Source: Antedon mediterranea
Lineage: Eukaryota; Echinodermata; Crinoidea; Comatulida; Antedonidae
Assembly: GCF_964355755.1 (NCBI RefSeq)
Contig: NC_092670.1
Coordinates: 19,343,201-19,407,200, forward strand
Reading direction: 5' to 3'
Length of the DNA: 64,000 bases
In this document: one piece after another, positions 1 to 64,000 of the stretch
Layout of the letters: each line of letters starts with the position of its first letter
Position numbering within the stretch: position 1 is the first letter of the stretch
The notes under the pieces: model-generated
Database searches by the model: none
Seen by the model: the letters and a program-made list of their open reading frames with translations, nothing else
What the model was told of the DNA's origin: nothing
Program-made: the position numbers and the translations under genes

Positions 1-1039
1 AAATACAATATTCAATAATTATATTATAATATAAATTTAAATAAATGAAACATGATATGAATATAAAATAAATAGGATCAACCTGAGTTTTCGGCATGTA
101 TTGAATATAGGACTATTCCATTATTATTTATAGGGGTGTTAGTCAATATGTTGGGTTGGGTGTGCCAGGCTTGTTGAGGCTTCTATTGTTTGTGTCATTG
201 TGCCAATTGTTTTGTATTTCACTGTGTTTGATAAAAACAAACAAAAAACTGCTACTGTAGTTAGCCTATAGCTTTTATTATGTGTCTGTAAATTATATCG
301 TATTTTACACTATATACAGTAGCCTATACGCCCTAACATGTTTTTTTACTCAACAGTTAAATCAAGTAGCCTCTACAAATAACAAGAAAAGATCAAGAAA
401 AAGATTCATATACATTTTAATCTTATTTAATTTATGTTTTAATTTATATAAAATATCCAATTTATGTTTTAATTTATATAAATACATCCATGTTTGGTTT
501 TTTCTCAACAGTTGCAAATAGCCTCTACAAACAACAAGAAAAAAATTGATAGATTGAAAGATACATTCTTCAAACTTTATTCAAATATAAGGCACAAGAA
601 CTTTAACATTATTTAATAAGGCACAAGGAACATATACTATTTTAACTTACTTAATCTGTTTAATTTATATTATTCCATATCTTTCTCGCCACATAAATTC
701 GTCAAGGTATTCCGGTAACCATTCCCGTTTACACATATTCTTTTTAACTTTAATTTTTCACGATTCCAGTAGGATTCTATGTTTTGAGTGTGGACTCCTG
801 TTATTGGATCAACAACATTCTTACTGTGGTTTACTGTTAAGTGTCCATCTACCACATCCAGGTCCTGTACTCTGGAATAAACCTTCCATTTATTTGATGG
901 TCATTTTAATATAAGGCATATTTTGATGATTGTAACATCCATATTAATTATTTAATGATCAAGCATAGATGGTACTGTAGGTCTAATTTTAATAGATTGT
1001 TTTTTTAAAGATTTTCGATCGATTGTAAATATCAATTAC

Positions 1040-1975
1040 TTAAATATTTTATATATAAATGATGCACTGTTGAATAGTGATCTAAAAGTATGTAAATACG
1101 TTGATGATTTATGATATGATATGATAACTTTATTTCGTCCACATAGGAAAATATTTTGAGTGCTTTTCACAATATAGTACAAAAATATATAAAAACGTTT
1201 CATATTAAAAATAATTAATTACAATATTTAAAAACACTATATATTATTTAACAATGTATGTATCGGTGAAGTGGTTAAAAGAAACAATTCTTCTAATATC
1301 CAACAAACAGTTAATGATTTTTGTATATGGTCAAATGAAAATAAACTCAATCTTAATGTCGATAAATGTAAAATGATGTACTTTTCGTTTCAAAAAGTAC
1401 TTCCAGTCATTGATCCCATTGTAATTGACGACCGACAACTGGAATGTGTCACAGAAGTGAATATCTTAGGTGTCTGGGTCCAAAACAACCTTAAATGGGA
1501 TAAAAATGTTAGTGAAATCATCTTAAAAAGTAGTAGAAAACTTCATATGTTATGTCGTCTAAAAAAATTCAGTGTCCCTGTAGAAGATCTAGTAGCGGTT
1601 TATACTGGCTACATTAGATCTACCCTTGAATATGCGGCACAAGTGTGGCATTCAGGTATAACTAACGAACAGAGCAATGCCATTGAGAAAATACAGAAGA
1701 GGGCATTCCGAATCATTCTAGGCCATAAATATATAGATTATCCCCACGCATTGCATAACCTTAACCTCCTAACTTTATCAGAACGTAGAACAAAGCTGTG
1801 CCTTAAACTTGCCAAAACTTGCGCAAAAGTGGGGGTTCAATAAAAATAACACAGCTCACAATATGGTTCTTCAAAATCCAAAAAAATATGTTGAGCCATT
1901 AGCCAAAGTCAACCGTTATCATAATAGTGCAATCCCATATTTTACCAGAATTCTAAATAAAAATAATAATAATAT
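1040..1975 (+). pseudogene. Non-LTR retrotransposon reverse transcriptase fragment, interrupted
   Basis: The reading LYINDALLNSDLKVCKYVDD, with the RT catalytic box YVDD at 1097-1108, is followed after an insertion at about 1110-1262 by an open frame 1271-1843. That frame has the typical C-terminal half of a non-LTR RT: a WSNENKLNLNVDKCK segment, then RSTLEYAAQVWHSG, then a LNLLTLSERR segment. The frame shifts near 1820 and continues to about 1975 (NPKKYVEPLAKVNRYHNSA). The 5' half of the RT and any endonuclease are missing. It is a dead copy carried inside the long-TIR element at 75-3847. The clade (jockey, CR1 or related) cannot be settled by eye. Confidence 0.8.
1110..1262 (-). mobile_element. 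Short retroelement 3'-tail insertion inside the RT fragment
   Basis: About 150 bp separates the YVDD box from the continuation of the same RT reading frame. On the minus strand the insert reads toward GGACGAAATAAAG followed by repeated ATATC-type pentamers, which looks like the 3' end of a 5'-truncated non-LTR element with a microsatellite tail. The family is not identified. The boundaries are estimated from where RT homology stops and resumes. Confidence 0.45.
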
Positions 1976-2662
1976 ATAAAGATTTAACAACTTCAGCTAC
2001 AACATCTGTTGGCTCCCTTGTGTTTTTTAGTGAATTTTTATACTATTTTAATGTTTTTAATGAATTGTTAATCAGTTTTTTTTTATATACAGTATATATA
2101 TATATTTTTAAGTGCATATCCGTACCGTAATTTTTATACATAGTAATTTAAAGATTATTCTTCAACCATATATTTTTATATCTAATTGGTAAATTTGTTG
2201 TTGTCTTTATATGTGTATATTGATCTGTGCAATTTTTATTGTTATGTAAATCCCAAGCAATTCAGTTTCTTTTCTGTGATTTGTGGATATATTAAAATAA
2301 ATAAATAAATAAATATTGAAATCAATCTAAATATAGATGATAAACAGATTTTAATAGAAGACGTACTTTGAAGATTGAAAACATCTGTAATATAGGCATA
2401 GATTTATAAAAATGTTATTGTTTATTTTAAAAAAAGAAACGTTTACAGAGAATCCCAGATCAAGTTCAGATACAATGAACATTGTAGGGAACATAAGAAC
2501 ATGACAGAAACAAGATGTTTAGACAAGTAGAAAAAGAAATGTTATAATGGAGTTTGTTATTGTTATCAGTTATTGAAATAAGATTATTGGAATGTATTTA
2601 TTTTGTCTGTATGGTATTTATATTTTTGTAATATTTTGTTTGGTTGGAATTCACTGAATCTT

Positions 2663-2925
2663 TTACAGTAATTTATTAGAAACGGTACCTGTGATTTTAC
2701 GTTATAGTTGACACCCGACTTTCAAGTTAACAGTAATTTGTAGTTTTACAGTAATTTATTTTCAACAGTACCTGTGATTCTACATTACGGTAAACAACCG
2801 ACTTTATGACCAACAGTAATTTACTGTAGTTTTACAGTAATTTATTTTCAACAGTAGCTGTAATTCTACATTACGGTAAATTACTGGCGTCCAGATTGCC
2901 AGTAATTTACCGTTTTTTTATAAGA
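2663..2925. repeat. Three-copy ~85-bp tandem repeat
   Basis: The motif ACAGTAATTTATT recurs at 2665, 2748 and 2834 (spacing 83 and 86 bp). Each copy is followed by a diverged 'acctgtgattctacattacgg' type block. The array ends in ACGGTAAATTACTG-like inverted motifs. It lies inside the long-TIR element and has no coding potential. Confidence 0.7.
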
Positions 2926-3274
2926 ATTTTTTTAACAGTGTAGGCCCTATATATCCTGTACTGGGGAAGGGTTAGTGTGTGTTGCATGAGAGAAAGTTCT
3001 GCAATTTTATTTCTGACTATTTTAGTTTTTGTGTCAGGATCAGCTGGAGAGAGAACCTCACGAACATATTGCTAACTCATTGAGTTGAACCAAACATGAC
3101 ACTACTAAATAACACTTAAAACTGGGTCGATGAAATAAAACATATATACCTTAAATTAAATATGTTACACAATGTATGTTTTGCTTAATCTTATGCCTTT
3201 AAGTGTACTGAATTTTTTAAAGTCATAAACTTGTTGAGAAAAAAACAAACATGGATGTATTTATATAAATTGTT

Positions 3275-3395
3275 TTTCTGGCTGTTTTACTTTATCGTTT
3301 TGATTTAGCTTTTCGCTTTTTTTTGTATCTCTATTGAGATCCAGCCACTGATACCCACATCATTGTCATTGTTTCATTAATTTGCCTTTGGATTT
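3275..3395 (+). repeat. Dispersed repeat segment shared with 57415-57520
   Basis: The stretch containing GGCTGTTTTACTTTATCG and TTTAGCTTTTCGC, ending in TTTGCCTTTGGATTTA, reappears in reverse complement near 57415-57520. It is a repeat family fragment of unknown class, here inside the long-TIR element. Confidence 0.7.
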
Positions 3396-3856
3396 ATATA
3401 AATTAAAACATAAATTAAATAAGTTGTATATGTTTTCTCCTTATTGTGAATAACGTTTGAATGTATTTTTTCTTGTTATTTGTAAGAGGCTATATAACTT
3501 GATTCGGCTGTTGAGAAAAAAAAACATATAATAATATTACATGAAATGTAAAATAAAACATGATATGATTTAACTGTTGACGGTAAAAAAACATGTTAGG
3601 GCCTATAGGCTATAGCTATATAGTGTAAAATACGATATAATTTACAGACACATAGGCTAACTACAGCAGCAGTTTTTTGTTTGTTTTTATCAAACACAGT
3701 GAAATACAAAACAATTGGCACAATGACACGAAACAATAGAAGCCTCAACAAGCCTGGCACACCCAACCCAACATATTGACTAACACCCCTATAAATAATA
3801 ATGGAATAGTCCTATATTCAATACATGCCGAAAACTCAGGTTGATCCAAATAAATA

Positions 3857-4274
3857 TAACAGTAAACAAATGAATAATAAGATTAGATTCCATAATTTAA
3901 TATTATAATACACATATTTGCATATGCAAAGACAGAACCAGTGTTGGTCGCCGCTAGGCCGAAACACTTGAACCACCACAGCAGTTCCTGCAGCGGGTCA
4001 GCTCGCCTAATCCCCGCGGCTCACTGCCATTTTATTTTGATTAGCTGGCCTACCATAGGCCTAACAATATTATCTTACCTCTTGCAAACGTTACGGGTGC
4101 CTCTACTGTATAATATAATGTAGACAATATAAAGTCATCAATAATGCCCATACTTAACGTATAATGTGCAGGATGTAAGCACAATTTAGAATTTTGTTTC
4201 CTAAAAATTCCTTGTGCACAATTTTTACTTTCTATTATATAGCGCCACCAACCAGAATCATCATCTCTCTCGCT
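3857..4274. other. Intergenic, no gene recognised
   Basis: Unique-looking sequence, locally richer in GC around 3945-4020 (GCCGCTAGG, CCCGCGG). A 60-codon frame at 3941-4123 has no recognisable features and is not called as a gene. Confidence 0.5.
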
Positions 4275-4375
4275 CAGCCCCCCCCCCCCCTCCCCAGCTA
4301 GCTAGCTAGCTCCCTTCACACCAAACCCCCCTCCCCCTCCCCTCCCCCACCCCTCGATCCCCCTCCGCTCCATCT
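4275..4375. other. C-run tract with minus-strand G-quadruplex potential
   Basis: The plus strand has a run of about ten C, then AGCTAGCTAGCTAGCT, then a dense series of C4-C6 runs separated by one to five bases (about 4323-4372). On the minus strand this gives at least six G-runs of four or more with very short loops, an intramolecular G-quadruplex pattern; the plus strand could form an i-motif. It is intergenic, with no gene start recognised next to it. Confidence 0.75.
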
Positions 4376-5936
4376 CTAAATCAAAATTAAAAATGAAATT
4401 GATCTATATCACGTTATTAACATGACATGTTAGGCCTACTCTCTCAATAACATGACATTGGTGCATTATAGATAGCCAGGATATGGATACTTCATTTGTC
4501 CACGTTCAATAAGATGATGTCTAAACGCTACCAATGGCCAAATATTGAAATTAGGAGCAACAAACAGTCACCTCGTCTAATGTTACTACTCAATATTTTA
4601 TATGAAATCTTCAAAATGACAAGAACATTATTAGATCACTATTGATCGTCGTCAGACCGAAATACCATCCCTTTGACACGCTCATTGGTAATAAAAGGTT
4701 TAAAATAAATATTTAAATAAAACAATTATCATAGCCTATTAAACAACTTTAAGCGGCAAAATCAGGGCCTATCGCAGTTTTGCACATTAACTTTTTTATA
4801 CCTTCATGCTTGACCTGACTTTAATTTTAATAACAAACTATTGTGTATCCGAACAAGAGAAAATATTTCGTTCTTCCTAATCTTTTTACGCAAAAAAACC
4901 CTGCTACCTTGAATTAAAGAGGTGAATTCTATTCATATCAAGAATAATTAACAACGGGGTTGGAGAGTTTAAATGGTAATATTATTAGGCCTACTTAACC
5001 GTTTTAATTGCTGTATAGGAAGCAATTCTCCTGTGCTTGTTAATGTGTATTCACTTCTAGCCGGGCTGGATTGGACATTTAATTCATGTAGTAGGCCTAC
5101 TGTATCAGTACCTGTTTATTTGCTGTGACTAAGGTTTGTAAAGTTAATTTTCACAAATCAGTTTTGGCTTGTTAACCTATATATTCATGGTTTAAGAAAT
5201 ATAGGGCCTACAGGAAGACTTAGTTACGTCAAAATCCGGACGGATAACCGGATTAATGATACAAAACCGTTTACAGTATTCGGATTCACAATTACGTATA
5301 CGTGTGATCGAAAACGTCGTAATAGTGTGAATTTAGCTGTATTTAGCAAATAATAATTATGCTGAACTGTTATGCTCATTACATACTATAATTATTTTGT
5401 ACAACTGTATCTCGTACTTTTTCTTTTGTTGCTTCGAAATTCTTTTTAGGCTTACTATTGAAACATAGTTCATTTATTCGGTCCAGTTCATCCATGATAT
5501 AGATGCATGGGTTCTTTACCAAGAGATTTATTCAATTCAATATCTTGTAAAATTACTAAATTTAATCTCAGTTTTTAAATGAAAACTACCTTAGATATTA
5601 AATAAAAATCTTGTAACTATATTCACAAAATATTCTGATCGTCGAAAAAAATGGAAGGGATTAACAAAATATGTGTTTTTACACTTAACAGGTGTGTGCA
5701 ATAGTTCTAAAGCTATATTGGTTACCCTTGGGCTATTGCTGACTATAGATAAAACAGCATCATAATAAAACTTGTATTGTTTATTGTCAATCATCGGAGA
5801 TTAGCACTCAGATAATAGGCTAAATGGATTCGTTTTTGGAAAAAAATTGGAACCGCCAGTTAATCCTTGAAAGTTATACAGTATTATTACGAGCAATGTC
5901 CTATTGTAAATACATAATGCCTATAAGGGTAGGTCA
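4376..5936. other. Intergenic, nothing recognised
   Basis: AT-rich sequence with scattered 'aggcct' motifs. I see no supported exon, RNA gene or repeat. Short frames such as 5591-5794 on the minus strand lack homology-like composition. Confidence 0.5.
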
Positions 5937-6091
5937 GTGGCCATATTCACCAATCACGCTTAGGCTAAGGGCTTAACACTTAAAATTAAAAATCCCCCTA
6001 TTTAGGTGAATACAATTTGAATGAAATACTTAAATATTCATTGAGTTAAGTGAAATACTTAATATTTAAGGGAAATATCATTGGTGAATTC
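5937..6091. mobile_element. Palindromic MITE, family A
   Basis: It begins GTGGCCATATTCACCAATCA and ends ATCATTGGTGAATTC, with the inner arms (ACTTAAAATTAA, ATACTTAATATTTAAG) also complementary. Related copies lie at 14972-15144, 30262-30435 and, more diverged, 32283-32397. It sits just upstream of the membrane protein gene. Confidence 0.75.
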
Positions 6092-6270
6092 GGAGTTTTA
6101 AAACAAGTCTAGTATTTAATATATGCCTAAATCTTTTAAGCTAGGCCTACTATTGATAAATAGTACCCAACTTAATTTGTTTATGTAACGGGAATGAAAT
6201 GATCAAGTTCGTTCGCGTTGCCTTACCATGCATCACATCTTTATTATCTTAACAGATGAGCTAATTCAGC

Positions 6271-7647
6271 ATGGGCCGAGTTTCAACTATTGTGATAGGA
6301 ATAGTAAGCTCCTTATTAGTCGTCGTTGTTGTCAAAATTATTCTGTGCTTTTTCCACCGCTGGTAAGAAACAAACGTTTTAATGTTAAATTCATCAAAGG
6401 GTTTATTTGCCCGTTCTTTCGTTTTATATCATTTGTAAATTGTTTCTTGTATTTGAAAAGAATGAGAAAAAAGGTTTGTTTTGATTGATATTTTTCTGAG
6501 AATGTTTATTACAGTGGCGGATTCATGAATAGAAGAAGGTAGGTGGAGCCATCGCCTAAAACATTGAAGTGTTGGACTTTCCTAAAGCTCTGTCCACACT
6601 ATCAAACTAGTTAGAAAAAAAGGTGCCCAAATATAGTATAGTGATATGCCTATTATAGTAGTGATCCGACATCGCATTTTTTTTCTCACATAAAGTTTGA
6701 TAGTGTAGACAGAACTTGACATTCTATTTGTTTAATTTACTTTTATATGGATCCGCCTATGGCTATGTGTTACTCAAGAAACCTGATACTGTATTCTAAT
6801 TTCATTGACCAAAAATAATGTTTAACACTTTTTAAAAACTTTTAAAATCCATTAATTTAGTTTATTTTATTTTTTCTGCGACCAACATTTTGCAATCTCA
6901 TGCAGGAATGGCAGACGGCTCGACACAGAAAAACAAGGTGAAACAAGTACTTTACAAAATCATGGTTTCTGCGCAGATGATGAACATGAGAAAACAGACA
7001 GTAGGCCTATACCAACTGAGTCTGCTGCAGAACGCAAAGTAATATCAACAAGCGCCGCTGGGTATAGTATGTATTTTGTGAACACGATAGGTCAGAAGAC
7101 GTCAAGAACTGCAATAACCCACGAGGAACGATCAGAAGCACTGGCAACTATTAATTCTTCTTGGGAAGATTCACAAGAAGAAATGTGTGTTATATCAGTA
7201 GACGGGTCTAGGTTGTTGGAGAGTTCACTAGATGGATACTTAGAAACGCAGTCAGATGCGTCATTTCAATCTATAGCTGAAGATCAAGAAACGACCTCTG
7301 ACCTACAGGGAGATGAATACCACGACATAAGCGATCAGGGTATTTGCATTCTAACTCGAACGCATTTATCTATGTGCAAGTACCCAGATGTGAGCAACGA
7401 AAACTATTGCGTCATATCGTATAACGATGGCGCACAGCCCGGACCTGTTGATATCAACCAGTGGATGCATGATTACGATAACCAGCACCGTGGTTCGGTG
7501 TCATCAATTAAGTCAATTAAAACGTTTAGTTTAAACAAAGCAAAGCGTTACGTAGGCTGTGGGTCAATGAAAATGGCAGAGTATGGCATTCACGCTTCAG
7601 AAAACATATACAGCGGAATTAAAGGTTTTAGAAATATTATTGAATAG
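6271..7647 (+). CDS. Unrecognised single-pass membrane protein, two exons, 277 aa
   Basis: Exon 1 is 6271-6362 and ends TG before a GTAAGA donor. Exon 2 is 6906-7647, preceded by a CATGCAG acceptor. The split codon TG|G (Trp31) keeps the frame. The start ATG sits in a good context (CAGCATGG). Residues about 4-28 form a strongly hydrophobic segment (STIVIGIVSSLLVVVVV...), followed by basic residues (HRWNGRR), so the N terminus is probably outside or lumenal with a cytoplasmic tail of about 245 residues. No cleavable signal peptide is obvious. The tail is acidic and Ser/Thr-rich. It holds tyrosine-centred YHDI and YCVI motifs and three similar hydrophobic Cys patches (MCVISV, GICIL, YCVIS). I do not recognise a family. 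AATAAA at 8042-8047 is a possible poly(A) signal. The gene model is inferred; the open frame and splice sites are seen directly. Confidence 0.62.
6584..6717. mobile_element. Palindromic MITE, family B (copy 1)
   Basis: Ends are AAAGCTCTGTCCACACTATC and GATAGTGTAGACAGAACTT, inverted copies of each other. This is the same family as the many copies in the dynein introns. It lies in the single intron of the membrane protein gene. Confidence 0.8.
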
Positions 7648-8624
7648 GTTTGCAGATATTACTTATAAAACAAAAATATGAAATAAGATAACTATATATA
7701 TAATTACTGTCTGTAGGCCTACTGTATATAAAAGCGGTTTCTTTAATATGTATATAAAGAGTGGTGTAATTATAATAATACTGTGGACAGACTTGATAAC
7801 ATAAACTATATTACTTAATTTATAATAACTCCACTTGTGTATAGCTTAAAATTTTAAAATACATCAATTGCGTTCATAGTGTGGCGTGTGTGTATTTCAA
7901 TGCATAGTAAAACAATTAATTTCATAAGAGTTAACAACTTTTAATAAATTCAGTAAAAATATATTTGCAAACACACCAATTGCGTTCCATAGTGTGGTGT
8001 GCCATACTTGTTTGTGCAGTAAAAAGCAAATTAGTGACATCAATAAAGAGTTTTACAGCTTTCAATTGAATAATATTTTATTAAAATTATTCATATTATA
8101 TATTTAAAAAATAAATTCATATTTGCAATATATTCAATTCAAAATCTTGAAACTGTACAATGCAAACTTATCAAAACGGGGATGGAAAATAAGTACTGTA
8201 GCGGGAATACTACACCTGAATTACATGCATTAAATATAAGTAAGGTTCAAAGCTCTATAATGGTAAATCAATTAAGTCTTATTTACCAGATTTTCCTCAA
8301 TAATTCTAAATCAAAAAACTTGCACGTCCATCTTTTCAGTGTGGAAGCCAATGTCAGTGAAATTATTAAGTAGATTAAGTACAGTGCAAGTTTAAACAAT
8401 TTCTGCCTGTCAACCTACAGTATATCATTGATAAGCAAAACCAAAAGATGTGTATATATATGTATCTATCTCTCCATTTCTTTTAAATAAATTGAAAATA
8501 TATAATTTAAAGTCCAAGGAATTTAGGAAAAGAAATTAAACTATACAAAACATGTGTGAAGAGGAAATCAAATTATAAATAGTTTTAAATTAAGTTAACA
8601 TTGAATCGTTTGTGAGCGTGTCTG
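7648..8624. other. Intergenic and 3'-UTR space between convergent genes
   Basis: It holds the presumed 3' UTRs of the membrane protein gene (+) and the methyltransferase (-). A partial direct repeat with core CAATTGCGTTC(C)ATAGTGTGG occurs near 7866 and 7978. AATAAA lies at 8042-8047. A 63-codon frame at 8182-8373 has no support and is not called. Confidence 0.5.
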
Positions 8625-11504
8625 TTATTGTGAAGCAGGCTTTTGTGCCATAATCATAAATACTGGTAAATACATGGTGACCGGTGTCAGATGTGGTGGA
8701 GTATCAACTCCAAGTATCTCTAAGACTCTGAAAAAAACAAAAAAACAATTTATCAAAATCATAAAGATGTTATGGTACAAACATTAAGGAATTTTGCATA
8801 CCAAGGTTTGAGTAAAGGCGTGTGGCGCAGTGTGTTGGATGTCGGACTACTGATCGTGAGATCGAGGTTCGAATCCAACTCTCGCTGCATTTCTTGTATC
8901 CTTGGCAAGATACTTTACTTGCATTTGTCTCTCTCCACCCATGTGTATAAATGGGAACCTGGTTAGATCAAGACACAACTTTGCGCTGATTACTAGCTGC
9001 ATTATATACGAGTATGTTTCTATATGTGCTTAGAGGTTTCACAACATTAGGTGCTATATAAATCCAGGATATTATTTTACACCGATTTGAAATTTATGGT
9101 GGTTAAGGCTCCTAGCAACTGAACGTAACTGACCGCAACTGATAGGCACACAAAACATTTCAACATAGGCTTGTTTTCAGTTGCTTTCAGTTGTTCAACA
9201 CCCCAAGCGCCCTTCCTTAGCTATGGACATGATAAATTAATAAACTTTACCTTTGTTGGAACAGAATAGCAGCCTCTTGTTCTTCTGGGTTGTCTTTGAT
9301 GTAACTTTGGTAGAATGACAACGACTGAATGCATCCAATAAAATCAGACAACATTATCTCCTGGTTAATCACATGAGAATTATCCCTAAAATAAGCATTC
9401 GATACTATACTATATACTGATAACATTTAACTATACCCTGGAAAAAATACTACTTTTTAAAAAACTATTGAATGTATTTTAGAAGGATTTCTCAATTAAT
9501 AGGTGCATCTATTATGGCCCATAAACTTTTATGTAAAAGATAGGTTTTTTAAGTAAGGCACTTTCTACACAATTATTGCTAAGTTTGTTGAGACATGGTG
9601 GTATTCAGTAGACACACCTACGAAGACATCAGACAGTCTACTCACTAAGTTACTTTAAGCCTGGCGCACACTATAGCTAGCGGCTGAGCCAACTTGCACA
9701 AAAAACACTTTTCTCACAGTGTCAATTCGTGAGGAAAATATCTATCATGTTTAATATATTTTTGTCACATGTGTCATTTTCCTCGAGTGTGCGCCGAACG
9801 TGAGCTAAAAGCTCACTAATAAATTCCACTGCGCATGACATGTTCTAATTTATTAAAATATGTCAGCGCGCACCATATAGCGTAGTAAGTAATTATCCAA
9901 TCAGAAACTCTGAAGGCGTTTAGTATGTGTCCGATAGAACGGGATCACAGTTTGCGCAAATTTTTTAGTGAGCAAAGTGTTTTTCATGCCAGTTTGTTCA
10001 GCCGATAGCTACAGTGTGCGCCAGGCTTTAGATGCCTGACTAAAAAATGTTTCCGGTCTAGAATACAAGATTTTTGTTCAATAATATTAAAAAATTAAAA
10101 AGACAAAGTAACTAACCTTTTATTATTTTCAAATGGTAACTGAATATCTGCATATCCATTGAATACATGCTTTCTATTTGGTGTCCAATATGGCTTTGTC
10201 TTTTCTTGAATTAACTTTTAAAATCATGATTGGTTTGACTTATTACAGATAAAATACAATGACTATATACAAGAAACAAAGATCAAAACATCAGCAACTT
10301 ATTTAAAACAATGGCGATGCCAAGGATAACCCATATAGTGTTTGGTTGCCATAATTTGGGGTTGTACTAATTTGAACCGCAGCCCAATGTATAGCATACA
10401 ATTGTCTGAGAACCAGATTGCTGCTACCTTCAAAGAGGATAATGAATGATAAACATATTAAAATAAAAACAATATTAAATGAAGTAATCAATGATATACT
10501 GTACTTACCTTATTGTAAGCCTCTTCTATCTTCTCAACTTTCTTCCCATTAACTCGACAACATTGCATTTCATATCCAAAAGCAGCAATGCATCCATTTG
10601 GCTTCAATACCCTTTGAACCTCGTCACAGAACTTGGGAAAATCCAACCAATGAATACACATGGCACAGGTTATCAAATCTGTTGATCCATTCGAAACTGG
10701 GATACTTTCTCCGCTTCCACTTCTACAAAAAGAGAAAAAAAAAACAATCCACTCATACGGTAATTCAAAATGAATGATGAGGATCTAACGGTCAAAACCC
10801 CATACTGTATTCAAATATTAGCATACTGTATTCAAATAACATTTCAGAGCAAGACTTGCCCTCTGAACCCCTCTATATTTTTAAAAGCGAGAATATCTAT
10901 ATATGATTTCACTTACTTACAGATATTCTATATTTGATCGTGGCACCAATCTTGCCGACGCTAGTTGTGATTCACTGACATCCACTCCAATTACACGGTC
11001 AAAATGTTGACCTAGGGACCTAGTGAATTGACCTGACCCACAACCTACATCAACTGCCAGTCCATCAGGTTTCTAAATTAACAGACAGCATAAAAATAAG
11101 GCAACAAAATTATTTTCACATATAGGGGTGCACTGAATTAATGTAATTTTATTATTACTGTATTTTAGTTTAAACACGATAAACATTTGTCATTGGTGGC
11201 GCATTATGAATTTGAGCGTTCCATACCCGGCCGGCGATTATTGACGACCAAGCAGAGTTCGCGGGCTAAATGCAACATATACTGCCGGTATATACACTAC
11301 CTCCCCCTAGCTAGCTAGGCTAGTAAGTTAGCAACTATTGCTCACATTATCAACTCTGCCCTGATGCAAATATTCAATAATACGTGATATTAAACTGTCT
11401 GGGTAAGTCGGTCGATATTTAAGATAAAGCTCAGCATGCCCTTGGTTTGCAAAAAGATGCTTATTCGTCACTTTTCGTAACAATTTCCCCAGGTAAAGAC
11501 GCAT
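8625..11504 (-). CDS. Class I SAM-dependent methyltransferase (type 11), six exons, 286 aa
   Basis: Coding exons in gene order are 11346-11504, 10921-11072, 10509-10722, 10117-10214, 9251-9385 and 8625-8727. Their 861 nt keep frame throughout, with GT-AG introns. The start is the ATG at 11502-11504 and the stop is TAA at 8625-8627. The N terminus MRLYLGKLLRK is basic, followed by FANQGHAELYLKYRPTYPDS. SAM-binding motif I is AVDVGCGSGQFTRSL (about residues 58-72), the acidic post-I segment is VIGVDVSESQLASAR, and post-motif ITCAMCIHWLD and motif RVLKPNGCIAAFGYE follow. This is the layout of the widespread small 'putative methyltransferase' family (about 260-290 aa) found in animals, fungi and Dictyostelium. 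The substrate is unknown. It lies downstream of the dynein gene on the same strand; the gap is about 1.1 kb. Confidence 0.92.
8815..9075 (+). mobile_element. tRNA-derived SINE with conserved central domain
   Basis: The head contains a pol III A box (TGGCGCAGTGTGTTGG) and B box (GGTTCGAATCC) spaced as in a tRNA. After it come CTTGGCAAGATACTTTACTT and CTCCACCCATGTGTATAAATGG, which resemble the conserved central domain of deuterostome and invertebrate SINEs. The tail is GTGCTATATAAATCCAGG followed by TATT. It lies between the last two exons of the methyltransferase, in antisense orientation to that gene. Confidence 0.82.
9657..10030. mobile_element. Non-autonomous DNA transposon with ~25-bp TIRs
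   Basis: The left end AAGCCTGGCGCACACTATAG and the right end CTACAGTGTGCGCCAGGCTT are inverted copies with one mismatch, and similarity continues about 15 bp inward. There is no coding sequence between them. It is in a methyltransferase intron. A short TA or TTA target duplication is possible but cannot be fixed by eye. Confidence 0.8.
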
Positions 11505-12660
11505 TGTTTAGGCCTAGATCAACATTCAGCGACATCACTGGTAATGATTACGTCATACCCAAGTTCAGTCTGAAACTCTTCCCGGCCCCACGTGGTAGCA
11601 GTAAAACTTTGCATATTTTGCGTTGCAGGTGACTAAAGATTAAATTTAAATTATGAATATGTTGTCTGCTGACAGTAGTTATTAGGCCTGTTTTTAGATT
11701 CGTAAGCGTTTATTGTATGATCAAACAGAAAAAGGGTTAATACCAATGCATGGATCTACTTGTTTATTTATACCAGGGAGTTGTTAATTAGTTAACAACT
11801 CCCCGTTTTATTTTATTCTTTGTTTTATATTTTGTAACGCAACCATTTCAATGTTTGTTTACGCCACTGTGAAAGCAGCAGAACATAGCCTATTAAATGG
11901 CAAGAATGTATCTGCAAATTAAAAAAAATGATAACAGATTGATTTCAATTGGCTTTTATAACTGTAATCTGAAACAAATTAATAAAGGGCAACGATAGAT
12001 TTTTGTTTAGATTCATTTTAATTTTCTTTATTCAAACACAATCACACAATAATATTTTAAATTCAAAATTAAATGCATTGCTTTCAAATATATGTCTAAC
12101 CAAACTGTAGGATTAAGTCTACTTTACTACTGTAATATTTTTATATAGAATAGATGCATATTTTATGGAATGTTGAAACCTCAAGGTGTAACAATCATAT
12201 TAATAAACTTTTTTAGAAACAAAATCCAGAAAATAAAATATTTAATTTATTTATAAATATATACACATTTTAATTTTATAATGTAAGTAAGCCTACAGTA
12301 CAATGAATATTTGATATTTTTTCAATCAAACTACATAAATTAGTTTCAAGCATATACAATTAAAAACAATGTAGCCTATACATATCAATTAATAGGTATT
12401 ACTGCAATTCAAACAAATGAAAAATTAAATAGATTAAGAAACAGCTACACAGTTTGTAATATATTGGTAGCCACTAACAAAATATGTTATATACAGTATT
12501 ATCAATTCAATCAAAAATCACAAGTCACACTGCAGGGTACAAGTAATCTATAATCAAATAGAAAGTACATTTATTACAATAGGACTGTTCTAATATCTTC
12601 AAAGGGATGATATTTACATTGGTGAATGGCATTTTTAGCTTTATCCAGTTAAGTATTCAT
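11505..12660. other. Intergenic: methyltransferase upstream region and dynein 3' UTR
   Basis: No coding exon is supported. TTTATT at about 12028 (AATAAA on the minus strand) is a possible poly(A) signal for the dynein gene, about 630 bp past its stop. The rest is AT-rich. Confidence 0.5.
11776..11803. other. Perfect 12-bp inverted repeat (hairpin)
   Basis: GGGAGTTGTTAA and TTAACAACTCCC are separated by the loop TTAG. They lie in the intergenic space upstream of the methyltransferase. The function is unknown; it could be a transposon remnant. Confidence 0.7.
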
Positions 12661-15600
12661 TTAATCATCAAGCTGACAAAGACTAGCTACTCCACGGTTG
12701 ATCCAGTACGTCTCTGGTTTGTTAGAACTCAAGTCCAGTATCATGACAAAGTTTGTCGAGTGACCAGTTGTTGAGAGTGTTCCCCGACGAGCACTTGTTT
12801 TATAAACTGGACATCTGTAAATGGCCTCTTCGCTGAATTTACTCTTTTCACCAGGTTTTAGCCAAATGATGGGCAACGTATCAAAAAGCAGCTTGGGGTA
12901 AGATTCATTGATGTATTTGAGTTCACGGTCCCAACGAGCTCCTTCCAGAAACAAACCCTAACAAATAAATTTAAAGAGATGAAGAATTTGCAAACAAACA
13001 TCAGCAGAACAAAAAAAAACAAAAGCAGAGAAATACATAGTATACAACTGACTCCAAATAACGAGAGGCAAGCCATGATTCAATGTTTCGATCTTTATTT
13101 GATCATCATCATCAGGAATGAACAATAATTTCAAAGGCAGGGCCTGTCTTAAAAAAAAAAATTGTAGGTAATACATTCAGGGGTGCTGTAGGTGTGCCGT
13201 ATTTTGGTTTATAGAAGTTTAAGTGTGTTGTAAATCACACTCCTCAAGGGCAGTTTAGGAGTGTGTTAGGCTCGCTCACCTCAAAAGAAAAGGTCTGCAA
13301 AGGCAGACAATTATAACTACAGTCTTTTCATAAGTATATAAATGATATATAAACCATAGAGAATTAAAGGTCTTGAGAAACTTTTTATTTCCACTCACAA
13401 GTGGTGGGAAAGTACAGACAAACTGGAAAAACTAATTCTAATCAAAAAGATGTGATGATGCTACAGTATAAAGCACTACACTATCAAACTGTATGTGACA
13501 AAAAAATGTGATGTGCCCATATATGGACATGATGATGTCATATCACTACAATATTTAAGCATATTACTACCATATTTTGGCACATCAGACTTTTGTTTTG
13601 TCAAACTAGTTTGATAGTGTAGACAGAGCATTAAAAATGTGTAATATGTGTAAAGTAAAAATCACTAGAAGCAACCACCAAAAATAAGTGTAGCGTTAAC
13701 TCTTACCTTGACATAAGCACCATCTTCTGGTCTGTTTGGCTCACTGTCTTCCTCATAGCTGGTAACCTCAAACTGAAATCCTAAATGGTCAATTGGAATT
13801 GTGTACTTTCTTGCGAAGTTTTGACTTACACCTAGAAACAAAAATAATATATCAACTTAAACATATTTGTAACTTACAATATGAAAAATCTTATTCAGCA
13901 AGCATCCATCAGTACTGAACATGATGTGATCAGCAGGAAGACTCTACAAAGTTGGTAGTCTATTCTAGAAATAATTGATAATTGTTTAAGCTTTGTTTAC
14001 CTGTTAAGAAAGATTGAGTGAAATAAAATCCAGACAACCAAAATACTTCTGGAGTACCATTATCGATCCAGTCTTGTAAAAACTTCAATCTAATATACAA
14101 CAGATAATATTAATTGCATTTTCTGTGTAAAAGTTCATATCATAGAGATCTAAAAAAAACTCTCTGTACTGCATCTCAACATATGGCATTCATCTGTCTA
14201 GTATCATTGGCAAATTCTGTCACATTTATATATCACACGTGATGCCTGTATTATGTTATGTCAGGCTTATAGCCTATGATACACTAGCATTACATATACA
14301 TACATATGGGATGTATTATATAATTCGCCTACATACCTCTGCAGTAAGTCTGTAACATAACTCCCCATGGGCTTAAGTGACGGATAAGACTTGGCTGCCC
14401 ACATGGTTGGCACCTTCCCCACCAGCATACTGTTGAAGACATCTTCCAACTCTGCAGACATCACCACCAGTCCTTTGATGGCTTTGATGATGTTCTGGAG
14501 ACTAACACGAACAACAGCTGTTAGCCGATTGAATCTGATAAGCTCTTGACGCAAGACTGTGTTCATTGATTCATTATACATTACAGGGTACTTCTCAATC
14601 ACCTTTAAAAAAATACAATTTAAACATTGGTTTTCCCTTTAGATAAATGCGCTGCTTGCATGCTTGCACAGCATTTATTATCAAATTTATAAAATATTAT
14701 AAAAAAAAATGAGAAATAATGCGAATCACATCAATTTACATTATGATATTTATATAAGTACACACTTACTTCCTCAATGTTAAAGTCTGCTGGCAACTTA
14801 GAGAGGATATCACTGGCAAGATCTTGGATTACTTCTTGCGGTGACTTCCCACTGCCACCAGTTTGACGAGGAAGTGTCAAGAGAATGCCTTCAAAAAGCT
14901 TAATGCAAAAAAGAAAGAATTAAAGTTATTACAAAATTGGATAACTTCTCCCTATCATAGCTTAAAAACCAGTGGCCGTATTCACCATTTTCCCGTTAGG
15001 CTAAGGAAACAGTTACTCTTAAAATTAAGAAAAATCTCCTATCTAAGTTAAATACAATTTAAGTGAAACACTTACTGAGTTATGTGAAATACTTAATATG
15101 TAAGGGAAATATCTCACTTAAGTGTGATTGGTGAATATGGCCACAGCGTCTTTGTAACAATGTGTGTGTGGACAGAGTATTGATTTCTTAAAAGTCTCTG
15201 ACCAGATACATGTCTAATAGTATTATTAGTTACCTGTTGAGTTTCCTGGTTGTCTTTCGTGATGTCTGCATTTTCATGAAGACCAAATACTTCTGGATGA
15301 GGAATCAATGGCAGACTTCTGATGTAGTCCAGATAACTGGTGTAATCACCATGATCTGGGGCATAATAATCACCACTATCTGAGAACCTGTCAATCAAAT
15401 ATAACAAATACTTTAATATCATATGTCAAAATGTTTTCAGACAGTTTCTTAATAAAATTATCAAATTAACATTCACTTACGGATATTTTGACTGATCCAG
15501 AATTTCATGGTTGTAAAATTTACTTAAGAGAGCAATTAAGAGTCGTCGATCTTTGTCATCAGTGACACGGCCTCCGTAATTACACTCGCCAGTCAAGTAC

Positions 15601-17366
15601 AACAAGGCGTCAAATGGGGTTACTTCATAGTCATTCAGAAACATCTGATTGGATAAAGAATAGCAATTGTATTAGCACAGGTTTAAACATACCCTATGGT
15701 ATATAGCATCACCCAAATTTAGAATATACATAATGACGTAAGTGGATTTAAGTCAACCACTACATTTGTAGGTACTCTGTTATTAGACGTCCACCCGCCA
15801 TTTTTAGTATTCAGAGACTGGTGTAGAATCTTCAAATATTTAATGTCTTCTTAAACACTAACCTGAATTTGCGTCATACTGATCCTTAGGTCTGATTCGT
15901 TGAACTCATATGGGATGTTCCAACCAAGAGGGCCAAACTTACGCCTCTCTTGCACCAAAGCATGGAAGAAACACAATCCAAATAGCAACTTCTGCCAATT
16001 CTCGGGCTGCAAAAAGTTAAATAATTTGTTTGCTTTATGAAATATTGCATTGTTACTAAAGCTCTGTCTACACTATCAAACTTTATGTGAAAAAAAAGTT
16101 TGATGTCGCCATATATGGTAGTGATATGCCCAAATATGGTAGTCATATGATGTGATATCATGTCCATCACATTGCTTTGTTACATGAAGTCTGATAGTGT
16201 AAACAGAGCATTAGATGTTGATTGGTTTTTCAAACACATGCCTTTTACATATCATCAAAGTGTATCGATCATTTAAATTTATCCTTTTCTTACCTTGTTG
16301 CAGCCTTGAAAGAAACTAGGATCAGAGATAGGATCATTTAGATATGATCGTAGCAAGTTGGCTCTAAGACCCTTAGGTGGCTCATTCGTCATCTTTACAC
16401 CTGGAAGAGAAAAAATACGCAAATTGCTCTGAAAGACTTTGCTGATGTATAATATTTTTTACAGTGTATAATTTGTACAGATTATAAAGGGCGTGAGTAA
16501 GCATAAGTTAATAAAAATAACTAACCATTTTGTAGGATTGACACAGGAAAGCTCTCTGAGGGATAACTTGTCAACCAAAGTCGGAATGAGTTATTAGTAT
16601 TCTCAGGAACAAGAACCTCTTCACAAATCTTCTCTAGCTTAGGCATCCAACTCGTTGCTAAATGGCAATTCTGCAGTATAACCCAATTACCGGTTTTCAG
16701 CCCATCTTCGATCATCTTTTCTGCAATCGGCCCCTGACCCTGCCCAAGAGAAATTGCTTGGACACGGTTTCCAGTGTAGCCTTTGTCCTCTGCAAACTTC
16801 ATCAATCCAGCCATAGGGTCAGCACCAGGAGATAAGACAAAAATCAACGGTGCACAGCAGTGTGAATCAGCAAAACTTCCTGCTAGGTCAAACGTAGGTG
16901 GCTCTATGTATGAACGTCCAATTTTATCGATGATGAAGTCTTGAACAGCGGGTACGATTTTGTCAGGACGGAAACATCTAAGTACTATCATACGTGACAT
17001 TCCAGAGAATCGGTCACAAGTGCCTGGATATTTCTCTTTGTTGGGAGTAGCTGAATCATAGATTTTCTTCCATTCTTTTATGTTTTCTTGAACCTCTGCA
17101 ATAACAAGTTTTTAATGTGTGATCATTTTTCAATGTAAGTTACTCCCTCTTTAGATACTATATAAATAAATGAAACAACAAGAAACAACAAATTGGAATA
17201 CATCTTACCTTCGCGTAAACCTTTAAGGTTCTCCAGATTACTTGCTCTTACAATTTCAGACCATGATTTTTCTGACAGCCATTCAGGTGCAGGATTAGGA
17301 TGTGGGTTTTCCAATGCTACACCACCAGTCAGCAAGAAACGCCACTCGCTGTCGTCAACCTTTCCC
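12661..17366 (-). CDS. DNAH7: Dynein segment: AAA6 and C-terminal domain (residues ~3320-4053)
   Basis: Exons: 17209-17366, 16526-17095, 16294-16400, 15863-16006, 15481-15644, 15234-15387, 14770-14898, 14337-14602, 14001-14089, 13707-13831, 12661-12957. Landmarks are [115 protein letters not shown] and the C-terminal [20 protein letters not shown], ending CQLDD. Exon 16526-17095 (570 nt) is the largest. The acceptor of that exon must be the one leaving AG|GTT, because the alternative two bases away breaks the frame. Confidence 0.97.
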
Positions 17367-20300
17367 CTAATAAACAAAGAAAGAGAGAGTAACTTTTCTA
17401 ATCGTTGTTTTTATACTGTAAAATATTCTCGCATCAATATTCCATGACATATCTAACTAAAACAATAGAACATTAACTATAAGGCACACTACATCATGTG
17501 AATGATTCCATTATTTATTTATTTATGGTATTTTAGTTTCCCTACAATCTATACTCACCTTCCTTGTAATATTCCAACACACAGAACCACAGAGAAAAGC
17601 AGTTTATCCTTCTCAAACAAGGACCTGCAGACATTTCTATAGATACTATCCGTAAAGTGATCATTCAAGTTCTCAATTCTTTCCTCCAGAGATGTTGACT
17701 TCTTGCTGTTCTGAATTGATTGCAGGTAGAGGTTAATGAACCATGTCAGTGAGTACTGGTACATTGGTTCGATGTTGGCAAGCTCTGAGATGCAGAAGAA
17801 CAAAGTTGCTGAATGGACTGCCACTGGCTTGTAACCGTTCCTTGTCTCATCAATCTCTTTTTCAGTTGCTGAAGCAATTTCCTATAAAAAAAAGGCAAAG
17901 TATAAGACTTATATATACTGACAAATTCAACTTTTTTTCAATTGTTTCACAATCCTTTGGGTTCTTAATCTATACTAGACTATACACACCTGTTTAGCTT
18001 GGATTTCTTCTGATAGTGTCTTAGAAGATGATAAAATCTTAATAGCAGTTTCATCCTCTAAGATGTTGCCTTCTGAGCTTGACAAAACTTTTAAGATCTT
18101 GTCTTCGATCTCTTTCAGTTGCCGCTTATTTTCTGCACTTTCTAGGATTAATTGGTTCTTTTTCTCTTCAAGTTCAGGTTTTTCTTTGGCTGCCACGATG
18201 CCGAGGAGTTGGTCTTGTAATCCAAGTGGAGTTATCATAAAGTTTACAAGAACAACCTGTAAAAAATAGTTTGTTCAAATTAATTTACGATTATATTGGC
18301 ATAGCTAGTAAGCCATTCTCTATAGAAACTTTTACAACCAGATGGTTGCCATACAATCTCAGTCCATTTACCTTGACAGATATCTCAGGAAGGTAGTGCG
18401 GATTTCGTAAACTTGTAGTGATGTAGAATCTGAAATCGTGAGAGTACTCAATCACATTTTCACCAAGTCGTAAATACTAAAAGAAAAAACGTAAAATTTG
18501 TTATACTGTACAATATTACTTTAAATCTAGTATTTTTGTTGTATGTTGGAAGTCAAAGTAATATAGGTCAAATAAAACATTGATTGAAATCTTTACCTCA
18601 ACTCCCTGGGATTTGAATGTCTGTTTTAGAAGGATGGGTTCTAAGATTGGATCAAGTTCTTCTCCTATGTTCTCCAATAGCACGGGTTTGCCAAACTGGA
18701 TTGCATTCTCCAGAATGCGTACATAGTTTGGATCCGACAATTTGATAGCAGACAGTTGATTGGCTCTTTCCATATTCTTCACCCATTTGTTTGCTTGACC
18801 TAATATGTTCATAGTCAAAGGAATTATATTATATTTTTTAATTATTTAACTTGGACTAATAAACTAATTAAAGCATTGATGGTATATAAGTAACTATGGG
18901 ATTAGAACCTCTATAAGGGACAAAGCCAACACAGGACCCAACAAACTGTCTGCTCAATAGTGGAGTGGTGTCCCCTGGCCCTAGTGTTAAAACATATTTG
19001 CACCTTGTTTGTTTCATGAAAAAGTATAACCTTAATAGGGTTCCTCTTGAATAGGGGTGTCCCAAAGAAGGGGTTCTAATGTAAGTTTCAATAGAAGTAG
19101 TTTTGTTACCTTGTGGATCAATCATAAGTGGCCATCTTCTTGAGTTTGAGACCATGATACCGTTATCAATGGAGAATGAATCTACAGGTAAGCCAGCAAT
19201 CTGCCAGTCTCTAATTTTGACGGGTTCTCCAAGAGTAGCATTCAAAGAAAAGCTGGCAGAACATGGAATTCTCTTTTCCTTACTCCTAGTCAACCACTCT
19301 TCTGTCGCTTTCTGCAACAACAAAAAATCAGAATGATAAATGTAATGTAAATGAATGCATTATTATTCATCCCCAGTTGAGAAAATATGTTTAGGCCCTT
19401 CACAGACCAACAGCAGCCACAGTCCATAATAAGTAAACACGGAGATGATTCCCGAAATCTTTTCCAATAGTTTCCAAACTTTTTTATCATGCTTTACATC
19501 CCATTTGAAGGATGAGGCACTGCAAACTGATAAGTTCACTGTACATTACTATATTAATACTTTAATTACTTACTTGTCTAAAGTCCACAGTGAAAGCACC
19601 AAGGTACGCAATCACACCAGAAGAGATCAACACATCTCCTGTAATGTTAATATACTTCTCACCCAGGTCCCTCGCCGCTTCACTCCACCGATCTTTTTCC
19701 CCACCGAGACCTCCGATGAGTTTCTCAGCACGGACAAGCTTTTGTGAACAGAGTTCAATGTTGTACTCTAGTTCTTTCTTTTTCTTGATCATTGCTTCAA
19801 ATTCATCATTAAGAGCTTGCAATTTGTCCGAGACTTCTTTCAGTTCGGCACGTTTGGCGTTGAGCTTCTCCATCTGAACGCTAAGTTCTTCTTCAGCAGA
19901 TTTCAATTTCTCTTGCTTTGGCCCAACAACCTAAAAAACAAATTTCAAACATTTCATCATCATACAACTACCTTGCATATAGGTTATCAGTCTCAATATC
20001 ATAGAGGTAGAATCTCCTGATGGTCACTCCTAGGGTGACTTACTTTTGCAACTTTGTCATATATATCCATAGCCCTAACCCATTTACACAAGCCCTCCTA
20101 GCGTGACTTACCTTTGCCACTTTGTCATATATATCCATAGCCCTAACCCATTTACACAAGCCCTCCTAGCGTGACTTACCTTTGCCACTTTGTCATATAT
20201 ATCCATAGCCCTAACCCATTTACACAAGCCCTCCTAGCGTGACTTACCTTTGCCACTTTGTCATATATATCCATAGCCCTAACCCATTTACACAAGCCCT

Positions 20301-23300
20301 CCTAGCGTGACTTACCTTTGCCACTTTGTCATATATATCCATAGCCCTAACCCATTTACACAAGCCCTCCTAGCGTGACTTACCTTTGCAACTTTGTCAT
20401 ATATATCCATAGCCCTAACCCATTTACACAAGCCCTCCTAGCGTGACTTACCTTTGCCACTTTGTCATATATATCCATAGCCCTAACCCATTTACACAAG
20501 CCCTCCTAGCGTGACTTACCTTTGCCACTTTGTCATATATATCCATAGCCCTAACCCATTTACACAAGCCCTCCTAGCGTGACTTACCTTTGCCACTTTG
20601 TCATATATATCCATAGCCCTAACCCATTTACACAAGCCCTCCTAGTGTGACTTACCTTTGCAACTTTGTCATATATATCCATAGCCCTAACCCATTTACA
20701 CAAGCCCTCCTAGTGTGACTTACCTTTGCAACTTTGTCATATATATCCATAGCCCTAACCCATTTACACAAGCCCTCCTAGTGTGACTTACCTTTGCAAC
20801 TTTGTCATATATATCCATAGCCCTAACCCATTTACACAAGCCCTCCTAGTGTGACTTACCTTTGCAACTTTGTCATATATATCCATAGCCCTAACCCATT
20901 TACACAAGCCCTCCTAGTGTGACTTACCTTTGCAACTTTGTCATATATATCCATAGCCCTAACCCATTTACACAAGCCCTCCTAGTGTGACTTACCTTTG
21001 CCACTTTGTCATATATATCCATAGCCCTAACCCATTTACACAAGCCCTCCTAGCGTGACTTACCTTTGCCACTTTGTCATATATATCCATAGCCCTAACC
21101 CATTTACACAAGCCCTCCTAGCGTGACTTACCTTTGCAACTTTGTCATATATATCCATAGCCCTAACCCATTTACACAAGCCCTCCTAGCGTGACTTACC
21201 TTTGCAACTTTGTCATATATATCCATAGCCCTAACCCATTTACACAAGCCCTCCTAGCGTGACTTACCTTTGCAACTTTGTCATATATATCCATAGCCCT
21301 AACCCATTTACACAAGCCCTCCTAGGGTGACTTACCTTTGCAACTTTGTCATATATATCCATAGCCCTAACCCATTTACACAAGCCCTCCTAGTGTGACT
21401 TACCTTTGCCACTTTGTCATATATATCCATAGCCCTAACCCATTTACACAAGCCCTCCTAGCGTGACTTACCTTTGCCACTTTGTCATATATATCCATAG
21501 CCCTAACCCATTTACACAAGCCCTCCTAGTGTGACTTACCTTTGCAACTTTGTCATATATATCCATAGCCCTAACCCATTTACACAAGCCCTCCTAGTGT
21601 GACTTACCTTTGCAACTTTGTCATATATATCCATAGCCCTAACCCATTTACACAAGCCCTCCTAGCGTGACTTACCTTTGCCACTTTGTCATATATATCC
21701 ATAGCCCTAACCCATTTACACAAGCCCTCCTAGCGTGACTTACCTTTGCAACTTTGTCATATATATCCATAGCCCTAACCCATTTACACAAGCCCTCCTA
21801 GCGTGACTTACCTTTGCCACTTTGTCATATATATCCATAGCCCTAACCCATTTACACAAGCCCTCCTAGCGTGACTTACCTTTGCCACTTTGTCATATAT
21901 ATCCATAGCCCTAACCCATTTACACAAGCCCTCCTAGGGTGACTTACCTTTGCAACTTTGTCATATATATCCATAGCCCTAACCCATTTACACAAGCCCT
22001 CCTAGGGTGACTTACCTTTGCCACTTTGTCATATATATCCATAGCCCTAACCCATTTACACAAGCCCTCCTAGGGTGACTTACCTTTGCAACTTTGTCAT
22101 ATATATCCATAGCCCTAACCCATTTACACAAGCCCTCCTAGCGTGACTTACCTTTGCCACTTTGTCATATATATCCATAGCCCTAACCCATTTACACAAG
22201 CCCTCCTAGGGTGACTTACCTTTGCAACTTTGTCATATATATCCATAGCCCTAACCCATTTACACAAGCCCTCCTAGGGTGACTTACCTTTGCCACTTTG
22301 TCATATATATCCATAGCCCTAACCCATTTACACAAGCCCTCCTAGGGTGACTTACCTTTGCAACTTTGTCATATATATCCATAGCCCTAACCCATTTACA
22401 CAAGCCCTCCTAGCGTGACTTACCTTTGCAACTTTGTCATATATATCCATAGCCCTAACCCATTTACACAAGCCCTCCTAGCGTGACTTACCTTTGCAAC
22501 TTTGTCATATATATCCATAGCCCTAACCCATTTACACAAGCCCTCCTAGCGTGACTTACCTTTGCAACTTTGTCATATATATCCATAGCCCTAACCCATT
22601 TACACAAGCCCTCCTAGTGTGACTTACCTTTGCAACTTTGTCATATATATCCATAGCCCTAACCCATTTACACAAGCCCTCCTAGCGTGACTTACCTTTG
22701 CAACTTTGTCATATATATCCATAGCCCTAACCCATTTACACAAGCCCTCCTAGTGTGACTTACCTTTGCCACTTTGTCATATATATCCATAGCCCTAACC
22801 CATTTACACAAGCCCTCCTAGCGTGACTTACCTTTGCCACTTTGTCATATATATCCATAGCCCTAACCCATTTACACAAGCCCTCCTAGCGTGACTTACC
22901 TTTGCCACTTTGTCATATATATCCATAGCCCTAACCCATTTACACAAGCCCTCCTAGCGTGACTTACCTTTGCCACTTTGTCATATATATCCATAGCCCT
23001 AACCCATTTACACAAGCCCTCCTAGCGTGACTTACCTTTGCCACTTTGTCATATATATCCATAGCCCTAACCCATTTACACAAGCCCTCCTAGCGTGACT
23101 TACCTTTGCCACTTTGTCATATATATCCATAGCCCTAACCCATTTACACAAGCCCTCCTAGCGTGACTTACCTTTGCAACTTTGTCATATATATCCATAG
23201 CCCTAACCCATTTACACAAGCCCTCCTAGCGTGACTTACCTTTGCCACTTTGTCATATATATCCATAGCCCTAACCCATTTACACAAGCCCTCCTAGCGT

Positions 23301-26300
23301 GACTTACCTTTGCCACTTTGTCATATATATCCATAGCCCTAACCCATTTACACAAGCCCTCCTAGCGTGACTTACCTTTGCCACTTTGTCATATATATCC
23401 ATAGCCCTAACCCATTTACACAAGCCCTCCTAGTGTGACTTACCTTTGCAACTTTGTCATATATATCCATAGCCCTAACCCATTTACACAAGCCCTCCTA
23501 GTGTGACTTACCTTTGCAACTTTGTCATATATATCCATAGCCCTAACCCATTTACACAAGCCCTCCTAGTGTGACTTACCTTTGCAACTTTGTCATATAT
23601 ATCCATAGCCCTAACCCATTTACACAAGCCCTCCTAGTGTGACTTACCTTTGCAACTTTGTCATATATATCCATAGCCCTAACCCATTTACACAAGCCCT
23701 CCTAGTGTGACTTACCTTTGCAACTTTGTCATATATATCCATAGCCCTAACCCATTTACACAAGCCCTCCTAGCGTGACTTACCTTTGCCACTTTGTCAT
23801 ATATATCCATAGCCCTAACCCATTTACACAAGCCCTCCTAGCGTGACTTACCTTTGCAACTTTGTCATATATATCCATAGCCCTAACCCATTTACACAAG
23901 CCCTCCTAGCGTGACTTACCTTTGCAACTTTGTCATATATATCCATAGCCCTAACCCATTTACACAAGCCCTCCTAGCGTGACTTACCTTTGCCACTTTG
24001 TCATATATATCCATAGCCCTAACCCATTTACACAAGCCCTCCTAGTGTGACTTACCTTTGCAACTTTGTCATATATATCCATAGCCCTAACCCATTTACA
24101 CAAGCCCTCCTAGTGTGACTTACCTTTGCAACTTTGTCATATATATCCATAGCCCTAACCCATTTACACAAGCCCTCCTAGCGTGACTTACCTTTGCCAC
24201 TTTGTCATATATATCCATAGCCCTAACCCATTTACACAAGCCCTCCTAGCGTGACTTACCTCTGCAACTTTGTCATATATATCCATAGCCCTAACCCATT
24301 TACACAAGCCCTCCTAGCGTGACTTACCTTTGCCACTTTGTCATATATATCCATAGCCCTAACCCATTTACACAAGCCCTCCTAGCGTGACTTACCTTTG
24401 CCACTTTGTCATATATATCCATAGCCCTAACCCATTTACACAAGCCCTCCTAGGGTGACTTACCTTTGCAACTTTGTCATATATATCCATAGCCCTAACC
24501 CATTTACACAAGCCCTCCTAGGGTGACTTACCTTTGCAACTTTGTCATATATATCCATAGCCCTAACCCATTTACACAAGCCCTCCTAGCGTGACTTACC
24601 TTTGCCACTTTGTCATATATATCCATAGCCCTAACCCATTTACACAAGCCCTCCTAGGGTGACTTACCTTTGCAACTTTGTCATATATATCCATAGCCCT
24701 AACCCATTTACACAAGCCCTCCTAGGGTGACTTACCTTTGCCACTTTGTCATATATATCCATAGCCCTAACCCATTTACACAAGCCCTCCTAGGGTGACT
24801 TACCTTTGCAACTTTGTCATATATATCCATAGCCCTAACCCATTTACACAAGCCCTCCTAGCGTGACTTACCTTTGCAACTTTGTCATATATATCCATAG
24901 CCCTAACCCATTTACACAAGCCCTCCTAGCGTGACTTACCTTTGCAACTTTGTCATATATATCCATAGCCCTAACCCATTTACACAAGCCCTCCTAGCGT
25001 GACTTACCTTTGCAACTTTGTCATATATATCCATAGCCCTAACCCATTTACACAAGCCCTCCTAGTGTGACTTACCTTTGCAACTTTGTCATATATATCC
25101 ATAGCCCTAACCCATTTACACAAGCCCTCCTAGCGTGACTTACCTTTGCAACTTTGTCATATATATCCATAGCCCTAACCCATTTACACAAGCCCTCCTA
25201 GTGTGACTTACCTTTGCCACTTTGTCATATATATCCATAGCCCTAACCCATTTACACAAGCCCTCCTAGCGTGACTTACCTTTGCCACTTTGTCATATAT
25301 ATCCATAGCCCTAACCCATTTACACAAGCCCTCCTAGCGTGACTTACCTTTGCCACTTTGTCATATATATCCATAGCCCTAACCCATTTACACAAGCCCT
25401 CCTAGCGTGACTTACCTTTGCCACTTTGTCATATATATCCATAGCCCTAACCCATTTACACAAGCCCTCCTAGCGTGACTTACCTTTGCCACTTTGTCAT
25501 ATATATCCATAGCCCTAACCCATTTACACAAGCCCTCCTAGGGTGACTTACCTTTGCAACTTTGTCATATATATCCATAGCCCTAACCCATTTACACAAG
25601 CCTTCACAAGCAGCAGAAATATTTTTAATCACAGCTGGATCAAAATCTGGATTTGGAATGTATCTAAAATAATAAGTTCAACATTAACATTACAGTCAGA
25701 CAGTAGTACAATATGAAAAAATACGGATACATGTAGGATAGGAAAGAATAGAAGTCATTGGGGTTTCAGAATAATATTATAAAATGTCTAGTATTGTTGA
25801 TATAAAGCCATGTATATACAGTTCTGAAAAGAACTGTAGAGAAATTTAACAGTTCTTTTCAGAACTATTTATACGTGGTGTACCACAAACTTTATATCAA
25901 CATTTGATTTCGCCATGTAAACTTTCAAACAATATTTGTCTAGTATTGTTAAAGATGGAGACATTATGATTTTTAAAAAAAAACATCTTACGTGGCTCGA
26001 ATTTTCTTAATAACTGCTGGTGGAATAGCATCCTTATTGTATGTCTTCAAAGACTCCAAGAATTTCATATCACTAAGAACTTTTTGAGATGGTCCCCAGT
26101 AGTCTTCCACCATCTTGCCACTGCCGGATGGATCAGGTTTTCTCTCTGGTTTGATTCCCTTCATAATGCAGATAGATTCCATCACAAGTTTGACACCATG
26201 TGGAGGGTTCTATGGAAGAAATAAAATATAATTATTTTTATGCAACGACTATAATGATTATAATAAAAACAAACACAAAGCATTTAAAGGTCCTATAAAT

Positions 26301-29300
26301 AACCTATCCTACCTTCATGGATTTGACCATTGAGATGTCACTTGGTTTCAGTGTGTTGAGGGCTTGTATGGAAGACTCCAGTGCTGGTATAGCTTCAGCA
26401 AGATCGCTTTCACACTCATCTTTAATGGACTTGGCTGCGGCTGCTGCTTCATTTGCAACTGCTTCATCTGCTCCTACAAGCTGCAACACAAATTATCACC
26501 ACATATACTTTTTATTATGCAAGTTTTTTTGTCTCATGTATACAACAAACAGACTAAGTGTAAATAGCTATCCCAATTGGTAGGAATCCTTTAAGACAAT
26601 TTATACAATATACTGTACAAAAAGAGACCTTGTTAGCACCAAGATTCATAAAGCTCATAGAGCATAAAGTTAAAAGCACACTTACTTCTTTCTTAGCCTC
26701 TACTTCCACTGTATCCTGTTCAATCTTTATCATAAGTTTATCAGTTTCCTCCGATGTCTTGATCAGCTCTGGTTGAAGGTCCGTCAGTTCCTGTTGCATC
26801 ACTGACACCTGAGAGGCGGCAAAGTCTAATTTCTCCAGACCAATCAGATATCGGTTCTTCAAATTCATGATCTCTGTTCTCTTTAGGTGCAGAAGCTTCT
26901 TGAAAGTCATTATTAATTCCAAGTAAGAGGTTGGTGTGACATAGTTATGGCGTCGAAGGGTATCCAAAAACCTGTTGGAGTGTTTTAGTAATCAAAATTA
27001 TTCAGTCAATACTGTTTTATCACACTGTTACTAATTTTATTTGGTTAATTGATAAGCACCGTCTACACTATCTAACTTGATGTGACAAAAAAAGGGTGTG
27101 TGTGTGCCCAAATATGGTAGTGATATGATGTCATTGTGTCCATTGATATTTTTTTGACATAAAGTTTGATAGTGTAGACAGATCTAGATCCTATTTCAAT
27201 TAAGTACATGATGTTTCTTAAACTAAAACAGTGTCATGAGACTTGAATTCAGTTTGAAAAAGAAATATACAATGACAGTGTGCTTACGTTTCTGACATCA
27301 GTCGGACACTCTCATGAAAATGCTGACACATCCAGACACAAGAATCTCGGATTTCGTCTTCCAGATCCATGTCCTCCAAGAACCTGTTGGCAACCATCTG
27401 CAATGCATCTGGAGGCCAAGCCTGCACGACGAAAAGACATACATAATCATTATACTGTCATCAAACAGAACTGAAATATTCTCTAATGTACAGTACAGAT
27501 ATTGTATAATTTTTTACACAATACTACATTCTGGCATTTTAATGCAACCACTTTAAAGTGTCTTTCAGACCTGCTCCGGTCCAGCAAATAAAATTGCATC
27601 TCAATGTTTCGTTTTCAAGACACTCGACGCAGCTATGCACCAACCATTTTTCTCGAGCGTAACCACATAGTGTATTGTGAGAAAAAATAGTTTATAATGC
27701 TGGACACAAAATCAGGAGTAAACCGGAACCAGAGCAGGACCGGAGAGCAGGTGTTTACACTCACCTGGAACCAATCAATTGTACAGCAGTTGATGAGTGA
27801 TGGAAACATTCTAAGCCTGTTTCTGAAGGCATCTCCAATAGGACTCATAGCTAGCACCACATGTAGGTTACGACGGACACGTTCAATGAAAAAGTTATAC
27901 ATTGATAATGGAGTAGCTTCAATTTTTCTTCCCTAAAAATCATACAATATAAGGATTAGTGGTACTGGTAATGGCAGGAATAAAGGTTAGTGCTGGTTGT
28001 AGTTGTTTCTTTGCATTCATCCTGGCACAATTGAATTACATTCAACATAATCTGCAGCCTGTTGAATCATTCTCTGTAAATACCTGACAAATGGCACACG
28101 TGCTTGCATTATATATGTTCTAGATGTAATATGTAATGGCTATATATTGATTGTTAATTAACTGTTTACAACTAGACTAAAGCTCTGTCTACACTATCAA
28201 ACTAGTTTGACAATAAAAGTGCCCAAATATGGTAGTGATATGATGTCATAGCATCCATGTATGGGCACATCACTTTTGTTGTCAAATTTGATAGTGTAGA
28301 CAAAGCTTAAGATAATAATTATGATTTGATAATAAATATGGGTCTGGTAAATATGATGATATTGAAGATGCCTTATGTTAACTAACATGCAGTATACTAA
28401 AGTTTAACAAAACCCCTTTTCATAGTTGTTGTTACTAGCATCTTGCATCTTGCAAAGATTACCCATTCTGTCTCTATAAATTGTAAGTCTAACATGCAGT
28501 TAACTAGTTATCTTTATTCATTATAATGTTATGATTGAGTACTACTGATATTCATAATAATGATAATAATAATAATAATAATAATAATACAGTAATAATA
28601 ATAATAACAAAGCAATGATAATAATGAAGATGTTGAAGATAAATTTATCCATGCTGTCATCTAGGAATATAAATAGGGCTGGGATTGAAGATTACAATAT
28701 GATGATTTTCACATGTATTGATGAAGACTATATCAATTATTGTGATTATGGTAATAATTCATTATGAAAACTAAAGAAAGATGACATGACGATGAATAAG
28801 GTTTTCAATGGCATAGATACAACCTTGTTCCTAGAACGCCCTTCAATGCGGTCCTTGTGCTCTTGCTGTTCATAAGAGTAATAATTATTTGTAATAAGCA
28901 AAATCATTTAAATAATAATATGCTAATAGGGAGGGGAGAGCCCTTCAATTTTAGAAATTAAGACAATTCCATTTTTAATTGAGGGGTGTTCTAATAGAAA
29001 AACACAATATAGATTTTATCAAATAAAGTATAAAATGTTGGTACTTTGTAGGTACTTTGTTTCTTACCTCTACTCTGGCAGCTTGTTGCATTTTTTCAAT
29101 AATTTCTGCTTTCTCATCAGCTGGGTAGAGATTGGGAACATCTCCAGTGTTTAGGATCATGTTGATGTCTTCAACAAAGGATTCATCTTTTATCTGGTTA
29201 TCTCCAAATAGAAAGACGGTTTGCTTGCCTTCTGAACCGGCTTTCAACAAGAGCTGTAAAGAATAAAGGCATTGAAATTGACTGGTCATAGGTTTTTTTA

Positions 29301-32300
29301 TTGCTTTAATAGATTTTGCAAGACATGACAGGAAACCAAGCTCAATCACAACTATTTGTCTTTCAACATGATTGTTTAGCAAGAGTGTGAAATACTATAC
29401 CTTTTTCAAATCTTCTCTCCATTCATTCGATGTGTAGTTCTTAGTGATTTCAATCTGGAAGAGTTCGTAGTCAGCCATGAATGTTGCCAGTTTGGTAGCA
29501 CTTTGACGACCGCTTCCACCAATACCTAATAAACAAAATAATAAATAGAAATATGCAGTTTCATTTCGCATTTGACACTTTTTACAAATTTTGAAGGGCA
29601 CATGTTTAGTAGTCTGACTTGATTTGATATATACTACATAGTTTAATGTGTGTATAATGTTGATGGGTTGAATGGTGAGAATATTTCATGAGTTGAAAAA
29701 ATGCCTTACCTATCAGCAATGCATGTCCATTGTCTTGTTTCAGCACCCGACACACACGTGAGATATGTTCAATGGCAAACTTAAACATGACTAGGCTCAT
29801 TGGAGCTTTGCTTATCTGATTATACTCAACTAAGTAACCCTCCATAACTGATGTGAGCTGCTTCAAGTCTGCTACTTCATCATAGGCTTTCACATCCGAG
29901 TCTGGGTTGATGAAGTCACAAAAGAACAAGGAGCGGATGTTATCGTCGATGAGCTTACCGCTCGGCGACAGGTGGCTTAGAACTTTGTCCAAGCTCTGCT
30001 TGAATGAGCTTTGTGTCATCTCTTTCACAATACCAAAAAATGTTTGTCTAATAAATAAATAATAGAAACATAACTTTTAATTTGTACTACTTCCCAGATG
30101 TTTGTGATTGACATGCTTCCTTACAAATCTTAGAATCGGTGCTCTACACTTCTACACCAAGGTCAGACTAGGTTCCAATTCAGCCAATGATTAACGTTGT
30201 CATGATTCTTACCCAAAGATAATCTTAGTAATTGAGAAAGGGCAGTAGTGCCCTAGAAACCTGTGGCTGTTTTCACCATTCACACTTAATCTAAAGAAAG
30301 CATTTACCCTTAAAATTAATATCCTATCTAAGTGAATACGATTTAAGGGAAATACTTCAATATTTATTGAGTTTAGTAAAATACTTAATATTTAAGAGAA
30401 ATATCTCACTTAAGTGTTATTGGTGAATACGGCCAATAGGTACATACAAATTCACAGTACAAATATTTTTCTCCAACCATCAACAGTACTATAACCTAAA
30501 CTTAAGACTTAGGACTTGGTATGGAATCATGCTTTTATTTCTCATTGGTAATTGGTGATCAATATTACTGTGACAAATATGAGAAAAATCCTACCTGTCA
30601 TTTTCATCAATAAGACGATCATAAAACACACGGTAAACTTCATGGATCCAGAGACGTATCAACTTATCTTTGTCATCCTCAACAAGATGTGTCTTTGGTG
30701 CCAATAAAACACCTCTTATGACGCGAGCAAAATCACGCAGGTTGAAAACGTAATGTGATTTAGATGGTGTGGGCAAGAAGTTGGTTATAGCAGCCTTGTA
30801 GACACCCATCGTTGCTTGGACCATTATCTGTAGAATATAACTAAAGTTAAATATACTAAACAATCTTTTGGATGCTGACCCAATCAACTTGATATCTAGA
30901 TGGCCCAAAACCCATGACCAATACTAGATGGCCCATGACCAGGCTTACTAGATGGCCCAAAACACATGACCAAGCTTTACTAGATGGCCCAAAACCTATG
31001 ACCAGGCTAGATGGTCCAAAACTCATGACCAGGTTTACTAGATGGCCCGAAATCCATGACCATCTTATTAGAAATCCTTTGTCATACTAAACTTTACTAT
31101 AAAATAACCTTTTTGTTAACAGCTAAATCATACCAAACATGGTAGACTACTATTTACAATCATGGTAGATGACCTTGTTTTAAAATCTCACCTTTCCTAG
31201 TCGTACAAAAGCACCATCATAGCCTTTGGCGAAATGCCAATCAGTGATGTTTGTGAAAATCTGTGTCATTGTAGCATCGTCAAAAGAGTCAATAGATATT
31301 ATGTTGAAATGGCGAGTGAAACGGCCGGTAATGTCGTTGCGTCCACCACCTGGCGGTCCCATGGCTGTCACTATAATCTTTTTTTAAAATACAAAATGGA
31401 TTAAAGAGTTTATATAAGAGAGTCTGTTTTCTATGCACAAAGAATAAATACATATATTGGCTAGAGTTAGAATAACTATGGCGGTTTTTAGTAGCAGTGG
31501 AGTGGGAGTTTTAATGGCAGAAAGCATTTGCAGTCAGCCTAGTGGCAGTAGTAGTGGAAGCCACACTGGTGTCATTGGTTGTTTGAAATGATAGAGCAAC
31601 TTACTGTATCAATAAGTTCAAGTTTGGAAGTATCTTTCTTATCAAACCAATGTTTGTGATCAATCCACTGCCTGAGCAATTCAATTGGAGGTTGCGCTCC
31701 ATACACCTCCTTAGCTGGCATGTTCAGATCATCTACAAATAACACACATTTCTTGTTCATTGGCGGCCCATACACACCCTTTCTTCGCCTAAATAGGAAA
31801 GTATAAAATGATTCTAATAAAAATGTGTTACTTTAGCTGAAAAAAGACAATACTTACCTAATACATAATTTGCACATTAAAATAATACACACCTATCCAA
31901 TTTAGACATGATAATATCTTGCGTCTGATTTGCTGATGTACGAGCAGAAAAATTGATGTTATTTGGTAAGAACCTGTATTGAAGAAGAAACAAATGTTAA
32001 ATGTTAAACAACTGGACTTAGTTTTCATGGCATGCTTGGAAATGTCGGAAAACAGTTTAAAAAACACTTACTGTTCTTTTGGCAATCCAACTAGGTAGTC
32101 ATTGGTAATGGCGGATTTTCCAGTACCAGTTGGTCCTATGAACATTAATGGTGTGCCATGGCTAAGGTATGTGTCCAAGAAAAACACCTGTTTAGCTGTG
32201 TCGTTGGTTTGAATGATCAAATCACTAACCTAAAAAGATAAATGTTGGAACATATTTAAAGATCTTTGTGTTAGCAGGAATCAGTGATCATATTCATCAA

Positions 32301-35300
32301 TCACACTTAAGTGGGATATTTCTATTGAAAAGTAATAATTTCACTTAAGTCAATACAAATTTAAAGATTTCCCTTAAATGTGAAAACGGCTAATGGGTCC
32401 TCTATTTTGCTGGATGAGAGAAAAAGAGAAGCTCAAATGAAAACCACTACTACATCACACCAATGAATATCAACAGTAAATACATCAACTGTTCACAAAA
32501 ATGATACAACATTCTGAGTAAACTTTCAAATGATACAACATTCTGAGTAAACTTTCAAATGATACAACATTCTGAGTAAACTTACTTTTGATACAACATG
32601 CATATAATATTACTTCCATTCACTTACTTTTGCATCTTTTGGCAACACTGATTTTTCTTTATCAATATAATCAATCCAATCAGTCCATTTTCCACTTGCT
32701 TGCTTTTCAAAGAAATAATCATAAACAGTTCCTCTTTCTGGAAATGAGTTGCTCTGAAAATAAACGTAAAGACAGTTCATAGGACAATTTATATTTAGGC
32801 ATATCACTACCATATTTGGCATATCACTACCATATTTGGCATATCACTACCATATTTGGGCACTTTTTTTGTCAAACTAGTTTGATAGTGTAGACAGAGC
32901 TTTAGTTTAACAATCATAAGTGTAGTTTCTTCATTTTATACCTTTGTAATTTTGATGCTCTTTGGTTTTGGATGGTTTGGATCAGTTCCACTAATTAACA
33001 CACGGAAGAATTGATCAAACTTCTTGCAACTGTCGCTGTTCAGTGTTCCACCAACTGTCCACACAAGAGAGAACAGGAACAGCCCTTGCAACCACAGGGT
33101 TATCTAAGTGAATAAAAAAATTATTCTCCATAATAGAGTAGTAGTAATCATAGAAAGAAGAACTGGTTGTGCATACTGGAATTGTATTAGAATCTTCAGA
33201 GACAATATAGGGTCAATCCACCATTCGTTCTATAGTTATTTAGCCAGGTAAAATTAGCAATAATTGGCCAATGAAACCAAACGGTGAATAACCAAGCCTG
33301 AACGAATTCATAGTGTTTTGATATAAAGTTTGCGGTACACCACGTATATTAGTTGAACTGTTGAGAAGTTCGCCATGCAAACCTTTAAACAATATATTTA
33401 TAGTGTTTATTAATTTAGGAATTAGTCTGCTGTCCTCACTCACCTGTTGATTGCTCATTTCTGGTTGGCCTTCTTGTCCAGACACTGCAATTTCATCCAT
33501 GAGGCATGTGTACAGGTTCATTAGTGAGTTGGCGAGATGAATTACAGATGTCTGGATGAACACTTTACACTCGTGTCTGATGAAATCTGAAACAAAGCAA
33601 ATAAATAACTATGATGATATGCCAGCACTTTTAGTTATGCTATACATTATGTTGCATTGACCACTCGCTCTCTTTCTTTCTTGGAAATGTCTACAACTAA
33701 AGGCCAACTCAGACTGCGTCGTACAACAAGGCTGATAAGACATCTTGACTCATCAGTACTGTCCGAGTTGAATCCTGACAAGACAAGTCGTCTTGAGATA
33801 GCGACGGGCATAGTTTTTAGGTATTCATGAAAACTTTAAACATGTTTAATTTTCTCCCGACAAGAAGACTCCTCTGGCCTCGTCATACAACGCTGTTTGA
33901 GTTGGCCTTAAAACTGAGTATACAAGATTAGTTTTTGGCAGCATACAATGTATACTGTAGGTCTCTTGCCAGATGTAATACAGGAAATGAAACCACTAAC
34001 CCCAACAAGGATCAATCAACCACTCAAACAAGTCATTGATCATTTCCTTATGTTCCTCTTTGACAGCAGGTGGTAGATTTTCCATGTACGATGTCTTAAG
34101 AGGACGCCATCCAAGCTGGTGTGGTTCCATGTAGATCATACCACATCTACTGACAGTAGCTGGTGAGGCTTGCTCTAAGTCTGCAGGCTCAAAGATCAAA
34201 TTCTGCTTGTTGTTCATTTGAATAATCTCACCACTCATCAAACATAGCTAAAAAAATAAATATTTTAGCTAAGCATGGAGTTGTCTAATGAGTACATCAT
34301 TACAGGCTGTACTTTATTATAATATGTTATAATATAACCTCTATTACAGGGAAACATTCGGGACATAAACTGTCCCTTTAAGCGGGGTGTCACCTGAATA
34401 GAGATTGGCTGTACTGATAAAACTTGTTTGTTCGGGAAAGTGTCCGCAATATAGTTTGTGAGGAGGAGAGGTTCTACTGTAAATTGTGTTATTGCTTGAA
34501 ATGTCCATCACTTGAATCACCAAAAAAGGTCAAAGAGGATGGAGTTTTAACTTGAATTTCAGGTTGAGGCTATTAGTAAGCACAAGTTTCTTTGAATCAT
34601 GTATGTAAACTTTACTTTACCTTCTTATTGTCATCCAAGACCGTGTTCATATTTTCAATCCAGACAGCATCCACTGGGCCATCAAACAATATCCACTTCC
34701 GATCTTCAGACTGTGAAGCAGCTTGTTCACGAAATGTATTAGCCAGCACACCTAAAAGAAATCAATACTTTTATTTAATTTTTATTGAGCACATACATCA
34801 GTGTTTCACATGGTATCAACGGCTTGTTGTTTCAGCTGAAAAAAATCTTTGCATTCCTTATATGTATTATTATTAAACATATTAAAATTTATTACAGAAA
34901 GCATAAAACAACTGAGTCAAATAGGGATGCTAATGTAATTCTAAAGCTCTGTCTACACTATCAAACTAGTTTGACAAAAAAAGTGTGATGTGCCCAAATA
35001 TGGTAGTGATATGATATCATCATGTCCATATATGGGCACATCACATGTTTTTGTCACATAAAGTTTGACAGAGCTTAATTGAATAAAAATGTATCTCCTT
35101 ACCATCTGTCCATTCATGCGAGACGGGGTCAAAGCAACCATATAGCTGACCCATAGTGATAGCCTTAGGGTTTATGATTTCAAAGATAACCTTAAACTCA
35201 TTCATTAGCCCTCCTGCGTGTAGATCTCCAAGAGCATTGGCCAGCACCTTATAGGCTGATGTCTTGCCTCCCATCGGGTCGCCTACGATCATGAAGCCAT

Positions 35301-38300
35301 GACGCACAAGCATCATCTCATATATCTGGATAATTTTCTCAATGAACCATGGAACAGCTTGTAACTTCAACTTGGTGATGTTCTCATTGAGAGCTTCAAG
35401 AAGGACGACATAGTCTGGTGTTGGCAAGACCACACCTGGAAACAAGTCACTGATGATTCCTTCAAACAATGGCACATCCTAGTAACAAAAAATATACATA
35501 TACTGAAGACTTTCACAATTATCAATTACATTATATAATAAAAAAATGTATAGTACTGTACAAAGATGTATGGTACTGTTATAGGGTGGTAAGGTACTAA
35601 CTTAATGTGACAAAAAAATGTGATGTGCCCATATATAGACATGATGTCATATCACTACCATAATTGAGCATATCACTGCCATATTTGGGCACAACACACT
35701 TTTTTTGTCAAACTAGTTTGATAGTGTAGACAGAGCTTAAGATCATAGTATAAAAATATAAATGTGTGGAGGGTACGATTATACAAACCTGAGCTAAGAA
35801 CTTTGGTAAATTAACATCTTTAATAGCCCTCAATAACAGAATACTCTCTTTCTCATCTGGAAGAGCTAACTTCAAATTACCAGCAGCTGTCAATACAGAC
35901 TTTACTGCACGCATCCCATAATCATAGTGATGCTGGGAAGACAACTGTTCTGAACACAACCGGTATGTGGCAACGATTTTTCCAGCAAGACTTCGTGCAT
36001 CAACAAATCCCATACTGTAGAGAACAATCTCACCAATCATACCATAGTCAGGTACCATCATGGCTACCGTTCTGAACAGAACCTATGAATATAAAATAGA
36101 TTTCAGTATTGCATTATTGTATGTCCATCATAAAGTATTTCTGTCACCCAAGAGAGCAAACAAATTGTTGGAATGGTAAGGAAGTAATTTTGGTTTCCAT
36201 TTGAAAATGCAACGCAAGGATGTAGACGCATGAAAAGCGACAGTTTGCATAATCCATCACTTGTAATTATGCAAATCGATTGTACTTGCTTTGCATCTCT
36301 AGTGGGAACCAAGCATTAGACTTGCACAAGAGAAGGCATGAGTTTGAGACATGTATGTTGCAATTCTTTACTATCAATTGATTTGTGATTGGATTACTCA
36401 AATCACTTACATTTTGTTTACGTACTTACATTGCATCTCTAGTGGAACCAAGCATTAGACTTGCATTAAAGGAGGTATGTTACAATTCTTTCCTATCAAT
36501 TGATAAAGTTTTATATAAAAGTAAATCAAACTTATATCTGTAAAACCTACCTTTAAATTGTCAGGAAGATCAGATCTACCAGCATAGCCTGGGTTCATTG
36601 TGATGAACATGGTACACGTAGGATTTAAAGTCAACTCAGTCCCTTCAAACATAAACTTCTTTTGATTTCGCTGGATAGCATGCTGAATACTTTGAATCTG
36701 TTGAGCAACCACAGACAAGACTTCTAACTCGATCCGGTTAAACTCATCAAAGCATGCCCAAGCGCCAGCCTGTGCTAGTCCTTTAAAGAACTTCCCCATA
36801 GCTTTGTAATCCAAGCCATCTGAGCAGTTGAAGACAACGCATTGTTTGGCTACTGCTTTAGCAAGATCTTTGCTGGTCTCAGTCTTGCCTGTACCTGCTG
36901 GGCCTTCAGGAGCACCTCCAAGATTCAATTTCAGAGCACCCATCAGCGTCCTAGTAAAAAAATATAGATGGTTTGGAGCATTATGAATTGGTCAGTGTAT
37001 TATGTATGTATAATAGGCAAAAGCAAAATCTGTGTTACCTGTAACACCTATCTGTAAGTGGTGTGATAACCAAGCGTCCACTATTTCCAAGGTATTCATA
37101 GCCATATCGAATCTGTGTAGTTATCATCTGAACGTCAACTTCTGTGCCATTGAAGTAGTAGCGAAGTTGGCTGATCCAGTTGAAGTCAGCCTCTGAAGAC
37201 ACATCAAGTTCTTCTAAGCGAGCAACGACATCTCTGGCTAGAAGAGGTAAAGAACAAAGTGAATTAGCTAATGCAAATATTGAGAGAAGACCAATGGAAG
37301 TGTCACGAATGGTAAGCATTGACAAGTAGCATCAGGACACATTATTTTCAAATTAGCCTGGAAATAAGAAAGTAAATTTGGTTGACATTATCTTAAATAT
37401 GATGCATTTTACATAAACAAAATTAAACTGGTGGCTATTGATTGTATACAGTTAGCGCACATGTTGATGTTCAAAACATCACTTCCGCAACCCACTAGAC
37501 CACTATCGTATATAAATATATGTATTTTTTTTTTCTTTTGTTATGTTAAGTAGTAACAAAGAAGGCAGGGGTATACAGGCTGTGGTAGGGCTTTGACAGG
37601 TAGTAGGCAGAAAGAAGTAATCAATCTTACCATGTACATCCATAACTGTCAGAGCACCAAGTGTGACCCTGGCACCCTTCTCTAACTTGCCACGTACAAG
37701 ATCAACGATGTCACTCAGGTTCTCATTACTCTTCTCTAGGTATTTCTAAGTAAACAAAAAATATAAATGTAAGTAGTGGCATTGTAGCTGTGTCTTTATG
37801 CTTACCTGCCAACTAATAGCAAGGTACTCTAATGTTCTAATGGTCAAACAAATACATAATAGTTAAAATACACCTTCCAGTTCTTACATACCTTGAGTCC
37901 TCCTTTTTCTGTGATAGCCTCTGCAACTTCAGTTGTCCAATAAATCTGTGTACAGCAGAGGACGACCTGTCCAGGCCACTCTAGTACCCATTTGTTACGT
38001 GGGATGCTGGCATAGGCTCCTGTACCATCCTGAATGACCTTGCGAACACTCGCTATCATGATGTCTTCTACTTGGGCTAGCCATTTCTCAACCATACCCT
38101 ACAAAAAAATTGTGTAAATTCATTTTAAACAACATTGATTATGGGAAAGTATACATTACCTTTATTCATGTTACTGAAACTGTTTTACGGGTCTATCACA
38201 CCTGTTCCGGTCCGGCACCGGCAAATCAAATCGAACGTCAATGTTTGTTTTCACAACGCTCTACGTTGACATGCGCATAGCCGCGTGAAAACAAAACATT

Positions 38301-41300
38301 TACTTTCAATCTTCTTTGCCGCCGCCGGACTAGAACCGTGCTGGAACAGGTCTGAAAGACCCTTTAGACATGATTAGCACTATTTCATCATACCATATTT
38401 TGTGTATAAGCTCAATCACCAAAACAAACTGGATGGGAATTAGTTTGTACTTACTCTAGCTTTAGCAGGGTAGATCTTTGATGACAATGGCACAGTCTCT
38501 TTCTCAGCACTGATCATGCCAACAATCTCCTGCTGGTCAGTGAACTCCAGCTTGGCGATTCCTTCAAAGCACTTCTTCAAATGAGGCTGTACACGAAGAG
38601 GATCTTTTGTTTCTGACAAGATCTCAAGCAGTTCATCATTTGACAAGAAAAAGAACCTTAATGGATGAAAAGAAACAATATTTAGAGATATAACTCGCCA
38701 AAGAAGCTCAAACCCTAATCTGTTCTTTTAAAGGGCCAATAGTTGTAATTCACTTGTTAATTACCTTGGAAAATATAATCTCTTCTTCTCGAGATAGTCG
38801 TTCAATCCTTTCTGAATCTCTTCAAGAAGTTGGTTTGATTCCACCAGTCTGCCCAACATGTTTGGCTGTGCTGTACATACAAGTGCCTTTGTGTCCTTAA
38901 CCTGCACAGAACGAATACAAACATCATTTTATAAAGGCTAGGTAGAACTTGAACAGATTCACAGATTGTAATACAACTACTTTAAATTCTGTATAAAGCT
39001 GTCAAACTGTGACAAATCAATTTGATGTGTCCATATATGGACACAATAATGTCATATTACTACCATATTTGGGCACATCACCCTTCTTTTTTGTCAAACT
39101 AGTTTGATAATGTAGACAGCCCTTAGACTTACAGATTCTGTCATGATGTCCTTCCAGTAACTATCAACAATACCAAACTTGCGTCCTTCTTCAGGCATTT
39201 GAGCCATAATATCTTCAGAGCTAAAGATTGGTTCTAGATAGAGCCAAGTGGCCTGGCATTTAAGCCATGAGTCTAGGATGTCTTGCATTGTAACCAGTTT
39301 CTCTTCCCATTCCTGTGAAGTAAGAGGTAAATGAGGTCCTGTTAGGCACTGCTTTGTGGAAGCCCTAGACAAAAATGTATGGCAATGTCCTAATAAAGGA
39401 GGAAACAATTAGAGATACTATATTTGTTTTGAAACAATGTTTCTCTGTTAAAATAACCATACCTTGACTTCCTGTTCAAATGGTTTAATGTATGGAGAGC
39501 CTCGCATTGTCTGTGTCTTCACAACATGGTCATCAAGAACTAATTGTATCTCATCTACACTTGACAGAATGGAAACACCCTGAAAATATATAGACATATA
39601 TTATAAATTGATGTCCTAAGGAAATAAAAAGAAAAAAAAATATATGATATAGTACAGTATGGCGCTCGGAATTTGGTCATTACAGACAGCACACACTACA
39701 TGATTGGCAGTCAACCAATCAAATGACAAGGTTACACAAAATCGCCTTAATATTAAAACTAATCTGCTGCTAAGCCCACCCAAACTATATAGCAGGTGGT
39801 TGCACTTACTGTATCTCTATATGGCACAAATTCAAAGCTAACATCTGCCCACTCTCCTTTCATTTTCTCCATTGCTTTCTCCAGCGAGTATTCTTTACTG
39901 GCTGCAGCACCAACCTCTTCAAGCCTAAGTAACCATGAAAGAAATGATTTACTGCAGTAACAACAAAATATATTGCTGAGTTTCCACTGACATGTCTAGC
40001 CATAAGGGATGAGTACCAGGTTGGAAATTTTTCTGAAGACCGTAGACTTGATGAATACAACTGTCCTATTTCATGCACAAATACAGTAGGGGTGTTCATC
40101 AATACGTAGGAAAGGAAATACACAGGAAAGTCTTCCCTTAAGCTCTGTCTACACTATCAAACTTGCTTGACAAAAAAAAGTGTAATGTACTGTAGTGCTA
40201 TGAAATTATCATGTCCATAAATGGGCACATTACATTTAAAGTTTGATAGTGTAGACAGGGCTTTAATAGTGGTGTCCAATGGAGGGGTTCTACTGTATGA
40301 TACATGCATCAAACGTTGTCTTACTTATCCATATATTTACTGAGTCCCAATTCTAATATGTGGTAAAAGGATGTCTCTTCATCAGGCTTCAACTGGAATC
40401 CAACAACATCACTCATCTACAACAAATAAAAAGTATATTTTATGCTGGTTAAAATGGTAAGCTGTACCTACACTATCTGTGACAAACAAATGTGATATGC
40501 CCAAATATGGTAGTGATATGATGTCATCGTGTCCATATATGTGCACATCATTTTTTTCACAAAGTTTGATAGTGCAGATAGAGCTTAATGTTACTTTCAC
40601 ATACAAGCTTCTGGGCTTCTAGATACTAAAGATTGATATTTGGTCTATACTGTATGTACTTCCTTGTATTTTGTATATGACCATTTTATAAATAAATTGT
40701 GAATAAACTATTTTAAGTGTGGCTCTGAGTGAGGACACTTAATCATTTTCACCATCCACAGGCAATGCACTCATTGCCTGCATTGCCTGTTAGTTGAGAA
40801 CCAATGAACTATACTGTATGTATTAAGATACAATTGCATATCTGTACATGGAAAATGAGTCTATTAATCTACTATTCAAGGATTTTCTACAGTATAGGCA
40901 ACATAAAATCAGTTCAAACAAGTTTGTTTTGTACCCTTTCCCAATGACGGTCCCTAATTCCAGGATTACAGACAACAGATAGAACTGGCAAGTGTTGCTT
41001 GAATTTATCAATCTTTCCCTTGACATTATTCGCAATTCTCTGTGGTCCTGGTTGGTCACCAAATGACTTTGCTAATTTGTACATAGTCCTGTACATTGTG
41101 TCCACTGTCTCTGTCACTTTCTCTGCATCAAGCTGTTGGAATGGGCCTAGTGTTGAGATAAAAAAATTATATTAGAAAGTTTAAAAGGTTTGTAGGAATA
41201 TGGTAAGCAAGTTTAAAGCTCTGTCTACACTTAGAAAGTAGTTTGACAAAAAAAGTTTGATGTGCTAAATATGGTAGTGATTTGACATCATCATGTCCAC

Positions 41301-44300
41301 ACTTTTTTGTCACATAAAGTTTGATAGTGCAGGCAGAGCTTAAGGAGTACTGGAGAGATAGTATGGCAGCATGCAGTGAGTGATAGTCATTTTGTTGTTG
41401 TTTTTTAAGGGGTATGGTTCTTGATTCTTAGTGTGATAATCCCTATTGCATCTCATATGAAGCCACTGCATAAAGGGTGCCGGTGACACCAGATAGAAAC
41501 AGCCTAATAATTATATGGGCTGGAAACTTCTGATGAAAGATTCTCTTGGCTCTGTTAAGTGCACATAAACCATATGTGTTTATGTGTTTTAAGATAATTA
41601 CAGTTAATAAATGTATTACATAGTCTCTGTTATAGCTTACCATTCAACCATGTCTCATACTGTGTATGGAAATCAAGTGCAGTATTCCAAAGGCTGTCAT
41701 AGGGAGTTTTTGCTGCAAACATGGCAGAAAGGAGGGGGAAACTAGTTGCCTCCCACTCAAGTAGTTCCTCTTCTTTGTTCAGACCATCGAGTTCATCTCT
41801 GGCATCTTCCATTTGGCTCTGAAGCTCATTCAGTTTGTCCACATTTCCCTTCATTTCGTCCATACTCAACATCTTTAGAAAAAGAAATGATTTGTAATGT
41901 TTAAATTGGAAAGTTTTAATTTAAGAAGTCTTACCTTTAATAATTCATTGATTTTGTATTCAGGCACACAAATAATGATACTGTATTATATACTGTATGT
42001 TAAACAAACCAATTATACACACAATAAGTACAAACATGGACACAAATAACAACAAATGTATGTACTTTTAAAGCAACACCAAACAAGCATTCTGACTATA
42101 AACTTGAGCATTTTAACCAACTTTACCAACTGAATAACATATGTATGTACAGAGCAGTTTGAAGCACAACAAAAAACACATGCGGATACAGTCTTCCCAT
42201 TGTTAAATCCCAGTTTTAATAAGTTTTGAATTTTGAATCGCTTGGCCCTCATTCCCTTTACTGCATCCCTAAATATTAAACCAAGCTAATTTTTTAATCT
42301 AATATCCTTTTAAGCCCAACAAAATTTCTATAGTAACCATATGCATAGTAAACCAATATAACACATTAAGAAATTTCTCAAAAACCAAATTACAATAATA
42401 CCCTTTACACATCTTGTAACAAGTTGTAACCATGTTTGATCTCCCAACTTATTACACGTTTTCACAAACGGATACGCAAAACTTGTGAAATTTTTGAAAG
42501 AAAGCATAGTTGCAGGCTATTTAATTACTATGTTTGGTCAGTAACAACTCTGGACTTCTCCGACCAAAAACAGGCCTCTCATCGGTGTGTTTTTTCCCAC
42601 AAGGAGTCCCTCGTGAAATCTCGGAAGATTTTCCACAAAATCGTATTCACACCATGCAAATCTGGTTACAACTTGTTACAATTTTTTCAGATACGAAATG
42701 GGTATTAGTGAAAATAAAAAAGAATGTTTTAGTAGTAACAAACAAGCAAACACAACAGTAAAACTGAAGATATTAACACCAACATTAAATGATACTATAC
42801 CTTTCCTCTTGGCTATTCAAAAGCATTACGGAAAAAAAATTATAAATTTAAATAGTAAAATTGAATACTATAATTGTCATAAATGGGTAGAAAGCTTTTT
42901 TGCTTGTTTTGTGGTTGTCCCTGTTTTATTTCTCAGTTTTAAAATGTTACAATTTTACTTTATTGTGTCGTGATTGAAATAAAATGAAAAAAATTTAATA
43001 TCTAGGACTCAGACATATACTGTAAGCTACGGTTGTTAGTACATATAAATAAATAAGTAACTTTTAAGGTTTTTATCAAGTTAAATTATTATTTTTGATC
43101 GCCGATTATTGTGACATTTTTTGTCATACTGTACCTCCTTCTTTCTGAAAAGTTCCACTTCACGGTTATACTCTTGCAGTTTGTCATCAAATTGTTGAAC
43201 CTTCTTTCGCACCTCTTCCTCTGCCTGTTCTCGTCGATTCAAGAGACGGTTACGACACAACTCAAAGACGGTCTGAATGTGGTCTGGCCAATGGAACACT
43301 GTACTGTTCAGCTTTATGTCCTCATCTTTAACAAAATAATACTTTAGAATTGGAAAATACCAAACAGTTTCCTTCAATAGCATTCAATTTTTGATTTTCA
43401 TTCCCAAGATTCAAGGAATTAACAGATTTGTAAGGTTGTCTAAGCAAGTCTAACTGTGGAATGGGGAAAATATTACAAAATTACTGGTCTTTATAGCTCT
43501 TACTTACATGGAAGTGTTGCATAGTCCAATAAAAACATCAAGCGGCTAGCTGCCTCGTCTATCTCATCTTTAAGTTTGTGAACTGTGACCTCACTAGAAA
43601 CTCGCAAGTAATCACCAAGCTCTACAACACCTGATGTGGTATCTGGCATCTCGCTCACACGTTCCGTGATTTCATCATATCGTTTGCAGATACTGAAAAT
43701 AAATTATATATGTAACATCTTAAAAAAAGTAGATAATATTTTTTTTTAGAGTTATACCTTTTGAAAGAGCTGCTTCCAGTTTAAAGTTTGTCAAGATTAT
43801 TTATACCGACCAGAGATCCACTTAGTTTTAGCCCGTGTTGAATATTGTGTCCTGTAGGCTAGATAGAACATAGCGTATCATGGAAAACCAATGTTGATTT
43901 CTTAAGGTAAGCATTTAATAGACTACATCGACTATGTTTATGTAAAGGTTTTGCTATACGTTTATTGATGCCTATCCTATATTATAATTAATATTTACAT
44001 TTTAAATATCTATATTAATTTTTTTTAATTTAGCTATTATAATTTGTTGTACCTTTTGTTCAATACCCTGTTTTCATCAACTTCAAACTTGACTAGACGT
44101 TCCTTCAACTTTTGCGCTCTGTTACAAAGGTCAAGGTTCAGCATCCTGCAGTCCAGACAGAACATACTGAGAGGAACAGTGATGTGGAGAGAAGAGATCT
44201 CCTCCTTTAGCTGGACATAACTATTAATCTTCTTAATGAATCCTTGCAAAGAGTGCCGCTCCTTAAGGAATGCAGATACGTCGGCTTCTGCCTTGTTGTT

Positions 44301-47300
44301 CAGAAGGTCGTGGTATTTCCTATACGTGTTCAGGTAGCGTGATGGACCAACTGTGTTTTGTTTGAAGATTTCCATGGCTTTGTCTATAAAATCAGTCACT
44401 AATTGTTCTTCAAGTTTCACTGTTCGTAGTAGCAGACGATGGCTTTTAAGCTCTGGGAAAATGTCACACTCAACCTGAAGCAAAGAGTATAAAGAATGAG
44501 TACAATGTACCATTTAAAAAATAGCTTGTGTGATTATTGTAAAAAGTTAGAAACAAAGTTATGTGATTTTGTTCCATTACATTTAAAAGATGTTTTTATA
44601 ACAGCTAGATCAGGTAATAGAATAGTACCTACCCTTTGTAAGCCTTCTCCTGACTGAATTACTTTAGAGAAGCACTTGAGAATGATGTCTCTGCAGTGTC
44701 TGAATGGTGGGTCAAAGGAAATTTTAGGCTCATCTACCTTCAACTTAATGATCATGATTTGAGGCATGACATATTCAAGTTCCTTGTACTCATCTTCAAA
44801 ATCATTCCCTGCCTGATAAAATATATAAGTAATAATAAAACATTGGATTAAACTACAATTAAAAGGAAAGAGAAAAGATTCTGGCATAGACAGAAATGTT
44901 CCTGACAACACGATTCAGAAGTGTGTTGGAAATGTATTTCATTACCAGGTACCTGTGGAGTAACGGCTCACTGGCTAAACCTTAGGAGTGCTAAACCATA
45001 GGCCTTAGCCCTGTGCATTTCACCACTTCCTGGTACCCTATTCCTTCAAAATAATTGTTATACAAACTATGTATATTATACTGTAGACCACATTTCTTTT
45101 CATTTATTTCGTCAGAAAAGAACAACACATGACAAAACAAAAAGAGTTCAAAATTCAAAAGACTGGTTAAACAAACACCAAAATGAATCACCGTCAAGTG
45201 GCTCACCAAAATGGAAATTTAAATGAGTTTTAGTATTTGTGAAGCATTCCTAAATCTACTATGCTCATACTATGCTACTACTAGTTTGATGTGTAATGTG
45301 CCCAAATATCGTAGTGATATGCTTAAATATGGTAGTAGATATGACATCATGTCCATATATGGGCACATCACATTTTTTTGTCACATAAAGTTTGATAGTC
45401 TAGCTTAAGGACATACATTATGAATTTCAAAGAACTCCAAAAAGTCAGCCAATGAATTGATGACCATGCTTCTTAGTTGGATGGACATCAGAGAAGCAAT
45501 GCATGCAAAGAATTCCTGGAGACGCTGGGTTGACTCTAGGCTGTGAAGATGCAGCCACAACTGCCGATGGTTTGATATTATTTGTGCACAGCTTGGAATC
45601 CACCTAAAAAAAAATAGAACAGTCAGAGAGTAATCTTGTTAATTAAGATCCACATAAATGAAGATGTGTGTAGAGAGTGGAGTGACGGCTATGAGTGATC
45701 ACTGGCTAAACCAAGGTGCCCCAGAGCTTAAAGGGTTCCAGAGCACGAGCAGCCCTAATTCAACTACTTGGAGCTAGAGGGCCCTTAGGAGTGCTCAACC
45801 TTTTCCCCCTGTGTAACGCCACTGTGTGTAGATTGGCTTTAGGTTGTCGCAAGTCCTAATTCATTCACATACTTACGTTGTCTTAAGGATTTGATGTGCC
45901 TCTTTACAGTGCTGTTTGACAAGGACTTCAAATTCTTCTGGAAGCAGTGGTAACTCTGCTGAGAGTAGATCTGACAAGCGTACAAATCGTAGGTGACTGA
46001 ATCTACAAATATACAAAGGTATCATTTATTCTACTATTCTAAAACAATGTACAAGAAATTCAGAAATATCCCATATCCAGAAAACATTAATAGAATCTGT
46101 GTAAACTTGTAGAATAGATGTGGTTATACACAATGCACTTTCTCTATATGATCGATGTAGAACAATCACAAACCTAATATAAAGATCTGTCTACACTATC
46201 AAACTTTATGTGACAAAAAAAAATCATCACACTTTTTTTTGTCAAACTAGTTTGATAATGTAGACAGAGCTTTAAAATAGACCTCATTTATCCAAGAGCC
46301 TACAGAAATGAAATACCAATGCTTACCTCTCATGCCATAGATCCTGTAGTTCTAGCATCATAGGGTTTGTAGTAAACAGATGCTGTTCATTGTGTTCTTT
46401 GTTGACCGAGTACGTATTATGCCAGGGGACAGGCGCCCTCACGATCCGCCGTGGGAACACTTTAGGAATCCAGTCGATGTAAAGACGAATTTTTTCTTCT
46501 GGGTCTTTTAATATGTAATCAACTAAAAATAGATAACAAATTAAGTAAATATTTTATGGGAAAAACTTCATTTAGCAAGCTCTCGATAGTAGAGTGATTT
46601 ATTTTATTCATTTATCTACTAAAAAAACATTTGAACAGGATACTATTTTACTACTATGCTCCTGTTTTGAGTATTTGTACATGGCCTAAAAAACAATATA
46701 CTTCATGTTTTTAAAAGTATTATTTATAAAAATAAATAATAAATATAAACATAAAGTACTTACTAATGGCTTTTCTAGCACTAAAATCATAGTCAGAGAA
46801 TATCTCATTTTCAAGTATTTCAACAGCTTTCTGCATGGAAGTGCTTTCAAGTAAAGAATTCGGCACATGACTTCTGACTTTTTCAATCATACCTACTGGT
46901 GGAGATGCCAACATTGATGACTGTATTCCTTTAGTAATGTAGTAATGATAACGCTGTTGTTGAAAAAAAACAAATAATTTATTCAAATTATATACACACC
47001 CAACAGCGAGCAACTTGCCAATTATAGGATGGATAAACTATTTTTTTATAATTTATCGTGGTTATAAACTAAGTTTCATTTGAAGCTTAGGAAGTGGAGT
47101 TGAAAGAGTTACAACTCTGGCACTACTGTAGGTCAGGATTGAACCCTGTACAGTAGGTCAGGATTGAACCCTGGACCTTTGGATTGGAAAAGAAGCACAT
47201 TCAATTATTGATGAGAAAGTCATTTATCTTCTATGTAAGGTGAATTGGATTTTCTTTTTTTCATAGATAAGACAGAAAATGACCACTTGCCTCTATATCT

Positions 47301-50300
47301 CTTTCACTTGGTTCTCCTTCATTCTCGTCTTCTCTGCTTTCTTTGTCCAAAATAATGTCCATTTGCTCCATTGGGGTCATTGGTCGAGACAGAGGCGGCA
47401 CAGAAACAAGTCTACATAAAAAGTGGTTATTATACATTCAGTCATATGTGTTAGGTTCGAACACAATGTCAAGTTTGCAGAGACTAGTATTTTGTGGTTT
47501 AACACTTTTGAATGAATGGGTGTTGTAAGAAATTTGACTTTAATATCTAGTTGTGAAGCATTATTTTAATATAAGCTATTATGAATGATTTTGAACAGTT
47601 TTCCAAACACAAATCTTACGCCATGCTCTGTAAATTTTGACCATTTTTCTTGCCCACAAATGTCTTAGCACGAGGTGAGATCTGCATAAGTTTTGTAGGT
47701 GACGTCTTCCCATTTCTTGGTGATCTCTTTGCTGATAATTAGTTAAGGAAAAGAAATGATGAATAAATTTGTGCAAACAAATGGTAAAACGGTGGTATGT
47801 TATGTATGTACCATTTGCAGATAGGGGTGTTCCACTAAAATTCTTCTATTTGCACTTCGTGGAGAAAGGGCTAAAGTTGGTTTATCCAAGTAGCTAAGCA
47901 CAAAATAGCCAAACAAATTTGCTAAATACATTACTATTTTATCAATTACTACTACTAGAGAAAAAAGAAAATATATTGGAGTATAAATACTATGTAACAT
48001 TTAACCAGAGAATAACAGTAACATTTTAAAATATTTATCTAAAACTATAAATTAGGCCCCTGATAATGTTTTGTATGTAGCTCTATCTACACTATCAAAC
48101 AAAATGTGATGTGCCCATATATGGACTCGATGACATCATATCACTACCATATTTGAGCATATCACTACCATATTTGGGCACATCATACTTTTTTTGTCAA
48201 ACTAGTTTGATAGTGTAGACAGAGCTTCAGTACAGCAGAAACATGTATAGTTAATATAATCAATAGCCGTTCTTATATAACTGCTATAAGACAATAAAAC
48301 AATCAATTAAATCAAAGAAATTAGCACTTAATAGCCGTTATAATATTTATATTTATAGAAACATATTTATCTGTAAGAAATATGTCAAAATAAGTAGCAG
48401 ACAATAGCTAATCAATAAGAGCTAGGTTTGCACCTGACTACAGAGTTGAAAGGAAGTAACCGCTATTGAGAACAATTTATGTAGATATCCTTATAATAAT
48501 AATTGACTGGAGAAATCAATTGTACAGAATGTCTGTGTTAGCATGTTTTATGCATAATGATATGGTTAGATGTTGTATAATTTACTGGAGTAATGCAAAT
48601 GGTACTGTTAATACATACAGCACAATAAGACTAGATGTACAAAGTATGTGGGTTGGCTATAAGATTAATTTTAACTGGCCATAAAACAGTTTTTTTAGTG
48701 ACCTAAATTAAATTTTTACTGGTCATCTATATTTTCAACCAAAAATAACCAGAGTGCCAGTTTCTGTAAAGTTTTAATTGTTTGTTTTTACTGGCCATTA
48801 GCCGTCGACATATACTAGCATATATTTAATAATGACCTAAAATTTAGGTCACTATTGATGATAATGCATTATTAATATTAATTATAAAATCATTATATTA
48901 GGTGTTAAATTACAGTTATTATCAATCTGCTTGCCATGAGTAAACAAATTGAATGTATAATAGAATAACACACATGTTAACTAAACAATTTCAAACTCAA
49001 TAACCATTAGAAGTCATAAGTGAGAAATGAAATCAAAGATGAGTAGAGTAAAGGCCAATTTACACAGAGTAAGCGGAAAGCCGTGTAGCTTGTCTCACAT
49101 ACAATCTGTATCTATCCTGTCCGCTCTGCATTGTGTGTAAATGGTCATAAGGACTTATTTTTTTCAGCCATCTTTAAAGAGGGTAACCCTTCCAGTTTAG
49201 CCAGTAGGTTAACTAAATATTCAGAGGCTCTCTTTCACAAAATTAAAATACATTGCAACAATAGATTCAATATTTTTATTACCGTTACAACTTGTCTGTG
49301 TAAATTGGCCTTAATGATCATTTCTTCTAGCAAGATCTGTATGTATGTATCATGTATTCTCTACCCGAGTTCTAAGACCTATATGGATTTCAATTTAATT
49401 CTTAACGTAATGAAATATATCAAATTTAATTATTTGAGTAATAGATATTTATATTATAATCCAAAAACAAAATATTGAATATTCACTGTGTATGAACCTA
49501 CAGTATGTATGAATGCATTGGATACCTGCCTCCAACAAATGCCATTGAAATCAATTCATTAGTTGTTGTGATTTACTTCATAAGGCTATAATAACCTTCA
49601 TTACAATAATAGCAGAATTATACACTACTAGATGGTACGCGAGCGAAGCGAGCGTACCATCTAGGTCGTGCCCACAGATGGTTCTCGAATACATAATAAT
49701 TTCAGCGTTAAAAAACTGGCGATTTCAATTGTACGTACCGCAGGACAAATACATGTCGTTTACAGGAACGAATAAATAGACAATGTGATTTATGTACTCA
49801 ACTAAAAATATCACCCTGGGAATTACTTCCGAAAGAGAAACTTGTCACAAAATGAGACCAATTGTAATGTCAAATTTAAACAAATTTAATTTGTGTTTTG
49901 TATTTAACATTAGGGTTGAGGGATGGGGAAGAGGATGGGTGGAAAGAGGAACAATTTTTAAATATATTCTTTATCTATTTAGTAACGAAATATTAATTGT
50001 TTTCATGTTTTACAAATAATATACCACTAAACACAGTAAAACATTGCGATGTAATACTTTGTTGAAGCTATAACCGTCCAAGTCGATTGAAATAGTACAG
50101 TACATGTAACGATGTAACATCACTACGACGTGTATATGTTTATATAATGTAAAACAATTTGTGAAAACCACCTCTATTCGGGGAAAATGATAAATTCGAT
50201 TTGATCGTCAATAAATATTAAATTATCTAACTCAACTTAATAAGTAGGCCTAATGGTTTTCAATTGTTTCTTAGAGCCAATTCATACTTAAGTTGGTTCC

Positions 50301-53300
50301 TACCCTACCCACCAAAGTTGTTCTGCGTTTAGGGCATGTGATGTACCGTAGGCCTATCCTCTACTGGTTTTACAACGCTACTCATGCCAGTGAGGGAAGG
50401 GTGATGATGTGGGTGGTTTAATTGCAATAATAAAGATTTGTACATAATATACGGCGAGTGAAAACTCTAGCTCATTATCCGTTTAAAAAAAATGTATATC
50501 CAACCACTGCAGCACAGATTGAAACAAAAATGGATCGAATTTCTGTTATGAGTATACAGTACTTGCCTTTACGACGCCTGAGGGAATAGACGCTTGTGGA
50601 ACAGAGATTGGAATGTTCCATTCATCGCAAATCAATACATTTGTATAAACGTATATTAAATCTATCAAAATAGTAATTTTTTAAGAAAATCGGCCTGTCT
50701 TCAACATTATGATGCTGTACTCGAGCTGTTCAACCGGTTTTCAGCCATTAAAAACAATTATCGTAGGAGGAGATAGGAAAATACGAAGCATCCTCGTATT
50801 ATTGTCTGCGGGTATTTTTCAAGACGGACATCCATTAGACTGTGTATACCACGATCGAAAAACACCCCTATTTGGGGCAAATCGTTGAACCTAAATTCGT
50901 TTTAATCGTCAATAACTAATTATCGAACTCAATTTAATTAGTAAACAGGGTTACATCAGGTGGTTAAAATCAGTACCGAAAGTACGAACCAACTTTATAT
51001 ACCATCGAGTAAACATTCTAGAAATAACGCGCGATTTAGATAATTTTGCCCTTACGTAAATTTATATATAGATATCACATCCTGCAAAACATCAAGATAT
51101 ATTATAACACAGTGCTTGTTACATTAATAAAGCAGAACAGTATTTAACATATTATTAAGCTCTGTCTACACTATCAAACTTTATGTGACAAAAAATGTGA
51201 TGTGCCCATATATGGACATGATGTTATATCACTACCATATTTGGGCATATCACACTCTATTCCTAGAGTTTTCCTAGAATCTAGTTTGATAGTCTAGATA
51301 AGCTTAGCAAATTTGGCTGCATTTTATACAATACAATAATATTTGTCTCACAAAATTATAATTTTATAACTCTCTTGCTACAGTATATTATTCATTGACG
51401 TATAGATAGAATATAAAGCAAAATAATAAAGAGTAAAAGGATACGTGAGTAACTACGTTTTCTGTTCATGGATGGCTGCGTACAAGACCGCGTCATGATC
51501 TTGGGCAGCGAGCGTATCTTAAGATTTTTAGCAGATGGCGTGTAGTTATTAGCTATGGATTCACTGGGAGTTCGGTGGTATTTCTGTTCTTTGAAGGGGG
51601 ATGCCTTAGTCCAGGAAGGATCCTTCATGATTGGCGGGTGTTCACTGTGTCGTAATACAATCTGTGAAATGGTATAATTACTGTGTTAATTCTTATTTTT
51701 ATTTTATTTCATCAAAGCCAACAGCAACGTAAGGTATTAAACAGAAAACATGTATGAAGCAAACTTAAATATATGTTAAATAGTAAAAATTAGCCCTATT
51801 GAGCACAATTATTTAAAAAAAAGAATAACTATTTAAATAAAATATCAACATTTACATTGGACTCAAATAGTTATACAAAGAAGGCAAGCGTGTCTGAAAC
51901 CCTCTTTTACTATAAAACTGGAATTAAACCTAGGATGCCATGTTAGACACAAGCAAAAATATATTTTTCATATAACAATGTTTCAACAATTAGTAGTCAA
52001 GTAAATGACAATTAATGTTTGGACCTTGGACTATCAAAGTGAGAAGAATACAACTATTAATAATTTCATCGATCATCATTTAAGTTCCAATACCAGTTGC
52101 TAGGATACATGATACAATACGGTTTACCTGTTTACTATGGAGAGGGAATGAGAATTTATTATATTGTTGTAATTGTGTCGACATCAATTTTAAGGTCAGA
52201 AGAATGGCATAATGAATGTTAAAATATTGAATAACAAAAGGCCTTTATTTTAGTGTTATTGTTAAATTTCAATAATGCTACTTTTAAGAACAGTAACAAT
52301 GGCGTTGAACATTATTCATTGATTAACTGTAATTATATTTGATCACACCAATTAAGAATGTTTTTTTGTTCAGATGTATTTTTGTGCTTTACCATGAATA
52401 CAATAGGATAGTTGTGATACAACTATCTGTATCTATTTGTAAAAGTGTGTTGTGTACATTATAATGTTGACTCAGTATCTGCAAGTCAACTTTAAGAAAT
52501 AAAGCACAAACGTTTACTAGCAGTGTCCTTTGTTCTTTAATGTAAATATCTTCTCTCCTAGCTGTATAAATAATGAATTGAATTTAAAAGTAATTGCACT
52601 GGACTTGGACCAATGTTTCTCTTTGGTTTTCCAACATCCAGCAGGTCCATCTACTACTTACCTATCCAATCTGACAATTTTCTTTGCGTTTAGACACCAT
52701 CCTTTTACTACAATACCCTTAGAATCTTGTTGAATTTTTTTAAAATTTTTTGTGGTATATAAAAATAATAGGCCTACAAAATAATATCATTTTAAAATAA
52801 AACTTGTACACACAATCTATACTTTTGTGTCTGTGATAATTATTTAAGTAACAAAATAGTTTAAAAATAGAAATTAAATCATGGTGTAAGTAGGCTAGAC
52901 CTACTGTACCTAGCACTTTGTTATTTTATTTTAAAAGACAGTATAAATTGGTTAGGAATGAGGGAAAGGTGGGTCTTACCTGATACAAGTCCGAAGGGTT
53001 ATTACTGCCCTCTGGAGGCAGCGGTGGGATTCCCGGTAAACCCCTCGTTTTACTACAACTGAGTAATGGCGTTTCTGAACACTGAAATGAAAGAAATTAT
53101 TCTTTATTTGCATACATAATAATGTCAACCAGAAATTTACATTAAAATTAATAAGGACCACGTATAGAATAGAAACCAATTTTGTGATTATTTGAAAAGA
53201 AAAAAAAAAATTGATATAAATCAATATTTACTTTACTGTAGGCCTAGCTATTATATGTTCAAGACATTGATTACGTAATAATAAAAAATATGAATAAACA

Positions 53301-53327
53301 ATTTACCTTAGCACGATCCAAGGCCAT
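12661..53327 (-). CDS. DNAH7: Axonemal dynein heavy chain, inner-arm single-headed type, DNAH7-like; complete
   Basis: The gene encodes the motor ATPase of an inner dynein arm, driving microtubule sliding in cilia and flagella. I joined 63 coding exons from ATG (53325-53327) to TAA (12661-12663). They total 12,162 nt, exactly in frame, for 4,053 residues; human DNAH7 is close to this length. P-loops are GPAGTGKT (AAA1), GDPMGGKT (AAA2), GPTGTGKS (AAA3) and GIGGSGRQ (AAA4). The stalk with microtubule-binding domain, AAA5, AAA6 and the C-terminal domain follow. The paralogue call rests on segments such as [19 protein letters not shown] and [14 protein letters not shown]3 and DNAH12 are the alternatives. 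Introns are GT-AG except one GC-AG (donor 47289-47290). Exon coordinates are given in the segment entries. The intron between 19930 and 25552 is filled by a 68-bp array built from the exon boundary itself. Confidence 0.95.
13469..13632. mobile_element. Palindromic MITE, family B
   Basis: Left end AAAGCACTACACTATCAAAC, right end GTTTGATAGTGTAGACAGAGC in inverted complement, with the central motif GGACATGATGATGTCATATC. It lies in a dynein intron. Confidence 0.8.
14972..15144. mobile_element. Palindromic MITE, family A
   Basis: Begins GTGGCCGTATTCACCA and ends TGGTGAATATGGCCAC, nearly perfect inverted termini, with internal complementary ACTTAATATGTAAG-like arms. It is in a dynein intron. Confidence 0.82.
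16058..16212. mobile_element. Palindromic MITE, family B
   Basis: Ends AAAGCTCTGTCTACACTATC and GATAGTGTAAACAGAGC are inverted copies. It is in a dynein intron. Confidence 0.82.
17559..19311 (-). CDS. DNAH7: Dynein segment: AAA5 and following coiled coil (residues ~2954-3320)
   Basis: Exons: 19110-19311, 18597-18799, 18372-18476, 17990-18256, 17559-17881. AAA5 landmarks are [36 protein letters not shown] and PDYVR-like [19 protein letters not shown]. The buttress-like coiled coil is [18 protein letters not shown] with many Glu/Lys. Then [16 protein letters not shown] leads toward AAA6. Confidence 0.96.
18900..19082. mobile_element. MITE with ATTAGAACC termini
   Basis: The left end ATTAGAACCTCTATAAGGGA and the right end GGGGTTCTAAT, with TGTCCC inside, are inverted complements. 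It is in a dynein intron; a diverged relative may be at about 34340-34482 (ending GAGAGGTTCTACTGTA). Confidence 0.55.
19574..26971 (-). CDS. DNAH7: Dynein segment: stalk coiled coil and microtubule-binding domain (residues ~2574-2953)
   Basis: Exons: 26686-26971, 26313-26480, 25992-26209, 25552-25663, 19574-19930. The first coiled-coil strand runs from [15 protein letters not shown] through [18 protein letters not shown] and on to an Ala-rich [16 protein letters not shown] segment. The microtubule-binding domain is encoded around 25992-26209 ([30 protein letters not shown]). The return strand begins [17 protein letters not shown], exactly the 17 codons amplified in the adjacent array, and continues [17 protein letters not shown] with predicted coiled coil. 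The exon 25552-25663 must use the first donor of the array (at 25550-25551) to keep frame. Confidence 0.95.
20027..25601 (-). repeat. ~82-copy 68-bp tandem array of an exon/intron boundary
   Basis: The unit, read on the minus strand, is 51 bp of coding sequence (17 codons, [17 protein letters not shown]) plus 17 bp of intron beginning GTAAGTCAC. Copies repeat every 68 bp (for example 20101, 20169, 20237) with almost no divergence. Variation is concentrated at two sites: the Val codon wobble (GTT/GTG) and intron position +10 (G, A or C). Single exceptions are AAA for AAG in the leftmost unit and GAG for AAG near 24260. The rightmost unit is continuous with the real exon (25552-25663). The left edge runs into ordinary intron, GTAAGTCACCCTAGGAGTGACC, so the 17 intronic bp are the true start of this intron. 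Each unit carries an AAAG|GTAAGT donor. Using any donor but the first adds sequence that reads into TAA at the next boundary. Confidence 0.95.
25790..25950. repeat. Palindromic dispersed repeat
   Basis: It contains ACAGTTCTGAAAAGAACTGT and a second TTAACAGTTCTTTTCAGAACT copy, flanked by TTGATATAAAG and CTTTATATCAA and by short TAGTATTGTT repeats at both ends. A related segment with GGTACACCACGTATA and TTTGATATAAAGTTTG is at about 33305-33400. It is in a dynein intron. Confidence 0.6.
27054..27186. mobile_element. Palindromic MITE, family B
   Basis: The left end is a diverged AGCACCGTCTACACTATC, the right end AGTTTGATAGTGTAGACAGA. The core is GCCCAAATATGGTAGTGATA. It is in a dynein intron. 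Confidence 0.75.
27288..30047 (-). CDS. DNAH7: Dynein segment: AAA4 (residues ~2257-2573)
   Basis: Exons: 29710-30047, 29401-29525, 29068-29253, 27765-27932, 27288-27421. The P-loop [14 protein letters not shown] is split across exons 29710-30047 and 29401-29525. Landmarks are [46 protein letters not shown] and [15 protein letters not shown]. The short linker between [10 protein letters not shown] and [13 protein letters not shown] spans an intron that holds a possible 42-nt cassette exon (28824-28865). Confidence 0.96.
27552..27757. mobile_element. Palindromic MITE, family C
   Basis: Begins AAAGTGTCTTTCAGACCTGC with TCCGGTCC, and ends GACCGGAGAGCAGGTGT. A better preserved relative is at 38188-38365. 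It abuts the donor of dynein exon 27765-27932. Confidence 0.65.
28178..28310. mobile_element. Palindromic MITE, family B
   Basis: Ends TAAAGCTCTGTCTACACTAT and ATAGTGTAGACAAAGCTTA are inverted complements. It is in a dynein intron. Confidence 0.82.
28555..28632. repeat. Imperfect (AAT)n microsatellite
   Basis: A run of AATAAT trinucleotides interrupted by single-base changes. It is in a dynein intron. Confidence 0.85.
28824..28865 (-). other. Candidate 42-nt frame-preserving cassette exon of the dynein gene
   Basis: Between exons 29068-29253 and 27765-27932, an acceptor (TATGAACAG) and a donor (GTTGTA) bound 42 nt encoding [14 protein letters not shown] with no stop. Both flanking exons are phase 0 at this junction, so inclusion adds 14 residues to the AAA4 linker without a frameshift. 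The acceptor lacks a strong pyrimidine tract and the donor is weak, and the short form already matches the usual family spacing. It may be an alternative exon or chance. Confidence 0.3.
30262..30435. mobile_element. Palindromic MITE, family A
   Basis: Begins TGTGGCTGTTTTCACCA and ends TTATTGGTGAATACGGCCA with internal complementary arms. It is in a dynein intron. Confidence 0.78.
30595..33103 (-). CDS. DNAH7: Dynein segment: AAA3 (residues ~1880-2256)
   Basis: Exons: 32942-33103, 32628-32753, 32072-32229, 31893-31973, 31605-31788, 31192-31377, 30595-30827. The P-loop is [10 protein letters not shown] in exon 32072-32229. Then come [55 protein letters not shown] and [18 protein letters not shown]. 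The exon 31192-31377 starts at ATTATAGTGACAGCC after an A/T-rich acceptor with a T-run on the plus strand; this start gives the family sequence. Confidence 0.96.
30893..31072. repeat. Degenerate minisatellite, six copies
   Basis: Copies of TAGATGGCCCAAAACCCATG followed by ACCAGGCTTAC, with length variation from about 24 to 32 bp. It is in a dynein intron. Confidence 0.8.
32283..32397. mobile_element. Diverged MITE, family A
   Basis: ATCATATTCATCAATCACAC on the left and a degraded TTAAATGTGAAAACGGC on the right, with shortened arms. It is in a dynein intron. Confidence 0.5.
32499..32585. repeat. Three exact copies of a 29-bp repeat
   Basis: The unit starts AATGATACAACATTCTGAGT and ends AAACTTTCA. 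The third copy runs into CTTAC of the region before exon 32628-32753. It is intronic. Confidence 0.85.
32795..32904. mobile_element. Partial MITE, family B, with internal triplication
   Basis: The block GGCATATCACTACCATATTT is repeated three times before GTCAAACTAGTTTGATAGTG and the right TIR TAGACAGAGCTTTA. The left TIR is missing. It is in a dynein intron. Confidence 0.75.
33444..35478 (-). CDS. DNAH7: Dynein segment: AAA2 (residues ~1581-1879)
   Basis: Exons: 35103-35478, 34621-34751, 34001-34247, 33444-33586. The P-loop is [12 protein letters not shown], followed by [21 protein letters not shown], then [20 protein letters not shown] and [19 protein letters not shown], all standard axonemal dynein AAA2 blocks. 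A MITE (family B) lies in each of the introns 35079-side and 35600-35740, and another palindromic element is at 33696-33914. Confidence 0.96.
33696..33914. mobile_element. Palindromic element with AAGGCCAACTC termini
   Basis: Left AAAGGCCAACTCAGACTGCG with GTCGTACAAC; right GTCATACAACGCTGTTTGAG with TTGGCCTT. These are inverted complements with a few mismatches. There is no coding sequence. It is in a dynein intron. Confidence 0.75.
34942..35078. mobile_element. Palindromic MITE, family B
   Basis: Left CTAAAGCTCTGTCTACACTA; the right end TTTGACAGAGCTTAA has a small internal deletion. It ends about 25 bp from the donor of dynein exon 35103-35478. Confidence 0.8.
35600..35741. mobile_element. 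MITE, family B, left end truncated
   Basis: AATGTGACAAAAAAATGTGA at the left without the outer TIR; right end GATAGTGTAGACAGAGCTTA intact. It is in a dynein intron. Confidence 0.75.
35789..37237 (-). CDS. DNAH7: Dynein segment: AAA1, main ATPase site (residues ~1283-1580)
   Basis: Exons: 37039-37237, 36551-36950, 35789-36082. The Walker A motif is [10 protein letters not shown] and Walker B is [11 protein letters not shown], both in exon 36551-36950. Sensor-type sequence [19 protein letters not shown] follows, then [16 protein letters not shown]. These are the catalytic residues expected of an active motor, and none is missing. The donor of the last exon here is the weak GTTTGT. Confidence 0.97.
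36290..36507. repeat. Intronic direct repeat, two copies
   Basis: TTGCATCTCTAGTGGGAACC AAGCATTAGACTTGCA at about 36292 recurs at about 36431. Both are followed by TATGTT(G/A)CAATTCTTT and CTATCAATTGAT. It is a tandem duplication within a dynein intron. Confidence 0.75.
37631..44474 (-). CDS. DNAH7: Dynein segment: tail and linker domain (residues ~481-1282)
   Basis: Exons: 44053-44474, 43508-43692, 43135-43325, 41641-41872, 40935-41146, 40325-40416, 39810-39924, 39463-39579, 39133-39312, 38765-38901, 38455-38656, 37892-38098, 37631-37745. Recognisable family landmarks are [11 protein letters not shown], the RDRHWERMSDVVGF block of the linker, [19 protein letters not shown], and [17 protein letters not shown]. 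The linker swings between AAA1 and AAA4/5 during the power stroke. The donor at 40933-40934 is GTACAA and the donor at 43133-43134 is GTACAG; both are weak but frame requires them. Six family B MITEs lie in introns between 38990 and 46280. Confidence 0.93.
38188..38365. mobile_element. Palindromic MITE, family C
   Basis: Left GGGTCTATCACACCTGTTCC then GGTCCGGC; right GTGCTGGAACAGGTCTGAAA then GACCC. The termini are inverted complements. It is locally GC-rich compared with its surroundings and lies in a dynein intron. Confidence 0.78.
38993..39124. mobile_element. MITE, family B, left end degraded
   Basis: Core TGTCCATATATGGACACAAT and right arm GTCAAACTAGTTTGATAATG with TAGACAG. It lies just before the donor of dynein exon 39133-39312. 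Confidence 0.75.
40139..40265. mobile_element. Palindromic MITE, family B
   Basis: Left TAAGCTCTGTCTACACTATC, right GATAGTGTAGACAGGGCTTT. It is in a dynein intron. Confidence 0.82.
40459..40588. mobile_element. Palindromic MITE, family B
   Basis: Left TAAGCTGTACCTACACTATC, right GATAGTGCAGATAGAGCTTA. Diverged termini. It is in a dynein intron. Confidence 0.75.
41215..41342. mobile_element. Palindromic MITE, family B
   Basis: Left AAAGCTCTGTCTACACTTAG, right GATAGTGCAGGCAGAGCTTA. It is in a dynein intron. Confidence 0.78.
42412..42684. mobile_element. Palindromic MITE with TTGTAACAAGTTG termini
   Basis: Left TTGTAACAAGTTGTAACCA and right TGGTTACAACTTGTTACAA are perfect 19-bp inverted repeats. 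The interior is about 230 bp without coding capacity. It is in the 1.26-kb dynein intron 41873-43134. Confidence 0.85.
44633..53327 (-). CDS. DNAH7: Dynein segment: N terminus and first part of tail (residues ~1-480)
   Basis: Exons: 53307-53327, 52980-53081, 51457-51661, 47620-47731, 47291-47411, 46764-46953, 46327-46522, 45877-46002, 45417-45603, 44633-44812. The protein starts MALDRAK. The first ~190 residues are Pro/Ser/Lys-rich and look disordered ([20 protein letters not shown], then an acidic [14 protein letters not shown]). Folded tail begins at [11 protein letters not shown]. The donor of exon 51457-51661 is uncertain: GTAGTT (exon from 51457) or GTATCC (exon from 51445) both keep frame and differ by four residues (RSYS). 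The exon 47291-47411 uses a GCAAGT donor. The first exons have the least homology support because this region diverges quickly. Confidence 0.8.
45275..45407. mobile_element. Diverged MITE, family B
   Basis: Core GTCCATATATGGGCACATCA and right end AAGTTTGATAGTCTAGCTTA; left TIR degraded. It lies next to the donor of dynein exon 45417-45603. Confidence 0.7.
45675..45830. repeat. Dispersed repeat with GTAACGCCACTG end
   Basis: Left GAGTGACGGCTATGAGTGAT, right CCCTGTGTAACGCCACTG, with CTTAGGAGTGCTCAACC inside. It is related to pieces at about 44953-45015 and 63597-63723. It is probably a hAT-like MITE family, by its CAGTGGCGT termini. Confidence 0.55.
46181..46275. mobile_element. Short MITE, family B
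   Basis: Left AAAGATCTGTCTACACTATC and right GATAATGTAGACAGAGCTTT with a reduced centre. It is in a dynein intron. Confidence 0.8.
48078..48228. mobile_element. Palindromic MITE, family B
   Basis: Left TAGCTCTATCTACACTATCA, right GATAGTGTAGACAGAGCTTC. It is in a dynein intron. Confidence 0.8.
49051..49315. mobile_element. Palindromic element with AAGGCCAATTTACACAGA termini
   Basis: Left AAAGGCCAATTTACACAGAG, right TCTGTGTAAATTGGCCTTA, inverted complements. It resembles, but differs from, the AAGGCCAACTC element at 33696-33914. It is in a dynein intron. Confidence 0.75.
49628..49664. other. Perfect 13-bp stem hairpin
   Basis: CTAGATGGTACGC and GCGTACCATCTAG are exact inverted copies around an 11-nt loop made of GAGCGAAGCGA. 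Hairpins of this style mark ends of some non-autonomous rolling-circle elements, but no other hallmark was confirmed. Confidence 0.65.
51158..51306. mobile_element. MITE, family B, right end rearranged
   Basis: Left TAAGCTCTGTCTACACTATC intact; right arm TAGTTTGATAGTCTAGATAA diverged. It is in a dynein intron. Confidence 0.75.
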
Positions 53328-53804
53328 GATTACTTTGTCTTGTTTTCAAAACTCTCCTGTCAGCTGTGTGGTGAAAATCTGTGTGTGTGGTTGTTTTAAT
53401 CAGTCTGATGGTGTGATTTTTTTCAGAATGTTACCCATAACATTGCTTTATATGAAAGACTGCTACTAGGCCTAGGCTTAATTTAATTCTAGTCTTGAAG
53501 TAGGCTAGGTCAAGGAACGGTCTAAGCCCTAATTGGTCCAGGCAATTTCAGCTTATTCTCCTAGAACGAAGTGAGTTGTGCCGTCCATTTTCGTGAAGCG
53601 AAATGTTTTGAGTGCGTTTATTACCTCCCTGTCAAGCTCTGTTAAATGTTGTTGTCAATACGCTATAATTAGTCTAATACAAACACCACAAAATTACGGT
53701 TGTTGAAATTGGTTAAATCTACAAACTTTTTAAATCATAGTACTGCAAAAAAGTAAACTTTACTAACTTTACAAACTGGGGCTAGCGAACAAGAAGTGCA
53801 TCAG

Positions 53805-53816
53805 GTTGCTAGGTCC
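53805..53816 (-). promoter_or_regulatory. Weak X-box-like (RFX) site upstream of dynein
   Basis: On the dynein sense strand the sequence is GGACCTAGCAAC: the RGYAAC half-site is perfect and the other half matches only partly with a short spacer. RFX factors bind X-boxes at many ciliary genes. It lies about 480 bp upstream of the start codon, so this is suggestive only. Confidence 0.25.
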
Positions 53817-53944
53817 GAAAAGCAATCAATTATAAATGAGGGCGCTAAACTAATAAATTGAAGATTCAGAAAAAAAAAGTTACATAACGCGGTAGTAGTA
53901 CAGTAGTAGACTAGGTGGTACGTGCTAACTTTTAAAACTAAATT

Positions 53945-54209
53945 TAAAGATGTATTGTCCCCTGAAAAATCATTTTAACATTTTTTGTTGAATATGCAAT
54001 TTTAATGTCACATAATAGTTATCTACTTTGACCAAAAATTGGATCTAAAAAAATTGAATTTAACCATTTATTATGTTATTTTATAAGTGAAAACATAATT
54101 GTTTTCGTTTTTTTCTACGGAAGTCATTAACTTCTACAAAATAACCTCAAAGTCCGATTTAATAAACCTTAATTTTTCATGTTTTTGGGGGACAATACAT
54201 CTTTAAACT
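53945..54209. mobile_element. MITE with TTTAAAGATGTATTGTCCCC termini
   Basis: Left TTTAAAGATGTATTGTCCCC and right GGGGACAATACATCTTTAAA are perfect inverted repeats. The interior has no coding capacity. The ends may include the target duplication (TTAAA-like). Confidence 0.88.
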
Positions 54210-54580
54210 AACTAACTAATAAAAATAATTTAATAGTTTCGGTAGCACGACCATGCTGACCAAACACTTGTATAGATTAAATATAGGCCTATTAAATTGT
54301 ATTTTATTAATTTATAGAGAAAAACATGGAGATTTAAATACCTCCATGGAGAAAAATGTGTTGTCTTTTAAAAATCGTGTCTACTCGTTGCCTTTTTGCT
54401 TTTATTTATTGTCTTTGTTTCTAAGTATAGTGGATTGTCTATCTAAGATTTTAGATTTATTTCTAACTAGTTTAGTTTTTACGTAATATTTATATTAGGT
54501 TTAGTTTTAACGTGTTTGTAACGTATTTATTAATATGTATTGTACTATAAAAGGAGCTATATTTCCTATACCATCCTGGC

Positions 54581-54600
54581 TAGTTGAGAATTCTCAACTA
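54581..54600. repeat. Left terminal 20-bp perfect palindrome
   Basis: TAGTTGAGAATTCTCAACTA equals its own reverse complement. The half TAGTTGAGAA is also in every unit of the ~106-bp satellite. Confidence 0.9.
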
Positions 54601-54924
54601 TTTTATGTTTTTTTCTACCTTTCTGGAAAATGATATAATCCAAATTTTATTAATAATACCAGTAGTAAACATTTAGAAACACTTGCATACCTTCAATAAT
54701 TTTAGTTGTTTGTAGTTTAAGACAATCTTAGTGATATTTAAATGAAAACAATACGATAAAAACTATTGTGTCTGTATTTTACAAGACTATGACTTCCGTA
54801 TAACGTGCATTGTGGGTACTTCAATTTTTATAGAAAAGCTAGGGAATCCTAATTTAGTAGGCAGCATATGGGGGCGGGGCAACCAAACTTGCTTATCAAA
54901 TCAAAGCACAGTAAAGCAAAGGAT

Positions 54925-56700
54925 AAAATTAATGTACGATCCAGTTTACCACTGTTCTCAACTATAGTCATTTTAGTATACTTGAGCACAGTTATAAAGA
55001 ATAGGATAAACTTAACAATATACAACAAATAGCATTAATGTACGATCCAGTTTAACACTGTTCTCAACTATAGACATTTTGGTATACTTGAGCACAGTGA
55101 TAAAGAATAGGATAAACTTAACAATATACAACAAAAAACATTAATGTACGATCCAGTTTAACACTGTTCTCAACTATAGTCATTTTGGTATACTTGAGAA
55201 CAGTGATAAAGAATAGGATAAACTTAACAATATACAACAAATAACATTAATGTATGATCCCGTTTAACACTGTTCTCAACTATAGTCATTTTGGTATACT
55301 TGAGCACAGTGATAAAGAATAGGATAAACTTAACAATATACAACAAATAACATTAATGTACGATTTAGTTTAACACTGTTCTCAACTATAGTCATTTTGG
55401 TATACTTGAGCACAGTGATAAAGAATAGGATAAACTTAACAATATACAACCAATAACATTAATGTACGATCCCGTTTAACACTGTTCTCAACTATAGTCA
55501 TTTTGGTATACTTGAGCACAGTGATAAAGAATAGGATAAACTTAACAATATACAACAAATAACATTAATGTACGATCCCGTTTAACACTGTTCTCAACTA
55601 TAGTCATTTTGGTATACTTGAGCACAGTGATAAAGAATAGGATAAACTTAATAATATACAACAAATAGCATTAATGTACGATCCAGTTTAACACTGTTCT
55701 CAACTATAGTCATTTTGGTATACTTGAGCACAGTGATAAAGAATAGGATAAACTTAATAATATACAACAAATAACATTAATGTACGATCCAGTTTAACAC
55801 TGTTCTCAACTATAGTCATTTTGGTATACTTAAGGACAGTGATAAAGAATAGGATCAACTTAATAATATACAACAAATAGCATTAAGGTATGATCCCGTT
55901 TAACACTGTTCTCGACTATAGTCATTTTGGTATACTTGAGCACAGTGATAAAGAATAGGATAAACTTAATAATATACAACAAATAGCATTAATGTACGAT
56001 CCCGTTTAACACTGTTCTCAACTATAGTCATTTTGGTATAGTTAAGCACAGTGATAAAGAATAGGATAAACTTAATAATATACAACAAATAACATTAATG
56101 TATGATCCCGTTTAACACTGTTCTCGACTATAGTCATTTTGGTATACTTGAGCACAGTGATAAAGAATAGGATAAACTTAATAATATACAACAAATAACA
56201 TTAATGTACGATCCCGTTTAACACTGTTCTCGACTATAGTCATTTTGGTATACTTGAGCACAGTGATAAAGAATAGGATAAACTTAATAATATACAACAA
56301 ATAGCATTAATGTATACGATCCAGTTTAACACTGTTCTCAACTATAGTCATTTTGGTATAGTTAAGCACAGTGATAAAGAATAGGATAAACTTAATAATA
56401 TACAACAAATAACATTAATGTATGATCCCGTTTAACACTGTTCTCGACTATAGTCATTTTGGTATACTTGAGCACAGTGATAAAGAATAGGATAAACTTA
56501 ATAATATACAACAAATAACATTAATGTACGATCCCGTTTAACCCTGTTCTGAACTATAGTCATTTTGGTATACTTGAGCACAGTGATAAAGAATAGGATA
56601 AACTTCGAATAAACAGCAAATAACATTAATCTACGATGCCGTTTAATACTGTTTTAAACTATAGTCATTTGAGTATAATTAATCACAGATAAAGAATAAG
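54925..56700 (+). repeat. ~106-bp satellite, left arm, about 16-17 units
   Basis: The unit contains TTAATGTACGATCC(A/C)GTTTA, ACTGTTCTCAACTATAGTCA, GGTATACTTGAGCACAG and ATAAAGAATAGGATAAACTT. Starts at 54931, 55037, 55143, 55249 give a 106-bp period. Homogeneous in the middle, degenerate in the last unit. Confidence 0.93.
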
Positions 56701-57139
56701 ATCAACTTTAATACTATTTATTAAATAAAAAAAACTAATTCTATATTAACACATATTATTTACATATACTTTCACTGCTGACTTCTAGTATAAACAGGCC
56801 ATAGGCCTATACATGGCTGCAGTCGCGTGCTCAAATTTGAGTTGGTGCTTACCGACCGACCGACCGACATAGTGAGCTGTAGAGTCGCGTTTGCACGCTA
56901 CTAAAAAGTTCACAACAACCGTAGGACGGGCACAGCGGAGTTTGTTCGAAACTCCAACCCCTCCCCTGGCTATGCGTTTAGATTGTTCATGCCTCCTTTA
57001 CAAACCAAGATTATTAGAATACTATTAGGAGGATCAAACACAATTCTTGTTGCCAGATTTCATTGACATTACAGGTATGAAGTCTATCAATATACAGTAC
57101 CGCTTAATACAATACTTGTTGAGGCCATATCCATCTATA
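56701..57139. other. Spacer between satellites
   Basis: Includes a short CCGACCGACCGACCGAC microsatellite (about 56855) followed by ATAGTGAGCTGTAGAGTCGC, an oddly GC-rich patch. No gene is recognised. Confidence 0.5.
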
Positions 57140-58750
57140 CATTTTAGTGTTATTCCACTTTAAAAAAGTCGATTTATATCAATACTCATCAACATACGAT
57201 ATAACGATAGAATTTATTGCAACTTGTCTATGTCGTATTCATCTACAAATAAAGTGTCTATTACCGTACTTTTAAAAATCTATTTATATCAATACCTATC
57301 AACGTATGTACGTGTGCATATTATATATACAAAAATATATACATCAACATAAATGTCATATCATCTATAGTCATTAGTGTTATTTCACTTTTAATATTAG
57401 TAAATCCAAAGGCAAAATACTGAAATAATAACAATGCTGTGGTCTCAATGGAGATACAAAAAAAGAAGCGAAAAGCTAAATCAAAACGATAAAGTAAAAC
57501 AGCCAGAAAAGTTAGCAGAGTTTTCGGGCAACACTAGCCCTTCATCAGTGCAAGTGAGGGTACTTGTACAAGATATAGTGTTATTTAACGTTTAGTCGAT
57601 TTATATCAATACACTCATTACCATATGTACGTGCAATTCACGTCTACAATCAATAGTGTTAATTCCACTTTTAAAAGTCGATTTATATCAATATACTCAT
57701 CAACATAATGTACGTGTCCACGTCATATTTATCTATAAATATTAGTGTTATTTCACTTTTAAAAGTCGATTTATATCAATATACTCATCAACATAATGTA
57801 CGTGTCCACGTCATATTTATCTATAAATATTAGTGTTATTTCACTTTTAAAAGTCGATTTATCAATATACTCATCAATAAATGTACTTGTCCACGTCATA
57901 TTCATTTACAAATCAGTGTTATTTCACTTTTCGAAGTCAATTATATCAATATAGGCCTACTCATCAACATATGTACGTGCAATTCACGTCATATTCATAA
58001 TGATCAATACGGTAGTGTACAACTAATAGTGTTATTTCACTTTTAAAAGTCGATTTATATCAATATACTCATCAATAAATGTACTTGTTCACGTCATATT
58101 CATCTACAATCAATAGTGTTATTTCACTTTTAAAAGTCGATTTATATCAATATACTCATCAACATTATGTACCGTACGTGTCCACGTCATATTCATCTAC
58201 AAATATTAGTGTTATTTCACTTTTAAAAGTCGATTTATATCAATATACTCATCAACATATTTAAATCGTGTCCAAGTCATATTCATCTACAAATATTAGT
58301 GTTAATTTGACTTTTAAAAGTCGATTTATATCAATATACTAATCAATATATGTACGTGTCCACGTCATATTCATCTACAAATATTAGTGTTATTTCACTT
58401 TTAAAAGTCGATTTATATCAATATACTCATCAACATATGTAAATCGTGTCCAAGTCATATTCATCTACAAATATTAGTGTTAATTTGACTTTTAAAAGTC
58501 GATTTATATCAATATACTAATCAATATATGTACGTGTCCACGTCATATTCATCTACAAATATTAGTGTTATTTCACTTTTCAAAGTCGATTTATATAAAT
58601 ATACTACTCACCAACATAATGTACGTGCAATTCACGTCATATTTATCTACAATCATTTGTGTTAATTCCACTTTTAAAAGTCAATTTATATCAATTACTT
58701 ATGAACATATGTACGTGTCCGCGTCATTCACCTACAAATATTATAGTGTT
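57140..58750 (+). repeat. ~89-bp central satellite
   Basis: The unit contains AGTGTTATTTCACTTTTAAA, AGTCGATTTATATCAATATA and GTACGTGTCCACGTCATATT. Copies at 57743 and 57832 are 89 bp apart; others vary from about 82 to 110 bp. It is interrupted near 57400-57580 by a dispersed repeat. The short open frames in it are repeat artefacts. Confidence 0.85.
57400..57580 (-). repeat. Dispersed repeat inserted in the central satellite
   Basis: Reverse complement of the 3275-3395 segment: shares AAATCCAAAGGCAAA, GCGAAAAGCTAAATC and CGATAAAGTAAAACAGCC. It continues with CAACACTAGCCCTTCATCAG, absent from the first copy. Confidence 0.7.
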
Positions 58751-61690
58751 ATTATGTTTTTCATATTATCACTGTGCTCAAGTATATGAAAATGACTATA
58801 GTTGAGAACAGTGTTAAACAGAATCGTGTACATTAATGTTATTTGTTGTATATTGTGCTCAAGTATACCAAAATGACTATAGTTGAGAACAGTGGTAAAC
58901 GGGATCGTACATTAATGTTTTTTGTTGTATATTGTTAAGTTTATCATATTCTTTATCACTGTGCTCAAGTATACCAAAATGACTATAGTTGAGAACAGTG
59001 GTAAACTGGATCGTACATTAATGTTATTTGTTGTATATTATTAGGTTTATCCTATTCTTTATCACTGTCTTCAAGTATACCAAAATGACTATAGTTGAGA
59101 ACAGTGTTAAACGGGATCGTACATTAATGTACGTTTTTTGTTGTATATTGTTAAGTTTATCCTATTCTTTATCACTGTTCTCAAGTATACCAAAATGACT
59201 ATAGTTGAGAACAGTGTTAAACTGGACCGTACATTAATGTTTTTTGTTGTATATTTTTAAGTTTGTCCTATTCTTTATCATCTGTGCTCAAGTATACCAA
59301 AATGACTATAGTTGAGAACAGTGGTAAACTGGATCGTACATTAATGTTTTTTGTTGTATATTTTTAAGTTTGTCCTATTCTTTATCATCTGTGCTCAAGT
59401 ATACCAAAATGACTATAGTTGAGAACAGTGGTAAACTGGATCGTACATTAATGTTATTTGTTGTATATTATTAAGTTTATCCTATTCTTTATCACTGTGC
59501 TCAAGTATACCAAAATGACTATAGTTGAGAACAGTGTTAAACTGGATCGTACATTAATGTTTTTTGTTGTATATTGTTAAGTTTATCCTATTCTTTATCA
59601 CTGTGCTCAAGTATACCAAAATGACTATAGTTGAGAACAGTGGTAAACTGAATCGTACATTAATGTTATTTGTTGTATATTATTAAGTTTATCCTATTCT
59701 TTATCACTGTGCTGAAGTATACAAAAATGACTATAATTGAGAACAGTGTTAAACGGGATCATACCTTAATGCTATTTGTTGTATATTGTTAACTTTATCC
59801 TATTCTTTATCACTGTTCTCAAGTATACCAAAATGACTATAGTTGAGAACAGTGTTAAACTGGATCGTCCATTAATGTTTTTTGTTGTATAGTTAAGTTT
59901 ATCCTATTCTTTATCACTGTGCTCAAGTATACCAAAATGACTATAGTTGAGAACAGTGTTAAACGGGATCGTACATTAATGTTTTTTGTTGTATATTGTT
60001 AAGTTTATCCTATTCTTTATAACTGTTCTCAAGTATACCAAAATGACTATAGTTGAGAACAGTGTTAAACTGGATCGTACATTAATGTTTTTTGTTGTAT
60101 ATTGTTAAGTTTATCCTATTCTTTATCACTGTGCTCAAGTATACCAAAATGACTATAGTTGAGAACAGTGTTAAACGGGATCGTACATTAATGTTATTTG
60201 TTGTATATTATTAAGTTTATCCTATTCTTTATCACTGTGCTCAAGTACACCAAAATGACTATAGTTGAGAACAGTGTTAAACGATATCGTACATTGATGT
60301 TATTTGTTGTATATTGTTAAGTTTATCCTATTCTTTATCACTGTGCTCAAGTATACCAAAATGACTATAGTTGAGAACAGTGTTAAACTGGATCATACAT
60401 TAATGTTATTTGTTGTATATTGTTAAGTTTATCCTATTCTTTATCACTGTGCTCTAGTATACCAAAATGACTATAGTTGAGAACAGTGTTAAACGGGATC
60501 GTACATTGTTGTTGTATATTGTTAAGTTTATCCTATTATTTATCACTGTGCTCAAGTATACCAAAATGACTATAGTTGAGAACAGTGTTAAACGGGATCG
60601 TACATTATTGTTATTTGTTTTATATTGTTAAGTTTATCCTATTCTTTATCAATGTGCTCAAGTATACCAAAATGACTATAGTTGAGAACAGTGTTAAACG
60701 GGATCGTACATTAATGTTATTTGTTGTATATTGTTAAGTTTATCCTATTCTTTATCACTGTGCTCTAGTATACCAAAATGACTATAGTTGAGAACAGTGT
60801 TAAACGGGATCGTACATTAATGTTATTTGTTGTATATTATTAAGTTTATCCTATTCTTTATCACTGTGCTCAAGTTCACCAAAATGACTATAGTTGAGAA
60901 CAGTGTTAAACGGGATCGTACATTGATGTTATTTGTTTTATATTGTTAAGTTTATCCTATTCTTTATCACTGTGCTCAAGTATACCAAAATGACTATAGT
61001 TGAGAACAGTGTTAAACTGGATCGTACATTAATGTTATTTGTTGTATATTGTTAAGTTTATCCTATTCTTTATCACTGTGCTCTAGTATACCAAAATGAC
61101 TATAGTTGAGAACAGTGTTAAACGGGATCGTACATTGTTGTTGTATATTGTTAAGTTTATCCTATTATTTATCACTGTGCTCAAGTATACCAAAATGACT
61201 ATAGTTGAGAACAGTGTTAAACGGGATCGTACATTATTGTTATTTGTTGTATATTGTTAAGTTTATCCTATTCTTTATCAATGTGCTCAAGTATACCAAA
61301 ATGACTATAGTTGAGAACAGTGTTAAACGGGATCGTACATTAATGTTATTTGTTGTATATTGTTAAGTTTATCCTATTCTTTATCACTGTGCTCTAGTAT
61401 ACCAAAATGACTATAGTTGAGAACAGTGTTAAACGGGATCGTACATTGTTGTTGTATATTGTTAAGTTTATCCTATTATTTATCACTGTGCTCAAGTATA
61501 CCAAAATGACTATAGTTGAGAACAGTGTTAAACGGGATCGTACATTATTGTTATTTGTTGTATATTGTTAAGTTTATCCTATTCTTTATCAATGTGCTCA
61601 AGTATACCAAAATGACTATAGTTGAGAACAGTGTTAAACTACGGTACATCGTACATTAATGTTATTTGTTGTATATTGTTAAGTGTATTC
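58745..61690 (-). repeat. ~106-bp satellite, right arm, about 27-28 units, inverted
   Basis: The same unit as the left arm in reverse complement (TATACCAAAATGACTATAGT, TGAGAACAGTGTTAAAC, GTACATTAATGTTATTTG). Some units lack about 10 bp (ACATTGTTGTTGTAT). A three-unit higher-order block recurs (ACATTGTTG at about 61130 and 61441, spacing 311 bp; earlier at 60501). Confidence 0.93.
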
Positions 61691-61979
61691 TTTATTCTTA
61701 TTAATTGTACTAAATTATTAAAAGAAACGGTAGTAAGCATAACATTTCCCCACTCCTACATTAGCATGGTAGGACATTGTAATGGTCGCAGGTGGCTCAA
61801 CTTTATTACTGCAATGGGATGGACATGGTCCTACTGCCACCTTACCATCCAATAGGATTCCAGTAAATTTCCTTTACTACCAATCATAATTCAGTAATTA
61901 AATTACCCCTTAAGTTAACAAGGAAATCAGCCTATCCCATTATACCGGTAGGCTTCGTCGTACAGGCGTACTGCGGTAA
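61691..61979. other. Non-satellite right inner flank of the foldback-like element
   Basis: Contains an imperfect inverted pair (CATGGTAGGAC near 61766 and GGACATGGTCCTACTGCC near 61822). A 77-codon frame here is not supported as a gene. Confidence 0.45.
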
Positions 61980-61999
61980 TAGTTGAGAATTCTCAACTA
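61980..61999. repeat. Right terminal 20-bp perfect palindrome
   Basis: Identical to the left palindrome, TAGTTGAGAATTCTCAACTA, about 7.4 kb away. Confidence 0.9.
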
Positions 62000-62147
62000 G
62001 CCAATTTGGTATATTTTATATACCTGATAAAAGAGGAGCATCACCAACACATCATACATACAACTGATACAGCGCCCTCTTTGATCATGTCATAAAAACC
62101 GAAAGAGCGTTGTTTACAATTTTTACGAAGCTAAGCATTTCTGAAAC

Positions 62148-63951
62148 ATGTAAGTCAATCCTTTTTTATCGTATAAATCATTAAATTAATTTTCATATTT
62201 ACATTAGAAATTAGTTTAATTGATATTTCTATTTTTTATTATATGAACTTGTTTAAAAATTTCATTGCACATAGTGTTTATTAGACTCTGATTTACCGGC
62301 AGCATCGTAATACGAACGAATGCGTTCCGAGCTGGTGTAGTCGACGCTAGGCCTTAAAGTATCTACCTAACAGGCCTAGCTAATAAAATTTATTAAATAG
62401 CAAGGTCAATATCGTATATCTTATGAGGCAATCATAACATACTATAGAAGAACTACTTGGAAACTTTCAGGCCTACAGCCTAGACAGTTGACGGTCTTTT
62501 TTGCCTATTTGTTTATGAATGATACTAGCCTAGGCCTATAATAGTTTGAATTTGAGCAAAAAAAATTAATCATACTTTTTAATACTGCATTCAATCTTAA
62601 TCTGACTATCACTAAATTTTAAAGGGCAGGAAGCAGAAGTCGTAGTAGGAGTCGAAGTAGGAAGGATTCCGCTAAAAAGGAGAGAGCAAGAGACAAGAAA
62701 CGTAGAAGTATTAGTGCCTCATCCAGTAGCAGCAGGTAAGTGTGCACAAAGTGCGCTTATTCAGTTTTTTTTAGCATAATAGAAATAGTATTTTCTTAAA
62801 TCATTGTATAATTTACAACATTATTGACATTTTCTTTTAGTTCTGGAAGCAGCAGTCGATCAAGCTCATCTGGTTCGTCGAGCAGCTCTGGCAGCTCCAG
62901 AAGTTCTGGTAGTTCACATTCCAGAAGCTCCTCCAGTTCATCTCGATCTAGTAGCAGTGGAAGTTCCAGTAGTTCTCATAGCAAAGATCCAACAAAGAAA
63001 AAGGCCTCAAAGTTAGTATCACTATTGAACAGCTAGAAATTGTGCTCTTGCCTGTATTTATTTATATATTTATTGCCTGTATTGTGACTGGGCTTTAGAC
63101 ACCTGTTTTTTTTTTTGGTGACCGAATATACAAGGTTCTGCACAGTATAGGATCATGATGATGTGTTCAACAAGTATGCTGTAAAGATAGACAGAAGATG
63201 CACCATTTTTAAGGTGTAAAATTACACCAAATTATATACATTTTTAACAATTAAAACATTTCGTTTTAGATCAAGGTCCAAGTCACCAAAAAGACGTAAA
63301 AGAACACCATCCCCGAAACCGACTCGCATCCACGTCGGCCGTCTCACTAGAAATGTTAACCGAGATCATCTTCTTGAAATATTCTCAATGTATGGTGCCG
63401 TAAAGAGTGTGGAATTGCCTCCAGATAGACGCCATGGCACATTTGGAAAAGGTTTTGGATATGTTGATTTTGAGAATGGACAGGATGCAGAAAAAGCCAT
63501 GAAACATATGGATGGAGGTAGGATAGAATTTGTATAATGTTACAGAAACAAGACTAGACTATCACTATGGAAAAATATGGAAATATAGAACAACCAGCAG
63601 TGGTGTAGCACATGGGGCAAAGCACTAAGGGTCCCTCTAACGCTGGGTAGTTGTATTGAGGCTGTTCATGCACTAAGGCCCCTGGGTTTAGCCAGTAAGC
63701 TCTCATAGCTGTTACGCCACTGACAACCAGCATCATTAAAATATTAATTATAGTAGTTATTAAATAGAATATTTTAAAGAATAACATAAATACGACAAAT
63801 CATAATCTTTATGTTCAGGCCAAATTGATGGACAAGAAGTGACCGCTGCATTTGTGCTACAGCCCAGACCAAGACCACCAATGCAAAGGAGGAGTCCACC
63901 AAGACGATTCCAGCAACCAAGAAGAAGATGGTCACCACCAAGGAGAAGAAG
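62148..63951 (+). CDS. RNPS1: RNA-binding protein with serine-rich domain 1 (RNPS1), 5' part
   Basis: RNPS1 is a peripheral exon-junction-complex factor (ASAP/PSAP complexes) acting in splicing and mRNA surveillance. Coding exons are 62148-62149, 62625-62735, 62841-63011, 63270-63517 and 63819-63951, and the gene continues past the window. The start codon is itself split by an intron (AT|G, donor GTAAGT at 62150). The N terminus MAGSRSRSRSRSRKDSAKKE is an RS domain, followed by a nearly pure Ser stretch with Arg, Gly and His (62841-62985), KDPTKKKASK, and RSKSPKRRKRTPSPKPTRI. The RRM starts HVGRLTRNVNRDHLLEIF (RNP2-like), with RNP1 KGFGYVDF, then KHMDGGQIDGQEVTAAFVL and a Pro/Arg-rich tail (PPRRFQQPRRRW). 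The human protein has a longer N terminus before the Ser stretch. The start choice is inferred from the splice sites. Confidence 0.92.
63597..63723. repeat. Dispersed repeat with CAGTGGTGTAGC and GTTACGCCACTG ends
   Basis: The termini are imperfect inverted repeats; TTTAGCCAGTAAGCTCTCAT and AGCACTAAGGGTCCCTCTAA lie inside. Same family as 45675-45830. It is in an RNPS1 intron. Confidence 0.6.
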
Positions 63952-64000
63952 GTAATACAATAAATTATTAATTCGTATACTAATGTAATTAGAATGTCCA

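Follow-up and report, generated by a model that had tools for sequence, protein, structure and literature searches.

A tandem array of 82 exon ends and splice donors in a DNAH3 orthologue of Antedon mediterranea

How does a gene keep its reading frame when the end of one of its exons, together with the splice donor that follows, is present 82 times in a row? Such an array lies on the reverse strand of the window, the whole stretch of 64,000 nucleotides of Antedon mediterranea DNA analysed here (contig NC_092670.1, positions 19,343,201 to 19,407,200), and we asked which gene carries it, which of its donors can maintain an open frame and whether other genes of the same genome carry comparable arrays.

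Array anatomy and host gene

A preliminary description of this DNA had reported a 68-bp unit repeated about 82 times between positions 20027 and 25601, each copy holding 17 codons and 17 intron bases. TRF places the array at 20027..25602 (period 68, 82.0 copies, 98% matches, 0% indels), one base longer than described, and direct parsing resolves 82 uninterrupted units with 81 of 81 spacings equal to 68. Every unit comprises the last 51 nt of the exon and the first 17 nt of the intron, as proposed. The amplification of an exon/donor boundary to 82 copies in a DNAH3 orthologue is confirmed, with a copy number taken from one assembly. A 301-base query from the boundary returned at least 36 matches in the 354-Mb assembly, 35 of them at the DNAH3 locus; the one other match listed is 75% identical (contig C2).

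The parse distinguishes eight unit types. Unit position 45 is T or G (GTT or GTG, Val either way) and the intronic position 61 is G, A or C, while position 49 varies in a single unit, position 51 in the last unit and all other positions are invariant. The sequence AAAGGTAAGT occurs 80 times within the array, and AAGGTAAGT occurs outside it once on the sense strand and not at all on the other strand of the window. The donor reads AAAG|GTAAGT in 80 of 82 units; the exceptions are AGAG|GTAAGT in one unit and AAAA|GTAAGT (10.5 vs 13.2 bits) in unit 82 (20027..20094), the unit nearest the acceptor. The order of the variants repeats in blocks, with units 2–16 equal to units 38–52 and units 28–40 equal to units 69–81. 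Units 1 and 82 share the combination T45 + C61, which is present in 11 of 82 units. Head-to-tail units of about 10–100 bp in many copies of high identity characterize minisatellites or VNTRs, and the array (68 bp × 82, 98%) has this form. Intronic minisatellites and VNTRs consist of tens of near-identical units, each some tens of bp long, and show block duplications; the DNAH3 array differs from them in general in that it starts inside a coding exon and carries a splice donor in every unit.

The preliminary description had further placed the array at a dynein exon/intron boundary, with the amplified codons in the stalk and a join of 25552 to 19930, and all three assignments are borne out. Three protein structure-database searches across the motor domain each ranked 8j07_g3 (Dynein axonemal heavy chain 3) above DNAH7 and DNAH12 and as the best of the named chains; a differently labelled chain, 9fqr_Xx, ranks first. 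By best match, the gene is a DNAH3 orthologue. The stalk domain PF12777 is matched. Our partial gene model spans 14336..38646 on the reverse strand with 21 introns and some unmodelled stretches, the largest at about 29257–35100. In this model, the join of 25552 to 19930 is the best-scoring splice, in phase 0, and is contiguous in DNAH3 proteins, including the solved DNAH3. It connects an upstream exon of 112 nt (25552..25663), whose last 51 nt open the array, with a downstream exon (19574..19930) that begins at the acceptor GTTTGAAATTTGTTTTTTAG (11.0 bits). Only unit 1 (25535..25602) is putatively coding, with the true donor presumably at 25552|25551.

The intervening intron would extend over 5621 nt (19931..25551), with 96 nt separating the array from its putative acceptor. 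Its 20 counterparts in the model measure 88–1135 nt. Because 113 nt remain once the 81 extra units are subtracted and the acceptor lies outside the array, an intron of 113 nt with its own acceptor probably preceded the array.

Donor strength, reading frame and internal acceptors

The array donor scores above all 20 other modelled donors of the gene. It had been described as close to the U1 consensus, and it is a near-perfect fit to the 5′ end of the U1 encoded by this genome, ATACTTACCTG, as read in 3 of 42 U1 matches. The predicted frameshift and stop after use of any later donor also hold: 80 of the 81 downstream donors lead to a stop inside the array and the remaining one to a stop in the next exon. 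Since all 81 lead to a stop, an open frame would, as judged from the sequence, require use of the first donor.

Strong acceptors are absent from the unit. The best AG inside the array scores -0.6 bits, compared to a leave-one-out median near 7 for the acceptors of the gene. The weakest of the 20 other acceptors, at -1.8 bits, scores below this AG, so that weak use of an internal AG may occur. An in-frame 54-nt cassette, using the acceptor CTAG|GAG of each unit, was rejected at an acceptor score of -6.7.

We also rejected hiding of the decoy donors in hairpins. The G45 variant is predicted to form a 5-bp hairpin around the donor (-4.3 vs -0.5 kcal/mol for T45), and the predicted accessibility of the 9-nt donor is nevertheless alike, with a mean of 0.015 for T45 (n=44, including the real donor), 0.023 for G45 (n=38) and 0.021 for the real donor. 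Predicted openness of the inner GUAA is 0.68 for G45 vs 0.06 for T45 and 0.08 for the real donor, the opposite of hiding. A 408-nt piece of the array folds no better than its shuffles (z 0.86).

Recurrence at other exon edges

We examined 37 donor-bearing arrays in the genome, of which the 36 loci besides DNAH3 are those among the matches listed and within the unit lengths of the patterns, not a census. For seven of them, homology identifies an exon whose donor edge the array occupies, in DNAH3, USP9X, a STAT5-like STAT, PI4KA, ZW10, DHX8 and CFAP54, and four further arrays probably occupy such an edge. The other 26 were not placed on exon edges (L012–L015, L018, L022, L024–L030, L044, L062–L064, L066–L073 and L075). 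At locus L023, the array probably adjoins an exon of Mitoguardin; the Pfam match (24.4 bits, cut-off 25) falls on the downstream exon rather than the amplified one. Locus L011 gave no convincing Pfam or PDB match, and its exon is presumably LRSAM1-like. At PI4KA, a search of the roughly 3.9 kb that follow the array found no ORF of at least 40 aa resembling a next exon; a shorter exon could have escaped it. Amplification to this depth had been called very unusual. The array is deep, and none of the matches listed in our searches of open-licence full-text literature describes an exon/donor edge amplified to great depth; it is, however, not one of a kind, since arrays with different units occupy donor edges of other genes in the same genome.

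Experiments on how a choice is made among equal 5′ splice sites generally set only a few donors against one another. In the natural genes found here, the number of consecutive near-identical donors ranges from three to 82, which offers ready tests of exon-proximal, intron-proximal and strength rules. ZW10 adds a case in which the exon-proximal and presumably true donor is weaker than its own decoys (AAG|GTTAGT, 11.2 bits, vs AAG|GTAAGT, 13.4 bits), so that a strength rule would choose a decoy. A repeat that expands across the edge of a coding exon can persist in a conserved gene, which bears on the reading of repeat expansions and of intron lengthening; at such loci, the exon ends given by gene predictors may be misplaced.

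We claim no enrichment of donor-bearing arrays, since control patterns read backwards matched in comparable or larger numbers in most donor searches (for example, among the matches listed, 31+25 against 75+54 and 1416+43 against 26+153). For acceptor edges, patterns with TTTTYAGG x3 returned at least 23 loci, of which 21 were examined, two copies of one C5 family being left out and 16 of the 21 being seen on the 3′ side only. We read no donor-versus-acceptor asymmetry from 7 of 37 against 1 or 2 of 21. Homology places one of the 21 on an exon start (L040, OST-HTH PF12872, E 2.8e-8), and L047 presumably lies on the exon start of a DEAD-box DDX54-like gene.

A probably tolerated minisatellite and its alternatives

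We consider it probable that such arrays are minisatellites that started across an exon edge and are tolerated because the donor nearest the exon is chosen under exon definition, which leaves the extra copies in the intron. A small tandem duplication covering the 3′ end of the exon and the donor of the otherwise 113-nt intron may have seeded the array, which would then have reached 82 copies through slippage or unequal exchange, multi-unit blocks being copied as well. The spliceosome would define the 112-nt exon across the exon and pair its first donor with the one good acceptor, which lies 5.6 kb further on, so that the 81 extra copies would leave with the intron, nearly invisible to selection. 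The same process would act at donor edges of other genes in the genome. We count for this reading (i) the array anatomy, the block repetition and the T45/C61 combination in units 1 and 82, (ii) the frame kept by the first donor only together with the weak internal AGs and (iii) the same architecture in the six other genes identified by homology. We count against it (i) the acceptor-proximal donor, which intron definition would favour because only 113 nt separate it from the acceptor, (ii) other short introns of the gene, one of 103 nt lying two introns upstream, and (iii) the weaker exon-proximal donor of ZW10, the possible use of an internal AG and the control matches in comparable or larger numbers.

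In the accessible part of one report, two identical CAG|guaagu donors competed in five minigenes whose flanking introns measured 365 nt, and only the upstream one was used; genes with near-equal donors preferred the upstream one with long introns and the downstream one with short introns (PMC9225289). This cross-exon proximity rule concerns two donors in human minigenes, compared to 82 in a natural gene. Since exon definition settles on the upstream of two identical strong donors (PMC9225289), a silent array would be a simpler reading than the U1 sink, slow splicing or nonsense-decay switch suggested in the preliminary description.

A functional decoy, in which tens of U1 snRNPs per intron stall spliceosome assembly and tune DNAH3 output through intron detention or nonsense decay, is unlikely. 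The 80 AAAG|GTAAGT donors at a single exon edge would suit it, and acceptor-like sites within the range of true ones occur in the STAT (8.1 bits) and USP9X (8.4 bits) arrays. Known decoy exons promote intron retention, and the decoy of OGT intron 4 resembles the DNAH3 array in holding largely unused 5′ splice sites whose blocking, in the portion of the source available, leads to constitutive splicing (PMC12017769). That decoy, however, is described there as a single exon, about 150 nt long, that contains several weak sites of both kinds, 5′ and 3′ (PMC12017769), whereas the DNAH3 array adds 81 copies of strong donors only, its best internal acceptor falling at the -0.6 bits given above; moreover, genes with donor-edge arrays share no obvious function.

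It is improbable that exon ends with donors, recurrently amplified in the lineage, are kept as a splicing element tunable by copy number, in which dozens of U1-binding donors directly after the true one strengthen definition of the preceding exon or, with acceptors, detain the intron. An assembly artefact or a collapsed or expanded copy number is quite improbable: the block-wise unit order could also arise by misassembly, but unit variants are scattered through the array, comparable arrays built from other units occur independently at other genes and 5.6 kb is within reach of long reads. Recursive or dual-specific splicing, in which AAAG|GTAAGT serves as acceptor and donor and parts of the array are removed in multiples of 68 nt with the exon end and donor regenerated, has in its favour the AG|GT junction in 81 of 82 units, acceptor scores of up to 4.0 bits for AG|GT in the USP9X array and 3.6 in that of DHX8, and human UBC, where tandem dual-specific sites are in use, one of them with a 3′ score of -0.21 in the part of the report available (PMC10809524), and is nonetheless very improbable in DNAH3, where AG|GT scores -1.7 (median) or -2.9 bits as an acceptor (-10.4 in ZW10) and lacks a pyrimidine tract, the putative acceptor lies beyond the array and the intron length, 5621 nt, is not divisible by 68.

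Two known systems are related to the DNAH3 array in other respects. Polyubiquitin UBC shares tandem units with an AG|GT splice junction, and its splicing can hide repeat expansions; as far as the accessible text describes them, each of its units is a coding monomer whose length, 228 nt, is divisible by 3, and the repeat provides both 5′ and 3′ sites (PMC10809524), whereas in the 68-nt DNAH3 repeat only unit 1 is putatively coding and the donor alone is repeated. In intron gain by tandem duplication, too, the duplicated segment extends over an exon edge and brings along the splice signals of the parent sequence. In the case covered by the available excerpt, one duplication over an intron–exon boundary (first intron, second exon) created a new intron; in DNAH3, by contrast, 82 copies at a donor edge would lengthen an intron.

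The amplified exon end of the DNAH3 orthologue

Using TRF and a parse of individual units, we resolved the array at window positions 20027–25602 into 82 units of exactly 68 bp and eight unit types, without a single indel, which bears out in sequence the preliminary description of an exon/donor boundary amplified about 82 times. Read in gene orientation (minus strand), each unit comprises 51 nt of exon end, followed by GTAAGT and 11 further intron bases. Common differences between units are restricted to positions 45 (GTT/GTG, both Val) and 61 (intronic). The order of unit types recurs blockwise (units 2–16 equal 38–52 and units 28–40 equal 69–81), a pattern expected from unequal exchange or duplication of blocks. 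The combination of T45 and C61 is found in the exon-proximal unit 1 and the acceptor-proximal unit 82, and in 11 of the 82 units altogether. These array findings rest on one assembly; searched against its 354 Mb, the boundary region yielded at least 36 matches, 35 of them at the DNAH3 array locus and one of 75% on contig C2, in a region (L016) that codes for another dynein heavy chain and in whose 4 kb TRF reported no array. In every unit the codons TGG GTT AGG GCT produce GGGTTAGGG, a telomere-like 9-mer, and strand asymmetry across the array is strong (GC skew about −0.5 on the plus strand).

For the concatenated strand ORFs, Dynein axonemal heavy chain 3 (8j07_g3) is the best named chain, followed by DNAH7 and DNAH12; 9fqr_Xx ranks first, but under another label. 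We built a spliced model covering part of the gene on dynein alignments, requiring AG and permitting GT or GC, where GT was picked throughout. The model has 21 introns, the array intron measuring 5621 nt and the others 88–1135 nt. The join of 25552 to 19930 proposed earlier scores best, is in phase 0 and yields DKVAK-VVGPKQ, contiguous in DNAH3. PF12777 spans both joined exons, a region that we take to be the return strand of the dynein stalk.

Splice signals and donor choice

Splice sites were scored with matrices trained on the 20 other introns of the DNAH3 model. The array donor reaches 13.2 bits (other donors, leave-one-out: 5.4 to 12.3) and the acceptor at 19931 reaches 11.0 (other acceptors: −1.8 to 13.3, median near 7), while the highest-scoring AG within the array gives −0.6 as acceptor; the intron thus offers 82 donors and one good acceptor. 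One real DNAH3 acceptor is as weak as the array AGs. The U1 snRNA cluster of the assembly (contig C5, 15664856–15752909) comprises 42 matches, mostly 1.7–1.9 kb apart and all on the plus strand; in the three of these that were read, the U1 gene 5′ end is ATACTTACCTG.

The exon-proximal donor is the sole choice that leaves the DNAH3 frame open. The stop predicted after any later donor was found in every case, in the next exon for donor 2 and within the array for donors 3–82. Intron definition would favour the donor of unit 82, 113 nt from the acceptor, and exon definition would favour that of unit 1. For two identical strong donors with flanking introns of 365 nt, PMC9225289 describes exclusive use of the upstream donor and, transcriptome-wide, a donor preference that follows intron length. 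The intron upstream of the amplified DNAH3 exon measures 328 nt and the one downstream owes its length to the array, so that the exon-proximal donor is expected to be used. We infer that the array is removed by splicing along with its intron. Predicted RNA folding of the DNAH3 array gave no sign that the decoy donors, those of later copies, are hidden. Slower splicing, binding up of U1 and intron retention are conceivable effects of these decoys. Retention is caused by a decoy exon in OGT, which carries both splice sites (PMC12017769); the DNAH3 units do not hold both in strong form.

Donor-edge arrays at other genes

Minisatellites within introns are known. Tandem repeats with splice junctions are described for UBC (PMC10809524), and a single duplication over an exon edge for potato RdRp (PMC4974935). 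Among the literature matches listed, we found no report of an exon/donor edge present in tens of copies with the first unit alone coding, nor of a genome in which several conserved genes show such amplification. Tandem exon-donor duplication to this depth had been called very unusual; within this genome, donor-edge arrays also stand at six other genes.

We searched the whole assembly for exact matches to three donor motifs, AAGGTAAGT or forms of AGGTRAGT restricted in the next base, spaced roughly 37–99 nt apart. The matches listed form at least 36 loci besides DNAH3, and sequence was retrieved for each of the 36, either complete, partial or limited to the 5′ side. Seven of the 37 arrays, including DNAH3, lie on a homology-supported exon donor edge, again among the matches listed. 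At DHX8 (unit 37, about 23 copies) the spliced join is contiguous with human DHX8 (E 1e-102), at a STAT5-like gene (L019; unit 69, about 10 copies) it is contiguous with STAT5B, and at USP9X (L017; unit about 88, 9 donors) PF25010 extends over the join (E 9.6e-96); together with DNAH3, these are the four genes in which the next-exon join was tested. The exon match at PI4KA (unit 65, about 13 copies) stops with the final complete codon ahead of the donor, the amplified ZW10 exon (L031/L035; unit 89, coordinates indicating about 39 donors) corresponds to a PF20665 match (E 4.3e-7), and at CFAP54 (unit 79, at least 3 donors) the exon match to 9ijj_H reaches the donor (E 2.3e-10). The mitoguardin array (L023) is probably also at an exon donor edge, as are those of L011, L021 and L065, where an open exon lies behind a fair to good acceptor. 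An exon edge is therefore supported or probable in 11 of 37 donor arrays; the remaining 26 lack such support, and short exon peptides leave many unclassified. Of 21 acceptor-motif arrays examined among the matches listed, one lies on an exon start by homology, and one further array presumably does so. Control patterns read backwards match in numbers comparable to the donor patterns, and the result is therefore one of recurrence, not enrichment, of donor arrays.

Variation between arrays and neighbouring repeats

At ZW10, roughly 38 AAG|GTAAGT decoys lie downstream of an exon-proximal donor, AAG|GTTAGT, that is weaker than they are. For a test of donor choice, this is the most suitable single locus. 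L011 has GTAAGT at six junctions and GTTAGA in the last copy. Acceptor-like sites in at least some units of the STAT (8.1 bits) and USP9X (8.4 bits) arrays are in the range of true ones; judged by these scores, both arrays may therefore hold complete tandem pseudo-exons, and the DNAH3 array holds none.

Retroelement-like ORFs, recognized by eye, adjoin donor-containing arrays at L022/L038 and L012. At L039, positions 445–1472 hold 19 copies of a 54-bp unit, a length divisible by three, and the array has a long open frame (PVDNLYTGQGRDIEACHG repeats). Within the window, two 106-bp arrays (54923–56717, about 17 copies; 58854–61688, about 27 copies), whose consensus units appear mutually reverse-complementary, enclose 87–88-bp arrays at 57654–58753, and together these look like a large inverted minisatellite cluster. 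A CATATCACTACCATA-like 20–21-bp repeat, perhaps a small dispersed element, occurs at separate sites (window 16101, 32791, 35648 and 48137).
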